The position numbers were made by a program, and so were the translations under genes. From NCBI GenBank assembly GCA_025452255.1, contig CP104974.1, positions 372,001 to 436,000 on the forward strand: a DNA stretch of 64,000 nt. Reading direction: 5' to 3'. Below the pieces are notes generated by a model, which saw only the letters and a list, made by a program, of their open reading frames with translations, did not search any database and was not told the origin of the DNA. The stretch is from Devosia sp. A8/3-2. Lineage in GTDB: Bacteria > Pseudomonadota > Alphaproteobacteria > Rhizobiales > Devosiaceae. Within the stretch, counting starts at the first letter, position 1. Each line of letters begins with the position of its first letter. Below are positions 1 through 64,000 of the stretch, one piece after another.

Positions 1-350
1 TCAGATATTTGCGGCTGCCGAATTCGCCATAGGGGCCCGGCCACATATTGTAGCCCGCCTTGGTCGAGATGATCAGCTCATCCCGATAGGGCCGGAAATC
101 GCGCGCCATGACTCGGCCGAACAGCTCTTCGGACGAGCCGGCGGGCGGCCCGTAATTATTGGCCAGATCAAAATGGGTAATGCCCGCATCGAACGCATAG
201 CCCGAGATTTCCATGGCACCGGGATAGTCCCGCGTGCCCCCGAAATTCTGCCATAGGCCCGGAGCTGATGATCGGCAGTTTGAGCCCCGAACGGCCCGAA
301 TGGCGATATTGCATGCTGTCATAGCGTGCCGGATCGGCCCGATAGGTCAT
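1..350 (-). CDS. Aldo/keto reductase, N-terminal part, cut by the window edge and frameshifted
   Basis: Only the first ~115 codons are present; the gene runs off the left edge. The protein opens MTYRADPARYDSMQYR followed by GRSGLKLPIISSG, the usual opening of the YghZ-like (L-glyceraldehyde 3-phosphate reductase-like) branch of NADPH-dependent aldo/keto reductases. Past a one-base insertion near 255-262 the other frame reads ITHFDLANNYGPPAGSSEE, which holds the catalytic Asp and Tyr (DLANNYG), then STKAGYNMWPGPYGEFG with the catalytic Lys. GGAGGA lies 4 nt before the ATG at 350, which fixes the start. The substrate cannot be told from this fragment. Membership of the family is secure; the exact branch is an inference. 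Confidence 0.85.
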
Positions 351-444
351 GACGTCCTCCTGAGAATTTGCGATTTTCCCGTGCGTGACGGGTGGCGCGA
401 CGAGTGGTAAGAGCGGGGCCATGTGCCCGCCCGATGATACGCCC

Positions 445-1457
445 ATGCCCAGTCTGCCCCAAGCTAATCAGCCATACAAGGTGATGGCGATCTATAAATT
501 CGCCGACCTGCCTGACTGCGCCGAATTGCAACCGCGGCTGGCCAAATTCTGCTGCGGGCATTCCATCAAGGGCACGCTGATCCCGGCACCCGAGGGCATT
601 AACGGCACCGTGGCGGGCAGTGTCGCGGCCATCGACGAGCTGGAACGCTATCTCTTGGACGGTCCTGATTTCGGCACACGACTCGTCGGTGCCGAGATCA
701 AATTCTCGACCGCTGGCACTATGCCCTTCCTACGCATGAAGGTGCGTCTCAAATCCGAAATCGTCACCCTGCGCGCCCGAGGCCAATCCGGCCAAGGCCG
801 TTGGCACCTATGTCGAGCCGGAAAACTGGAATGCGCTGATCGAGCGCAATGACGTCGTGCTTGTCGATACGCGCAATGATTACGAGGTGGGTCTGGGTAC
901 ATTCCAGCGCGCTCGACCCCGCCACCAAGAGCTTTACCGAGTTCAAGGATTATGTCGAAACCCATCTCGATCCGGCGCGCGACAAGAAAGTCGCCATGTT
1001 CTGCACCGGCGGCATTCGCTGCGAGAAGGCATCCTCATATCTGCTCAGCAAGGGCTTTGAGGAAGTGTTCCACCTCAAGGGCGGGATTCTGAAATATCTC
1101 GAAACAGTGCCCGAGGATCAGAGCCGCTTTGCCGGCGAATGCTTCGTGTTCGATGAGCGCGTCTCAGTCGGCCATGGCTCGGTCGAAGGCGACGCCACCT
1201 TGTGCCGGGCCTGCCGGCATCCGCTGACGGCTGCGGATCGCGCCGACCCGAAATATCAGGAAGGCATTGCGTGTCCCCATTGCAGCGATGACAGCGCCAA
1301 GCGTGCCGCTGCCGCCGAACGACAGAAACAGATGGACCTCGCTCGCCAGCGTGGCGGTGCCCATCTGGGCGACGACGCCGCACAAGCTGCCGAACGCGCC
1401 TGGGCCTGCAAACGGGCAGAAGCGGAAGCCTCGCGCGAGCGCAATAAGGCCGGTTGA
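445..1457 (+). CDS. trhO: tRNA uridine(34) hydroxylase, rhodanese family (frameshifted)
   Basis: Rhodanese-domain enzyme that, in characterised homologues, makes 5-hydroxyuridine at tRNA position 34 using oxygen. The N-terminal part ([35 protein letters not shown]) is the acylphosphatase-like domain of the YceA/TrhO family. The rhodanese domain holds the active-site loop [12 protein letters not shown] and the upstream [12 protein letters not shown]. The C-terminal tail carries CRACRHP and CPHC, a four-Cys zinc-binding-like pair seen in this family. Two shifts break it, near 775 and near 910; all three frames join into one ~335-residue protein of normal length. The start at 445 ([17 protein letters not shown]) fits the family; an in-frame ATG at 421 is possible. 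Confidence 0.93.
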
Positions 1458-1533
1458 GCCCGCTTCCCCATCGCAAAATGCAATGCTAGGCTGCAAATTA
1501 CTGGCAATACCTCTAGCCGCATAAGCATTCCCG

Positions 1534-2466
1534 ATGGACCTCGACCAGCTTCGCACGTTTGATCGCATCGTTCGCGACCAGAGTTTTACCAAAGCCGCCG
1601 CCTATCTGCACATCACCCGGGCCACTGCCTCGATGCGCATCCGCGCCCCGGAGCAGCTTCTGGGCGTAACCCTGTTTCAGCGCGGCCGCACCGTGACGCT
1701 GACCGATCAAGGCATGACCTTCCTGCCCTTTGCCCGCCGCATTATCGGCACGGCCCGAGAAGGCCGCGAAGCGCTACGCCGGGTCGAGCGCGGCCGCATC
1801 GCCATTGCCTCGCTCCGGAGTCTCGTTTCCCCGCTCATCACCGAGGCATTGCTGCGTTTCCAGCAGAAATATCCCAGTGTTGATGTAGTGGTGCACGAGG
1901 GAAGGCAGGCCCAGATCGCCGCCATGCTGCATGAGCGGGACGCTGAAATGGGCATATTGTGCTGGCCCAATATCGATCCATTGATCGTTGATCTGGTACC
2001 GCTCGTCATCATGCGTGAACGCGTGCCGCTGGTGGTAGCGCCCGAAATCGCCGCGCGACTGCCCGCTCAATTTACTATCGCGGATGTGCTGGCGCTGGTG
2101 CCGCGCGTCATCTCGCTGCGCTGGTGGCAGGCCGAGCCCGAAACTGCCGCCGCTTTGGTGCGGCTGGCCAAAACCAGTGTCGAGCTCCCCACCGGCCCCG
2201 CCAGACGCCTTGCCATCAAGGGCGAGGGCGTGGGCTTTTTCGTCAGCTCCGCCGTGGCCGACGATATCGAGGCGGGGCGGCTGGTGGAAATCGCCCCGCC
2301 CGATTTCGAGCCGCTGCACCGCGACACCGCCATGGTCGTCCGCTCGCTGGCGGCGCTCGAGCGCGACATGCTGGCCGACTTCATCGCCGAAATCGCCCGA
2401 GAATGCGCTGAGATCGGCGTCATCCTCGACAACCGGCTGGCCACACTGGGCAACAAGGTGGCTTAG
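1534..2466 (+). CDS. LysR-family transcriptional regulator
   Basis: Uninterrupted 310-residue LysR-type regulator. Residues 1-60 form the winged helix-turn-helix (LDQLRTFDRIVRDQSFTKAA, then ITRATASMRIRAPEQLLG, TLFQR); residues ~90-300 form the two-lobed effector-binding domain. The helix that normally reads IxxLExxLG here reads IRAPEQLLG: a proline replaces the conserved leucine, and the codon is CCG inside CCCCGG where CCTGG is expected, so I suspect a base-call error and not a mutation. No good Shine-Dalgarno sequence is visible before ATG 1534. The target is unknown; the upstream trhO gene is same-strand and 76 nt away, so the two need not be linked functionally. Confidence 0.9.
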   Translation: MDLDQLRTFDRIVRDQSFTKAAAYLHITRATASMRIRAPEQLLGVTLFQRGRTVTLTDQGMTFLPFARRIIGTAREGREALRRVERGRIAIASLRSLVSPLITEALLRFQQKYPSVDVVVHEGRQAQIAAMLHERDAEMGILCWPNIDPLIVDLVPLVIMRERVPLVVAPEIAARLPAQFTIADVLALVPRVISLRWWQAEPETAAALVRLAKTSVELPTGPARRLAIKGEGVGFFVSSAVADDIEAGRLVEIAPPDFEPLHRDTAMVVRSLAALERDMLADFIAEIARECAEIGVILDNRLATLGNKVA

Positions 2467-2473
2467 GCTTGGT

Positions 2474-3039
2474 TCAGGGCCGCGCCATGGCAAGATCGAG
2501 AAAATCGCGCAGCGCGGCGGCATCGGCCGTCGCCGAGCCATAACGGCTGGCGGCATAAAAGCCGAGCAGCGCCAGATAGAGTGCCTCGGCACGGCGCTGG
2601 GCCATGCCGGGCTCCTGCCCCAGCCGGCATAATTCATCGGTGAGGTAGCTGACACGGCGCGCGTCGACGATGCGGATGCGCTCGGCAATGGCTGGGTCCT
2701 GGGCCGCCCAGCCGCGTAGTGCCCCCTCAAACCCGGCCACGTCGATCCCCCCGGGTCCAGCCGTATGGCCTCTTCCATGACGGCCACCAGCCGCTCCCTT
2801 GGCGTGGGAAGATCGGCGGCCATGGCGATGACGTCGCTGGTGCCCTCGGCTTCCCAGAGCGCCAGTACCGCTTCCAGCAGGTCGGGACGATCCTTGAAAT
2901 GCCAGTAGAACGATCCCTTGCTGGTCTTGAGCCTGCGCGCCAGAGCCTCGACCCGAACGCTGTCGACGCCACTCTGGCCCAGCGCGGCCGTGGCGGCCAG
3001 AATCCAGTCCATGCGGGTCAGGCTATCGGCTTTGGCCAT
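2474..3039 (-). CDS. TetR/AcrR-family transcriptional regulator (frameshifted)
   Basis: TetR-type repressor of ~188 residues. The N-terminal helix-turn-helix is clear: ILAATAALGQSGVDSVRVEA then TSKGSFYWHFKDRPDLLEAV. A shift in a run of six G near 2741-2748 moves the C-terminal ligand domain (VAGFEGALRGWAAQDPAIA onward) to another frame. Start ATG at 3039 has AGGGAG about 9 nt upstream. It is divergent from the DUF6463 membrane-protein gene at 3158, and two copies of a CATACG-N4-CGTATG palindrome lie between them, so it probably represses both itself and that gene. Confidence 0.9.
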
Positions 3040-3072
3040 ATTACAGGGCTCCCTATGCGGCACCGCGCCGCA

Positions 3073-3092
3073 TCCATACGGTAGCGTATGGA
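3073..3092. promoter_or_regulatory. Operator 1: perfect palindrome TCCATACG-N4-CGTATGGA
   Basis: Perfect 8-bp inverted repeat with a 4-bp spacer (GTAG), 34 bp upstream of the TetR start codon. The core CATACG-GYAG-CGTATG is repeated at 3114-3129, centre-to-centre distance 39 bp. Position between divergent genes and near-identity of the two sites make them probable binding sites for the TetR protein at 2474-3039. Confidence 0.8.
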
Positions 3093-3113
3093 CAGGCGAA
3101 ATCCTGAGGCGTA

Positions 3114-3129
3114 CATACGGCAGCGTATG
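3114..3129. promoter_or_regulatory. Operator 2: CATACG-N4-CGTATG
   Basis: Second copy of the palindrome (spacer GCAG), 28 bp upstream of the DUF6463 start at 3158. Same core as 3073-3092 except one base of the spacer. Confidence 0.8.
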
Positions 3130-3157
3130 GTCAATCGCAACCGCAAAGGACATGTCC

Positions 3158-3604
3158 ATGACCGCCTTACGCGCCTACCGTATTGCTCCCGCCAGATGGG
3201 CGGGCGCCAGTCAGTTGAAATGGGCCGGTTATACGATGATTGGCATCGGGGTACTGCATATTCTGGTTCTGGGTCTCGACGCCGTGCCGCTGCTCGACCA
3301 ATGGGCGCGCGGCGCCCTCTGGACCTCGGCGCATTGGCAGCCTCTGGCGAGCCAGACGCGAGACCTCCCGGTCGGCAATGCCGCCTTTCATTCGACGATC
3401 GGCAGCTTTGCCGGGCCGGTGATCGTCTTCGGCTTCCTGCTGCTCTGGATGGAACGGCGCGCCATCGTGCCGCCGGCCTTCTCGGGGTGGGGGCTGGGCG
3501 TTTGGGCCGCCATGGCCTCGCTGGTGATGGAGCCCAGCGGCTACCCGCTGGGTTTCATCCCGGCCGTGCTGATCGTGCTGGCCGCGCGCAGTGCCCGGGG
3601 CTAG
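3158..3604 (+). CDS. DUF6463-like small integral membrane protein
   Basis: About 148 residues with four predicted membrane segments: MIGIGVLHILVLGLDAVP, the SFAGPVIVFGFLLLW stretch, WGLGVWAAMASLVM and FIPAVLIVLAA. The pattern (helix, amphipathic linker with HSTIGSFAGP, ERRAIVPPAFSGW, then a final MEPSGYPL-helix) resembles the DUF6463 family; no function is known. The start at 3158 is chosen because AAAGGA sits 7 nt before it; the in-frame ATG at 3152 would be only 1 nt from that site. It is divergent from, and probably controlled by, the TetR gene. Its stop overlaps the convergent mbfA stop by 4 nt. Confidence 0.75.
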   Translation: MTALRAYRIAPARWAGASQLKWAGYTMIGIGVLHILVLGLDAVPLLDQWARGALWTSAHWQPLASQTRDLPVGNAAFHSTIGSFAGPVIVFGFLLLWMERRAIVPPAFSGWGLGVWAAMASLVMEPSGYPLGFIPAVLIVLAARSARG

Positions 3605-4581
3605 GCATTGCCGATCAATATGCCCGCCGCAAAGACCAGCGAGCCGCCCAGCACGACCTGCAGGACGGCTCGCCAGAACGAGGTCTGCATATAACGGTTC
3701 TGGATGAAGGCTATGGCCCAGAGCTCGACCAGCACGATGACGATCGCCAGCGCCGTGGCCGTGAAGAAATCGTGGATCAGATAGGGCAAAGCATGCCCCA
3801 GCCCGCCCACAGCGGTCATAATGCCGGCGGCAAGACCGCGTTTGACGGGCGAACCGCGCCCGGTCAGCTTGCCGTCGTCAGACGCAGCCTCGGTAAAGCC
3901 CATGGAAATACCGGCGCCAATGGCGGCGGCTAGGCCAACGAGAAAAGTCTGATGCGTATCCCCGGTGGCAAAGGCGGCGGCAAAAACTGGCGCCAGCGTT
4001 GAGACCGAGCCATCCATCAGCCCAGCCAAGCCGGGCTGCACATAGGTCAAGACAAACTGGCGATGGTTCTCGCTCTTTTCGACATCGCGCCCTTCGGCGC
4101 CCAGCACGGCCTCATCGATCCGATCGGCCGCATCGGCATGCCGGCGTTCCTGCGCGGCCAGATCACCCAACAGCTTACGCGTACCGGCATCGCTGACCTG
4201 TTTGGCCGCCTCCATATAGAAGCGATAGGCGCCCTCCTCCATTTCCCAGACCTGCTGGCGAACCGCTTCAAGCGTCAGGTTCTTCAGCAGCCAGATCGGC
4301 TTGCGGTTGATGAAGCCGCGCACATGCTCGCGCCGGATCGGCACCAGCCGCTTGCCGAAGCGCTCGACATAAAGATCGAGCAGGCGGCGGCGATGCTCGT
4401 CTTCCTCGGCCGCCATGCCCTCAAACAAAGCCGCCGAGCCGGGATAGGTCGGCGCCAGGCGCGTGGCGAATTCGGAATAGATGCTGCCATCCTCTTCCTC
4501 TGCCGCAATTGCCAAAGCCAGTATTTCGCGTTCCGACAGGCTAGCGAAAGAGCGGCGGGTATCGGGCAGCAGGGAAAACAT
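3601..4581 (-). CDS. mbfA: Membrane-bound ferritin-like iron exporter MbfA
   Basis: Intact 326-residue protein joining a ferritin/rubrerythrin-like domain (residues ~15-165) to a VIT1/CCC1-type membrane domain (~180-326). Di-iron ligands are visible as AIAAEEEDGSIY, AAEEDEHRRR, WEMEEGAYRFY and AQERRHADA. The membrane part starts VQPGLAGLMDGSVSTLAPVF, a VIT hallmark, with five hydrophobic segments following. In Bradyrhizobium and Agrobacterium MbfA exports ferrous iron and protects against iron and peroxide stress, and is repressed by Irr. Two ICE-type operators lie 13-51 bp upstream, matching that control. Inner-membrane location with the ferritin domain in the cytoplasm is inferred from the family. 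Confidence 0.93.
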   Translation of the reverse strand: MFSLLPDTRRSFASLSEREILALAIAAEEEDGSIYSEFATRLAPTYPGSAALFEGMAAEEDEHRRRLLDLYVERFGKRLVPIRREHVRGFINRKPIWLLKNLTLEAVRQQVWEMEEGAYRFYMEAAKQVSDAGTRKLLGDLAAQERRHADAADRIDEAVLGAEGRDVEKSENHRQFVLTYVQPGLAGLMDGSVSTLAPVFAAAFATGDTHQTFLVGLAAAIGAGISMGFTEAASDDGKLTGRGSPVKRGLAAGIMTAVGGLGHALPYLIHDFFTATALAIVIVLVELWAIAFIQNRYMQTSFWRAVLQVVLGGSLVFAAGILIGNA

Positions 4582-4593
4582 GACGTGGTCTCG

Positions 4594-4632
4594 TTTAGAA
4601 TGGTTCTAAACATTTTCTAGAACCATTCTAAA
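4594..4632 (-). promoter_or_regulatory. Tandem Irr (ICE) operators of mbfA
   Basis: TTTAGAATGGTTCTAAA at 4594-4610 is a perfect 7-bp inverted repeat; TCTAGAACCATTCTAAA at 4616-4632 is a second copy with one arm mismatch. The two copies are themselves mirror images: 4594-4608 and 4618-4632 form a 15-bp perfect inverted repeat. The form matches the iron control element bound by Irr in Hyphomicrobiales. Confidence 0.85.
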
Positions 4633-4654
4633 CTGAAAGCAAGATATCCTGCTC

Positions 4655-5545
4655 CTATTGCAGCATGGATTGCTGCGCGAAAATCGCCGCCATGGCGCCG
4701 CTCGACGTCGCCAATGTTACGCTGGCCATCGGGTTGGCGAGGTCGCCGGCGGCATAGATGCCTTCCATTGACGTCTGGCGGCGATCATCGACCTTGAGAT
4801 AGAGCCCAAGCGGGGCCTCCAAAGTCTCAAGCCCCGGGCTGGCATGCAGGCTGGCAGCAGGCCGATTGCGCGGATGGGCGAAAAGGACATCGACAGCGGC
4901 CGTACGGCCGGTATCGAGCTGGATCGCCGTCAGATGACCATTGTCATGCGCGATGCTCGCCAGCTTGCCCTCAATCACCGGCACATTGCGCCGCGCCAGA
5001 TCGGCCCGCGCCTCGGCATCCAACTCGTGCCCATCGGCGAACAGGGTGAGCTTGTCGGTCCAATCGCCGAACAGCGAGACGGCATGCAAAGCCTGCGGTC
5101 CGGAATAGACCAGCCCCCAATGCTGGCCGGCCACCTCAAAACCATCGCAATAGGGACATGGTACGATCGACTTACCCCAGCATTCGGAAAAGCCGGGAAT
5201 GGCCGGCATCTGGTCGGACACGCCATAGGTGAGCAGCAGGCGCCGGCCCCTCAGCGTTTCGCCATCATCGGTCAGGACCGCAAAATCATCGACCGCGCCG
5301 CTGGCGCTTTCAGCCCGGGCATTGATCAGACGCACCGTGGGATAGCGCGCAAGCTGCTGGCGGGCGGCGGCTAGAATATCAGCAGGGGCCTTGTGGTCGT
5401 GCCCGAGCAGGCCATGGGAATGGGCGGCAAAGCGATTGCGCGGCAGACCGGTGTCAAGCACGGTGACCTTACGGCGGGCCCGCCCGAGCTGCAGCGCCCC
5501 CGCCAGACCGGCAAAGCTGCCGCCGATGATGATGACGTCATCCAT
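4655..5545 (-). CDS. Thioredoxin-reductase-like FAD/NAD(P) oxidoreductase
   Basis: Intact ~296-residue flavoprotein. The N-terminal FAD motif is MDDVIIIGGSFAGLAGALQLG; the redox centre region reads VPCPYCDGFE (CxxC, as in thioredoxin reductases); the C-terminal FAD motif is GIYAAGDLANP. It matches the small pyridine-nucleotide-disulphide oxidoreductases (TrxB-like) often called NAD(P)/FAD-dependent oxidoreductase in alphaproteobacteria; the electron acceptor is unknown. I start it at 5545 (MDDVIIIGG) because GGAG lies ~9 nt upstream; the longer open frame to 5611 adds 22 residues with no homology. An upstream TGTAAC-N7-GTTACA palindrome is the likely operator. Confidence 0.88.
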   Translation of the reverse strand: MDDVIIIGGSFAGLAGALQLGRARRKVTVLDTGLPRNRFAAHSHGLLGHDHKAPADILAAARQQLARYPTVRLINARAESASGAVDDFAVLTDDGETLRGRRLLLTYGVSDQMPAIPGFSECWGKSIVPCPYCDGFEVAGQHWGLVYSGPQALHAVSLFGDWTDKLTLFADGHELDAEARADLARRNVPVIEGKLASIAHDNGHLTAIQLDTGRTAAVDVLFAHPRNRPAASLHASPGLETLEAPLGLYLKVDDRRQTSMEGIYAAGDLANPMASVTLATSSGAMAAIFAQQSMLQ

Positions 5546-5619
5546 GATGAAGAGCTCCGTGTTGAGATGCAGGCGGGCGCTCGATCGGACCAACAGCCGA
5601 GGCTCGAGCATCGCCTTTC

Positions 5620-5640
5620 ATGTAACTTTATTTGTTACAT
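5620..5640 (-). promoter_or_regulatory. Palindrome ATGTAAC-N7-GTTACAT, likely operator
   Basis: Perfect 7-bp inverted repeat with a 7-bp spacer, 75 bp upstream of the flavoprotein start and 82 bp upstream of the divergent secreted-protein gene. The symmetry and position suggest a dimeric repressor site; which regulator binds is not visible, as no regulator gene is adjacent. Confidence 0.6.
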
Positions 5641-5721
5641 TAAGCCTGCTGTGTCAAGGCCGGTTCCGTCGCTGGCGATTTGCGGCTAGGATCGCGCGAA
5701 GTTTCCGCGTTGGAGTAGTCC

Positions 5722-6319
5722 ATGAAGATCCCACTCGCTGCCGCATTGCTGCTCGTCGCCACGTCGGCAGCCTTCGGTTTCGACAGCAGGACGCAGGGGA
5801 TCATCGACCAATACAAGTCTGGCAAGCTGATCCGCATTGCCGATGTCGCTCACCTGATGGCAGGCAGCGAACGCTGGTGCTATCTCGAGCAGGCAGGCAC
5901 CTGCTCATGGTCCGATATCTATCTCGATGTGGACAAGAGCGGCGCCGAGTTTGAAATCGGCAATGCCCGGAGCGAGGATGTCGACATCGCCTTCACCGAT
6001 CGCGGCAGCTTTCGCGATGGCCGCTATATCTGCGAAACCGGAACCGATTGGGTGCCCAATATGCGCGCCACCGGGCGTTCGGACGGCAGCGTAATCGGCG
6101 GCCGTGAATTGGCCCAACTCAAGAGCGAAATAGCCAGCCAGCGCCGAGGATAGCCGAGATTGCTTTGACTACGTCTTCATTTCCGCCGATGCAGAGAACC
6201 GGACCATCACGCTAACCCAGCGCCAATATATCAACGACGTGCACGAAACCGCGAGCGACACCGAGGTAACCCTCCATTTCGACGAAGCAGCAGCAAAGGC
6301 ACTGACCTATCGCTGGTGA
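5722..6319 (+). CDS. Secreted protein of unknown function (frameshifted)
   Basis: I do not recognise the family. Residues 1-19 are a signal peptide (MKIPLAAALLLVATSAAFG). The mature part has four cysteines (WCYLEQAGTCSW, YICETG, RDCFDY), enough for two disulphides, and is acidic. A shift near 6147 creates an early TAG; the next frame continues DCFDYVFISADAENRTITL and ends at 6319, giving ~199 residues. It is divergent from the flavoprotein gene. Its stop overlaps a GTG codon that opens the next reading frame, but that gene more likely starts at 6364. Confidence 0.7.
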
Positions 6320-6363
6320 GATCAGAACGGTTGACTCTGCGCCCCAAAGCCGGACCGTTGATC

Positions 6364-7583
6364 ATGCAGGATATGACTTTGCCAAGACTGACCGTCGCGT
6401 TTCTCGCTCGGGCCATGCTTTTGGCCGGCTTGACCCTGCCAACCTTCGCGCCTGAGATTTCCAACACCGCAATCCCGGTGCTGATGAGCATTGCGCTACT
6501 GCATCTGATCTGGGTGCCCGAGCGCAGGCAATTGCTGCGCCAGCCCGCAGGGTGGATGCCCTTGCTGGCCGGCCTGCTCTTGTTCGTTGCCTTTAGCTTG
6601 ACGGCCAAATCACCGCTGCATGTTGCCGCATTCTCGGCCCTGATCCACCTCTACATGGTGGTACCCATGGCGGGTTTGCTGACCCGGCTGGGCGACGCGC
6701 TAACACTGGATCGTATCGGGCTATTTGCTCTCGCCGGAACAGCCGGGGGCGCTCTTGCCGCGGCCATCGATGTTTTCGTGCTCGGATCGGCGCGCAGGCC
6801 CGGTCAATAACCCAATCCATCTGGCGGCCTTGGGGCTGGCGCTCGGCTTTGTGTCCTTGATCGGCATCTGGGGCACAGGCCGGCTGCGTGCCATATTCCT
6901 GCTCGGTCCACTGCTCGGTATCGTAACGGTCTATCTGACGGGGTCGCGTGGCCCAACCGTGGCTGCTGCCCAGATGTTGCTGGTGGCGGCCGCCGCCGTC
7001 TGCTTTTCCCGGTTGCCGACACGGACGGCCCGGCGGGTTGTCGGCTCCGGCATGGTGATCATTGCAGCCATCGTCGTATTGTTCTCGGTCACGGGGGTGG
7101 CTGACGAGCTCACCCCAACCGGCAAGATTTTGTCGTTGCTGCGGACGGGCGTGACAAGTGACACCTCTACCGCTGAGCGGCTCATAATGTACCAATCGGC
7201 TTTCAACGCTTTCCTCGCCTCCCCCTCGTGGGCTACGGTCTGCTCGACTACCCGGCAGCGGCCGCTGCACATGCCCCCCGTGCGTGGTCTTCCCGCTCTA
7301 TACCCATCTCCACAACGACATCGCTGATTTTGCTGTTGCCGGCGGCCTGTTCGGCTTGCTGGCCTATGGGTTATTCCTGTTCGCGCCTGTCGTCGGCGCC
7401 TTGGGCGCCCACGGCCCATTGCGCATTCCGTTGCTTTATCTCGGTGGCGTCACCACGGTCGGCTATTTTTCCATGGGCATGACTAACGCGGTGATTGGCT
7501 TGCGCTGGCAAGATATCGTATTGGCGAGCGTGCTGGCGCTCATCGTGACGCTGTCCACCCGTTCGCAAGGACCTCAAGCATGA
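6364..7583 (+). CDS. O-antigen ligase/polymerase-like membrane protein (frameshifted)
   Basis: Polytopic inner-membrane protein of ~400 residues in at least four pieces (breaks near 6790, 7225 and 7265). Hydrophobic segments run the whole length. The diagnostic part is at the C-terminus: SRGPTVAAAQMLL, then GYGLLDYPAA, PLYTHLHNDIADFAVAGGLF and a final pair of helices, the Wzy_C pattern in which a periplasmic loop ends in HN followed by a helix with GGLFG. Such proteins polymerise or ligate O-antigen or other surface glycans from undecaprenyl-linked precursors. The stop overlaps the start of the glycosyltransferase gene (ATGA), so they are co-translated. Start 6364 or 6373 is uncertain. Confidence 0.8.
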
Positions 7584-8461
7584 GCGCAAGCTCAATCCAT
7601 ATCGCTCTGACCTTCGATGACAATTTCTGGGCGCCCGCCTATGCCACGATGCGGTCGGTTTGCCTCTTCACCGAGCGCCGTAGCGACTCGGTATTTCATC
7701 TCTGCCATCGCACGCTGACGCCCGCGCATATTGCAGATCTCAAGACCATCGAAGGCGAGTTCGGTGTTACCACGGTCTGGCACGATCTGGATGGTTCCGA
7801 GCTGTTCCACGATGTGGCCGCCCGCATGCCGGTCAACAAGCGGCTAAGCAATATCGTCTATGCGCGGCTGATGATCGACAGGCTGATCGGCCCCGATGTC
7901 GCACGCGTGCTCTATCTCGATTGCGACATGCTGGTGCGCGACAATATCGAAAAGCTCTATGACGTGGACATGGAAGGCCGCCCCATCGCGGCGGTGCGCG
8001 ACTCCATCGGCGCCTTCATCACCGGTGGCCGCGACCTGCGCAACAACCGCGATATCCTTGATCCGGCGGATGCCTATTTCAATGCCGGCATGGTGCTGAT
8101 CGATACCGCCAAATGGCGCGAGGCCGATATTATCGGGCGGCTGGAACAGGCGCTCAAGGACGGCGTCATGGCCCGCATCTATTACGACCGAGATTTTCTC
8201 AACCCGGTGTTCCAGCGCGATTGGCTGCAATTGCCCCGGCGCTGGAACACGATCGATGCGCGCCATGCCCATGAGGGGCTTGATCCGGCCATCCTGCATT
8301 ATACCGGGGAAGCCAAGCCCCGGGGCATTTTCTCGGGCATGCTGCAGAGTGTGGCCTTTGCCCGGCTCTATCGGCATGTGATGACCAATGAGCTGTTCTA
8401 CCGCTTCGCCCGCCACCGCTGGAAGCGCTGGTGGAAGAAGAAGCTGGGCTTGGGCAAATAG
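7580..8461 (+). CDS. Glycosyltransferase family 8 protein
   Basis: Intact 293-residue protein. It starts with IHIALTFDDNFWAPAYATMR, the nucleotide-binding opening of GT8; the metal-binding DxD is in RVLYLDCDMLVRDN; the acceptor-side motif is YFNAGMVLIDTAKWR; near the C-terminus ILHYTGEAKP carries the GT8 His (normally HFxGxxKPW). GT8 enzymes transfer galactose or glucose from UDP-sugar with retention, typically in lipopolysaccharide core building. The basic tail (HRWKRWWKKKLG) suggests contact with the membrane. It overlaps the ligase-like gene by 4 nt, which fits a role in the same surface glycan. Confidence 0.9.
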   Translation: MSASSIHIALTFDDNFWAPAYATMRSVCLFTERRSDSVFHLCHRTLTPAHIADLKTIEGEFGVTTVWHDLDGSELFHDVAARMPVNKRLSNIVYARLMIDRLIGPDVARVLYLDCDMLVRDNIEKLYDVDMEGRPIAAVRDSIGAFITGGRDLRNNRDILDPADAYFNAGMVLIDTAKWREADIIGRLEQALKDGVMARIYYDRDFLNPVFQRDWLQLPRRWNTIDARHAHEGLDPAILHYTGEAKPRGIFSGMLQSVAFARLYRHVMTNELFYRFARHRWKRWWKKKLGLGK

Positions 8462-8462
8462 G

Positions 8463-9262
8463 CTAGCCGAGCACGATCTGCTCGCGGGCGCAGAGTTCGG
8501 CCAGCGCGCTGCCGGGCGCGGGCGGCGGCATATCGGCACGGCCGCGGCGGGTCAGCTGGCTACGCCAGATATGGACCGCCAGTGTATCGGACCCAATGGC
8601 TGCATCGATACTGGAGCCGGGCTGCATCAGGGCGGGGATACCCTCATAGGGGATGGGGTAAAGCACGCTACTGGGACGCACCAGATGTTGCAGCCCGCGT
8701 TGACGCACATAATGGGTCAGCGCGAAGGGGCCTGTCGCACCATATTGCATGTCTTCGGGCGCAATCTTTTCGCCCATGAGGCGCTGCGCAGCGACTTCCG
8801 AGCGCCGGAACGGGGGCAGGTGTGGCTCCAATAAAGGCCGCTTGGTATCGGTGAAGATGGCGAGCAGATCATCGAGCAGCGGCGCATCGGCAGGAATATG
8901 CAGCACCGCGCCATTGACCGAGCCGGGGCGCTCATAGGCCATCAGATAGTCCGGCGGGCCTTCGATGGGCCGCACGCAATAGACGTCGAGATCGGCATAG
9001 ACCCCGCGCCCCGGCGCAGCAGGCTCATGCGGAAATAATCCGAGAACACGCCGGGGGTACCCTTGCCCTTGTAGAAAACCAGCTTGTCGCGCGGCAGGAT
9101 TTCGGCGGCATCCATTGCCACCGCGCCTTCGGGCAGGCCGGGCACGGGATCGAAGGAATAGACCTCGACACGGTGACCATGGCGACGGAACGAAGCAATG
9201 GACAGCGCTTCGAGCCAGCTCATCGGGCCGTGCCAGAAGCTGACGATCGTGGGCAGGCTCAT
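8463..9262 (-). CDS. Glycosyltransferase with a GT32-like DxD motif (frameshifted)
   Basis: About 266 residues. N-terminal MSLPTIVSFWHGPMSWLEAL and FYKGKGTPGVFSDYFRMSLL lead into YADLDVYCVRP, the DxD catalytic motif of the GT32 (mannosyl/galactosyltransferase) family; GVYADLDV directly follows the conserved SDYFR helix. One shift lies near 9010-9020. It overlaps the upstream glycan gene by ATGA (9259-9262), so the two are co-translated on the minus strand. The donor sugar is unknown. Convergent with the GT8 gene, 1 nt between stops. Confidence 0.82.
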
Positions 9263-10441
9263 CGCTTGGTTTCCGGGCCGAAGACATCGGTGAAGGTCTT
9301 GATCATCAATGGGTCCCGCACATGCAGCTTGGGGTCGAATACGATCTTTTCGGTGCGATCCCAATACCGAGAATGCGATATGCCGATGAAATGATAGCCA
9401 TAAAAGCGGTCCGAGGAGCCTGAGAGGTTAAGCCAGCCCTTGACTCGGTGGGTCCAGGGCTGCGCGCGCCAGCTGGCGAAAAATGCCCTGCTCGGCGCCA
9501 AGGCCCATTTCTTACCGCGGTCGCGGGCGGCAATGCCCTTCTTGCGGATGACGAACTGGCGATGGCGCGGCGGCCCGGCCTCATCACGAGCATTGAGCAC
9601 CCAGACCCGGTTGAAGCGCAGCAGCCCGAAGGGGGAGCGCTCGACCGCCTTGAACACCGATTTGCGGAAGGGCGACATCACCAGCTCGTCCACATCGACA
9701 TTGAGGATGGAGCGCGCCCGCATGGCATATTTGCGGAAGAACTGGACGAACAGAGTCGGCTGCGCAAATTGCGGCCAATGCCCACCGAATTTGTGCTTGG
9801 TATAGACGTCGCCCATGGAGCCGTATCGGTAGGGCAGGGAATGACCAAGAATTTTTTGAGCCCTTCGACCGCAGCTAGGGTACTGCGGATATCGTCAAGG
9901 CCATATTCGGTGGAGCCGTTGTCGTAGACGACTACAGCGGTGGCGCCATGTTCCTTGACGTAAAAGCGCGCCCAATCGGCAATCCATTCGAGATTATTGT
10001 CCTTGTTGATGGTGAAAATGACGCGATCACCAGCAAGCACCGGCTTTGGTTTGGCTGAACGGCCAGCTCGAACCGCTGATCGCCAATGCTGAGTCGTACA
10101 TGGGTATCCGCTCGGGGCAGGACCGCCCGCAGGATGATGGCCTGCACGCCATGATGTATCTTTGGCCGGACGATGGTGCCGGTTTGAACGCCCTCGAGGA
10201 CGAGCCCATCAATATGGGGCGCCAGATTGAGCGCCATTGGCCCCATCAGGTAGACGTGCTTGCCGCTGTGATCGCGAAACACATCGTAGAAAACCGCCCA
10301 GTCATCGAAGCGCTCATAAAAACTCTGGGGCCGCTCCAACTCGGGCCCAAGCGGGAGGCGCCGGAGCGATCCCGCTTCGGACAGCAGAACGGGGGAAGAC
10401 GCGGCAATGGTCGCGTCGGATTGCGCAATGTCGATAGCCAT
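9259..10441 (-). CDS. Glycosyltransferase family 92/2-like protein (frameshifted)
   Basis: Joined from three frames (breaks near 10035-10045 and 9830) into ~393 residues. The N-terminal ~135 residues are a beta-rich region of unknown role (PLGPELERPQSFYERFDDWA). Residues ~140-393 resemble the GT92/GT2-like nucleotide-sugar transferases: DNNLEWIADWARFYVKEHGA, VVVYDNGSTEYGLDDI, then the metal site ILNVDVDELV. Start at 10441 (MAIDIAQSDATIAASS) is the last Met before the conserved part. It leads a two-gene minus-strand unit with the GT32-like gene. Confidence 0.78.
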
Positions 10442-10487
10442 GCCGTGCCTTAACCCACTGCAAGCCGGCAGGCTAGCGTGAACCCGC

Positions 10488-10898
10488 CTATTGCTGCTGG
10501 CTCGCCAGCCGGGCGGCGTCGGGCTCGATGGGGGTGATGATATCGAGCAACACGCCATTGGGGTCCGAGGCGATGAAATGGCGCTGGCCGAAAACCTCGT
10601 CGCGCAGCGGCTGCACGATGGACACGCCGGCCGTACGCAGGCGCTCATATTCCGCCGCCGCATCCTTCACCTCAAAGCTCAGAATCAGGCCCGCTGTCGG
10701 CTTGCGGCCGATTTCGGGAATGGTTTCATGATCATATGCGATGACGGCGAGCTCGATATGGTCCTTGGCGGTGCAGCGCATATGCACATACCAGTCGCTA
10801 TCGAAAACCGGGGCGAAGCCGAGATGGGTCTGGTAGAAAGCAGCGGTTGCCGCGACCTTTTCGACCTGGAGGAGCGGATAGGAATTGAGCATTTCCAT
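10488..10898 (-). CDS. VOC (glyoxalase/bleomycin-resistance) family protein
   Basis: Intact single-domain vicinal-oxygen-chelate protein of ~136 residues. The two babb modules are visible: [22 protein letters not shown], and the second with [31 protein letters not shown]. The metal-binding pattern is partial, so enzymatic activity is unclear; many such proteins bind small ligands. I prefer ATG 10898, with AAGG ~9 nt upstream, over ATG 10907 which abuts it. It is divergent from the TetR gene at 10973, so it may be that regulator's target. Confidence 0.85.
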
Positions 10899-10972
10899 AG
10901 TGAGCATCCTTGCGAAACATGGAATTTACGTGCAATCTGTCTGCAACATCATCTAACATGCAGGCTGTACGT

Positions 10973-11554
10973 ATGCAAGAGCGCCGAAGCCAAGCCGAAC
11001 GACGCAGCGGAACGCGGGCCGCCTTGGTGAGCTGCTGCGCGCCTCTTTCGCCCAAAACGGCTATGCCGGAACGGGTACGCCGGAGATCGTACAAAGCGCC
11101 GGGGTCACGCGCGGCGCCCTCTACCACCACTTTGCCGACAAGGCGGCCCTGTTCGCCACAGTGGTGGAGGAAGAGCACATGCTGCTGGCCATGGCGATCA
11201 ATGCTGCCACCGAGAGCGAGGACGAGCCGGGACCGGTCAAGGCGCTGATCGCTGGGGGAGATGCATTTCTCGACGCCATGCAGGACCGGGGCCGGCGGCG
11301 CATCCTGTTGGTCGATGCGCCGGCCGTGCTCGGCCGGGCAATGGTCGATGCGATCGATGGCCGCCATGGTCTGCGCACCCCGGTCGAAGGTGTGACGACC
11401 GCCATGGAGGCCAAGGCGATTCGCGAATTGCCCGCCGTACCGCTGGCGCATTTGCTCAATGCCCTGTTCTGACCGCGCGGCGCTGGCGCCGCCGGAGGAG
11501 GTCAATGACTATCGCAAAGCCATCAAGGCCCTGATCCGCGGCCTCAAGATTTAG
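10973..11554 (+). CDS. TetR/AcrR-family transcriptional regulator (frameshifted)
   Basis: About 193 residues after joining three frames. The helix-turn-helix lies in the second frame: NGYAGTGTPEIVQSAGVTRG then ALYHHFADKAALFATVVEEE. A missing base near 11024 precedes it, and an extra T at 11467-11472 (TTCTGAC for TTCGAC) makes a false stop; the true end reads EEVNDYRKAIKALIRGL and stops at 11554, overlapping the convergent DUF2793 gene by 11 nt. Divergent from the VOC gene. Confidence 0.85.
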
Positions 11555-12605
11555 CGCGTTCCGGGCTTTTAACGCGGTCGGCCAATTGCTGCACAGCTGC
11601 GATCAGCGGGGCGATGAAGGCGTCGTAGCGCAGGCCCTCCTCGCTCTGCGGATCGGCGGGGTCGGCCTTCACATGGCCGGCAAAATCCACGCAGCCTGCT
11701 GCCTCAAGCACGCTCTTCACCTGCTGGGCCAGGAGACCATAATGGGTGCGGCGGCCCGGCCGCGGGGCGCCATCTTCCATGCCACCAATAATCCAGCGAT
11801 ATTTCACCGGCTCGAGCGACAGGATAAAGTCGAGCCCCAGATCGCTGGGCGCAATATCGGTCTTTTGTCGGACGTCGGAGGTCTGGATCGTGCCGGTCGC
11901 CGCCCAGACCGAAGCCCAGCGCGCCGCTGGCACCCAGCGTTACGGCATTGTCGCTCGTTGGCCGCACCGACGCAGCAAAGCTCGCCACCCCGCTGGCCGC
12001 ATCCACCGTCAGGGCATTGACCCAGCTCGAGCCATTGGCGCTGACCTTGAGCCGCCAATGATCGTCCCCCGCCAGCCCCATTTCGGCGCGGCCCGACCAA
12101 TTGCTTTGATAAAGCAGGCTTGCCGTGTCGCTGGCCGCGGCCTTGTTGAGCTTGAGCTGATGGCCATTGCCCGCATGATTGAGCAGGGTCGTGGGACTGG
12201 AAACCGCCAACCGGTTGGTCGTATCGGGGGAGGCATTGATGCCCAATTGCGGCAGGCCCGATCCGAGCGAAACGAGGGGCGTCCAATTGCCCGCGTCAAA
12301 GACCGTGGACCGTACGCTCGGCTTTGACATAGACCTGCCAGCCCGAGGCCGGATCGTAGAACATCCGAGCGCCGGACTGGAACGCGGCGATTTCATTGGC
12401 ATGGCCCGCCCGAGCGCCGCTGGCCGAGGACGGCACGATATAGGCCTCCCCGGCCAATGGGCTGGCGGGTGGCATTAGCAGCGCGGCTTTCGACAATGGG
12501 CTGCACTAGCGCATCGAGCGCCCGGATCGCCTCGTTATGCGTGACGTGTTTCTGGGCCTGCTGCGGCATGATGAGCGGCAATGACAGGCGCGGGCTTTGA
12601 TCCAT
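11544..12605 (-). CDS. DUF2793 protein with C-terminal S74 chaperone domain, tail-fibre-like (frameshifted)
   Basis: Joined from four frames (breaks near 12482, 12300 and 11925) into ~353 residues. The N-terminus LPLIMPQQAQKHVTHNEAIR and ALDALVQP is the DUF2793 signature found in phage and gene-transfer-agent host-specificity proteins. The middle is beta-rich (TLLNHAGNGHQLKLNKAAA, GLAGDDHWRLKVSANGSSW). The end (TSDVRQKTDIAPSDLGLDF, LEPVKYRW, YGLLAQQVKSVLE) is an intramolecular chaperone of peptidase family S74, which self-cleaves after trimer folding of tail spikes. AAGGAG precedes ATG 12605. No other phage gene is nearby, so it is an isolated tail-fibre-like gene. Confidence 0.85.
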
Positions 12606-12675
12606 GGGAAAACTCCTTTGCCGGCCAGTCTAGGCCGGCCGGCAAAGGCGGGGATAAGGGGGAGAGATTCCGTTT

Positions 12676-13518
12676 CTAGACTGCAGCAAGCGGCTCGGGC
12701 CGCCGCATCGTGGTCGCCACAAAGGTCACGATGAAGGTCATGCTCATCAGCAGCACGATAGTGGGAGCGGGGGCGGAATCGATGAAAAAACTGGCATAGA
12801 TGCCGACCAGCGAGCAGGTCACTGACACCGTCACCGCAACCAGCATCATCGGCGCAAAGCGCTTGCTGATGAGATAGGCGATGGCCCCGGGGGCAACCAG
12901 TAGCGCGATCACCAGCACGATGCCGACCGCCGTCAGCGCCGCAACGATGGTCAGGGACAGCAGAGCCAGCAGCCCATAATGCAGCACGCGCACCGGCAGA
13001 CCGATGGCGCCGGCCTGTTGCGGATCGAAGGTGAAGAGCAGCAGGTCCCGCCATTTGGCGAGCACTATCACCGTGACCACCAGCGCGATGAGCCCGGTCT
13101 GGATCAGGTCGCCCACGCTGACGCCCAGAATGTCGCCGAACAGGATATGGTCGAGATGCACATCGGTCTGGATCGAGGTGTAAAGCACGATGCCCAGACC
13201 AAACAGGCCCGAAAACACCACGCCCATCACGGTGTCCTCCTTGATGCGGCTATTTTCCTTCAGATACCCCACCGACAGCGCGCAGCCCATGCCGGCGGCA
13301 AAGGCGCCGATACCGAGCGGCAGGCCAATGATATAGGCCAGCACCACGCCGGGCAGCACGGCATGGGAGATGGCGTCGCCCATCAGCGACCAGCCCTTGA
13401 GCACGAGGAAGCACGAGAGCAGGGCGGTGGGAATGGCCACCATGACGGCTATCGCCATGGCCGAGGTCATGAATGGGAAGTGGAACGGCCAGAGCGCGTA
13501 AATGAGGAAATCGTTCAT
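12676..13518 (-). CDS. sitD: Manganese/iron ABC transporter permease SitD
   Basis: Intact 280-residue permease of the ABC-3 (metal) family with about eight membrane helices. The conserved stretch LVLKGWSLMGDAISHAVLPG (residues ~40-59) and the later DPQQAGAIGLPV coupling region are typical of SitD/MntD. Last gene of sitABCD on the minus strand; its start overlaps sitC by ATGA (13515-13518). It forms the heterodimeric membrane channel with SitC. Confidence 0.92.
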   Translation of the reverse strand: MNDFLIYALWPFHFPFMTSAMAIAVMVAIPTALLSCFLVLKGWSLMGDAISHAVLPGVVLAYIIGLPLGIGAFAAGMGCALSVGYLKENSRIKEDTVMGVVFSGLFGLGIVLYTSIQTDVHLDHILFGDILGVSVGDLIQTGLIALVVTVIVLAKWRDLLLFTFDPQQAGAIGLPVRVLHYGLLALLSLTIVAALTAVGIVLVIALLVAPGAIAYLISKRFAPMMLVAVTVSVTCSLVGIYASFFIDSAPAPTIVLLMSMTFIVTFVATTMRRPEPLAAV

Positions 13519-14367
13519 TTGGCCAATTCCTCAGCGGTGCGGCGCTTGGCGGCCAGAAGGCCATGCTTGGGGGCAAAGAAGAAGGCCAACAGGAACACCC
13601 CGGTCTGCAGCACGACGATGACGCCGCCCGTCGCCCCGTCGAGAAAGAAGGAGATATAGGCGCCGAACAGGCTCGATAGCGTGCCCACCGCCACCGCGAT
13701 CAGGATCAGCCGCGGAAAGCGGTCGGTAAGCAGATACGCCGTCGCCCCCGGCGTCACCACCATGGCGATGACGAGGAAGGCGCCGACAGTCTGCATGGCC
13801 GCGACGGTGCAAGCAGCCAAAAGGGTGAAAAGATCACCCGCAGCAGGGGCGGATTGAGCCCGATGGTGCGGGCATGGCTTTCGTCGAAAAAGGTGACCAT
13901 CAGATCCTTCCAGATCACCAGCATGATGGCCAGTGTCACAACGGAAATGATCACCAGCTGCAGCGTATCCTCAGGCGTCACCGCCGGGATATTGCCCATG
14001 ACGATGGTCTGGATATTCACCGCCGTGGGCGACAGCGAAATCATGAACAGACCCGGGCCAAAAAACGCGGTGAAGATCAGCCCGATCACCGCGTCTTCCT
14101 TGAGCTTGGTGCGCTGGGTCAGAAACAGCATGGCCCCCGCCGCCAGCCCCCGGAAAAGAAGGCGCCCAGCGAAAAGGGCAAGCCCAGCATATAGGCCCCG
14201 GCGACGCCGGGAACGATGGAATGGCTCAGCGCATCCCCGATCAGCGACCAGCCCTTGAGCATGAGATAGGCCGACAGAAACGCGCAGACCCCGCCAACCG
14301 GGCCGGAAACCCAGATGGCGTTGATCATGTAGTGATAGCCAAAGGGCTGCAGCAGGATATCGATCAT
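13515..14367 (-). CDS. sitC: Manganese/iron ABC transporter permease SitC (frameshifted)
   Basis: Joined from three frames (breaks near 14140 and 13830) into ~284 residues. N-terminal [20 protein letters not shown] and [20 protein letters not shown] match SitC; the middle reads [16 protein letters not shown] and ends with [20 protein letters not shown]. Paralogous to SitD with the same KGWSLxGDAxSH motif. Overlaps both neighbours by 4 nt (ATGA), so the operon is tightly coupled. Confidence 0.9.
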
Positions 14368-15242
14368 TTCTCGACCGGGTCCGACTGCTTGGTTTTCATC
14401 TTGCCGTTTTCGCCATACATGACCAGCGGGCGTTCATCATCGGTCAGCACCGAGACGTGACGCGGATCATCGTCATCATGCAGGTCCGAACCGGCCAGCA
14501 CGAAGTGGCGCAAGGCGCCGCCAAAGGTGATTTCCAGCCATTCGCGGGTAAAGACTTCCGCAGTGGGGCCGGAGGCCAAAACCGTGCCCTTGACCAGCAC
14601 TGTGCGGTCGCAGAATTCGGGGACCGAGCCCAGATTGTGGGTCGAGACCAGCATCACCTTGCCCTCGTCGCAGCAGCTGCGCAGCAGGACGACAATGGCA
14701 TCCTCGGTCTTGACGTCGACGCCGGTAAACGGCTCGTCGAGCAGGATGACCTCGCTTTGCTGGGCCGGGGCCCGGGCGAGGAAGACGCGCTTTTTCTGCC
14801 CACCGGACAGCTCGCCAATCTGGCGGTGGCGGAATTCGAGCAGGTTCACCCGCTCCAGCGCTTCGGTCACCATCTGGTGGTCGACCGGGCAGGGGCGGCG
14901 CAGGATGTTCATGTGGCCATAGCGGCCCATCATCACCACGTCTTCGACCAGCACCGGGAAATTCCAGTCCACATCTTCCGATTGGGGCACATAGGCGACC
15001 GAGTTGCGCTTGAGCGCCTGCTTGCCCGGCACACCCAGAATTTCCACCGATCCGGCCGCCAGCGGCACAAAGCCCATAATGGCCTTGAACAGGGTGGATT
15101 TGCCCGAGCCGTTGACGCCGACCAGCGCAGTGATCGAGCCGCGCGGAATGGTGAAACTGGCATGTTTCATGGCGGTGGTGCCGTTGCGGTAAGCGACCGT
15201 GATGTCGCTGACCGCCAGCCCCGGCTGTTGGGCAGCATTCAT
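14364..15242 (-). CDS. sitB: Manganese/iron ABC transporter ATPase SitB
   Basis: Intact 292-residue ATPase. Walker A is GVNGSGKST (residues ~42-50), Q-loop in VPQSEDVDW, signature LSGGQKKR (~148), Walker [12 protein letters not shown]-loop STHNLG. After the signature the text reads [10 protein letters not shown] where the family has RALAQQ: the proline codon sits in CCCCGG where CCTGG is expected, probably a base-call error. Energises import through SitCD. Confidence 0.93.
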
Positions 15243-16129
15243 GGCTCAAGGCCTTCTACAATGGTGGAGGTGGTGACTTTGAGCAGATCGAGATAGGTCG
15301 GCACTGGCCCATCGGCTTCGCTCAGGGAATCCACATAGAGCACACCACCATATTTGATGCCCGTTTCACGCGCCACCTGCTCGGCCGGCTTGGACGAGAT
15401 GGTGGATTCCGAAAAGATCGCCGGCACGTCATTGGCCCGCACTTCGTCGATCACGTGGCGCACCTGTTGTGGGGTGCCCTGCTGGTCGGCATTGATCGGC
15501 CAGAGATAGAGTTCCTTGAGCCCAAAGTCGCGCGCCAGATAGCTGAAGGCGCCTTCCGAACTGGCGAGCCAGCGCCGCTCCTCGGGAATGGCGCCGATGG
15601 CCGCGCGGATCGGGGCGACCGCGGCATTGATCTGTTCAGAATAGGCAGCCGCATTGGCATTGTAGGTCGCGGCATTGGCTGGATCGGCTGCAACGAACGC
15701 CTCGCGGATATTGTCGACATAGATCAGCGCGTCGGTGGGCGACATCCGGGCATGAGGGTTGGGCTTGCCCGCATAGGGCCCCTCGCCAATGCCCATGGGA
15801 TCAACGCCTTCGCTCACCACGACATTGGGCACATCGCCCAGATTGGCGAGGAATTGGGCGAACCATTGCTCCGGGTTCAGCCCATTCCACAGGATCAGAT
15901 CGGCATCCTGCGCCGCAATCAGATCGCCGGGCGTGGGCTGGTAATTATGGATTTCGGCACCGGGCTTGGTGATCGACACCACATCGGCCGCGTCGCCGGC
16001 AACATTGCGCGCCATATCAGCGATAATGGTGAAAGTGGTGACGGCCTTGAGACGTTCCTGAGCGGCAACAGGCAGCGATGCGAGGACAATGGCGGATACA
16101 GCAAGCACGGAAAACAAGCGACGACGCAT
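15239..16129 (-). CDS. sitA: Manganese/iron-binding periplasmic protein SitA
   Basis: Intact 296-residue cluster 9 (ZnuA/SitA) solute-binding protein. Residues 1-23 are a signal peptide. Metal ligands expected for Mn/Fe binding are visible: His in [11 protein letters not shown] (~61), His in [11 protein letters not shown] (~126), Glu in [15 protein letters not shown] and the acidic FSESTIS near the end. There is no His-rich loop, which argues against zinc. GGAG stands 6 nt before ATG 16129. First gene of sitABCD; a Fur-family-like palindrome lies 40-56 bp upstream. Confidence 0.93.
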
Positions 16130-16162
16130 CGGGCACTCCAGAACGGGACATCCAATCAGTAG

Positions 16163-16185
16163 TGCAATTGCAAATCATTCGCAAC
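16163..16185 (-). promoter_or_regulatory. Fur/Mur-type operator of sitABCD
   Basis: TTGCAAATCATTCGCAA (16169-16185) is an inverted repeat of TTGCRAAT with one mismatch; it overlaps the palindrome TGCAATTGCA (16163-16172). The TGCAAAT half-site and its position before sitA fit the Mur/Fur sites known in Hyphomicrobiales. No Mur gene is in the window. Confidence 0.6.
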
Positions 16186-16384
16186 AAAGAAATGCAACGG
16201 CGTGCGCGCAACAGCAGGCAGCGGCGCCAGCGTTACTTCTGCGGAGTCCACGCTTGGCGTGCCATCGATACTCGGCGGATGGCACAGACTGAGGCGCCCG
16301 GTTGCGGAACGGTAGCCTTGGGCACCCGAACGCATTAATGAAGGCGCGCAGGGCATGCGGTCTTCGCTCAATGCAGGGAATGCC

Positions 16385-17194
16385 ATGTCTGTCCAGAGCC
16401 GAGCCAAGCGCCTTACCACGCGCGATATACGGGCCAAGAAGCGCAGCGGCGAGAATATCGCCATGCTCACCGCCTATGATTATGTGACCGCGGCGCTGCT
16501 CGACCGAGCGGGGATCGATATCCTGTTGGTCGGCGACAGCCTGGGCAATGTGGTGCTGGGGCATGAAACCACCCTGCCCGTCACGCTGGACGACATGATC
16601 CGCCATGCAGCGGCCGTGCAACGCGGCACCAATCATGCGCTGGTGGTGTGCGACCTGCCCTTCGGCACGGCGACCGATCCCGAAACCGCCCTGCGCAATG
16701 CGGTCAGCCTCTTGCAGCAGACCGGCGTTCAGGCGGTCAAGATCGAAGGCAGGGCAGCCGCCGCGCCGATCGTGGCGCGGTTGGTGGGACAGGGCATTGC
16801 CGTCATGGCCCATATCGGGCTGACACCCCAATCGGTGCATCAATTGGGCGGCTATTATCGCCATGGCAAGCAGGAGGCCGAGGCGCGCGAGCTGATCGCG
16901 GCAGCCAAGGCGCTGCAGGAGGCGGGCGCCTTTGCCATCGTGCTGGAATTCCTCGTGCCCGAACTGGCCGCCGAGATTACGCAACTGCTCGACATCCCCA
17001 CGATCGGCATCGGCTCGGGCCCCGATTGCGCCGGGCAGGTACTGGTGATCAATGACCTGATTGGGTTGAGCGTCAGCCCGCCGCCCAGCTTTGCCAAGCC
17101 CAAAGCCGATGTCGCCGCGATTGTCCGCGCCGCTGCCACTGCCTATATCGCAGAGGTCAAAGCCGCCCCAAAGGACCCCGCCCTTGACCAGTAA
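16385..17194 (+). CDS. panB: 3-methyl-2-oxobutanoate hydroxymethyltransferase
   Basis: Intact 269-residue PanB, which adds a hydroxymethyl group from 5,10-methylene-THF to ketoisovalerate in pantothenate synthesis. Conserved sites: AMLTAYDYVTAALLDRAGID, LLVGDSLGNVVLGHE (metal and substrate), VKIEGRAA, AHIGLTPQSVHQLGGY and EFLVPELAAEIT (catalytic Glu). The start at 16385 has AGGGA upstream and gives the family length; the frame is open 30 nt further. Its stop region overlaps the likely TTG start of coaBC. Confidence 0.95.
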   Translation: MSVQSRAKRLTTRDIRAKKRSGENIAMLTAYDYVTAALLDRAGIDILLVGDSLGNVVLGHETTLPVTLDDMIRHAAAVQRGTNHALVVCDLPFGTATDPETALRNAVSLLQQTGVQAVKIEGRAAAAPIVARLVGQGIAVMAHIGLTPQSVHQLGGYYRHGKQEAEARELIAAAKALQEAGAFAIVLEFLVPELAAEITQLLDIPTIGIGSGPDCAGQVLVINDLIGLSVSPPPSFAKPKADVAAIVRAAATAYIAEVKAAPKDPALDQ

Positions 17195-18398
17195 CATCCT
17201 CATCGCCGTCACCGGCAGCATTTCGGCCTATAAGATTGCCGATGTGGTTTCCGCCCTCACCAAGCAGGGCCATCAGGTCCAATGCATCCTGAGCGCCAGC
17301 GCGCAGCACTTCATCACCCCGCTGGTGCTCGAAACGCTGAGCGGGCGGCCGATCAAATCGGATCTCTTTGGGGCCGATATTTCGGGCACCGAGCATATCG
17401 ATCTGGCGCGCTGGGCCGATGTCTTCGTCGTGGCCCCGGCGACAGCCAATGTGCTGGCCCAAGCTGGCGCTGGGCCCGGCCGATGACCTGCTGAGCACGG
17501 TGGCTTTGGCAACCAAGGCGCCCGTGCTGATCGCCCCAGCCATGAACACGGTGATGTGGGAGCACCCCGCCACCCAGAGCCATCTGCAGACCTTGCAGCA
17601 GCGCGGCGTCGGCGTGATCGATCCGGCCGCCGGAACGCTGGCCTGCGGCGAAGTCGGCATCGGCAAGCTGGCGCCCATCCCCGCCATTGTCGCGGCCATC
17701 GAAGCAGCCCCTGGTCCAGCCCGCCACCGATCTTGCCGGCACCACGGTGCTGATCACCGCCGGCCCCACCACCAGCCCGATCGACGCGGTGCGCTACATC
17801 ACCAATCACTCCACCGGCCGCATGGGCGCGGCTATGGCCGAGGAAGCGCTGCGGCGCGGCGCCGCCGTGCGCTATGTGCTGGGCGTCGACAAGGGCGTGG
17901 TGCGCCCGGTTCCACCCAAGGACAGCGCCGGCCGCCTCACCCCGGTCGAGGTACGGACCGCCGAAGAGATGGCCCGAGCCGCGCTCGGTTTCCTGCCGGA
18001 GGTGGATGGCGTGATCGCCACCGCGGCAGTACTGGATTATCGCGTGGCCGCCCCTTCGGCCAGCAAGCTCAAGCGCGCCAGCGAAGCGGTGGCGCTCGAC
18101 ATGGTGCCATCCGTGGACGTGCTGGGCGCCTTGAAAGACGCCGCCACTGACCAGTGGTTCCCTGGGCTTTGCCGCCGAAACCGATAATGTCGAAGCCAAT
18201 GGCCGCAAGAAGCTCGACGGCAAGAAACTTGATTTCCTGTTTGCCAATCCCGTGGCCCGCAGTGGGGAAACCAGCACGACCGGATTTTCCGTGCCCACCA
18301 ATGGCGGCACCCTGTTCCGCGCCCGGGGCGAGGCGGTCACCCTACCGGTGATGAGCAAGACGGATCTGGCCAAACGCCTCTGGGACCTCATCGCATGA
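17184..18398 (+). CDS. coaBC: Bifunctional CoaBC (phosphopantothenoylcysteine synthetase/decarboxylase), frameshifted
   Basis: Makes 4'-phosphopantetheine from phosphopantothenate in CoA synthesis. CoaC part: ILIAVTGSISAYKIADVV, the catalytic His in GTEHIDLARWAD, the flavin/substrate motif APAMNTVMW, and the Cys of TLACGEVGIGKLA. CoaB part: VLITAGPTTSPIDAVRYITN and NHSTGRMGAAMAEEAL. Breaks lie near 17470, 17710 and 18155; the last two are an extra C at CCTGG. LGPADDL for the conserved LGLADDL is another CCTGG-to-CCCGG change. The TTG at 17184 overlaps panB by 11 nt; the stop overlaps panC by ATGA. Confidence 0.93.
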
Positions 18399-19239
18399 TC
18401 ACCATATTGCGGACCATCGCCGAGGTCCGGGCTCGGCGCGACAGCCTGCCCAGCACCCAAACACTGGGCTTCGTGCCCACTATGGGCGCGCTGCATGCCG
18501 GCCATATCAGCCTGATGGAGCTGGCCCGGCGCCATGCCGACCGCACCATTGCCAGCATTTTCGTCAACCCGCTGCAATTCGGGCCCAATGAGGATCTGAG
18601 CAAATATCCCCGCCCCATCGAGAAGGATCTCGCTTTGCTCGAAGCGGCGGGGGTGGATGCGGTGTTCCTGCCGCCGGTGCATGAGCTTTACCCGCCGGAT
18701 GCTTCCACCTTCGTCACCGAGGACAGCGTCTCAAGCCATCTCTGCGGCGCCGTCCGGCCCGGCCATTTCCGGGGCGTCACTACGGTGGTGCTCAAGCTCT
18801 TCAATATCGTTGCGCCCGATCTTGCCGTATTCGGCCAGAAGGACGCCCAGCAATGCGGGGTGATCGAGCGCATGGTGCGCGACCTCAACCTGCGCGTGCA
18901 AATCCTGCGCGGCCCCATTGTGCGCGAAGCCGACGGCCTCGCGCTGAGTTCGCGCAACATCTATCTCGAACCCGCCGACCGCCGGCGGCTCCGGCGATTT
19001 TCAGGAGCCTTGAGGCAGCACGCCGAGCCTTCGAAGGCGGCGAACGCAACGCGACCACGCTCGCCGCAATCGGCCGGGCAAGCCTTGCCACCGAGCCGCG
19101 CATCGCCCCGCAATATTGGGAAGTGCGTCACCCCCAGAGCCTTGAGCCGATCGCCACGATCGGCCCCGAAGGCGCCCTCCTCGCCGTCGCTGCGCATCTG
19201 GGCAGCACCCGGCTCATCGACAATCTGTTGCTGGAGTAG
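18395..19239 (+). CDS. panC: Pantothenate synthetase (frameshifted)
   Basis: Ligates pantoate with beta-alanine using ATP. ATP-binding HIGH-like motif VPTMGALHAGHISLM (residues ~27-41), IASIFVNPLQFGPNEDLSKY, VAPDLAVFGQKDAQQ and the KMSKS-like READGLALSSRNIYL are all present. A break at 18991-18994 (CCGG where CCTGG gives LLAIFRSL) shifts the C-terminal ~80 residues to another frame; total ~281 residues, normal. Co-translated with coaBC. The convergent iron-binding protein gene overlaps the end by 26 nt. Confidence 0.94.
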
Positions 19240-20170
19240 AAGCCGCAATCAGCGCTGTCGAAGCGATCCCGTAAATGCGTTCGATATCATCAAGCGCCAG
19301 ATGGGCGGCTAGAATTCCGCCCGCGGTTGCCCAGACCGTGTCGGACACGCCATGGACATGGCCGGCCTTGGCCACGTCCAGATTCTGCCAGAGCGGATCG
19401 CTCAGCCAGTTCTGTTCTTCCTCGAGCGCCAGCCCATCGCCGGTCTCGTAGGAGAAATACAGCAGGCGGTCGCCATCGAGTTCGGGAATGCGTTCCTTGG
19501 TGATCGGCTCGGCCAGACTCGGCTTGTCCCGGGCCTGCGGCCGCCCGAAGCCGATATCGCGCAAGATCGAGCCCGAAAAACTGTCATTGTCATAGGCGTA
19601 GTTCTGCCCGGCGATGAAGCGCACCAGCCCCACCTTTTCGGCGCGGCGCTCGCCCAGCGCGGTCTGGATGGCAGTCACGCGGCGCTGATAATCGGCCAGC
19701 GCCACCTCGGCTTCCGCGGTCTTGCCCGCGGCCTCGGCATAGACCGCCAGATTTTCCCGCCATTGGCCGGTAATGTTCTCGACAAACACCGTGGGGGCAA
19801 TGGCCGAAAGCTGGTCGTAGATCTTTTCGTGCCGCTTCTTGTTGCCGATGATCAGATCGGGCTGCAGCGCCGCGATGGTTTCCATGTCCGGCGCCAGTTC
19901 CTCCCCGACCAAAATCGTATCGGCCAGTTGGGCCGCGACATGGTCGAACCATGGATTGGCATTGGCCGAACGCACCGCCCCGACCGGCACGATGCCCAGC
20001 GCCAGCAAATCCTCGGTCGCCTCATTGGTGAGGGCAACGATGCGCAACGGCGCATCGGGCACCGTAGTCGTGCCCATGGCGTGGGTGACGTCGTGGGCAA
20101 AGGCGGCAGGCGCGAGCATGGTCAGCATGGCCGGGAGGGCCAGAAGCGAAAAGAAGCGGCGAGTGATCAT
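19214..20170 (-). CDS. Iron-siderophore ABC transporter substrate-binding protein
   Basis: Intact ~318-residue FecB/FhuD-type cluster 8 binding protein. Signal peptide: MITRRFFSLLALPAMLTM then AAFAHD. Typical features: PDAPLRIVALTNEATEDLLALG, the conserved GEELAPDMETIAALQPDLII and TWxTxGG-like VWATAGGILAAHLALDDIERI. No permease or ATPase gene is adjacent, so it must work with components elsewhere. An IRO-type box (TGA-N9-TCA) lies 16-30 nt upstream of the start at 20170. The longer frame to 20191 begins with TTG inside that box and is less likely. Confidence 0.88.
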   Translation of the reverse strand: MITRRFFSLLALPAMLTMLAPAAFAHDVTHAMGTTTVPDAPLRIVALTNEATEDLLALGIVPVGAVRSANANPWFDHVAAQLADTILVGEELAPDMETIAALQPDLIIGNKKRHEKIYDQLSAIAPTVFVENITGQWRENLAVYAEAAGKTAEAEVALADYQRRVTAIQTALGERRAEKVGLVRFIAGQNYAYDNDSFSGSILRDIGFGRPQARDKPSLAEPITKERIPELDGDRLLYFSYETGDGLALEEEQNWLSDPLWQNLDVAKAGHVHGVSDTVWATAGGILAAHLALDDIERIYGIASTALIAASTPATDCR

Positions 20171-20185
20171 CTTTGGTCCATAAAA

Positions 20186-20200
20186 TGACAATTAAAGTCA
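20186..20200 (-). promoter_or_regulatory. RirA-type iron-responsive box TGA-N9-TCA
   Basis: TGACAATTAAAGTCA matches the IRO box rule TGA-N9-TCA used by RirA in Hyphomicrobiales, and extends to ATGAC-N7-GTCAT. It stands directly before an iron-siderophore binding protein, where such a site is expected. Confidence 0.65.
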
Positions 20201-20233
20201 TGTTTGGACATCAATCCTGCCGCGCTTTCGAAG

Positions 20234-21447
20234 TCAAGCCGTCTCGCGCCGTCGCAGCCGCCGCATGATCGGCACCATGGCCAGCCCGCCCGAAGCCGGC
20301 ACTACGGCAAGCGCCAGCCGTGGGATGGCAGCGGCGGGCGAGGGCACCAGCGATAGATCCAGAATCGGTCCCAGCAGCACATTGCCCACCAGCACGGCCA
20401 GCCCGCCCACCGAGGCCAGCGCGCCATAATAGATGCCGGTCGGCCGGCCTTTGGCAAAGCGGGGAATAATGTCCATGGCGATGGGCTTGACGATCATCTG
20501 CCCCAATATCAGCAGCATGACCATGGCGGTGGCCGGCATCAGCCGCAGCATGCCGGGCGGCGCCGGCAGCGTTGCGCATAGTGCGGTAACGCCAAAGGCC
20601 AAAGCCATCAGCAGGAACCCGGTGGACAGGCTCGCCGTCCAGCTGATCTTCTGCACCAGTCGGGCAACCGGCATTTGCAGCACAACGATCATCACCGAGG
20701 CAATCATGAACAGCGGCGCCGAGTCCATATCGGTACCCCCGGCCCGCGTCACCTCGACCGGCAAGGCAAAATAAAGCTGGTTATAGCTGAACAGAAATCC
20801 GGCATGGGCCAGTGTGAAAGCCAGAAACAGCCTGTCGGTAAAAGCATGCCACCGAGCGCCGTCCTGCTTTTGCACCGGCAACGTCTCCGCCCGCGGCAGA
20901 TAGATATGCAGCACGATATAGGCCAAGAGGAACACACCGGCGCCGGCAAAGGCCATGGCCTGAAAGCCAATGCCCAGCAGCAAGGCCCCGAGCAACGGCC
21001 CGACCACGGCGCCCAGCTCACCCCAGACCGCCAGCCGCGCAAAAAACTGCACCCGCGTGCCCTTGCCATTGCGCGCAGCGGCCTCGCCCACCGGGCGGCC
21101 GAGGTCGATATGGCGGGCGAAAACAGCGAGCCGGCGAGACCCGTGAGACAGGCGCCGATCAGCACGGTGACGAAATTGCCGCTCAGGCCCAGCGTGACAA
21201 AGCCCAATACCCGCAGCATGCAGCCGAGCAGGATCAGCCGCCGGGCGCCGAGCTTGTCGGCAAAGCCACCGCCAATGACATAAAGCCCCTGCTGGGAAAA
21301 GGTCCGCAGCCCCAGCACCAGCCCAATGGCGGCGCTTTCCAGCCGCAGGTCGTCGCGCATGAAGGCCGCCAGAAACGGCACCACCATGTAGAACCCGACC
21401 ATGAAGATGAACTGGTTGGACAGCAGTAGAAAAGGGGCAATGGGCAC
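20234..21447 (-). CDS. MFS transporter (frameshifted)
   Basis: Joined from two frames (break near 21085) into ~404 residues with 12 predicted membrane helices. The first loop reads GGGFADKLGARRLILLG, the MFS motif A region (GxxaDrxGrr). Start is a GTG at 21447; the frame upstream meets a stop. Possibly a small-molecule or siderophore exporter given the iron-uptake gene downstream, but the sequence does not name the substrate. Confidence 0.85.
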
Positions 21448-21521
21448 GCGGCTACCGGGCTGGGCGGATCAATATCGCCCAGCCATGGCCGATTGCAGGC
21501 GCGCGAACAAGGGCAATTGCG

Positions 21522-22869
21522 TCAGGCCGGGCTGGCCTTGGCGCCCTCGCCATCCGTGTCGTCATCGTCCGGGCCGCCGGCATAGGCCGCCGAGAGCTGG
21601 CGGTAATATTTCGAGCGCAGCGCCAATAGGGTCACGACCACGCCCACCATGCCCGCCAGCGTAAACACCAGCGCAATGCCCCGTGCCGGGCCGGTGCCGA
21701 ACCAGCCGCCAATGGCATCGGCACCCGCCCCATCGGTCATGAACGGGATGACGACGAATTGCGTCAGCGGGCCGATCAGGAAAGCGGTCAGGGGCGAGGC
21801 CGATTGTTCGACCGATTGGGCAAAGCCGAAAACACGACCCTGCCGTTCCAGCGGCACCACTTTTTGCAGCGTGGTATGTTCGGCCGCCTCGGCATAGGGC
21901 CCCAGCAGCATCCAGATGAAGCAGCCGCCCGCCAAAAGCCAGATCGAGGGCTGAATGGTAAAGATGCAGCACACCGACCGGGTGATGAGATTGACCAGCA
22001 GCAACGTGCGCAGCGGATTCTTGCCCAGCCCGGTTTTGGCGATGATGATCCCGCTCAGGATGAACGCCGTCGAGATTGCGCCGAACAGCAGGCCCCAGAC
22101 CTGCACCGACACCAGCGACAGCCCATAGGCGTCGAGCAGCGCCATGAACACGCCGCCCGGAAATTGTTGAAGGTGGCAAAAAGATCAGCGCGAACAGGCC
22201 CGGCACCGCGGCGATCACCGCAATCGTGCCCTTGATGTCGACCCGCTTGGGCTCGACCGCCTCGCCCGGCACCGCCTCGACGCGCCCCTCATCGATCCGC
22301 ACCGGGAAAAGATGGGCAAAGGTCAGCAGCGTCAAAACCAGCGCCAGCGCCAGCGTCGCCACCATGCCGCCCCGGGCCACCGAGAACCCGCTGATCACCG
22401 AGGTGGTCAAAAACCCGATGCCGGTGACCATGCCGACCAGCCCATTGGCCTTGTCGCGCCGATCCTCGGAAATAAGGATGGTGACCGGGGTCGGCAGCGC
22501 GATGGAGCGGATATTGCCGGCAATAACGCCCAGCATGACGAGGAACACGAAGATCCAGAGCTGGGGACCATAGGGATTGGTGAAAGCCTCGGCCGGCGAC
22601 AGCAGCAATACGGCGAGCGATACGGCATAGAAGCCCGCCGAAACCACGCTCGAGCCAAGCATGGCGAGTTTTTTTGGATTGTGATCGACAATACTACCCA
22701 GCCAGAAGCCAAACCCGGCGGTGAACACCGGGTAGATGCCGGCGATCATGCCGGTGGCGAATACCGATCGGGTCTCGATATAGACCCAGAAGGTCAGCGC
22801 GAACCACACGGTGAAGTTGGTGATATTGGCAATCAGATTATTGCCCAGCAGATGATAAAACAGGGTCAT
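21522..22869 (-). CDS. MFS transporter (frameshifted)
   Basis: About 448 residues over two breaks near 22157-22180 (CCGG where CCTGG gives FNNFLGGVF, and five T where six are expected). MTLFYHLLGNNLIANITNFT opens the protein; the central part has LPTPVTILISEDRRDKANGL and QKVVPLERQGRVFGFAQSVEQ, typical of large MFS proteins of the DHA/YbfB-like class. The C-terminus is acidic (GGPDDDDTDGEG). GGAGAGG precedes ATG 22869. It precedes the other MFS gene on the same strand by ~75 nt. Confidence 0.85.
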
Positions 22870-23015
22870 CGGCGCCTCTCCTTGCCGGCGCGGCAGGCTA
22901 GGACGACACGGCGCGATGCTCAACCCCATTTACCCGCCGTCGTAACAGGAGCGTAAGCATTGCTGGTGCATTGGTGGTGCCAGGCCGTCCGGCCACAGAA
23001 TCACCCGGAGCTTGC

Positions 23016-23843
23016 ATGCCTCTTCATCGTCGCCTGATGGCCACTCTGGTGCTGGGCGCCGCTTTTGCCGCTCCCGCGCATGCGGCAAATTTCGACCTTT
23101 ATGGCGCGGCTCCCGCTGAGCTAGCGCCGATCCAGCCCGAATCCGATTTTATCGTCATCCTCGGCTCAGGCGTCGGCACGGCCGCGGCCTATGAGGGCGC
23201 CTCCGACTATACGATGACGTTCAAGCCCATCATCAAGGTCGAAAAGCTGCAATGGGGCTGGATCGATATCGATGGCGAGAAAAAGCCCGGCGGCTTCAAA
23301 TTCTCGCCCTCGGCCGGCTATGAGGGCGAGCGCCGCAGCAAGGATCATGCCGCCTTGACTGGCCTTGACGATGTGAGCGCCACCTATGCCTTGGGCGCCC
23401 GCATCGGCTATGAATTTGTCTTCGATGACGCGATCTCGGCCGAGATCTATGGCGCGGCGCGCTACGCTTTTGGCGGCGCCAAGGGCTGGGTCGGGGAAGC
23501 TGGTCTCGATGTCACGGCCAAGCTCACTCCGGAGCTCGAAATCGTCGGCGGCCCGGTCGTCAATTTCGCGTCGGAAGGGTACATGGACAGCTATTTCGGC
23601 GCCACCCCAGCCGAATCGGCAGCATCAGGCGGGCGCCTCGAGGCATTCGATCCGGGCGGCGGCATCAAATCGGTGGGGGTCAAGCTTGAGGCCCGCTACG
23701 AATTCGTCCCCGACACCTTTGTCAGCCTCAACGCCTCGTACAGCAGCTATGTCGGGGATATCAGCCAATCGCCCGTGGTCAAGGCAGGCAGTGAGCAGCA
23801 GTTTACCCTCGGGCTAGGCTTGGCGCGGCGCTTCTCGTTCTAG
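23016..23843 (+). CDS. MipA/OmpV-family outer-membrane protein
   Basis: Intact 275-residue beta-barrel protein. Signal peptide: LMATLVLGAAFAAPAHA. The barrel ends in Phe (LGLARRFSF), the outer-membrane insertion signal, and strands alternate polar/hydrophobic throughout (KFSPSAGYEGERRSKDHAAL, ARIGYEFVFDDAISAEIYG). MipA proteins are linked to murein enzymes in E. coli; the function here is not known. GGAG sits 5 nt before ATG 23016. The stop overlaps the convergent SMP-30 gene by 4 nt. Confidence 0.88.
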   Translation: MPLHRRLMATLVLGAAFAAPAHAANFDLYGAAPAELAPIQPESDFIVILGSGVGTAAAYEGASDYTMTFKPIIKVEKLQWGWIDIDGEKKPGGFKFSPSAGYEGERRSKDHAALTGLDDVSATYALGARIGYEFVFDDAISAEIYGAARYAFGGAKGWVGEAGLDVTAKLTPELEIVGGPVVNFASEGYMDSYFGATPAESAASGGRLEAFDPGGGIKSVGVKLEARYEFVPDTFVSLNASYSSYVGDISQSPVVKAGSEQQFTLGLGLARRFSF

Positions 23844-24808
23844 ACTTGCTGCGGAACGCCAAACCGGCAGACCGGCACGCCCGGCACCGCGACGCGGAAT
23901 TGCACCACGCCGTCACTTCCCTCGGTGTCACTGCCTGAATTCAGGCTGGTGACAAAGACCGTGCGCATGTCCGCGCCGCCGAAACAGGGCATGGTGGGGT
24001 GGCCCAGCGGCAGGTCGACCCAGCCGGTCAGCGTGCCATCGGGGGCAATGCGATTGATGCGGCTGCGGCTGGGCGCGGCGGACCAGTAATAGCCATCCAT
24101 ATCGCAGGCGGCCCCATCGGCACGGCCATTGGCCTCGTCCCGGTCGCGCAGGCGGCGGCGATTGGCGACGGCGCCACTGCTGGCGTCGAAATCCCGTGCA
24201 TCCACCCACATCTGCCCGCGTGAATCGGAATGATAAAGCGTGTTCGCCTCCCGGTTCCGAGCCAGCCCATTGGCAATGGTCACCCCGCTCGCCAACACGC
24301 TGACTTCGCCTTCGGGCGTGACGCGATAGAGGCGCCCTTCCGGCTCGCCAGCACTGCCAAAATCCATGCTGCCGACATAAAAGGCGCCGTCCGGCCCTAC
24401 CTTGCCGTCATTGAACCGCATATTGGGCTTGGCATGCTCGACCGCAGCAATCAGCGTCCGCCGCCCGCCTTCGATATCCACCAGCTCGACCGTGCGCCGG
24501 AACGCCACCACCAGTTGGCCGGGGCCGGCCGAGCCAAAACTGCCCACCGGCTCGTCAAAGCGCAGCGCCTGCCGCGTGCCGTCGCCCAGCGAGAGGGCAT
24601 GAATCACCCCCGCTTCGATATCGCACCACCAAAGCCGGTCATGCGCCCCGTCCCAGACAGGGCTTTCCCCCACGCCGAAGCGCTCGCGCACCACAAATGT
24701 CACGGGCCCCGGGGCCAATTGCTCAGTCGCTGTCTCGCTCACCGGCACACTCCCGATTCGGGCGTCATGCCCCACGGCCCTATCTTGCTTCAAGGCCGGA
24801 TTAGTCAT
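23840..24808 (-). CDS. SMP-30/gluconolactonase/LRE-family protein
   Basis: Intact six-bladed beta-propeller of the SMP-30 family, ~322 residues. Conserved sites include GVGESPVWDGAHDRLWWCDI (first metal ligand Glu), KPNMRFNDGKVGPDGAFYVGS (Asn and Asp ligands), ANGLARN and GADMRTVFVTS near the end. Members hydrolyse sugar lactones. It is divergent from a uronate-dehydrogenase-like gene, whose product would be an aldarolactone, so an aldarolactonase role is a fair inference. A GTG at 24742 with GGGAG before it is an alternative start that would remove 22 residues. Confidence 0.88.
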   Translation of the reverse strand: MTNPALKQDRAVGHDARIGSVPVSETATEQLAPGPVTFVVRERFGVGESPVWDGAHDRLWWCDIEAGVIHALSLGDGTRQALRFDEPVGSFGSAGPGQLVVAFRRTVELVDIEGGRRTLIAAVEHAKPNMRFNDGKVGPDGAFYVGSMDFGSAGEPEGRLYRVTPEGEVSVLASGVTIANGLARNREANTLYHSDSRGQMWVDARDFDASSGAVANRRRLRDRDEANGRADGAACDMDGYYWSAAPSRSRINRIAPDGTLTGWVDLPLGHPTMPCFGGADMRTVFVTSLNSGSDTEGSDGVVQFRVAVPGVPVCRFGVPQQV

Positions 24809-24882
24809 ACCAACTTTTGCACCGCTCAATCGGCAATCGTGCCACGCCATCTCATTCCGGCGCGAATAAGGGCTTCGGTTCC

Positions 24883-25662
24883 ATGTCCCGCATCCTGCTC
24901 ACCGGAGCCTCCGGCTATCTGGGAACACAGCTCCGTCAAGCGCTCGTCGCGCAGGGCCATGCCGTGCTGGCCACCGATATGCGCCCCGCGCCCGACGGCG
25001 CACCAATCGAGCTTGCCGACTCGGCCGATGCCGCAGCCATTGACGCGCTGATGAGCCAAAAGCCGGATGCCGTACTGCATCTGGGCGGCATGGCCAATGA
25101 GGGCGATTGGGACCTCATCCTGCACGCCAATATCATGGGCTGCTACAATATTTTCGAAGCCGCCCGCCGCCGCGGCGTACGGCGGGTAATCTATGCCTCG
25201 TCCTATCACGTGGCCGGGTTCTACCCCACAGCACAGGCGCCGCTGCCGGTGGACATGCCCTATCGTCCCGACACGCTTTACGGCGTCTCCAAGGCCTTCG
25301 GGGAGAATCTGGCCCGGTTCTATTTCGACAAATATGGCATTCAGTCGCTGTCGATCCGCATCTGCTCGGCCCACAGGCCGAAGACGCCGCGCGAATCCTG
25401 CAATTGGTGCGATCCCGCCGATCTGGCGCGCATGGTCGGCCGAGCGCTCAGCGTGGACGCGTTGGGCTGCCAGACCCTTTATGGCATATCGGACAATCCC
25501 GGCGCCTTCTTCACCAACCCGCCCGACAATGGGTTGGGCTGGGCGCCCTGTGGCAGCTCGCTCCTGCATGATTTCCCCGATCCGCGTGATCCTGTCGATC
25601 TCGAGGATCCAGCCAATATGTTCCTGGGCGGCGGCATGGCGCGCCGCGCCGTACCGAGATGA
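24883..25662 (+). CDS. NAD-dependent sugar epimerase/dehydrogenase, uronate dehydrogenase-like
   Basis: Intact 259-residue extended short-chain dehydrogenase. NAD site: LLTGASGYLGTQLRQALV; then VLHLGGMANEGDWDLIL, ASSYHVAGFY, and the catalytic YGVSK. Length and the ANIMGCYNIFEAARRRGVRR stretch resemble uronate dehydrogenase (Udh), which oxidises glucuronate or galacturonate to the aldarolactone. The start at 24883 has only a weak AAGGG. It overlaps the LacI gene (25659-25662, ATGA) and is divergent from the lactonase-like gene: regulator, dehydrogenase and lactonase form a plausible uronate module. Confidence 0.82.
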   Translation: MSRILLTGASGYLGTQLRQALVAQGHAVLATDMRPAPDGAPIELADSADAAAIDALMSQKPDAVLHLGGMANEGDWDLILHANIMGCYNIFEAARRRGVRRVIYASSYHVAGFYPTAQAPLPVDMPYRPDTLYGVSKAFGENLARFYFDKYGIQSLSIRICSAHRPKTPRESCNWCDPADLARMVGRALSVDALGCQTLYGISDNPGAFFTNPPDNGLGWAPCGSSLLHDFPDPRDPVDLEDPANMFLGGGMARRAVPR

Positions 25663-26675
25663 AGCCGGTGCAGCACAAGAAAATCGGCTTCAAGGAAATC
25701 GCGCAACAGGCCGATGTGGCCATTTCGACCGTGTCGCATGTGCTCAATGGCACCGCGCCCATCTCCCCCGAGGTCCGCGCCCGTGTGCTCGATGCTGCCG
25801 GGCAATTGGGCTATCTCGCCAAGCGCCGGGAAAAAGCCTCCATCGCCGTGCTGCGATCCATCCTTCTGGCCGTGCCCAGCGATACCCTGCCGCATAATGA
25901 ATTCAATCTCTTCTCCTGGACGCTGCTGAGCACGCTGATGCGCGAATGCGAGCGGCGCGCCATTCGCGTCGTGCCCATGGAAATCGACCGGCCTGATATC
26001 AGCGGCGACAAGATCGTGGCCCAAGCCCGCGCCGCCGAGGTGGATGGCATATTGCTACTGAGCGAAGACCGCCGCGACGTGCTGCACGATATCGCGGCCT
26101 CGGAAATTCCCGCCGTGCTGATCAATGGCGAAGACCATGAAATGCAGATCGACAGCGTCACGCCCGGCAATCGCTTTGCCGCCCGCTACGCCACCAATTG
26201 GCTGATCGAGGAAGGCCACCGCTCGATCCTGCACCTGACCCGGGAAGGCCGCTCGACCATCCGCCGCCGCCGCGACGGCTTCCTCGACGCCTTCCGCGCC
26301 AATGGCCTGTCGCTCGACACCGCCCATGTGCATCTGGCCGAAGGCTATCTGCCCGACCGTGGCGAAGCCGCGCTCACCGCCCGGCTGGCCGAGCATAATG
26401 GCTCGGGCGGGGTGACGGCCATCTTCTGCGCCGCCGACAATCTGGCCCCAGGCGCCCTCGCCGCCCTTTCCAAGGCAGGGCTGACCCCGCCCCACGATGT
26501 CTCCATTGTCGGCTTTGACGGCGTCGCCATCGGCGAATTGACCACGCCCAGCCTCACCACGGTCAGCGTACCGCTCGAACATATGGGCACCGCCGCCCTG
26601 CACCTGCTCGAACAACGCATCGTCAACGCCGCCCAGCATCCCCCGCCCACCGGCTCGAACTGGGCTGCCGGCTGA
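25659..26675 (+). CDS. LacI-family transcriptional regulator
   Basis: Residues 9-60 form the LacI helix-turn-helix and hinge (FKEIAQQADVAISTVSHVLN), the rest a periplasmic-binding-like sensor (TPPHDVSIVGFDGVAIGELT, TTVSVPLEHMGTAALHLL). The visible frame stops at 26675, but a neighbouring frame from ~26637 reads HRLELGCRLTIRNSAATG, the usual LacI end, and would stop at TAG ~26703 after another lost base; so the true C-terminus is probably ~10 residues longer. Co-translated with the uronate dehydrogenase-like gene, its probable target along with the divergent lactonase. Confidence 0.9.
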   Translation: MKPVQHKKIGFKEIAQQADVAISTVSHVLNGTAPISPEVRARVLDAAGQLGYLAKRREKASIAVLRSILLAVPSDTLPHNEFNLFSWTLLSTLMRECERRAIRVVPMEIDRPDISGDKIVAQARAAEVDGILLLSEDRRDVLHDIAASEIPAVLINGEDHEMQIDSVTPGNRFAARYATNWLIEEGHRSILHLTREGRSTIRRRRDGFLDAFRANGLSLDTAHVHLAEGYLPDRGEAALTARLAEHNGSGGVTAIFCAADNLAPGALAALSKAGLTPPHDVSIVGFDGVAIGELTTPSLTTVSVPLEHMGTAALHLLEQRIVNAAQHPPPTGSNWAAG

Positions 26676-26711
26676 CAATTCGTAATAGCGCGGCGACTGG
26701 TTTAGGTCCCC

Positions 26712-27927
26712 TCACTCCTCGCCAAACAGATCCGCCAGCAAATGCCGCCGCGCTGTTTCTGAGCGCCCCGGCCAACCCGGCCCGCGAGCCGGTATTGCTG
26801 GCCACAATCGGCACTGGCCGCTCGAACCGTGCCGCCAGTTCCGCCTGCACGCGTTCGATCAATTCAGGTCGCGCGCCGACGCTGCCGCCCAGCACCACCA
26901 GCTCTGGATCGACCAGCGCAATCAGTGACACGATGCCCGGGGCGACATGTCCTGCCAGTTCATCAATGGTCTGCAGCGCCCGCACATCCCCCGTGGTGGC
27001 GAGGTCGAAAATTGCCCGCACCGACATGTCGGCCGCTCCGCCCCGCCGGGCAAAGGCTTCGCGGATACCGGCCTCGCCGACCATGGTTTCAAAATGCCCC
27101 TGCGCCAGCGAACGCGCCGTGGTGCGATGGTCGGGCAATGGCAGATAGGCGATTTCCCCGGCCCCGCCGGTCGCGCCACGCAGCAGCCGACCATTGACCA
27201 TCAGCCCCGCGCCGACCCCGGTGCCCAAAGCCACAAAGGCGATATCGCGCTTGCCTTGGCCGCTGCCGCTGGCAACTTCCCCCAGCAATGCCAGATTGAC
27301 GTCGTTCTCGATCGAGACCGGGCAATTCAGCGCCTTGGTCAACCTTGCATGCAGGTCGACCGCGACGAGGCCCGGCAGATTGGCGGCGAGATTGAGAATG
27401 CCGGTGGCCGGATTGACCGCGGCCGGCACCCCGACCGTTGCGGCCTGCACGCGGAAGCGCTGCGCGCCGGCGGTCTTGGCCGAGCTATCGGCCAGCTCCA
27501 CCAATTGCCCGACCAGTTGATCGAGCCCGCCCGGGGCGGTCGGCACCACGGTTTCGGCCAGCACCTTGCCGCGCAAATCGACCGGGGCCGCAGCAATCTT
27601 GGTGCCCCCGATATCAAAGCCCAGCGCCAGCGCCGCATCGGGCCGCAGTGCATAGCTCAGGCTCGAACGCCCCGGCAGGCCATTGAGCGGCCCGGCCACC
27701 TGCACCAGCCCGCGCTGTTCCAGCACCGACAGCAATTCGGACACGGCCTGTTTGGAAATCCCGACCCGCTTGGCCAAAGCGGGGCGTTGCAGCGCCCCTG
27801 CCTCGATCAGCACCTCGGCCAATTGGCGCAGCTGGGGCGGCGCCGGATTTGAGGCACGTACCTTGGAAAAATCGGCCGGCTCCGGCCGCTGCTCCCTAGG
27901 CGATTGATTTATCTGCCAATCTTCCAT
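26712..27927 (-). CDS. ROK-family transcriptional regulator (frameshifted at the end)
   Basis: About 405 residues. N-terminal winged helix (residues ~30-85: RPALAKRVGISKQAVSELLS) is joined to a ROK sugar-kinase fold: ATP motif GFDIGGTKIAAAPVDLRG, catalytic region SIENDVNLALLGEV, ALGTGVGAGLMVNGRLLRG and GAGEIAYLPLP. The Cys-rich zinc motif of true ROK kinases and NagC (CxCGxxGC) is missing. An inserted base at 26757-26763 moves the end to ETARRHLLADLFGEE, stopping at 26712. Divergent from the ABC operon starting at 28206, hence its likely repressor. Confidence 0.9.
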
Positions 27928-28205
27928 TCAAGATAGATCCCTTCCCCTCCACTCCGCAGCATAATGCCATTCGTGCAAAATTTTTCTAGTTGATTCATAC
28001 GACGACTGACGCAATTATGAAAGCGTAGCAGCCGAAAACGCCGGAAAGACGAGTAAATCGCACTGGCCTCGAATGCTTCACCGGTAGGAGGATATAGCTC
28101 ATGCAAATATTTTTATTGTGATGAGGCTGCTCCTGCGCAAAATCACAGGCCGGGCATCGTGCCTCGCCGAGGGAACCCAGATCATGTTGGGGGAGGATTG
28201 AGACG
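27928..28205. promoter_or_regulatory. Divergent control region between the ROK gene and the ABC importer operon
   Basis: 278 bp without a gene; more A+T-rich than its surroundings around 27975-28030 and 28090-28120. GGGGGAGGA lies just before the ATG at 28206. No clear palindrome stands out, so I assign no operator. Confidence 0.5.
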
Positions 28206-30112
28206 ATGAATTCCAAGAGATGGGTTGCAGCTTTGGCAACCGGCATCCTGTGCACCACCGGGCTGACAAGTCTGGCTCGGGCCTTCCAGGAAGCCCCGAT
28301 GCTGACCGAGCTGGTCGAGGCCGGCAGCCTGCCGCCGGTCGATGAACGCCTGCCCGCCAAGCCAACCGTGGTCAATGCCCTCGAGGTTGGCCAATATGGC
28401 GGCACTGGCGCCGCGCCTTCAGCGGCCCGGGCGATCGCTGGGGCCCCACCAAGCTGATGGAAGAACGCGTCCTCAAATGGACCGCCGACGAAAAGGCGGC
28501 GCCGTGCTGACGCCGGGCTATATCGAGAGCTACCGAGTCAACGAGAATTCCACCGAATTCACCTTCACCCTTTTGGACGGCCTCAAATGGTCTGATGGCG
28601 TGCCGGTGACCACCAAAGACGTTGCCTTCTGGTACAATGACATCTTCCTCAACCGCAAAATCGTGCCCACGCTGGAGCCGACCTTTGCGCCGGGCGGGGT
28701 CCCGCTCGAACTCGAAGTGGTTGATGCGCGCACCTTCAAGGTGAAGTTCGCCCAACCCTATGTCTATTTCCTGCAAATCCCGGCCAAGGATTCCACCGGG
28801 GAGCCGAGTCTGGATCGTCCCAGCTTCCTGTTTCCCAAGCATTACCTGAGCCAGTTCAACAACAACTATGCCAGCGACGAGGAACTGGCGGCAGCGGCCA
28901 AGAAGTTCAACGTCGCCGCCTGGACCGATCTCTGGGGCTCCAAGGGCGCCGCCACCGCTCGGTGGTCCAATCCCGAGCTGCCGGTGATCACCGCCCGGAA
29001 GATCGAAACGCCACCGCCGGCCGATACGGTCGTTATGGTGCGCAATCCCTATTATTACGCCGTCGATCAGGCGGGCAACCAGCTCCCCTATATCGACCGC
29101 ATCGAACACCGCCTCTATCAGGATCCCGAAACGCTCAACCTGATGATCGCCCGGGGCCAGCTCGACATGCAGGATCGCGGACTGACCCTCACCAATTTCA
29201 CCTTCTACAAGGAAAACGAGACGCGCGGCGGCTATCACACGGTCAATTGGAAGGACACCAATATCTGGTCGCTGGTGCCCAACATGACCGTCAAGGATGA
29301 GGTGCTGGCCGCCCTGTTCGCCGAAGAGAAAGTGCGCGAAGCCTTCTCGATCGCGGTCGATCGCGAGCTGATCATCGAATTGACCCAGTCGGGCATGGCC
29401 CAGCCGATCCAGTGCGGCGCCGGTGACCGGCACGCAATACTATAATGAAGAGCTGTCCACTCATTGGACCGAATACGATCCGGACTCGGCCAATCAATTG
29501 CTCGACGAAGCAGGCCTTGACCAACGCGACGCCCGGGGCTTCCGCCTGCGTCCCGATGGCAAGCGCTTTAGCCCGGTGGTCGAAACCAGCGACGCCGCCC
29601 ATGCCAAGACGCTGGAGCTGCTGACTGAAAACTATGCCCGTGTGGGCATTGAAATGCTGCCCCGCGTTATCGACCGCACCCAGTGGGACAATAACCGGGC
29701 CAATAACGACTTCCAGATGCACTGGATTCCGTTCGACCGCATGACCTTTCTGCCCGCCGATCCGCGCCGCCTGATGGGCTGGGACGGCTATGGCAACGAA
29801 TATTTCAAATGGTACAGCACGGACGGCGCCGAAGGCATCGAGCCGCCCGCCGACGATCCGGTCCGCGAGATCTGGGCCCTCTGGGACAAGGCCTCCCAAT
29901 CAGCCTCGATCGAGGAAGCCGATGTCTCGGTCAACGAAATGGCGCGCATCTTTACCGAACAGGGTTGGGTAATCGGCGTCTATGGCGAAGGCCCGGTGGT
30001 CAATATCGTGGGCAATACCATGGAAAACGTGCAGCCCGATCTGGTGCAGGACGACATTTTCCGCGGCATTGGCCCGGCTCGCACCCAGCAGTTCTGGCTC
30101 AAGCAGCCCTGA
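28206..30112 (+). CDS. ABC transporter substrate-binding protein, family 5, large type (frameshifted)
   Basis: About 635 residues over breaks at 28401-28407 (CACTGG where CACCTGG gives GGTWRRAFSG) and near 29412. Signal peptide: MNSKRWVAALATGILCTTG then LTSLARA. Family 5 (oligopeptide/dipeptide-type) features: GLKWSDGVPVTTKDVAFWYN, FKVKFAQPYVYFLQI, EEKVREAFSIAVDRELII. It is longer than DppA/OppA (~530) and resembles the large family 5 proteins that accompany carbohydrate loci in Hyphomicrobiales. First gene of a five-gene importer; two strong hairpins separate it from the permeases. Confidence 0.88.
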
Positions 30113-30122
30113 TAGACGCAAA

Positions 30123-30189
30123 GGCGCGCGGAGCCCCGGCCCCGCGCGCCATCTCGGCCCCACGGCCCGGACTCCAAGCCGGGCCGTGG
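30123..30189 (+). ncRNA. Two consecutive GC-rich RNA hairpins inside the operon
   Basis: Hairpin 1: GGCGCGCGG at 30123-30131 pairs with CCGCGCGCC at 30142-30150. Hairpin 2: CCACGGCCCGG at 30160-30170 pairs with CCGGGCCGTGG at 30179-30189 (8-nt loop). No U-run follows, so these are not intrinsic terminators; hairpins at this place commonly protect the upstream binding-protein message or lower downstream expression. Confidence 0.6.
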
Positions 30190-30217
30190 CGCGCCGGCAA
30201 GGGGAGAGAACTGCAGT

Positions 30218-31203
30218 ATGATTGCCTTTATCGGGCGGCGTGCGCTTCTGGCGATACCGACGCTGATCTTTATCTCGTTCATATCCTTCGTGATCATCCA
30301 GCTGCCGCCGGGCGATTACGTCACCTCCTACGCGGCCCAGCTGCGCCAACAGGGCGACTATATCTCCATCGCCCAGGAAGCGATCATGCGGCAGAATATG
30401 GGGCTCAACGACCCCATATTGGTGCAGTACTGGCGCTGGATTTCCAACATCGTGTTCCGCGGCGATTTCGGCCATTCGCTGGAATGGAACGCCCCGGTGG
30501 GCAGCCTGATCTGGGACCGGTTGGCGCTCACCCTCGCTATCTCCTCGCTCAGCTCGGTCTTTACCGGATCATCGCCATTCCGGTCGGCGTCTATTCCGCC
30601 ACAAGGCAATATTCCATTCTCGACCACCTCTTCACCGTTTTCGATTTTCTGGGCAAAGGCATTCCCGATTTCCTGCTCGCACTGATCCTGATGTGGATCG
30701 GCTTCATGTATCTGCAGATCGATGTGGGCGGGCTATTCTCCCCGCAATATCAGAACGCCCCCCGGAGCTGGGATAAGGTCGTGAACCTGCTCTCGCATTT
30801 GTGGATTCCGCTGGTCGTGCTGGCGACGGGCGGCGCGGCAGGCCTCATCCGCGTCATGCGCGCCAATATGCTCGATGAATTGGGCAAGCCCTATGTCGAG
30901 ACCGCCTATGCGCAGGGCCTCAGTGAACGCCGGGTGGTGTGGAATTACCCCGTGCGCGTCGCGCTCAATCCCTTCATCTCCACGGTCGGCTGGTCGCTGC
31001 CGGCCCTGTTCTCGGGCGACGTGATTACCGCTGTCGTGCTCAACCTGCCCACCACCGGCCCATTGTTGCTGCAGGCGCTCAAAATGCAGGACATGTATCT
31101 GGCGGGCAGCTTCATCCTCATCCTCAGCGTCTTTACCGTGATCGGCACGCTGGTCTCCGATATCCTGCTGGCGTGGTTCGACCCGCGCATCCGCTACGCG
31201 TGA
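30218..31203 (+). CDS. ABC transporter permease, DppB/OppB type (frameshifted)
   Basis: About 328 residues, six membrane helices. Opens MIAFIGRRALLAIPTLIFIS, continues FRGDFGHSLEWNAPVGSL and ends with SLPALFSGDVITAVVLNLPT. The EAA-type coupling loop is ETAYAQGLSERRVVWNYPVR. Break at 30564-30567: CCGG where CCTGG would give FTWIIAIPVG. Partners with the next gene. Confidence 0.9.
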
Positions 31204-31214
31204 GGAGTGCTCCC

Positions 31215-32343
31215 GTGACCGATTCCGCCCTTGAAACCCCCAAAATCCACGACCACAAGGAAGACCTGTTTACCGCCAAGCCGTGGCAATTGGTGTGGCG
31301 CCGCTTTTCCAAGCATTTGCTCGCCGTCATCTCGCTGTGGTTCCTGATCCTGCTGGCGCTGACCGCCATCTTTGCCGATCAGGTGGCGCCCTATGACCCG
31401 TTCAAGGTGCAGCGCCTGCGCACGCTGGCACCGCCCACGGGCATTCACCTCTTCCATGAAGGCCAGTTCGTCGGCCCCTTCGTCTATGGCCTGTCGCGCG
31501 AACGCGACGTCAATACCGCCCGCGTGCTCTACGAAACCGACCCGGAAAAAGTGTTGCCGATCCAGCTTTTCTACCGGGGTGACGACTACAATTTCTTCGG
31601 CCTGTTCAAGTCCAATATCCACCTGTTCGGCGTCGATGACCGGCGCGAGCAGATCAACCTGCTCGGCACCGATGATCTGGGGCGCGACGTCTTCTCCCGC
31701 CTCATGCATGGCGGCCGCGTGACGCTCTCCGCAGGCTTGATCGGGGTGGTCTTTGCCTTTGTGCTCGGCCTCACCCCGGGCTCGATCTCGGGCTATTTCG
31801 GCGGCTGGATCGATAGCGCCATCCAGCGCCTGATGGAGTTCATCCGCTCCATCCCCACCATCCCGCTCTGGATGGGTCTGGCCGCCGCCCTGCCCATCGC
31901 CCGGGACCCGATCTTTGTCTATGTGCTGATCACGCTGATCCCGGCGCTGATCGGCTGGACCCATCTGGCGCGTGTGGTGCGCGGCCAATTCATGGCCATC
32001 CGCAACGAGGATTTCGTGATGGCGGCCCGCCCGGCCGGCGCTTCGGAATACCGCATCATCACCAAGCATATGCTGCCCTCGATGACCTCCTATATCATCG
32101 TGGCGCTGACCCCGGCCGTGCCTGAAATGATCCTGGGCGAAACCGCGCTCAGCTTCCTCGGCCTCGGGCCTGCGTCCCCCCGTCGTCAGCTGGGGCGTGC
32201 TGCTGCAGGATGCCCAGAACCTGCGCTCGATCTCGATGGCGCCCCGGCTGCTTTCGCCGGGCCCGGCGGTGGTGCTCACCGTGCTGGCCTTCAATTTCCT
32301 CGGCGATGGCCTGCGCGACGCGGCCGATCCTTATGGGCAATAG
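31215..32343 (+). CDS. ABC transporter permease, DppC/OppC type with long periplasmic insertion (frameshifted)
   Basis: About 376 residues. After the first helix (residues ~35-55) comes an extra ~100-residue segment ([40 protein letters not shown]) before the family motif [19 protein letters not shown]. The coupling loop is [18 protein letters not shown]. The end, [20 protein letters not shown] then [17 protein letters not shown]-like [13 protein letters not shown], lies in another frame after an extra G near 32168. GTG start with AGGAG 8 nt before. Confidence 0.88.
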
Positions 32344-32347
32344 CATC

Positions 32348-34436
<2,089 letters not shown>

Positions 34437-34461
34437 CAGTCTGCTAACCAAACTGGGTCCT

Positions 34462-36928
34462 ATGTCAAAACCGCTTCTCATTCTCAACCGTGGCGAAAGC
34501 CTTGCCGCCTGGGCCCTGTCGCCGGTCATCGCCACGCCCTTCCCCGGCATTGCCGCCCCTGCCGAGGACAGACAAAACTACAAATATATCAATGGTTTCG
34601 TCGATGTGGGCGACCTGCCCTGCCGCGTCGCCACCGGCGCGACGTCGCCACACGAAATGTCGCGCTCGACACAAGCTGGGCCGTCGAAAGCCTCTATTTG
34701 CCCGGTTCCAATCGCCGCGTCGAATTTAGCCAATTCCGCTCCACGCCAACACGTTTGGCCCGCTGGTGCCGCACAAATCTGGGCGCTCCGGTCGACCGCT
34801 ATTGCTCCTTCCGCCTCTCGACGCGGGGGTGTGCATATCTGGGTCGATGGCGAATTAGCTGCGCGTTTTGAACCCTTTACCCGCAATTCCACCGAGCAAA
34901 GCGTCGTCCATCTGCCCATCAAGGCAGCTGGCAGCGACGTGGTCGTTTTGACCGAGGACATGGCCGAGCGCGACACCAATTGGTTCTTCGAACTCACCCT
35001 GCTCGATGATGTGCCGCTCGCCGTCTTCCTGCCCGGCGCCCCCGCCGATGCGCATCTCGACACGCTCAAGGCCCTCGCCGCCGAAGTCCGCCCGGCCGGC
35101 GAATATACCGGCCCCAGCGATCCCCCGGTGCTCGAATTCGACACGCCGGCAAGCCTATCCGTCGCCATCCACGCCAAGGTCGGCTCGACCTCGCATGCCA
35201 AGCACACCATGCTCGACCGCATAGTGACGCTGAAGGCGGGCGAGACAAAAGTCACCCTCTGCCGCGGCGACGAATTGCCGGACGGCTATCATATTATCGA
35301 CCTCACCTTCGTCGTCGACGACACCCGTGTCGCCCGCCAGATCGCCTGCGCTGTGATCTATGATATTGCCCCCCAACCGCGCCATGCCGACATTGCCGAA
35401 CGCAAGCGCGAAGCCCTGTTGCACAGCGCCGTGGAAGGCGAGATGCGCATGGGCACGGCCCCGGCCATGCTGGCGGCGGGCCTTGAGCCCGACCAGCGTT
35501 TCCACGACATTATCGAGGAAACCCTGACCATTATCGAGCAGCGCTGGGACTGCGCTGATTTCGTCAGCGTGCCCCTGCTCTGGGCCTATGCCCGTCACGC
35601 CGCCCAATTCCCGCCAGACCTGCGCCTCCGCACCGAAACGGCTTTGCTCACCTTCCGCTATTGGGTGGATGAGCCGGGCAATGACGTCATGTGGTTCTGG
35701 AGCGAGAACCATGCTCTGTGCTTCCACGTCTCCCAGCTCATGGCCGGGCAGACCTTCCCCGACAGCCTGTTCACTGCCGCAAACCGTAACGGAAGCGAAC
35801 AAGCCCGCCTCGCCGCCGAACGGCTGCATTTGTGGTTGGACGCGGTCGAAGCCGAGGGCTCGGCCGAATGGAATTCGTCGGCCTATTACCCCGTCGATTT
35901 CATTGGTCTTTTGGCCTTGGTCGAATTCGCCCCTGCCGATATCGCCACACGCGCCCGCCGCGTCACCGACCGCATCTTCACCATGATAGCGCTGCACACC
36001 CTTGGCGGCGTGCCCGCCGGCAGCATGGGCCGCGCCTATGACAAGGAATTGCGCGCCGGCCCGCAGACCGAACTCGCCCCTTTCGCCACCGTCGCCTTCG
36101 GCAAAGGCTGGCTCAACCAGTAGCGTCGCCTCGCTCCCGCTCTTTGCCGCCGGCAGCTATCTGCCGCCGCCCGAACTGGGTGAACTTGCGTGGCCCGAGC
36201 CGGGCAGCGCCGTCACTGCCCATTACACCCGGGGCCATGACCACGCCGCCCATCTCAGCCTCTTCAAAACTCCTGCCGTGCAGCTCTCGAGCAATGCCGG
36301 GGCCAAGCCGGGCGGCTATGGCCATCAGCAACATGTCGTGGACATACTATTCTCCGCCCACCCGCTCGCCCGGAGCTGGATCAACCACCCGGGCGAAGAC
36401 GACCCCCGGGGCAGCCAGCGCCCCTCCTATTGGGCCGGCAATGGCGTACTGCCGCGCGCCGCGCAGCACGACAATGTCGCCCTGCTGCTCTACGACACGG
36501 GCAGCACTCCGCGCCTCGATTTCACCCACGCCTATATCTCGCAGGCGGGCGTCGAAGCCCACCTCATAGACGGCGCCCTAATCCTGCGTTCGGGCAATGG
36601 GCTGCTCGCCTACAAAGCCACCGCGCCTCTGCAATTGGTCACCAAAGGCCCCAGCGCCGGTCGCGAATACCGCTGTTATGGCAAGGTGATGGGCTGGATG
36701 GCCCCGGTCGCCGAGGGCGACGACATCAACGCCTTCGGCCGCCGCATTGCCGGGCTCGACCTCAGCCTCGACGGCCGCCACCTGACGCTGACGGGCCTGC
36801 CCAGCGGCACGATCGAACTGGACTGGAGCAATGGGCTATCGGCGGACGGCAAAGCCGTAGCACACCCCAATATGAGCATCGAACCGCTGATCCAGCGGCG
36901 CAGGCTGAGCGAGACAATGGCGGGGTAA
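34462..36928 (+). CDS. Large protein of unknown function, possible carbohydrate-active enzyme (frameshifted)
   Basis: I do not recognise this family. Joined from several frames (out near 34635, back near 34826, and again near 36118) it has ~820 residues and no signal peptide. Residues ~100-210 look like a beta-sandwich (GVHIWVDGELAARFEPFTRN, VVVLTEDMAERDTNWFFELT). Residues ~330-550 are helical with an Asn-His pair in WFWSENHALCFHVSQLMAG and GSMGRAYDKELR, reminiscent of (alpha/alpha) toroids of polysaccharide lyases. The last ~270 residues are again beta-rich (RPSYWAGNGVLPRAAQHDN). It follows the five-gene importer by 25 nt, so it probably acts on the imported compound in the cytoplasm. The enzyme idea is an inference from fold-like features. 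Confidence 0.7.
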
Positions 36929-36944
36929 GGCCGCAATCGGGGCT

Positions 36945-37407
36945 CTACTTCGGCCCCGGATCCATCAACACATGGATCCGATCCGCCCCCAGCCGCGCGA
37001 GTTTCAGCATCAGCGCCTTGCGCCGTGCCGGGGACATGGGCGTATCGGGACTGTCCCGCAATATCGCCCCGTCATGCCCATCGGCCACGATCAGCCCCTC
37101 GCTCTGCGGGAAAATCCCCGCATCCAGTTCCGGCGGCTTGGCAAAGAAAAACCGGTCGGAGAACTCGCGATATTCGTGCCATTTCTTGTCGACTCGGAAA
37201 TCGAGCAGGCCTCGACTTGATCTCGACGATCCAGATTTCACCCTTGGGCCCCACGCCCAGCACATCAGCCCGCCTGCCGCTGCGCAAGGTCACCTCGGCA
37301 TAGCAGGCCATGTCATAGGTTTCGCGCAATAGCCGCATCACCCCGCGCTGCACGCGCAGCGCGGTGGCCGATTGGCGCAGGTCAACGATTGGACCCAACT
37401 CAGCCAT
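36945..37407 (-). CDS. mmcB: MmcB family DNA repair protein (frameshifted)
   Basis: About 154 residues. The restriction-nuclease-like core is visible: MACYAEVTLRSGRRADVLGV then GEIWIVEIKSS and KKWHEYREFSDRFFFAKPPE, a PD-(D/E)xK arrangement with D, ExK and a following K. MmcB of Caulobacter is an SOS-induced putative mutagenic/repair nuclease. A break near 37205-37215 separates the halves. Its start overlaps the upstream MFS gene by 8 nt. Confidence 0.88.
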
Positions 37408-38593
37408 GCGGCGGCACGGGCTCGGGCGGCAGGCCATGCGGATCTTCCACCTTGCGCGGGCCCAGCGCGAAGCTGGCCGCCCATAGCCCCGCCACCAGCA
37501 GCGGCAGGCAGATCAGGTAGGAATTGCGGATGCCCAGATATTCGGCAACGAAGCCCAGCAGCGGCGGCGCGAGGAAGAACACCACAAAGCTCACCTGTCC
37601 GAGCGCCGCCACATTGACTGCCGCCGGCCGGTCGGTACGCTGTGCCGCCGCCGAGACGGCCAGCGGATAGACGGCCGAACAACCAATACCCATCAGCGAG
37701 AAGCCGGCCAATGCAATCCGAGTCTGGGGCGCCAGCCCCACCATCAGCACGCCCAATGCCGCCAGCACCAGCAGCACCATGGCCACATTGCGTGGCCCAT
37801 AGCGGGCCACGACCGGATCGGCGGTGAGCCGCATCGTCGCCATGAAGAAGGCAAACAGGGTCAGCCCCATGCCGCCCACGAAAGGCTGGGCCGAAAACAC
37901 GTCACGCATATAGATGGCCGACCAGTCAATGCCCGCCCCTTCGACGAGGAAGGCGGCAAAGCCGATAATGCAGAGCGGCACCGAGCCCCAATTGGGAAAG
38001 GCGATGCGGTGCGCGCCGGCATCGTGGCTTTGCCCCTTGGGCTTGGGCGCCGGCACCATGCCGAAAAACATGTAGCCGCCCACCAGCACGACGATCACCG
38101 CAATGATCCCCATATGCCATTGGGCGCTGAGCCCGGATTGGCGGATCATGGCGCCGAACAGCGCCGTGACGAAGAAGCCGACGCTCCAAAAACCATGCGC
38201 GCAGTTCATGTAGCGCTTGCCGCTGGCCGTTTCTGAGCCGGTCGGTCTCGACATTGAGATTGATTTCGAGCGCCCCGGACAAGAGTCCGGTAAAGAACAT
38301 CACGACGAACACCGCCGGCGCCACCGGCAGCCGGGGATCAGCGCAAAGAGCAATGACGGCCCCAGCACGGTAACGAAGGCCGTCATGCGCGGCCCCACCT
38401 TTTCGATCAGCGGGGACGCAAAGGTCAGCGAAATTAGCGAGCCGAGCGACATGCCGATCATGGTCAGGCCCAGCTGGCTTTCGGTAACGCCCAGATGGGT
38501 CTGGATATCGGGCAGGCGCGCCATCAGGGCGCCGGTGGTTATGGCAAACAGGAAAAAGCCCGCATAGATGCGGTATTGTGGCGCGATAATCAT
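37400..38593 (-). CDS. MFS transporter, paralogue B (frameshifted)
   Basis: About 397 residues, 12 membrane helices, breaks near 38335 and at 38231-38237 (inserted base in CTCGAAACGG). Opens MIIAPQYRIYAGFFLFAITT and shares long stretches with the neighbouring MFS gene: LMARLPDIQTHLGVTESQLG, EGAGIDWSAIYMRDVFSAQP and SAAAQRTDRPAAVNVAALGQ. These are typical of the YbjJ-like MFS subfamily. It overlaps its paralogue by ATGA and mmcB by 8 nt. Substrate unknown. Confidence 0.87.
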
Positions 38594-39761
38594 GGGGTCA
38601 CAGTCGATCTGATGGGTTTGGCGCCGAGGGCACTGGCAGCGAACAGGCTCAACGCGACGAGCGGCAACCCGATGCCAAAGGCCCAGCGAATGCCGAAATG
38701 CTCGGCGATATAGCCCAGCAGCGGCGGTCCCAGCAGGAATGACACAAAGGAAATCTGCGCCAGCGCCGCCACATTGACGGCTGCCGGCCGGTCGGTGCGC
38801 TGCGCTGCCGCCGACATGGCGAGCGGGAAGATGGCGCTGGTGCCCACCCCCATCAGCGCCGAGCCCAGATAAGCGGCCCATTGCGCAGAGGTGAAAAGAC
38901 CAGCAGCGTGCCGATGCCCAGAATGGTCAATAGGCTCCGCGCGACGATGACCGGGCTCCAGCGCTCGACGAAACTATCGGCGAAAAACCGCGTCACCGCC
39001 TGCGCGCCGGCGCCCAAAGCCACGGCAAAGCCGGCCCAGAACAGGGCGGCGCCGAACACGTCGCGCATATAGATGGCCGACCAATCGATACCGGCGCCCT
39101 CCATGATCATGGCCGACAGGCACACCGTCACCAGCACCGGGATGGCCAGCGTCGGTCGGGCAAAGCGGGGCGCCGCGTCAGTGCTGCCGCCGCTGCGATG
39201 TTCGGCGGGCTGAAACCGGCCCAGGATGAGCAGGGTGGCAATGGTGACGACGGGTACCATGATGGCCAGATGCAGCTGGGCAGAAAGACCGCTCTGGGCG
39301 ATGAAGGCGCCCACCATGCCGGCACTGAAAAAGCCGAAGCTCCAGAAGGCATGCGAGCGGTTCATGATGCGGCGGCCAATGGCGTGCTCGACCCGGTCGG
39401 CCTCAAGATTGATGATGATCTCGATGGCGCCGATGGTTATGCCCACCGGCATCAGCAACAGGAAGAGCGTCAACGGCGTTTGCGCCCAGACGGCAATGGC
39501 GTAAAATACCGCCAAGAGCGGCAGCGCCGTCAGCAGCGTGCGGCGATAGCCGACGCGTTCGATGATCGGGCTGGCAAAGGTCAGCGAGATCAGCGTGCCC
39601 AAGGCCGCCCCGATCAGCGCAAACCCGAGCGCGCCTTCGCCCACGCCCATGGCAAGCTGGATATCGGGCAGGCGGGGATACAGGCTCCCCATGCAAAATG
39701 AATAAACAAAGAACGCCCCATAGACCTTGATCTGGGGCGGCAGCTCAATGCCGAATCTCAT
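38590..39761 (-). CDS. MFS transporter, paralogue A (frameshifted)
   Basis: About 390 residues with 12 membrane helices and one break near 38885. Opens MRFGIELPPQIKVYGAFFVY, has YPRLPDIQLAMGVGEGALGF and the shared EGAGIDWSAIYMRDVFGAAL and SAAAQRTDRPAAVNVAALAQ. It is the first gene of a two-paralogue unit. No Shine-Dalgarno sequence is evident at 39761. Divergence between the two copies (same motifs, different loops) suggests an old duplication. Confidence 0.87.
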
Positions 39762-39842
39762 AATAAAAGCTACTCGCAAACAGAAGCGAGGCGCACGCTA
39801 GTCCATTTCGCCGAGGAGTAAAATAGGGCCTGCAAGCGCTTT

Positions 39843-39868
39843 AGTTACATTATTATATCGTTGCAACT
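39843..39868 (-). promoter_or_regulatory. Imperfect palindrome AGTTACA-N12-TGCAACT before the MFS pair
   Basis: Six of seven arm bases pair; it lies ~80 bp upstream of the MFS unit and just past the end of the LysR gene, in the most A+T-rich part of this gap. Possible operator only. Confidence 0.3.
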
Positions 39869-39894
39869 GCATCACAGCGCCGCCGCAGCGCTGC

Positions 39895-40764
39895 CTAATG
39901 TCCCGGCCGCTCACCCCGGAACAGCGGCCCGTGCGCGCCCATCAGCTTGCCGATACGATCGGCCACGGCGCACGGCCGGGGCATGGCGTTCCTCATGATG
40001 GCTGACCAGCCATTGGTCGGTTTCGAGTTCGGCGATCAGCGGCGCCACGCGGATGAGCACTGGAATCGCTATCGCCCACAAAACACGGAAAGACCGACAG
40101 CCCGGCCCCCGCCGCCACCAATTCGCGCACGCTCATCGAATCATTGCCGCGCACGGCGATGCGGTCACCATGGCGCGCCTGCATCCAGCGGGCCGATTGG
40201 GTCTGGGCGCCATCGCCGGCAATGCCGACGAAATATCCGGCGGCAATGCCATTGACCGAGTTGAGGCCCGAATAAAGGCCATAGGCCACCTTGCCGATCA
40301 GCCGCCCGGCCAGCCATTGCTCGGAGGGGCGCTGGTTGCAGAATACCCAGATCGGCATTGCGCCGGCCGATATCGACCTTCTCATTGGCGGTGACCAGTT
40401 CGAGCCCGAAGCGATCCTCCACGCTCCACAGCGTTCCGATGTGCCGGGCGAGAAAGGCCGAGGTCCAGGCGCCAGCCGAGACCCGCACCACCCGCTCGCC
40501 GATCGCGCCTTCCTTCCAGCGCTTGAGCGAGAGCATCGCCGTCTCGACCTCCTCGGCGCGGGCCAGCAGCGCCTCGCCGGCCGGGGTCAGCCGATAGCCG
40601 GTCTGGGAGCGAGCAAACAGCGGCTCGCCCAATTGGCGTTCAAGCGCGGTAATGCGGCGGCCCAAAGTGGCCGCACTCAGGCCCGTCGTGGCGGTAGCCG
40701 CGCTCAGCCCGCCCAGCCGCGCCACGTCCAGAAACAGCCTCAGATCGTCCCAGCTGAAATCCAT
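39895..40764 (-). CDS. LysR-family transcriptional regulator (frameshifted)
   Basis: About 289 residues over at least two breaks (near 40345 and 40075, possibly one near 39985). The helix-turn-helix is intact: FSWDDLRLFLDVARLGGLSA, GLSAATLGRRITALERQLGE, PLFARSQTGYRLT. The effector domain is short and reads RNDSMSVRELVAAGAGLSVF in the middle, typical of the LysR members that regulate single enzymes or efflux. It is upstream of, and co-oriented with, the MFS pair. Confidence 0.85.
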
Positions 40765-40941
40765 TTTTCATTTCTGCAAAGCGTCTTGCGTTCTTGAGCA
40801 TAGCGGCAGGGCGCGGATGTGCGCAAGTATGGCTGCAACGGTACCGCGATAGGCGCCGAACGGAAATCAATACGGCCAAATCTGCAAAGCCGACAGCTGC
40901 GCTGCCGGCCATGGGTTCGGCTTGCCGCAAGGAATATTGCA

Positions 40942-41094
40942 ATGCTGCACACCCTGTTCCGCTGGGTCCGGGCCGTTCGGCAGGACCACCTCGCCCTGCG
41001 CATCCTGCGGAGCATGGATGACCGCCAGTTCGCCGATCTGGGGGCCAGCCGCGACTGCCTCGCCGATTTTGTCCGCAATCACGCCAATCATTGA
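40942..41094 (+). CDS. Small DUF1127-like protein
   Basis: 50 residues: an amphipathic basic helix (LFRWVRAVRQDHLALRIL) followed by RSMDDRQFADLGASRDCLA, the DUF1127 core in which L..L.D..L.DIGI.R is conserved. Such small Arg-rich proteins influence RNA turnover and phosphate or stress responses in Agrobacterium and Rhodobacter. AAGGA lies 9 nt before the ATG. It is 16 nt upstream of an aldo/keto reductase and probably transcribed with it. Confidence 0.75.
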   Translation: MLHTLFRWVRAVRQDHLALRILRSMDDRQFADLGASRDCLADFVRNHANH

Positions 41095-41110
41095 CCCCAA
41101 GGAACCCATC

Positions 41111-42119
41111 ATGACCTTTTCCAAATTCCGCTCCATCGGCCGCTCCGGCATTGAGGCCAGTGCCATCGGCATGGGCTGCTGGGCCATTGGCGGCCCTTTC
41201 CTGCTCAATGGCAAACCCGATGGTTGGGGCGATATCGATGATGCCCAATCGGTTCGCGCCATCCATCTGGCGCTCGAGCTGGGCGCCACCCTGTTCGACA
41301 GCGCCGATGCCTATGGCACGGGCCACAGCGAAACCGTGCTCGGCCGGGCCTTGGCCGGACGCCGCAGCGACGCCGTCATCGCCACCAAGTTCGGCTATAC
41401 CTATGATCCCGGGGCCAAGGCGCTGCTCGCCACCGATGTGAGCCCGGCCTATGTGCAATGGGCCTGCACCCAATCGCTGGCGCGGCTGGGTACCGATTAT
41501 ATCGATCTGCTGCAGATCCATGTCGGCGATCTGCCGGACGACGCCGCCGACGCCGCCGGCGAGGCGCTGGAAAAGCTCGTCGAGAGCGGCCAGATTCGCG
41601 CCCGGGGCTGGAGCACCGACAATGCCGCCGCGGCCGCCCGCATGGTCAAATTCCCCCATTTTACCGCCGTGCAGCAGGAATTGAGCGTGTTCAAGGACGG
41701 GCCCGACATGCTCGATCTCTGCGCCAAGCAAAACTCGGCCAGCCTCAACCGTTCACCGCTGGCCATGGGCATGCTGACCGGCAAATTCACCGCCGCCTCG
41801 GTGCTGCCAAGCTCGGATGTGCGCGGCGCCGGACACGAATGGGTGCGCTTTTTCAAAGACGGCAAGCCACTGCCCGAGGCCCCGGCCCGGATCGAGGCCA
41901 TCCGTGAGCTGCTGACCAGCGGCGGGCGCAGCCCGGCACAAGGCGCCCTGGGCTGGATCCTGGCTCGCTCGCCGCATACCCTCCCCATTCCCGGCTTTAA
42001 ATCGGAAGCCCAGGTGCGCGACAATCTGGGTGCCCCTGGACAAGGGTCCGCTTACCGCCGCCACCATGGCCGAGATCGCCGCTATTCTGGATGAGCTGGC
42101 CGAGCCGGCCCTCGCCTGA
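41111..42119 (+). CDS. Aldo/keto reductase (frameshifted at the end)
   Basis: About 335 residues. Catalytic tetrad: Asp and Tyr in LFDSADAYGTGHSE, Lys in VIATKFGYTY, His in IDLLQIHVGDLP. Cofactor-binding region: TLPIPGFKSEAQVRDNLGAL. An extra C at the CCTGG near 42034 shifts the last ~25 residues, which in the next frame read TAATMAEIAAILDELAEPAL. Broad AKR, substrate unknown; next to a second AKR, possibly a pair acting on one sugar or aldehyde. Confidence 0.88.
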
Positions 42120-42140
42120 TCCCAAAACCGGAGAACCGCA

Positions 42141-43119
42141 ATGCAACAGAATCTATTGGGCCCATTCGGACCGGTTAGCCGCCTCACCCCGGGCGGTGGC
42201 GGCATCGGCATGGTCTGGGGCCCGGCCTCGGAAGAAGACGCCATCGGCACCCTGCACCGCGCCGTCGAGGCGGGCATCGATCTCATCGACACCGCCCCCG
42301 GCTACAAGACCTGCGAGGCGATGGTCGCCAAGGCCTTTGAGGGTCGCATCCCCCGGGGCGTGCGCATCACCACCAAATATGGCTTGGGCAATCCGCCCGC
42401 CGGCGAAGCCTATCCCCGGCTGCGCGCTTCGCTTGAGGCCAGCCTTGCCGCCATGCGCCTCGAACGCGCCGACATGATGCTGCTGCATACCGAAATCCGG
42501 CCCGACGATTTCGTCTATCCCAATAATGACCGGCCGCGCGACAGAACGCTCCACCAGCCTCAGCCTTTATCGCGAGGCCGTTGTTCCCGCCTTCGAGCGC
42601 CCGGTCGCCGAGGGGCTGATCGCGAGCTGGGGCATTACCGGCTTCAACCATACCGGCGCGACTATCGACGCCATTTCCGTCGGTCCCCGCCCCGCCGCTT
42701 TGCAGGCCATCGCCAACCTCATGGATAGCGCCGGGGAAATGAACGGCACCGGCACGCCCGGCCGGCCCCGCGATATCATCGCCGCTGCCAAGGCCAATGG
42801 GGTTGGGGTCATGGGCGTGCGCGCCGTGCAGGCCGGTGCGCTGACCGCAGGCCTTGACCGCACGATCACCGAGGACCAGCGCGCCACCGGTAATGACTTC
42901 GATCGCGCCGCTCCCTATCGCGCGCTTTGCCGGCAATGGGGCGACGACCCCGCCATCATCGCCCATCGCTATGCCTTGGGCCCGGACGGCGTCGACACAC
43001 TGGTGCTGGGCGTCAAAACCGTCGCCGAACTGGAACAGGCGCTTGCGGCGGAGCGAGCCGGCCCGCTAGAGCCCGACCGAGTCGCGGCCATCGACGCGCT
43101 CGGCCTGCGCTCGACATAA
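42141..43119 (+). CDS. Aldo/keto reductase (frameshifted)
   Basis: About 325 residues. Catalytic residues: Asp and Tyr in DLIDTAPGYKTCEAMV, Lys in RITTKYGLGNPP, His in MMLLHTEIRP. Phosphate-binding end: VDTLVLGVKTVAELEQAL. One break at 42541-42543 (an A inserted in CGACGAACG). It lies 21 nt after the preceding AKR. A strong terminator follows the stop. Confidence 0.86.
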
Positions 43120-43120
43120 A

Positions 43121-43153
43121 AAAACGGGCCGCTCCAACCGGGCGGCCCGTTTT
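43121..43153. terminator. Bidirectional rho-independent terminator
   Basis: AAAACGGGCCGC (43121-43132) pairs with GCGGCCCGTTTT (43142-43153), 9-nt loop; T-run on one side and A-run on the other, so it serves both convergent units (AKR and rlpA-like gene). Confidence 0.92.
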
Positions 43154-43173
43154 CACAGTCAATTATGTCTTGT

Positions 43174-43527
43174 TCAGATCTGCTCGAGGCACACCGAAGT
43201 GGTGCCGCGATTGCAGAAACCGAGCTGGCCGGCAGCGGCCTTGGACAGATCGATGATGCGGCCGCCGATAAATGGACCACGATCGTTGATGGTAACTCGG
43301 ATTTGCCGGCCGGTGCGCTGGTCGGTAACGCGCAACTTGGTGCCGAAAGGAAGGGAGCGATGGGCCGCCGTCATGGCGTTTTCGTTGAAGGTCTCACCCG
43401 ATGCGGCCTTTTTGCCATTGAAGCCGGGGCCATACCGAGAAGCGCCGCCGCATTGGGCATAGGCTGCAGTGGAAAGCGAGAGCAATGCTGCAGCAATTGC
43501 GGCGGCGGAAACGACTTTTCTAATCAA
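43174..43527 (-). CDS. RlpA-like (septal ring lytic transglycosylase) protein
   Basis: Intact 117-residue protein with signal peptide (MIRKVVSAAAIAAALLSLST) and one double-psi beta-barrel: ASRYGPGFNGKKAASGETFN, AAHRSLPFGTKLRVTD, RTGRQIRVTINDRGPF and GRIIDLSKAAAGQL. These are the RlpA core residues including His and Asp of the active site (HRS, DRGPF). It lacks the SPOR domain of full RlpA. Acts on peptidoglycan in the periplasm, by family. Confidence 0.92.
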   Translation of the reverse strand: MIRKVVSAAAIAAALLSLSTAAYAQCGGASRYGPGFNGKKAASGETFNENAMTAAHRSLPFGTKLRVTDQRTGRQIRVTINDRGPFIGGRIIDLSKAAAGQLGFCNRGTTSVCLEQI

Positions 43528-43964
43528 GCTGAGAAACTCACATAGTTACGGTGAGCAATCGATTAATGGCTCCGCCCGGCCATAATGTGGGCGGCAAGGC
43601 CATGACTGGCCTCAAAGCACCTGCTGTTGCGCAGATGCCGCAGGATTACAGCCTGCACTGGCATCCTATTGGCAAGATTTGCGCCGCAATTGCAGGAAAT
43701 GAATCCTCGATTCGCCGATCTGAGAAAACGCAAGACGAGGATTCCGCCCAATACAGGATTCATCTTGCCCGCTGTGACCCAATGGCCACGGTTCCATGCC
43801 ATATGCCAAAAAATCGCATTTTCACGAAGGTTCCAGCAAGAATTCGGGAGATCCAAAGGCAGAACAGCAGCAAATCAGGCGAGAAAAAGGCAGGTTCTGT
43901 GCCGTTTTGGGCCTTGCATGGTCTCGGCTTGCCCACCTGCCGCCGATCCAACCCCATCCACGGC

Positions 43965-44063
43965 GTCATTCCGGCGGAGGCCGGAATCCATGTCCGTGGT
44001 GCCCCGCACCCATCTAATGCTGGGATGACCTTCCGCATGGATTCCGGCCTCCGCCGGAATGAC
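43965..44063. repeat. Inverted repeat, 28-bp perfect arms (VIPAEAGIH-type palindromic element)
   Basis: Arms 43965-43992 and 44036-44063 are perfect reverse complements around a 43-bp centre. Each arm contains TTCCGGC-GGAG-GCCGGAA, itself a palindrome. Such dispersed elements occur between genes in many alpha- and betaproteobacteria. Confidence 0.88.
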
Positions 44064-44117
44064 ACCACGGTTGATTGAGCGAGCCCGGGATCATTCCCAA
44101 TCTCCCCTCCCCACCGC

Positions 44118-44196
44118 TCTCCCTCGGGCTCGACCCGAGGGCCACTCGCCGCGTGCGCCGGGTTGGGAAAGACCCTCGGGTCAAGCCCGAGGGAGA
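44118..44196. repeat. Inverted repeat, 24-bp arms with one mismatch
   Basis: Arms 44118-44141 and 44173-44196, centre 31 bp, built on CCCTCGGGYTYGACCCGAGG-type palindromes. A different sequence from the element 55 bp upstream, but the same architecture. Confidence 0.85.
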
Positions 44197-44656
44197 TGCA
44201 GTGATATTGGAAGCGCATGCACCAACCAACCTGCCCCATCGAGTGGTTGACCAAGCGTTACCCCATCCACTTATCCATCTTATCCCCACCCCACGTGCCC
44301 CATGCCACTATCCCCTCATCACCCCGCCGGAGCGTGGTCATGACGAGTGGATAGGCTGGGTGAATGCCGTGGGTTGGAGGTCGCTCCGGCCACGCAGAGG
44401 ATACGACAGCTCGCCTCATAACAAGGCAAGCTCATCCGGCCCTGCGAAAAATCCCGGCGCGATGGCGAGGCCGACGTTTCAACATACTACCAACCATCCG
44501 AGACGCCGGTCTCGCCATCGTCGCTCAACCTACAACCGGAAGCCCCCACTTTCCGGCGCTTTGCCACGCCTGCCGTTCCATAATTTGACCAATTGATAAA
44601 AAATTGGAGCTGCGCTAGCTTTCCTTTGGGGAATACAGCAGCAAGGGGAATTTCAG

Positions 44657-46005
44657 GTGGCACAGGGTGTTCTCAAACAGGGCATCGCGCCCGGTCGGCT
44701 AGAGCCCGACCAGTATAAGTCCAACTTTGCCGATCTGCATCCGCCGCTCGACCGGCACGAGGCCTATGTCGAGGCCGACCGGTGCTATTTCTGTTATGAC
44801 GCGCCGTGCATGAATGCGTGCCCGACCGCGATCGACATTCCCCTGTTCATCCGCGAAATCGCCACCGGCAATCCGATGGGCGCGGCGGAAACCATTTTCG
44901 AGCAGAATATCTCGGGCGGCATGTGCGCCCGCGTCTGCCCCACCGAGCAGCTTTGCGAAGAAGCCTGTGTGCGCGAGGAAGCCGAAGGCAAGCCGGTCAA
45001 GATCGGCCAATTGCAGCGCTACGCCACCGATATCGCCATGTTCCACGGCGCCCAATTCTTCGAGCGCGCCGCCCCCAGTGGCAAGACCATTGCCGTGGTC
45101 GGCGCTGGCCCGGCTGGCCTTGCCGCCGCCCATCGCCTCGCCGTCAAAGGCCATGATGTCGTGATGTTTGACGCCCGCCCCAAATCGGGTGGCCTCAACG
45201 AATATGGCATCGCCTCCTATAAAAGCACCGATGGCTTTGCCCAGCGCGAGGTCGATTACGTCACCGCCATTGGCGGCATCAGCATCGAGAATGACAAGGC
45301 ACTGGGCCGCGACTTCTCGCTGGAAGACCTGCAGGCCAAATATAGCGCCGTGTTCCTCGGCATGGGCACGGGTGGCGTCAATGCGCTGCGGGCCGAGAAC
45401 GAGGATGCAAGCGGGGTTTCCAACGCCGTCGATTTCATCGCCGAACTGCGCCGGGCCACCGATCTGGCAAACCGGCCGTGGGCCGCCGCGTCGTCGTTAT
45501 CGGCGGCGGCATGACGGCGGTCGATGCCGCCGTGCAATCAAAGCTCCTCGGCGCCGAAGAAGTGACCATGGTCTATCGCCGCGGCAAGGAGCACATGAAC
45601 GCCTCCGAGTTCGAGCAGGACACGGCCGCCGCCAAGGGCGTCACCATCCGCCACTGGATGGCCCCCAAGCGTGTCCTCACCGATGGCCAAAAGGTCACCG
45701 GCATCGAATTGGCCTATACCGCCCCGGTCGATGGCAAACTGGTTGAAACCGGCGAGATCACCACCATAGCGGCCGATCAGGTGTTCAAGGCGATCGGGCA
45801 GACCCTCGCCAGCGATGGCGGTGGCTTGGCGCTCTTGGGCGGCAAGATCGCGGTGGACGAGCAGGGCCGCACTTCGCTAACCGGCGTCTGGGCTGGCGGC
45901 GATTGCGCTACGGGCGGCGACGATCTCACCGTTACCGCCGTTGCCGAGGGCCGCGACGCGGCCGAGAGCATTCACACTTTCCTTGCCGGAGGCTCCAATG
46001 GCTGA
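44657..46005 (+). CDS. preT: Dihydropyrimidine dehydrogenase subunit PreT (NAD-dependent), frameshifted
   Basis: Flavin subunit that passes electrons from NADH to PreA for uracil and thymine reduction. Iron-sulphur cysteines at the N-terminus: CYFCYDAPCMNACPTAIDIP and CARVCPTEQLCEEACV. FAD site: IAVVGAGPAGLAAAHRLAVK; NAD site: RVVVIGGGMTAVDAAVQSKL; C-terminal FAD motif VWAGGDCATGGDD. Break at 45472-45475: CCGG where CCTGG would give ANLAVGRRVV. Start GTG at 44657, AAGGGG about 9 nt before. Overlaps preA by 8 nt; about 449 residues, normal. Confidence 0.94.
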
Positions 46006-47317
46006 TCTGCGCAATAATTTCGTCGGCATCAAATCGCCCAACCCGTTCTGGCTGGCTTCGGCCCCGCCCACCGACAAGGCCTATAATGTCGAGCGCGCCT
46101 TCAAGGCAGGCTGGGGCGGCGTGGTCTGGAAGACGCTGGGCGAAGAAGGCCCCCAGTGGTCAATGTCAATGGCCCGCGCTATGGCGCCATTTTCGGCGCC
46201 GACCGGCGCCTGCTCGGCCTCAACAATATCGAGCTGATCACCGACCGCCCCTTGCAGGTCAACCTGCAGGAAATGAAGCAGGTCAAGATGAACTGGCCCG
46301 ACCGCGCCCTGATCGCCTCGATCATGGTGCCCTGCGAGGAAAATGCATGGCGGGCCATCCTGCCGCTGGTGGAGGAAACCGGCGCCGATGGCATCGAGCT
46401 CAATTTCGGATGCCCGCATGGCATGAGCGAACGCGGCATGGGCGCTGCCGTCGGCCGGTGCCTGAATATATCGAAATGGTGGTGCGCTGGTGCAAGCAAT
46501 ATACTCGCATGCCTGTGATCACCAAGCTGACGCCGAACATCACCGATATCCGCAAGCCCGCCCGCGCCGCCAAGGCCGGCGGCACCGACGCGGTCTCTTT
46601 GATCAACACCATCAATTCGATCGTCTCGGTTGATCTGGATGATTTTGCCCCCATGCCCACCGTGGCTGGCAAGGGCACCCATGGCGGCTATTGCGGCCCG
46701 GCAGTCAAACCGATTGCCCTCAACATGGTCGCCGAAATCGCCCGGGATCCCGAAACCCATGGAATGCCCATTTCGGGCATTGGCGGCATCACCACTGGCG
46801 CGACGCGGCCGAATTCATTGCCCTCGGTTCAGGAAATGTACAGGTCTGCACCGCCGCCATGACCTATGGCTTCAAGATTGTCGAAGAGATGATTTCGGGC
46901 CTCTCCAACTGGATGGACGAAAAGGGCCACAAGGACCTCGACGCCATTACTGGCCGGGCCGTGCGCAATGTCACCGATTGGCAATATCTGGACCTCGAAT
47001 ATATCGCCAAGGCCAAGATCGATCAGGACCTCTGCATCAAATGCGGCCGCTGTCACATTGCCTGCGAGGACACCTCGCACCAGGCCATCAGCAAGGAAAA
47101 AGACGGCAAGCGCTATTTCGAGGTGATGAACGACGAATGCGTCGGCTGCAATCTATGCGTCAATGTCTGCCCGGTGGATGATTGCATCGCCATGGAAGCC
47201 CTGCCTGTCGGCACGCTGGACGAGCGCACCGGCCGCGTGGTCACCGGCAAATATGCCAATTGGACCAGCCACCCGAACAACCCGATGGCCAAGCCGGCGG
47301 TGGAACCAGCCGAATAA
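45998..47317 (+). CDS. preA: Dihydropyrimidine dehydrogenase subunit PreA, frameshifted
   Basis: Catalytic subunit, about 440 residues: FMN barrel (LRNNFVGIKSPNPFWLASAP, GADGIELNFGCPHGMSERGM, ISGIGGITTWRDAAEFIALG after repair) followed by two 4Fe-4S clusters (CIKCGRCHIACEDTSHQA, CVGCNLCVNVCPVDDC). Three breaks at 46153-46156, 46455-46458 and ~46793-46796 all sit where CCAGG or CCTGG is expected. With PreT it makes dihydropyrimidines, the first step of reductive pyrimidine degradation. Confidence 0.95.
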
Positions 47318-47521
47318 AGCTGGAATTCAGGGAGCCACCGCACCAGCACCTTCCCCTCGACGGGGAAGGTTGCAGTTCCCGGTTTTCTCAAGCCGCAAAC
47401 TTATCCCCGTCCCCACCGAACCAGCTAATCTGCCCCGGACCCGGCGATAAATCCCGCATCCTGTCGAATTCTGTCAGCATCAACCGTCATAGCAATACCA
47501 TCCGCATCATAGGATTATGCA

Positions 47522-47899
47522 ATGCCAACCGATCTGACTTCGACTCTCATCCTGCTGGCCCGCCTGCTGCTGGGCGGTGCCTTTCTGATTTTCGGTATCC
47601 GCAACATCGCCAATATCGGACCGCTCACCGCCGGTCTCACCGCACGCAGGCTGCCGCTGCCCCGCATAGCCGCGATTATCGGTGTGGCGCTGCAGATTGT
47701 TGGCGGGGCGTTGACCACGATCGGACCATTCGGCGCTCGGGGTGGCGCTGGCCTCATCGTCTTTGTGTTGTTCGCCACCGTGCTGTTTCACAATTTCTGG
47801 GACTATAAGGGCGCCGACCGCGCCAACCATGTCACGGCGAACATCATGAATGCCGGACTGGCCGGCGCATTCCTGCTCGTTATCGCCGTTAGTCTCTGA
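47522..47899 (+). CDS. DoxX-family membrane protein
   Basis: Intact 125-residue protein with four membrane helices: LILLARLLLGGAFLIFGIRN, RIAAIIGVALQIVGGALTTI, GGAGLIVFVLFATVLFHNFW and the final IMNAGLAGAFLLVIAV. FHNFW is the conserved DoxX motif between helices. AGGA lies 8 nt before ATG 47522. Function unknown in most bacteria. It stands inside the pyrimidine cluster but has no visible link to it. Confidence 0.88.
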   Translation: MPTDLTSTLILLARLLLGGAFLIFGIRNIANIGPLTAGLTARRLPLPRIAAIIGVALQIVGGALTTIGPFGARGGAGLIVFVLFATVLFHNFWDYKGADRANHVTANIMNAGLAGAFLLVIAVSL

Positions 47900-48032
47900 T
47901 TGGCCGGTGACCTAGATAGGCCCGAGGACAGACAGCGGTATTCAATTTTGAATGGAGAGTGATCAATTTTTGAGAAATTACTTCTTTCTTGAATGAACAC
48001 ATGATTGAGCCAGTTCAGGAGAGGATGCCGCC

Positions 48033-48437
48033 ATGACCAGCAAAATTGCCGCCACCAGCCAGTACAGAATAGCCGACGCCGTGCTGCTGCAACGCCTCGA
48101 AGGGCTCGCCGCGTTAGCTCTGGGCGTTGTGGCCTATGCCCGGCTCGGCCAGTCTTGGGTGATCTTCGCCATACTGTTCCTCGTGCCGGATTTTGCCATG
48201 CTCGGCTATCTCCGCTCGGCCCGGTTTGGCGCGCTAAGCTACAATCTGGTGCATAATTATGCCGCGCCCGCGCTCCTCGCGTTGGCTGGCTTGGTTATCG
48301 GCCCATGGGCCTATGGCCTTACCGCCATCTGGGTTGCCCATATCGGGGCCGACCGGCTGCTGGGCTATGGCCTCAAGCTCGACAGCTTCGAAGCCACCCA
48401 TCTCGGCCCGGTCGGCAAGGCGCGCCATGGCCGCTAG
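48033..48437 (+). CDS. DUF4260 family membrane protein
   Basis: Intact 134-residue protein. RLEGLAALALGVVAYARLGQ, LVPDFAMLGYLRSARFGALS, YNLVHNYAAPALLALAG and IGADRLLGYGLKL are the DUF4260 signature (four helices with NxVHxY and H-x-G-x-DR-x-x-GYGLK). Function unknown. AGGAG precedes the ATG by ~10 nt. Confidence 0.92.
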   Translation: MTSKIAATSQYRIADAVLLQRLEGLAALALGVVAYARLGQSWVIFAILFLVPDFAMLGYLRSARFGALSYNLVHNYAAPALLALAGLVIGPWAYGLTAIWVAHIGADRLLGYGLKLDSFEATHLGPVGKARHGR

Positions 48438-48438
48438 G

Positions 48439-49044
48439 TCAGGATTTTGCGACGCGATAATCCATATGCGTGGTGAGCCGCGTCGCGCGGGCGCCGATGG
48501 GTTGTTGCAGCTTTGCGGTCAGCCCATCCCACAGCCGCTCGCCCCGGCCCAGAACGACCGGGGCGATCTGCAAATGCAGCGTGTCGATCGCGCCTATATT
48601 GAGATAGTTCCGCAGCGTGGTAACGCCGCCCGCAATGGCGACATTACGGCTGCCCGCCGCGTCCCGCGCTCGGGCCAGCGCCACTTCGGGTCCTTCGGTT
48701 ACGAAGTAAAACACCGTACCGCCCTTCATTTCGATCGGCGGTCGCGTATAATGGGTCAGCACGAATACCGGGGCATGATAGGGCGGATTTGGTCCCCACC
48801 AGCCCTTCCACTCGATTTCCCAGACATCAGGGCCCGGCGCGGCGAACATGTTTCGGCCCATGATAAAGGCGCCATAATCGGTGATGGCGTCGAGCTCGGC
48901 CCGGTTATTGTCAGCGTCCTCGAACATCCAGCGGTGCATGGGTTCGCCCACGATGTCGCCGAACGGCTTTTCCCGGCTCTGATTGAGCCCGGTGCCGAAA
49001 CCATCGAGCGACAGGCTCATGTGAGCACGAACTTGCTGGGTCAT
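48439..49044 (-). CDS. Dihydrofolate reductase-family protein (RibD C-terminal domain)
   Basis: Intact 201-residue single-domain protein: VRAHMSLSLDGFGTGLNQSR, DYGAFIMGRNMFAAPG, PVFVLTHYTRPPIEMKGG, VAIAGGVTTLRNYLNIGAI and LHLQIAPVVLGRGERLWDGL. This is the DHFR/RibD_C fold with NADPH-binding MGRNMF and GGxxxxxxxL parts. Reductase substrate unknown; such proteins occur beside stress or flavin genes. ACTTAA appears twice just upstream (49058-49075), a possible repressor site. Confidence 0.85.
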   Translation of the reverse strand: MTQQVRAHMSLSLDGFGTGLNQSREKPFGDIVGEPMHRWMFEDADNNRAELDAITDYGAFIMGRNMFAAPGPDVWEIEWKGWWGPNPPYHAPVFVLTHYTRPPIEMKGGTVFYFVTEGPEVALARARDAAGSRNVAIAGGVTTLRNYLNIGAIDTLHLQIAPVVLGRGERLWDGLTAKLQQPIGARATRLTTHMDYRVAKS

Positions 49045-49119
49045 TCCCACCCCCATTACTTAACTCAACACTTAAGCATTAGGACGGCAAAGCATCTCTG
49101 TCAAGCGACAGCTTAACAA

Positions 49120-49838
49120 TCACCGCTTGGAGCGTGGTGTCAGCCCATAGAGGAACAATTGCTCGAGATAGCGCGCCGCATCCTCGAAGCGCCCTTCGCC
49201 GCCCACGACAGGCCGAGCACGGCGCGCACCTGCACGTCGAAATCGGCATAATGCTGGGTGGTGGCCCAGATCGAAAAGATCAGATGGTAGGGATCGGTCC
49301 GCGTTATGCGGCCCTGGTCCATCCGAGCGGTCAGCACCGCGGCTTTTTCATCAACGAGATTTTTGAGATCGACCTCGATCATCTCGATAATGCGCGGTGC
49401 GCCCTGCAGCATTTCATTGGCAAAGAGCCGGCTTTCGCGCGGGAAATCGCGCGCCATTTCGAGCTTGCGGCGAATATAGGAGCGGATTTCGGGGAAAGGA
49501 TCGCCATCGGCATCCATCTCGCGCAACGGCGCCAGCCGAGTGACCAGCAATTCAGAGATCAGGCGGCGGTGAATCTCTTCTTTGCGCGGGAAATAGTAGA
49601 GCAGGTTCGGCTTGCTCATGCCCGCCACCTCGGCGATCTGGTCGATGGTCGCGCCGCGGAAGCCATGCAGGGAAAAAACGTCAAGCGCCGCTTCCGGGAT
49701 AATGTCCTGTTTTTCCCGCTGAATCCGGGTCAGCGGCCGGGGTTTTTCCTTTGGCTGCGTAGCCGCTTTCGCCGCGGCCTTGTGCTGGCGTTTGGCGGCG
49801 GCGGGCGACGGAGAGCTTTTCAACTTGATCGGCGGCAT
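49120..49838 (-). CDS. RutR-like TetR-family regulator (frameshifted at the end)
   Basis: About 239 residues. A Lys/Ala-rich N-terminal arm (residues 1-35) precedes the helix-turn-helix (HGFRGATIDQIAEVAGMSKP, NLLYYFPRKEEIHRRLI). The ligand domain is of the YcdC/RutR type (ESRLFANEMLQGAPRIIEMI, TRTDPYHLIFSIWATTQHYA). A break near 49205 moves the end to ARYLEQLFLYGLTPRSK, stopping at 49120; this tail is typical of RutR-type proteins. AAGGCGAAA before ATG 49838. RutR senses uracil/thymine in E. coli; here it is divergent to pyrimidine degradation genes. Confidence 0.85.
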
Positions 49839-49873
49839 TTTCGCCTTGCGGGAAGTTTTGGGAGTGCTAACAT

Positions 49874-49889
49874 TTTTCCAACTGGTCAA
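49874..49889. promoter_or_regulatory. RutR-like operator
   Basis: On the minus strand TTGACCA-GT-TGGAAAA: one half-site is a perfect match to the RutR consensus TTGACCA-N2-TGGTCAA, the other matches in 5 of 7 positions. It lies 36 bp upstream of the regulator and 85 bp upstream of the transaminase start. Confidence 0.65.
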
Positions 49890-49973
49890 AATTCTTGGTA
49901 ACACGTTCCCACGTCAAGAGCCAATAAACATGACCAACAACGTCATATAAAAGAATTCGGGAGCGAGGCTATC

Positions 49974-51303
49974 GTGTCCACCTCAACAAGTAATGCGCCA
50001 AACGATCTGAGCGCCTTCTGGATGCCGTTTACGGCCAATCGGCAGTTCAAGAAATCTCCGCGCATGTTTGTTGCGGCCAAGGACATGCATTACACCACTT
50101 CGGACGGTCGGCAGGTGCTCGATGGCACAGCCGGGCTGTGGTGCGTCAATGCCGGCCACGCCCGCCCGCTGATTGTGGAGGCCATCGCCAAGCAGGCCGC
50201 CGAGCTCGATTATGCCCCTGCCTTCCAGATGGGCCATCCCAAGGCGTTCGAATTGGCCAATCGGCTGGTCGATATCGCGCCCAAGGGGCTCGATCATGTG
50301 CTGTTCACCAATTCGGGTTCTGAGTCGGTCAGAAACGGCCCTCAAGGTGGCGCTTGCCTATCACCGTGTCAAAGGCGATGGCAGCCGCTTCCGCCTGATC
50401 GGCCGCGAGCGCGGCTATCACGGCGTCAATTTCGGCGGCATTTCGGTGGGCGGCATTGTCACCAACCGCAAGATGTTCGGCACGCTGCTGACCGGCGTCG
50501 ATCACCTGCCGCACACCCATAACCTTGCCAAGAACGCCTTTACCAAGGGCGAGCCCGAGCATGGCCTCGACACGGCCGATGAGCTGGAACGCATCGTCAC
50601 CCTGCATGATGCCTCAACCATTGCCGCCGTCATTGTCGAGCCGGTCGCCGGCTCCACCGGCGTGCTCATTCCGCCCAAGGGCTATCTGCAGCGCCTGCGC
50701 GACATCACCAAAAAGCATGGCATTCTGCTGATTTTCGACGAGGTCATTACGGGCTTCGGGCGGTTGGGCACCCCATTCGCTGCCGACTATTTCGGCGTCA
50801 CGCCCGATATCATGGTGACCGCCAAGGGCCTGACCAATGGTATTATCCCGATGGGCGCCGTGCTGGTTTCGCCAGAAATCCACGACGCCTTCATGGGCGG
50901 GCCCGAGCATGTCATCGAGTTCTTCCACGGCTATACCTATTCGGGCAATCCGGTGGCTTCGGCCGCGGCTCTCGCCACGCTCGAAACCTATAAGCAGGAA
51001 GACCTGCTGACGCGTGGCGCCGAGCTGGCGCCCTATTTTGCCGATGCCCTGCACTCCCTCAAGGGCGAGCCGCATGTCATCGATATCCGCAATATCGGCA
51101 TGGTCGGCGCCATTGAGCTCGATCCGATTGCCGGCTCGCCGACCAAGCGCGCCTTCTCGGCCTTCCTTGCCGCCTATGAAAGCGGCTTCCTGATCCGCAC
51201 CACCGGCGACATCATTGCGCTCTCGCCCCCGCTGATCATCTCCAAGGGCCAGATCGACGAATTGATCGACGGTATTCGCACCGTGCTGCGGGGGATTGCA
51301 TAA
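49974..51303 (+). CDS. Beta-alanine/omega-amino acid:pyruvate transaminase (frameshifted)
   Basis: Class III PLP-dependent aminotransferase, about 443 residues. Substrate-entry motif WMPFTANRQFKKSPRMF and GTAGLWCVNAGHARP are typical of beta-alanine:pyruvate transaminases; PLP Lys in MVTAKGLTNGIIPMGAVL, Asp in LLIFDEVITGFGR. A base inserted at 50331 (GTCAGAAACGG for GTCGAAACGG) breaks SGSESVETALKVALAYHRVK. GTG start at 49974. Converts beta-alanine (from uracil) to malonate semialdehyde. Stop and mmsA start share one base. Confidence 0.92.
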
Positions 51304-52812
51304 TGAACATTATCGAAAACGCCGTTGCCGGAAAACGCTATGTCTCGAGCGGCCGCCGCGTGCCGGTGTTCAATCCGGCCACGGGCGAAGTCTCCGCCGA
51401 GCTGCCGCTATCGACGCTGAGCGAACTCAATGACGCTGTGGCTTCGGCCAAAAAGGCGCAGGTTGCACGGGGCAATACCCCACCGATGAAGCGCGCCCGC
51501 GTCATGTTCAAGTTCAAGGCGCTGCTCGATCAATATGCCGATGACTCGGCCCGCGAGATTTCGCGTGAGCATGGCAAGGTGCATGACGATGCTTTGGGCG
51601 AAGTCGCCCGTGGTATTGATTGCGTGGATTTTGCCTGCGGCATTCCCCAGCTGCTCAAGGGCGAATTCAGCCGCAATGTCGGCCCCTCAATCGATTCCTA
51701 TTCCGATCGCCAGCCGCTCGGCGTCGTCGCGGGCATCACCCCGTTCAACTTCCCAGCCATGGTGCCAATGTGGATGTATCCGGCCGCGATCGCATGCGGC
51801 AATGCTTTCATTTTGAAGCCGTCGGAACGTGATCCCAGCGCCTCCATGCTCTCCCGGAACCTGTTCATGGAAGCGGGCCTGCCCGAGGGCATTCTCAATG
51901 TCATTCATGGCGACAAGGAAATGGTCGACAGGATTCTCGACCACCCCGATATCAAGGCCGTATCCTTCGTGGGCTCGACCCCAATCGCCGAATATGTCTA
52001 TCAGCGCGGCACCAAGGCCGGTAAGCGCGTGCAGGCCACAGGCGGCGCCAAGAACCACATGGTCATCCTGCCCGATGCCGATCTCGACCGGAGTTGCCGA
52101 TGCCCTGATGGGCGCCGGCTATGGTTCGGCTGGCGAACGCTGCATGGCCATTTCGGTGGCTGTCCCGGTGGGCAAGGAAACCGCCGACGCACTGGTCGCC
52201 AAGCTCAAGCCGCGTGTCAGATCGCTCAAGATCGGCCCAGCCACCGACAAGGACGCCGAAATGGGTCCGGTCGTCACCAAGATGCATCGCGACAAGATTG
52301 TCGGTTACATTGATTCAGGCGTCGAGCAGGGCGCAGAGCTGGTGGTCGATGGGCGCGGCTTCACGCTGCAGGGCTATGAAGGTGGCTATTATGTCGGCGG
52401 CACGCTGTTCGACAATGTCACCCCTGACATGACCATCTACAAGGAAGAGATCTTCGGCCCGGTCCTGTCGGTCGTTCGCGCCAACGACTACAATGCGGCG
52501 GTCAAGCTGATCAACGAGCACGAATATGGCAATGGTACCGCCATCTTCACCCACGACAGCGATGCCGCCCGCGAATTTGCCGACAAGATCGAAGTGGGCA
52601 TGGTGGGCATCAACGTCCCCATCCCGGTCCCGGTCGCCTACCACTCCTTCGGCGGCTGGAAGCGTTCGCTCTTCGGCGATCACTCCATCTACGGCCCCGA
52701 AGGCGTGCATTTCTACACCCGCCTCAAAACCGTCACCACCCGCTGGCCCGCCGGCATTAAGGGCGGCGCGGAATTCTCGTTCCCCGAGCGTCAAATAGTA
52801 TCTCGTCCATAG
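51303..52812 (+). CDS. mmsA: CoA-acylating methylmalonate-semialdehyde dehydrogenase (frameshifted)
   Basis: About 502 residues. Opens [20 protein letters not shown]; cofactor region [34 protein letters not shown]; catalytic Cys in [20 protein letters not shown]; end [20 protein letters not shown]. Converts malonate or methylmalonate semialdehyde to acetyl-CoA or propionyl-CoA, the last step of uracil/thymine breakdown. Break at 52088-52092 (CCGGAG where CCAGG would give DLDQVADAL). Confidence 0.94.
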
Positions 52813-52821
52813 GAAGCGCCC

Positions 52822-54070
52822 ATGTCTGCCCCCGGAGAAAACCTCAAGATCAATGGCGACCGTCTGTGGGACAGCCTCATGGATATGGCCAAGATCGGCC
52901 CGGGTATTGCCGGTGGCAATAATCGGCAGACGCTGACCGACGAAGATGGCGAGGGCCGTCATCTGTTCCAGCGTTGGTGCGAGGCTGCGGGCCTCAGCAT
53001 GGGTGTCGACACGATGGGCACCATGTTCGCCACCCGTGCGGGCAGTAATCCCGATGCGCTGCCGGTCTATGTCGGCAGCCATCTCGATACCCAGCCCACC
53101 GGCGGCAAATATGATGGCGTGCTGGGCGTTTTGGCGGGGCTCGAAGTCATCCGCTCGATGAACGATCTGGGCATCAAAACCAAGCACCCCATCGTCGTCA
53201 CCAATTGGGCCAATGAGGAAGGCGCGCTTTGCGCCGGCCATGCTGGCCTCGGGCGTTTTCGCCGGCATGCATAGCCTCGATTACGCCTATGGCCGCAAGG
53301 ATATGGACGGCAAGACCTATGGCGAGGAGCTCCAGCGCATTGGCTGGCTGGGCGCCGAGGACGTCGGCGCGCGCAAGATGCATGCCTATTTCGAATATCA
53401 CATCGAGCAAGGCCCGATCCTTGAGGCCGAAAACAAGCAGATCGGCGTCGTCACTCATTGCCGGGGCCTGTGGTGGCTTGAATTCACCCTCACCGGCAAG
53501 GAAGCCCATACCGGCTCGACCCCCATGGCCATGCGCGTCAATGCGGGGCTGGCCATGGCGCGGATCATCGAGGCGGTGCAGGCCATCGCCATGGAAAACC
53601 AGCCGGGCGCCGTGGCCGGCGTCGGTCAGGCAAAGTTCTCGCCCAATTCGCGCAATGTGCTGCCCGGCACGGTGGTATTCACCGTCGATCTGCGCACGCC
53701 CGACCAAGGCAAGCTCGATCGTATGCGCGCCGCCATCGAGGCCAAGGCCGCCGAAATCGCGGCTGATCTGGGCGTCGGCTGCTCGGTCGAAGCCGTCGGG
53801 CATTTTGATCCCGTCACGTTCGATCCGACCACGGTGGCCCGCGTCCGCAAGGCCGCCGAAGATCTCGGCTATAGCCATATGAACATCATCTCCGGCGCCG
53901 GGCACGATGCCTGCTGGGCCGCCAAGGTGGCACCATCCACCATGATCATGTGCCCCTGCGTCGGCGGGCTCAGCCACAATGAGGCCGAGGAAATCTCCAA
54001 GGAATGGGCAGCGGCTGGCGCCGATGTGCTGTTCCACGCGGTTGTCGAGACAGCGGAAATCGTGGAGTGA
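52822..54070 (+). CDS. Zn-dependent N-carbamoyl-amino acid hydrolase (beta-ureidopropionase type), frameshifted
   Basis: M20-family amidohydrolase, about 416 residues, of the HyuC/PydC class that cleaves N-carbamoyl-beta-alanine to beta-alanine, CO2 and ammonia. Metal ligands: His in YVGSHLDTQPTGGKYDG, Glu in NWANEEGARFAPAMLASG (the break at ~53229 is here), His in YHIEQGPILE and IISGAGHDACW. Dimerisation lid: GKEAHTGSTPMAMRVNAG. AGGAAG 8 nt before ATG. Confidence 0.92.
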
Positions 54071-54151
54071 CGTTTTTATATAATCATCTGACCGCGCCCC
54101 CATTCTGAGGGGAAGAAGGGGCGCAGGACTGGCATTTCAGAGGGAACGGAA

Positions 54152-55604
54152 ATGAGCAAAGTCATCAAGAACAGTACGGTCGTCACCGCCGACCTGACCT
54201 ATAAAGCCGACGTCAAGATCGATGGCGATATTATCGTCGAGATCGGCCAGAACCTGTCCGGCGATGAAGTGCTCGACGCATCAGGTTGTTACATCATGCC
54301 CGGCGGCATCGATCCGCATACCCATCTCGAAATGCCCTTCATGGGCACCTATTCGGCCGATGATTTTGAATCCGGCACCCGCGCGGGCCTCGCCGGTGGC
54401 ACGACGATGGTGGTCGATTTCTGCCTGCCCAATCCCAATCAGAGCCTGCTTGAGGCCCTGCAGATGTGGGACAACAAAACCGGCAAGGCCAATGCCGATT
54501 ATTCCTTCCACATGGCCATCACACGGTGGGGCGAGCAGGTGTTCAACGAGATGGCCGAAGTGGTCGATCGGGGCATTACCAGCTTCAAGCATTTCATGGC
54601 CTATAAGGGCTCCCTGATGGTCAATGACGACGAGATGTTCTCGTCGTTCCAGCGCTGTGCCGATCTTGGCGCACTGCCATTGGTGCATGCCGAAAATGGC
54701 GACGTGGTTGCCGCCATGACGCAAAAACTGCTCGAAGCGGGCAATAATGGCCCCGAGGGCCATGCCTATTCTCGTCCGCCGGAAGTGGAGGGTGAAGCCA
54801 CCAACCGCGCCATCATGATTGCCGATATGGCCGGCGTGCCGCTCTATGTCGTCCATGTCTCGTGCGAGCAGGCCCATGAAGCCATTCGCCGCGCCCGGCA
54901 AAAGGGCATGCGCGTCTATGGCGAGCCGCTGATCCAGCACCTGACGCTGGACGAGAGCGAATATTTCAATCCCGATTGGGACCATGCCGCCCGCCGCGTC
55001 ATGTCACCGCCCTTCCGCAACAAGACCCATCAGGATTCGCTGTGGGCCGGGCTGCAGTCCGGGTCGCTCTCTGCAGTTGCCACCGATCACTGCGCCTTCA
55101 CCACCGATCAGAAACGCAATGGCGTGGGCAATTTCTCCAAGATTCCCAATGGCACAGGCGGGCTCGAAGATCGTCTGCCGGTGCTGTGGACCAAGGGGGT
55201 CAATACCGGCCGGCTGACCATGAACGAATTCGTCGCCGTCACCTCGACCAATATCGCAAAGATTTTGGGCCTCTACCCCAAAAAGGGCGCCGTGCTGGTG
55301 GGCGCCGATGCCGACCTGATCGTCTGGGACCCAGCGCGCAAAAAGACCATCACGGCCAAGGCCCAGCAATCGGTCATCGACTACAACGTGTTCTGAAGGC
55401 TTCGAATTGACCGGCCTGCCGCGTTTTGTGCTCAGCCGTGGCAAAGTCTCGATCGTCGAAAACGAGATCAAGACCGAGCCCGGCCATGGCAAATCTGTCG
55501 GCCGCGAGGCCAAGAACCCGGTCAATCGGGCGCTGAGCCAATGGAAAGACATCGTCGCCCCGCGCAAGGTCGAACGCTCCGGCATTCCGGCGACGGGGGT
55601 TTGA
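54152..55604 (+). CDS. hydA: Dihydropyrimidinase (frameshifted near the end)
   Basis: Ring-opening enzyme, about 484 residues, the family length. Metal ligands: HxH in GGIDPHTHLEMP, carboxylated Lys in GITSFKHFMAYKGSL, His in PLVHAENGDV and VVHVSCEQA, Asp in VATDHCAFTT. An extra T at 55391-55394 (TTCTGAAGG for TTCGAAGG) makes a false stop at 55396; the next frame continues EGFELTGLPRFVLSRGKVSI to 55604. Cytoplasmic, second step of the pathway. Confidence 0.95.
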
Positions 55605-55652
55605 TGGCTATCTTCCCCCACTACTTCCCGACCTGTTGAGAAAGGCCCGCCC

Positions 55653-56486
55653 TTGTCCGTGACGACCGATTCCTCTGCCGCCATCACCGACAAGGCTCCG
55701 CCCCGGGCGGTGGTTTCCGCCGCCGGGCTCGGCCTCACCTTCAAGACCAATGACGGGGACGTCACTGCGCTCAGCGACGTCAATCTCTCCATTTCAAAGG
55801 GCGAGTTCGTCTCTTTCATCGGCCCTTCGGGCTGTGGCAAGACCACGTTTTTGCGCACCATTGCCGATCTCGAACAGCCGACCTCGGGCACGCTGACCAT
55901 CAATGGGCAGACGCCCGAAAATGCCCGCAAGGACCGGGCCTATGGCTATGTGTTTCAGGCGCCAGCGCTTTATCCCCAGCGCACCATCGAAAAGAACGTG
56001 GCGCTGCCGCTCGAGATCATGGGCTATAATCAAGCCCAGCAGGCCGAGCGCATCCAGCGCACCATGGAATTGGTGAACCTGTCCGGCTTCGAGAAGAAAT
56101 ATCCACGGCAGCTCTCCGGCGGCATGCAGCAGCGCGCCTCCATCGCCCGTGCGCTGGCCTTCGACGCCGACCTATTGCTAATGGACGAGCCGTTTGGCGC
56201 GCTCGACGAAATCGTGCGCGACCATCTCAATTCCGAACTGCTCAAGCTGTGGGAGCGCACTCAGAAAACCATCTGCTTTGTTACCCACTCCATCCCCGAG
56301 GCGGTCTATCTCTCGACCAAGATCGTGGTGATGTCGCCCCGCCCCGGACGGGTGACCGATGTGATCGAGTCGACGCTCCCCAAGGACCGCCCGCTCGATA
56401 TCCGCGAGACGCCGGAGTTTCTAGCCATTGCGGCGCGAGTGCGCGATGGCCTGCGGGCTGGGCATTCTTATGAGGAGACGGTTTGA
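55653..56486 (+). CDS. ABC transporter ATPase, nitrate/taurine/pyrimidine-precursor type
   Basis: Intact 277-residue ATPase. Walker A FIGPSGCGKTTFLRTIADLE, Q-loop GYVFQAPALYPQRTI, signature LSGGMQQRASIARA, Walker B LLLMDEPFGALDEIVR, H-loop CFVTHSIPEAV. TTG start at 55653 with AAAGG upstream; a GTG two codons on is possible. It follows hydA by 48 nt, so the importer is in the same transcription unit; likely imports a pyrimidine or hydantoin-like compound. Confidence 0.9.
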   Translation: MSVTTDSSAAITDKAPPRAVVSAAGLGLTFKTNDGDVTALSDVNLSISKGEFVSFIGPSGCGKTTFLRTIADLEQPTSGTLTINGQTPENARKDRAYGYVFQAPALYPQRTIEKNVALPLEIMGYNQAQQAERIQRTMELVNLSGFEKKYPRQLSGGMQQRASIARALAFDADLLLMDEPFGALDEIVRDHLNSELLKLWERTQKTICFVTHSIPEAVYLSTKIVVMSPRPGRVTDVIESTLPKDRPLDIRETPEFLAIAARVRDGLRAGHSYEETV

Positions 56487-56505
56487 TGGGGCCGTGTGCA
56501 ACGCC

Positions 56506-57402
56506 ATGACCCGCGCCTTCCCCATCCTCATCGTTCTCCTCGCCATCGTAGCCGTCTGGTATGCGGCCGCCATCGGCATGAACGCCCCTTGGCAGAACGA
56601 CGTCTATCGCCGTGGCGACATTACCAATGTCCCTGCCACCCAATTTGTGCTCGATACCCGGAACCGGGAAAAGCCGGTCCTCCCCACCGCCCACCGTGTG
56701 TTTGGCGAGCTGTGGAACTCCACCGCGCTCGTCGCCCCCAACAAGCCGCGCAGCCTGTTATTCCACGCCCGGGTAACCTTCTCGGCAACCGCGCTCGGCT
56801 TTGCCATGGGTTCGGTGCTGGGCATATTGCTGGCCGTGCTGATCGTGCACAATGAGGCGATGAATCGTTCGCTGATGCCCCGGATCGTGGCCAGCCAAAC
56901 CATTCCCATCTCGGCGCTAGCGCCGCTGATCGTGGTCATCGGCTTCAATATCTTTACCGGTACATTGGGCGTTCCGACCGATCCGGCGCGGCTGATCAGC
57001 AAGGCGATCATTTCGGCTTATCTGAGCTTTTTCCCGGTCGCGGTCGGCATGGTCAAAGGGCTGCGTAGTCCCGAGGCGATCCAGCTCGATCTGATGCACA
57101 CCTATAATGCTTCGCCCGGCCAGACCTTCTGGAAACTGCGCTGGCCGGCCGCCATGCCGTTCCTGTTCGCCTCGCTCAAGGTGGGCGTGGCGGCCAGCCC
57201 GGTCGGCGCCATTGTCGGCGAATTGCCCACTGGGGCCGTGGCCGGGCTGGGCGCACGGCTCTTGGCTGGCTCCTATTACAGCCAGACCGTGCAGATCTGG
57301 GCAGCGCTGGTCGCCGCCTCCATCCTCGCCGCCGTGCTGGTGCTGGCAGTTGGCCTCGTCGAAAGGCTGGTTAACAAGAGCATGGGGGCGCGACCGGCAT
57401 GA
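56506..57402 (+). CDS. ABC transporter permease
   Basis: Intact ~298-residue BPD_transp_1 permease with a periplasmic ~55-residue segment after the first helix (NAPWQNDVYRRGDITNVPAT). Coupling loop: YNASPGQTFWKLRWPAAMPF. Helices elsewhere include FAMGSVLGILLAVLIV and SPVGAIVGELPTGAVAGLGA. ATG 56506 (MTRAFPILIVLLAIVAVWYA) is chosen as the start before the first helix. Overlaps the next permease by ATGA. Confidence 0.88.
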   Translation: MTRAFPILIVLLAIVAVWYAAAIGMNAPWQNDVYRRGDITNVPATQFVLDTRNREKPVLPTAHRVFGELWNSTALVAPNKPRSLLFHARVTFSATALGFAMGSVLGILLAVLIVHNEAMNRSLMPRIVASQTIPISALAPLIVVIGFNIFTGTLGVPTDPARLISKAIISAYLSFFPVAVGMVKGLRSPEAIQLDLMHTYNASPGQTFWKLRWPAAMPFLFASLKVGVAASPVGAIVGELPTGAVAGLGARLLAGSYYSQTVQIWAALVAASILAAVLVLAVGLVERLVNKSMGARPA

Positions 57403-58490
57403 GCCAGCTGCAATTCTATCTGGCGCTTGTAGTCGGCGGCCTCTGTGCCGCAGCTCTTGCTTTGAGCTTTGCCACACCCTTTGAAGCCGGGCTACTGCTC
57501 AAGGCGTTCCTCGCTTTGGGAACGCTCTCGCTGATCCGCTTTTTCGTGCCGATCGGCCTATGGGCCGATGGCGCCCTTGCGGTGCTGGGTGCGGTCGCCC
57601 TGCTCACCAGCATTGGCGTGTTCAGCCCGGCGCCGGCATTCTTCTGGATGGCGCTAATCGCGGCTCGGCTCTTTGCCCGGCTGTTTGTTGAACGCCTCTC
57701 CAAGGCCATCGCGCCGGGCTATGCCGACAATGCCGGGCTGGACCTGCTCATTCCCGTCATGTTCGGGCTCACCATCCTCGTTGCACGGGAAGTCATCACC
57801 CGCGCCGGCAATGTGCCCCGAGTCATTCTGCCGCCGCCCTCGATGATCTGGGCGCGTATCACATCCTCAGTGCCGACGCTGTTGGCCGATTTCCAGCAGA
57901 CCTTCAAGGCCGTGCTGATCGGCTACGCGCTGGGCTGCGGGCTGGGCTTTATCATCGCCATTCTCATCGACCGCTCGCCCTTCCTCAAATCGGGGCTGTT
58001 GCCGCTGGGCAATTTCGTCTCGGCGCTGCCCATTGTCGGCGTCGCGCCCATCATGGTCATGTGGTTCGGCTTTGACTGGCAATCCAAAGCGGCGGTCGTG
58101 GTCATCATGACCTTCTTCCCCATGCTGGTGAATACCGTGGCCGGCCTCAACGCATCCTCCGCTATCGAGCGCGATCTGATGCGCACCTATGCTGCCGGCT
58201 ATTGGCAAACCCTTATGAAGCTGCGTCTTCCCGCTGCAGGGCCCTTCATATTCAACGCCCTCAAGATCAACTCGACTCTGGCCTTGATCGGCGCAATCGT
58301 AGTGGAATTCTTCGGAACGCCCATTGTGGGAATGGGTTTCCGGATCTCAACCGAAGTCGGCAGAATGAATGTCGACATGGTGTGGGCCGAGATCGCGGTG
58401 GCGGCTGTCGCAGGATCGGTCTTCTATGGGGTGATTAGCCTGATGGAACGGGGCGTCACCTTCTGGCATCCGTCTGTGCGCGGTGCATAG
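57399..58490 (+). CDS. ABC transporter permease
   Basis: Intact 363-residue permease: three additional N-terminal helices (residues ~5-85) then the core with GLTILVAREVITRAGNVPRV, coupling loop YAAGYWQTLMKLRLPAAGPF and FFGTPIVGMGFRIST. Partner of the previous gene; both are of the nitrate/taurine type. No frame break in either, and I saw no CCWGG in them. Confidence 0.9.
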   Translation: MSQLQFYLALVVGGLCAAALALSFATPFEAGLLLKAFLALGTLSLIRFFVPIGLWADGALAVLGAVALLTSIGVFSPAPAFFWMALIAARLFARLFVERLSKAIAPGYADNAGLDLLIPVMFGLTILVAREVITRAGNVPRVILPPPSMIWARITSSVPTLLADFQQTFKAVLIGYALGCGLGFIIAILIDRSPFLKSGLLPLGNFVSALPIVGVAPIMVMWFGFDWQSKAAVVVIMTFFPMLVNTVAGLNASSAIERDLMRTYAAGYWQTLMKLRLPAAGPFIFNALKINSTLALIGAIVVEFFGTPIVGMGFRISTEVGRMNVDMVWAEIAVAAVAGSVFYGVISLMERGVTFWHPSVRGA

Positions 58491-58519
58491 GCGGGGCAAA
58501 ACTCAGGGGAAAGTCGACT

Positions 58520-59513
58520 ATGAAGAAACTTCTTATCGGCACAATGGCAGGCGCAATGGCGCTGGCCGCAGCAGCAGTCGGGGCCCGGGCGCAGGAGAAT
58601 GTCACCCTGCAGCTCAAATGGGTCACCCGGGGGCAGTTTGCCGGCTATTACGTGGCCCGGGCCAAGGGCTTTTATGAGGAAGAGGGCCTCACCGTCGAAA
58701 TCAAGCCGGGCGGCCCCGATATCGCACCCGAGCAGGTGATTGCCGGCGGTGGCGCCGATGTCATCACCACTGGATGGCGGCGGGCTTGGCCGCCCGCGAA
58801 CGCGGCGTGGCGCTGGTCAATATCGCCCAGCCGTTCAAGCAATCGGGCCTGTTGCTCACCTGTCTCAAGGAAGCTGGCGTCGAAACCACCGCCGACTTCC
58901 CCGGCAAGACGCTGGGCGTCTGGTTCTTCGGCAATGAATATCCCTTCTATGCCCGGATGGCGAAGCTGGGCCTTTCCACCGAAGGCGGCGCCGAGGGCGT
59001 CGAAGTGCTCAAGCAAGCCTTTAACGTTGATCCGCTGATCCAGAAGCAGGCCGCCTGCATCTCGACCATGACCTATAATGAATATGGCCAGTGCTGAAGG
59101 CCGGGCTGACGCCCGAAGAGCTGACCGTCTTCAACTATCGCGACGAAGGCGTCGGCATGCTCGAGGATGGACTCTATGCGCTCGAGGACAAGCTGGCCGA
59201 TCCGGCCTTCGTCGCCAAGATGACCAAGTTCGTCCGGGCTTCGATGAAGGGCTGGGAATATGCCCGCGCCAATCCGGAAGAAGCCGCCCAGATCGTGGTC
59301 GACAATGACTCGACTGGCGCCATGACGCTGGAAGACCAGATCTACCGAGTCAGCGAAATCAACAAGCTGACTGAAGGCTCGACCGGTGTGCTCGACGAGG
59401 CCGATTACCAGCAGACCGTCGATACGCTGCTCTCGGCCGTGTCGCCCGACAATCCGGCCATCACCAAAGCGCCGGAAGGCGCGTTCACCCATGCGGTGAC
59501 CGACGGGCTCTAA
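58520..59513 (+). CDS. ABC transporter substrate-binding protein, NMT1/THI5-like (frameshifted)
   Basis: About 331 residues with signal peptide (MKKLLIGTMAGAMALAAAAV then GARA). NMT1/THI5 fold: LQLKWVTRGQFAGYYVARAK, KGFYEEEGLTVEIKPGGPDI, FAGKTLGVWFFG-like PGKTLGVWFFGNEYP. This group binds pyrimidine-like thiamine precursors; here the neighbouring catabolic genes suggest uracil or thymine. Breaks at 58767-58772 (ACCACTGG for ACCACCTGG) and 59088-59091 (CCAG for CCAGG). Confidence 0.88.
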
Positions 59514-59533
59514 AGCTTGGATATGAGAAACGG

Positions 59534-59560
59534 AAGGCGGGGAACGATCCCCCGCCTTTT
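59534..59560. terminator. Rho-independent terminator of the pyrimidine/ABC operon
   Basis: AAGGCGGGG (59534-59542) pairs with CCCCGCCTT (59550-59558), then TTTT. It lies 20 nt past the binding-protein stop and just before the convergent truB end. Confidence 0.9.
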
Positions 59561-59562
59561 GG

Positions 59563-60465
59563 TTAGTTGAACACCCGCCGGCATTTGAACTGGCCGAACT
59601 CGACCCAGCCGGTGGCGAGCACTTCGCCCTTGAAGCTCACCCAGCATTCGTCGAGCGACACCGGCGAACCGGCCCCCGTCAGCAACACCGCATTGCCATG
59701 CCGCACGGCGGTCGCCTGTTGCGCATCGAGCCGGATTTCCGGCAAATCCGTGAACCCCGCAGAAACGCTTTTCAGCAGAGCGTCGCGCTCGCCGATCTCC
59801 AGCGCTTCCAGTTGTTCAATGGTCAGTGCGTCCGCATCGTTGAACGGCCCGACTGCTGCGCGATGCAGCATCGAGACATGGCCGCGTGTGCCCAAAGCCT
59901 CGGCAATGTCACGAGCCAGCGAGCGCACATAGGTGCCCTTGCCGCAGGTGACTTCGAGCACTGAATGCTCAGCGCCATGGGACACCAGAACAATGGCATC
60001 GACGTCGATTTCGCGCGGCGCCAGCTCGACCGTCTCACCGGCCCGGGCCAGATCATAAGCGCGTTCGCCATCGATCTTGAGGGCCGAAAAGATCGGGGGC
60101 CGTTGTAGGATCGTGCCGGTAAAGCTTGGCAGCACCGCCAGCAAAGCCACCTCATCGGGCCGGACGTCAGAAGTCGCAATGATGCTGCCTTCGGCATCGT
60201 CGGTCGTGGTGGCACTGCCCCATTTTATGGCGAAGCGGTAAATCTTGGTGCCATCCTGCACACGGGGCACGGCCTTGGTGGCCTCGCCCAAAGCGATGGG
60301 TAGGATGCCGGTGGCCAGCGGGTCGAGCGTGCCAGCATGGCCCGCCTTTGCGGCGCTGAACAACCAGCGCACCTTGCCCACGGCTTGGGTCGAGGTCATG
60401 TCATAGGGCTTGTTGAGAACGACCCAGCCGGAAATCGCGCGCTTGATGCGCTTGGTGGCACTCAA
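59563..60465 (-). CDS. truB: tRNA pseudouridine(55) synthase
   Basis: Intact 300-residue TruB. GWVVLNKPYDMTSTQAVGKV, catalytic Asp in KAGHAGTLDPLATGILPIAL, GKGTYVRSLARDIAEALGTR and the C-terminal PUA-like part (GNAVLLTGAGSPVSLDECWV). Modifies uridine 55 of tRNAs. Overlaps rbfA by ATGA, the common arrangement rbfA-truB. Confidence 0.96.
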   Translation of the reverse strand: MSATKRIKRAISGWVVLNKPYDMTSTQAVGKVRWLFSAAKAGHAGTLDPLATGILPIALGEATKAVPRVQDGTKIYRFAIKWGSATTTDDAEGSIIATSDVRPDEVALLAVLPSFTGTILQRPPIFSALKIDGERAYDLARAGETVELAPREIDVDAIVLVSHGAEHSVLEVTCGKGTYVRSLARDIAEALGTRGHVSMLHRAAVGPFNDADALTIEQLEALEIGERDALLKSVSAGFTDLPEIRLDAQQATAVRHGNAVLLTGAGSPVSLDECWVSFKGEVLATGWVEFGQFKCRRVFN

Positions 60466-60872
60466 TCTTGGCTCTCGTCCTCGTCGCCATCCAGATCGCG
60501 CTGCACGCGGTCGGAGCGGAGCAGGGAATCGATGCGGCCGGCTTCCTCGAACGTGTCGTCGACGTAAAAGCGCATCTCAGGGGCGAATTTCATGTTGATC
60601 TGCGGCGCGACGCGGCCACGGATGAACTTGCGATGCCGGTTCAGCGCCGCGACGATTTCCTCGGCATGCAGGCCGCCCAGCGGCATGATATAGGCGTTGG
60701 CGATCTTGAGGTCGGGGGTCATGCGCACTTCGGGCACGGTGATGACCGAGCCGCGCAGGGCGTCGTCCTCGACATCGCCGCGGGCGAAGATCGCCGCCAG
60801 CGCGTGGCGGACGAGTTCGCCGACGCGCAGCATGCGCTGGCTGGGGCCAATTGGCTTGTTATCTTTGCTCAT
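60462..60872 (-). CDS. rbfA: Ribosome-binding factor A
   Basis: Intact 136-residue RbfA with the KH-like fold: QRMLRVGELVRHALAAIFAR, GSVITVPEVRMTPDLKIANA and KFIRGRVAPQINMKFAPEMR, FYVDDTFEEAGRIDSLL. Needed for 16S rRNA 5' end maturation of the 30S subunit. The acidic tail (DLDGDEDESQD) is usual in alphaproteobacteria. Confidence 0.96.
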   Translation of the reverse strand: MSKDNKPIGPSQRMLRVGELVRHALAAIFARGDVEDDALRGSVITVPEVRMTPDLKIANAYIMPLGGLHAEEIVAALNRHRKFIRGRVAPQINMKFAPEMRFYVDDTFEEAGRIDSLLRSDRVQRDLDGDEDESQD

Positions 60873-60903
60873 GGCGAGGCATTAGGCCCTCGTCGCGCCC
60901 CCG

Positions 60904-61569
60904 TCAATCCGCCAGTGTCAGGCTGACTTCGGCCTGCAGCTGGCGCGAGCGCTCTTCCACCACATTGGTGGCGACCGGCCAGCTGGCGGGCTTTGAAGGA
61001 TCGAAGGCCGGGCCGCGCCAGTCTGGTAGAACACGGCAACGCCCTTGTCGCTTTTGCGGAAGCTCATCACGGCGATCTCGCCACGGCCAGAAAGACCGGC
61101 CGGAGCCGTCGAAAAAGGCGCCGCAGGCAAAGCCGAGCGGGGCCAGATTGTCGCCGTCATCTCGGCCGAACTGGAAGAAGGCCATGGCATTGGGCTGGCA
61201 GCTCTGGCCATAACCGGCCATGACGCTGCGCCGAAAGCCAACCAGCGTGCCGCTGGTCTGCTCCTGCAGATGGGCGCCATAGGCGATTTTCCAATCGGCC
61301 TCGGTTTCCCCTTTGGGCCGGATATCGAGCCGGATTTGGCCGTTCTCGACGCTATAGCTCAAATCGACCAAGGGCTTGATATCGCCCGAGCCGACATCAC
61401 CCGCGTTCAGCCAATCGGGCATGGGCATGGCGAGGCGCTGTTCGGGGACATCGAGCACCAGCTTGCCATCGGCCGCGCTCAGCGCCGGCTCACCCGCATC
61501 CTGCGCCCGGGCCGGTGCAATCAGCAGCAATGCTGCGGCAACCAGCAAGAGTGGTTTGGTAAAAGACAA
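60904..61569 (-). CDS. Secreted protein of unknown function (frameshifted)
   Basis: About 221 residues, family not recognised. Signal peptide: FTKPLLLVAAALLLIAPARA. Mature part starts QDAGEPALSAADGKLVLDVP; it has two cysteines (GQSCQPNAMAFFQFGRDD, GFACGAFFDG). Two shifts lie near 61085 and 61025; the middle frame reads GEIAVMSFRKSDKGVAVFYQT. TTG 61569 is chosen as start because AGGAG lies 7 nt before it; a GTG at 61584 is possible. Confidence 0.65.
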   Translation of the reverse strand: MSFTKPLLLVAAALLLIAPARAQDAGEPALSAADGKLVLDVPEQRLAMPMPDWLNAGDVGSGDIKPLVDLSYSVENGQIRLDIRPKGETEADWKIAYGAHLQEQTSGTLVGFRRSVMAGYGQSCQPNAMAFFQFGRDDGDNLAPLGFACGAFFDGSGRSFWPWRDRRDELPQKRQGRCRVLPDWRGPAFDPSKPASWPVATNVVEERSRQLQAEVSLTLAD

Positions 61570-61740
61570 GAGGGCACTCCTCACCCAGATTCCATCACGC
61601 GCAGCGGCCGCACCTGCCCCCGCTGGTGCCGCCATTTCCCCACGATTAGGGGGCAAGCGGGTTCAAGAGCAAGAGGCAAGGCTATGGCTAGTGCCGAAGG
61701 ACGGCGTGGTGCTGTGTTGGCGCAACACTCCGGGGCACGA

Positions 61741-62767
61741 TCAGGCGCTTTGGCTCCGGCCAACCCCGCGTGGTCCTTCGGGCAACAGGCGATGGGGTGG
61801 TTGGTGCCCATCCATGAAGGTGCGGATATTGACGATGACGGTCTCGCCCATTTCGATGCGGGCCTCGAGCGTGGCCGAGGCCATATGGGCGGTCAGCACC
61901 ACCTTGTTGTCCTCCGCCAGCGCCAGCAGCCGCGGATCGATGCCGTGCTTATTCTCGAACACGTCCAATGCGGCGCCGCTCAGATGGCCATTCTCGATCT
62001 GGCTCACCAGCGCTGTTTCATCGATCAGTTCGGGGCGGGACACATTGACCACAAAGCTGCCCGGCTTCATCGCGGCCAGCCGCTCCGCGGAAAGGATGTG
62101 AAAGGTCTCGCGGGTATGCGGGGTGTGCAGCGACACAATATCCACCGCGGCCAGCATGGCGTCCAGATCATCCCAATAGGTGGCTTCGAGCGGGGTTTCG
62201 ATGGCCGGGGGCCGGCGGTTACGGGAGAAGTAATGGATATTGAGGCCAAAGGCCTTGGCGCGCTGGGCGACAGCGGTGCCGATACGGCCCATGCCGATAA
62301 TGCCCAGCGCCTTGCCGCGCAGGCGATGGCCCAGCATGGAGGTTGGCGACCAGCCGGCCCAGACCCCGTCGCGCACCAGCATCTGGGTGCCTTCGACCAG
62401 CCGGCGCGGCAAAGCCAGCATCAGCACCATGGCCATGTCGGCGGTATCTTCGGTGAGCACACTTGGCGTATTGGTGACGGTCAGCCCGGCCGCCCGGGCC
62501 GCTTCTGACATCGATATTGTCCACGCCATTGCCGAATTGGGCGATCAGCCGCACTGATTTGGGCAGGCGGGCGACCAGATCGGCATCGATGCGGTCGGTG
62601 ATGGAGCTGACGAGCACATCCTTGCCCGCAAGGCCTTCGATAATGTCATCGGCCGTCAGCGTGACATCGGCTTCGTTGACATCGGTTTCGAACAAAGTCG
62701 CCATCCGCGCCTCGATGGTTTCGGGCAGGCGCCCGGTGACAAGAATCTTGGGTTTGGAGCTGGTCAT
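61741..62767 (-). CDS. D-2-hydroxyacid dehydrogenase, glyoxylate reductase-like (frameshifted)
   Basis: About 342 residues over a break near 62515. Two Rossmann domains: KILVTGRLPETIEARM..., then NAD motif RGKALGIIGMGRIGTAVAQR; catalytic Arg in FVVNVSRPELIDETAL, Glu in LDVFENKHGIDPRL, His in VVLTAHMASATLEAR. Resembles glyoxylate/hydroxypyruvate reductases. Weak ribosome site before ATG 62767. The N-terminal frame ends in LIAQFGNGVDNIDV; the C-terminal frame takes up at EAARAAGLTVTNTPS. Confidence 0.88.
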
Positions 62768-62872
62768 CAAGTTCCGGAGCGCGGCTGGACAGGCTTGTGG
62801 AAAACCACACCTTCAGCGACCATTAAGGATCATCGCGTAGTGATAGGGCAAATCCAGATCTTCTGCAAAGTC

Positions 62873-63462
62873 ATGTTTGACGAGACCTCCGGCGCCCTGC
62901 GCGTCCGCCATATCCAAGCCCCCCAAAGCCTCGTCCTTCGCATTGTCATGGTGTGCACGGCGCTGCTAGCGATGGCATGCGCCACGCCAGCCCGGGCGCA
63001 GGCGGATAATCCGAGCGGGCTGCCGCTGCCGCGCTTTGCCACCACGCGCTCCACCCCGATCAATGTGCGTGTCGGCCCCGGCACCAAATATGAAGTCGTC
63101 TGGACCTATCTCAAGTCCGGCATTCCCATCGAGATTATCCAGGAATTCGATACCCGGCGGAAGATTCGCGATGTGGATGGCGACGAAGGCTGGGTGCACC
63201 AGAACCTGCTTTCGGGAACCCGCGCCGGCTATGTCACGCCCGTCATGGCCAATAGCGAAATTGCCCTGCGCAGCGACAAATCCGACACTGCGGGCGTGCG
63301 CGCCCAGCTCGGCCCAGGCCTGCGGGTGCAGATCAAGGAATGCGACGGGGAATGGTGCGAGGTCAGCGCCGCCCAGCCGGGCAATGAACATCGCTCCTAT
63401 TCGGGCTATCTGCGCCAGGGAAGAAATCTGGGGCGTCTATCCCGACAGAATCGTTCGACTAA
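62873..63462 (+). CDS. Secreted SH3-domain protein (frameshifted)
   Basis: About 196 residues. Signal segment: RIVMVCTALLAMACATPARA. Two bacterial SH3-like repeats: TTRSTPINVRVGPGTKYEVV with EGWVHQNLLSGTRAGYV, and SEIALRSDKSDTAGVRAQLG with IKECDGEWCEVSA. A break at 63415-63420 (CCAGGG for CCAGG) and another near 63447 precede the likely end EEIWGVYPDESFD. Periplasmic; such proteins bind peptidoglycan. Confidence 0.85.
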
Positions 63463-64000
63463 TCCTGTTCGGCGACCGCATTGGCGGTCTGGCGCGCAAT
63501 GCGAGTCGCTTCGCCCTGTTTGGGGCATGAGGCGCAATAGGCTTTAGGCTCGATCAGATAATCAAGGCAACAGCCTTTGCGCGTTACGATGAGCACCTCG
63601 CGGCCGTTGCCCACGTCAATCCGGTCGAGCCGGCCCTGCCCAGCCAACCCCAAAGCCGCCAGCCAAAGCTGGGCGTAATCGTCTGCCATTGCTGCAGTAA
63701 TGCCGGGCTGCCATTGCGGCAGCCGGGCGATGATGGAGAGCATGCGATCGGCCAGCAGTCGCCGCGCCGGCAGCGGCTTGAGCTTCACAAGCACATTGAT
63801 CTCGTCCAGAAGGCTCGCGCAGAACGGGCGCAGGGCCGCCGCGGCGATCGGGATCAATTGTTCGGGCGTGCCGGATTGCTGCGGGCCGACCGGCAGGCGG
63901 TAGCCATCGGCATAGATGCCATGGACGCGCTGCGACAGCTGCCCGAGATCGGGCACGCCGCCGTGGATATGGGCGGCGATAACCGCCAGATAAGCGGGCT
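63459..64000 (-). CDS. FhuF-like ferric-siderophore reductase, partial
   Basis: C-terminal ~180 residues; the N-terminus is beyond the right edge. The 2Fe-2S motif of FhuF, CC-x10-C-x2-C, is exact: GCCLDYLIEPKAYCASCPKQ. Upstream of it AVIAAHIHGGVPDLGQ and FCASLLDEINVL fit the family. FhuF reduces iron(III)-siderophores in the cytoplasm. The stop overlaps the convergent SH3 gene end. Confidence 0.85.
   Translation of the reverse strand, partial: PAYLAVIAAHIHGGVPDLGQLSQRVHGIYADGYRLPVGPQQSGTPEQLIPIAAAALRPFCASLLDEINVLVKLKPLPARRLLADRMLSIIARLPQWQPGITAAMADDYAQLWLAALGLAGQGRLDRIDVGNGREVLIVTRKGCCLDYLIEPKAYCASCPKQGEATRIARQTANAVAEQD

Follow-up and report, generated by a model that had tools for sequence, protein, structure and literature searches.

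The locus and its reading frame

The window analysed here is a stretch of 64,000 nucleotides from Devosia sp. A8/3-2, and its features of interest are presented in Table 1. The first-pass annotation, made from the DNA alone, had recognised a five-gene ABC importer followed by a protein that it could not place. The importer is of the Opp type and consists of an SBP_bac_5 solute-binding protein, two BPD_transp_1 permeases and two ATPases with oligo_HPY domains. An ATG at the first position of the next gene opens its coding sequence, 25 bp past the end of the last importer ORF. On the other side of the importer are two regulators, a uronate dehydrogenase-like gene and an SMP-30-type lactonase.

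Table 1. Genes, protein parts and conserved residues at the locus (window positions; residue numbers and alignments A3, A4 and A8 as given in the text)
Feature	Position	Strand	Remark
SMP-30/gluconolactonase-like lactonase	23840..24850	-	near the toroid-protein gene
Uronate dehydrogenase-like	24817..25662	+	best PDB matches 6mfh, 3ay3, 3rft
LacI-type regulator	25659..26675	+	–
ROK-type regulator	26623..27927	-	–
Solute-binding protein SBP_bac_5	28342..30112	+	frame broken
Importer permease 1 (BPD_transp_1)	30218..31203	+	frame broken
Importer permease 2 (OppC_N, BPD_transp_1)	31200..32351	+	start approximate
Importer ATPase 1 (ABC_tran, oligo_HPY)	32394..33392	+	–
Importer ATPase 2 (oligo_HPY)	33380..34436	+	frame broken; start approximate
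Candidate uronate-oligosaccharide lyase (toroid protein)	34462..36928	+	broken here, one open frame in G006
N-terminal beta-sandwich part	34462..35380	+	roughly 1-300 in the L096 model; approximate limits
Alpha/alpha toroid part	35381..36200	+	roughly 305-576 in the L096 model; approximate limits
C-terminal antiparallel beta-sheet part	36201..36928	+	roughly 580-823 in the L096 model; approximate limits
N416-H417 (Asn-His in SENH), putative neutraliser of the carboxylate	35707..35712	+	31/31 in A3, 17/17 in A4, 11/11 in A8
Y475 (Tyr in EWNSxxYY), putative catalytic acid/base	35884..35886	+	invariant in A3, A4 and A8
Arg and Tyr of GRxY (R524, Y526)	36031..36039	+	invariant in A3, A4 and A8
H642 (His in NHPGE of the beta part), putative base or activator of the Tyr	36386..36388	+	29/31 in A3, 16/17 in A4, 11/11 in A8

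The coding sequence of the toroid protein is split in this assembly. A section of about 34650-34835 lies in another frame, and the frame runs into a stop near 36121. A profile search of the window's own genome recovered the same locus as three pieces and found no second copy of the gene. In another genome of the genus (G006, stretches L010 and L104) the gene is a single open frame of 840 codons, with 90% identity to the window across a middle part of 432 amino acids. The claimed coding sequence is thus real, though broken. When the window is compared with L104, frame-changing gaps occur in all eight genes compared, the toroid-protein gene included, and in-frame gaps in none of the eight. The frame-changing gaps number 29, of which 11 are in the toroid-protein gene (gaps within overlapping gene spans were entered once per gene). 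The completeness of the window assembly is 84%. We read the frame breaks as probable sequencing or assembly indels, because all eight compared genes have the same type of gap; the reading of this gene as a gene-specific pseudogene was set aside on the same ground.

Predicted structure, conserved residues and sequence searches

The structure was modelled with the sequence of a Chelativorans homologue (L096), which is 56% and 49% identical to two pieces of the window protein and whose numbering is used throughout. The full model, built from 32 aligned sequences, has a pLDDT of 83.9 and a pTM of 0.85. A beta-sandwich, a helical part and a beta-rich C-terminus had been expected from the translation, and both the full model and the C-terminal model described below bear this out. 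Residues 7-183 resemble the sugar-binding sandwich of GH2 beta-glucuronidases (for example 6b6l, Z 9.9, rmsd 3.0, 122 residues aligned), while residues 307-810 match the toroid lyases. It is through the N-terminal sandwich that GH2 enzymes come to the top of the Foldseek list for the whole model, with a TM-score of about 0.13. The C-terminal part was also modelled separately.

The GH2 beta-glucuronidases consist of a sugar-binding sandwich, an Ig-like domain and a TIM barrel. Membership of GH2 was considered and rejected, since the N-terminal sandwich fits but a helical toroid and a beta-sheet replace the barrel in the model. A related proposal is a glycoside hydrolase or phosphorylase built of an (alpha/alpha) barrel and beta-sandwiches, which would remove uronate or mannose. 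The likeness of residues 7-183 to 6b6l, the position of GH2 in the whole-model list and the many glycosidase neighbours agree with it. We consider it improbable nevertheless: the catalytic part matches lyases, and the toroids of GH63 and GH65 match the C-terminal model weakly (Foldseek E >= 0.01, probability 0.1-0.2). It would also leave unexplained the pairing with GH88 described below, because GH88 and GH105 enzymes require unsaturated ends (PMC8511951).

In its separate model (pLDDT 83.8, pTM 0.86) the C-terminal part, of 521 residues, is predicted as an alpha/alpha toroid and a beta-sheet. All eight Foldseek matches of this model at E <= 0.001 are lyases, from PL35 (two chains), PL15 (three), PL17 (two) and PL39 (one), and the toroid-lyase architecture suggested by the first-pass annotation is therefore upheld by structure prediction. 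In the VIA comparison, 47 of the 50 rows shown are toroid lyases, and the remaining three are glucuronate dehydratase/GH154 structures that match in the toroid only. The best VIA match is 8khw (Z 11.4, rmsd 5.2, 398 residues aligned), and rank 50 has a Z of 7.9; where a model has no clear match, 7-8 and 4-5 are typical values. The predicted fold is clearly of the class shared by PL8, 12, 15, 17, 21, 33, 35 and 39, a toroid followed by an antiparallel beta-sheet. The TM-scores of the eight Foldseek matches are modest (0.37-0.45) and the rmsd of the lyase matches in VIA is about 5-7 Å, so that the fold class is clear but closeness to any one family is not.

The same fold occurs in human dermatan sulfate epimerase (DSE), whose structure 6hzn is a match for the full model (Z 9.5, rmsd 5.8, 441 residues aligned) and which is described as sharing its catalytic apparatus with the toroid lyases (PMC11848413). 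The genes, however, stand in clusters for catabolism beside importers, GH88, KduI and KduD. A uronyl C5-epimerase of this fold would have no evident use there, and this assignment is very improbable.

The possible catalytic residues were compared in three alignments: A3 (31 rows with letters), A4 (17 rows) and A8, which holds 11 diverse rows including Catenovulum, Subdoligranulum and Haladaptatus. The Asn-His pair in the fragment SENHALCFH, already singled out in the annotation, is invariant in all 11 rows of A8 and thus as far as an archaeon. The residues N416, H417, Y475, R524, Y526, Q622, H642, W657 and H688 are all invariant in A8. His642 is replaced by Asn in two of the 31 rows of A3. The lyase-type set of Asn-His, Tyr and His is separated by 58-59 residues from the pair to the tyrosine and by 167 residues from the tyrosine to the histidine of the beta domain.

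It is important to compare these spacings with those of the characterized lyases. The distance from neutraliser to catalytic tyrosine, obtained by arithmetic from Table 4 of PMC12088678, is 52-58 residues in PL12, PL15, PL17, PL21, PL35 and PL39; it is 59 in the PL8 chondroitin AC lyase and 63 in the PL8 ABC lyase II and in PL23. In PL33, with the catalytic set N238, Y291 and H444 (PMC11848413), it is also within 52-58. The distance from tyrosine to histidine outside PL8 and PL23 is 130-166 residues by the same arithmetic (PMC12088678, PMC11848413), and the value found here exceeds this range by one residue. Ten PL17 proteins have the same order of residues, with an invariant HNH and Tyr. The loops that carry these residues are the lowest-confidence parts of the model: the active-site loops 405-407, 409-411, 468-475, 521-532 and 647-659 have a pLDDT below 50.

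The protein had been called unrecognised, and it matches no family significantly in Pfam, NCBIfam or the PDB sequences. The window pieces match nothing in Pfam up to an E-value of 1 and nothing in NCBIfam up to an E-value of 5. When 16 relatives are added to the two pieces (18 rows), Pfam matches at E <= 1 are weak and scattered, the best being Pentapeptide_3 at 0.0043 in one row; the Heparinase II/III-like family PF07940 is absent from them. The Pfam and NCBIfam searches with window pieces and relatives as a whole gave nothing usable, another weak match being to the galactose-binding domain of beta-galactosidase (0.08, three times). The 32-row profile of A3 finds no PDB sequence at E <= 10, a set in which the presence of lyase entries was confirmed for PL17 (one PL17 protein matches Alg17c and AlgL17). 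As far as their entries are in this set, the result extends to the solved members of PL families such as PL8, 12, 15, 17, 21, 23, 33, 35, 39 and 40 and to the solved GH154/BcGDH dehydratases. A relation to PL8, PL12, PL15 or PL21, the lyase families that the annotation had named, is not seen at the level of sequence in this comparison. A further search of the PDB sequences gave one unrelated chain at 0.2. The hhalign probability is about 0.1% both for four PF07940 proteins and for ten PL17 proteins, and the PL8 profile has no match over its cut-off in 299 genomes. Within the scope of Pfam, NCBIfam, the PDB sequences and the PF07940 and PL17 profiles, the protein has no detectable sequence family. 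No name for the family was found among the titles and abstract beginnings of the literature matches listed, nor in the available portions of PMC12838403 and PMC13260240.

Occurrence and gene neighbours

Homologues, for the most part from Rhizobiales, are found by tblastn in 200 plasmid records at E <= 1e-5, of which 123 are from Rhizobium, and in 532 stretches in a genome scan at E <= 1e-3. Ten of ten annotated stretches examined label the gene as a hypothetical protein; three more records are without annotation. Distant relatives occur in the gammaproteobacterium Catenovulum adriaticum, the clostridium Subdoligranulum variabile and the haloarchaeon Haladaptatus, the last with a protein of 661 residues that is without the N-terminal part. 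In Devosia the protein is present in 30 of 75 genomes, that of the window included. A class-wide search, in which two candidates were scored per genome, places it in at least one of 385 genomes, namely the window's own.

Gene neighbours were counted in the best-scoring 80 of the 532 stretches, a match being accepted when it covered at least half of the query. These stretches are mostly from close Rhizobiaceae and are not independent; from their titles we take all of them to belong to Rhizobiales. In 77 of the 80 loci the gene immediately downstream codes for a GH88 unsaturated-uronyl hydrolase, with 64-99% identity to a reference. The other three are L087, where the contig ends inside the protein, L097, where 0.5 kb is left, and the Chelativorans locus L096, which has no GH88 in 10 kb. 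GH28 is present in 74 loci and KduI in eight. KduD matches in eight loci, clearly in five (65-67%); the three matches at 34-39% are probably other short-chain dehydrogenases, judging by their identity. UgpC matched in 78 of the 80 loci, in four of them at under 45%, and was set aside as evidence.

Since the 80 loci are closely related, it is a stronger point that GH88 recurs as the partner in varied contexts. The order GH88, kduI, toroid protein, CUT1 importer, kduD is found in two Shinella, in Gemmobacter and in Phyllobacterium. In Salipiger and Pseudosulfitobacter kduI and the toroid-protein gene stand with a TRAP importer, and GH88 is a few kb away. In Roseibium and Oryzibacter the gene pair with GH88 is accompanied by an Opp-type importer and in Catenovulum by an MFS transporter; the pair occurs also in Subdoligranulum. 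The transporter beside the toroid protein is thus of four types, while the GH88 partner is constant. The GH88 references have no match in the 25.7-kb Haladaptatus stretch. Haloarchaeal degraders of glycosaminoglycans use PL8, GH88 and GH154, and Haladaptatus is not mentioned among them in the available portion of PMC13260240. No other lyase is annotated in the annotated stretches of relatives that were checked. The uronate context proposed for the window is supported by the uronate dehydrogenase-like and lactonase genes near the toroid-protein gene, by GH88 beside its relatives and by KduI and KduD in several of them.

The association with GH88 is equally compatible with the main rival proposal, an oligosaccharide dehydratase. 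Such an enzyme would dehydrate a saturated uronate that stands at the non-reducing end and leave a delta-4,5 residue, with no cut of the glycosidic bond. Two dehydratases that work with GH88 or GH105 are known, namely the ulvan enzyme P29_PDnc (PMC8511951) and BcGDH, formerly GH154 (PMC12269599). Structures of the dehydratase/GH154 group match the toroid part of the model (9nwf, Z 9.1; 8oi4, Z 9.0; 9o4u, Z 8.8), and an N-terminus without the look of a signal peptide means that the protein would meet short imported sugars. However, the aligned length is 360-435 residues for the lyases but 224-235 for these structures, and the beta-sheet domain is present together with its histidine. The catalytic set proposed for BcGDH is two tyrosines and an arginine (PMC12269599), whereas the lyase-like Asn-His, Tyr and His are conserved here, though an invariant arginine and a second tyrosine are as well. 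We favour a lyase because the lyase-type beta domain with its histidine is present, and consider a dehydratase unlikely, with roughly a one-in-several chance of being correct.

The genus of the window differs from this general picture. GH88/105 is over the cut-off in six of 75 Devosia genomes, and in three of the 30 that have the toroid protein. At E <= 0.001 the number rises to 28 of 75, and the matches beyond the six, that of the window genome included, are partial and below threshold. This rarity leaves the fate of the product in Devosia unexplained. A GH38 alpha-mannosidase is present in 65 of the 75 genomes. It lies within 25 kb of the toroid protein in 20 of the 30 genomes, where random placement in a 4-Mb genome would give 0.77, and within 5 kb in ten of the 30, where 0.15 would be expected. 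The window genome falls outside these 20, with its nearest GH38 at a distance of 841 kb. Proteins of PF04962, the family of KduI, occur in all eight Devosia genomes tested; this family also contains IolB. GH38 and GH88 are found together in the loci of Roseibium, Oryzibacter and Subdoligranulum.

Proposed reaction and related systems

The most probable explanation is that the protein is a cytoplasmic lyase of the toroid and antiparallel-beta-sheet class which acts on imported uronic-acid oligosaccharides; we hold this with somewhat better than even confidence. We infer the cytoplasmic location because the N-termini do not have the look of signal peptides. None of the 11 proteins inspected by eye seems to start with one, and the highest N-terminal hydropathy maxima, that of the window protein included, are 1.78-1.84, slightly below those of five binding-protein controls (1.98-2.79).

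In the proposed mechanism the importer would bring the oligosaccharide into the cytoplasm, where it would bind in the cleft between toroid and beta-sheet. Asn416 and His417 would neutralise the carboxylate of the uronate. Tyr475, with His642 as base or activator, would take the proton at C5 and protonate the leaving 4-O sugar, and beta-elimination would give a delta-4,5-unsaturated uronyl residue. The GH88 enzyme, which the next gene encodes in most relatives examined, could then free this residue for KduI and KduD. The enzyme may be exo-acting, if the GH2-like sandwiches of the N-terminus block the groove at one end.

The substrate may differ between branches of the family. For the members with GH38, our best guess is a mannose-uronate substrate resembling the side chain of xanthan or a glucuronomannan, because GH38 lies near the toroid protein, and in xanthan loci a lyase and GH38 occur with or without GH88. 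Loci for xanthan combine a PL8 lyase, GH88 and GH38 (PMC12827396), and two xanthan degraders have a lyase and GH38 but no recognised GH88 (PMC12772297). Glucuronomannan of diatoms is the second option (PMC6298971). For the rhizobial members beside GH28, a substrate containing galacturonate is the best guess.

The nearest systems were compared with the toroid protein in turn. The PL17 oligo-alginate lyase Alg17c (4nei, 4ok4) has the same toroid and beta-sheet fold (VIA Z 10.7, rmsd 5.2, 423 residues aligned), adjacent Asn and His, a catalytic Tyr 57 residues past the Asn and a His in the beta domain (PMC12088678). However, it shows no sequence relation by hhalign and acts on alginate, while the toroid protein is linked to GH88. 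The match starts at model residue 307, and the N-terminal sandwiches have no counterpart in Alg17c. PL15, with the alginate lyase Atu3025 and exo-heparinase, is matched by the C-terminal model at Foldseek E-values of 3e-6 to 3e-5 and by the whole model at 2.5e-9 (6ljl). A part before the toroid is found there also, the toroid of PL15 beginning at Gly127 (PMC12088678). There is no sequence match to PL15, and exo-action is recorded for that family while it is a guess for the toroid protein.

The PL35 GAGases (8khw, 8khv) give the best structural match, and in Bacteroides caccae BcPL35 is likewise paired with a GH88 (PMC12269599). The PL35 enzymes are two-domain glycosaminoglycan lyases without a sequence match, whereas the toroid protein has three parts, and its start is not signal-peptide-like, unlike that of GAGase II, which has a signal peptide (PMC12088678). 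The PL8 xanthan lyase loci resemble those of Roseibium, Oryzibacter and Subdoligranulum in the trio of a lyase or lyase-like protein, GH88 and GH38, and an intracellular PL8 has been proposed in Paenibacillus (PMC12827396), but no sequence match to a solved PL8 was found. GH154/BcGDH shares the toroid, and BcGDH and P29_PDnc also feed GH88 or GH105 (PMC8511951, PMC12269599). The structural match to these dehydratases is confined to the toroid, and other catalytic residues are proposed for them in these papers.

A lyase-fold enzyme is known from such systems; what is new here is a protein with an unusual N-terminal build and no sequence family detectable in the Pfam, NCBIfam and PDB searches. 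As a candidate for a new lyase family it is well supported. In a wider proposal, which we regard as evenly balanced, it would represent an undescribed lyase family with a three-part build of GH2-like sandwiches, toroid and beta-sheet, which Bacteria have and of which Archaea have a shorter core. In the GH88 pathways of rhizobia, agrobacteria, roseobacters and some clostridia this family would supply the cytoplasmic eliminase that is missing, and its substrates would fall into two or more branches, one marked by GH28 and another by GH38.

The gene is present in hundreds of genomes, many of them from root-nodule bacteria. If the protein is a lyase, a route of import, elimination, GH88 and KduI/KduD could be assigned to many rhizobial, agrobacterial and marine operons. 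The lyase fold, studied so far mainly in degraders of glycosaminoglycans and alginate, would in that case gain a cytoplasmic branch with no detectable relatives by sequence.

Frame-changing gaps and neighbouring genes in the window

The broken frame of the toroid gene, a candidate uronate-oligosaccharide lyase gene, lies in a region (24896-44581) in which eight genes were compared with L104, a same-genus stretch with the intact gene. Frame-changing gaps are present in all eight, and no in-frame gap was found in any of them. This pattern is what would be expected of an indel-rich assembly. Because of these indel-type gaps, gene fragments elsewhere in the window should be read with caution. The MmcB-like gene is located immediately downstream of the toroid gene in convergent orientation. 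The metal importer genes are unrelated to the toroid-protein finding.

Features in the window and in stretches holding toroid homologues
Feature	Stretch	Coordinates	Strand
Manganese/iron ABC importer ATPase and ZnuA-type binding protein genes	window	14364-16129	minus
MmcB-like DNA repair protein gene	window	36945-37437	minus
Heparinase II/III family protein, 1305 aa	L153 (Haladaptatus)	65-3982	
939-codon frame, MGH1-like/GH63-like domain	L156 (Subdoligranulum)	11582-14398	

Companions of the toroid protein

A GH38 alpha-mannosidase accompanies the toroid protein (within 25 kb) in 20 of the 30 genomes of the genus that have this protein; L105, L108 and L110-L113 are among the stretches showing the pairing. 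HAD-like and weakly PHP-like genes are also frequent companions. A second, more general GH38 is located elsewhere in most genomes of the genus.

The heparinase II/III protein of the archaeon Haladaptatus is found about 8 kb from the toroid homologue, in surroundings rich in Gfo/Idh/MocA oxidoreductases. The Subdoligranulum frame has a GH88 gene on either side and belongs to the homologue's cluster.

Double matches in two species

In the records of Rhizobium rhizoryzae and Ciceribacter thiooxidans (stretches L003 and L009), the toroid protein was matched at two places per record. The second R. rhizoryzae place has 51% identity to the Salipiger type, which has the kduI-X arrangement with a TRAP importer. 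These double matches suggest that the toroid protein comprises two substrate branches.
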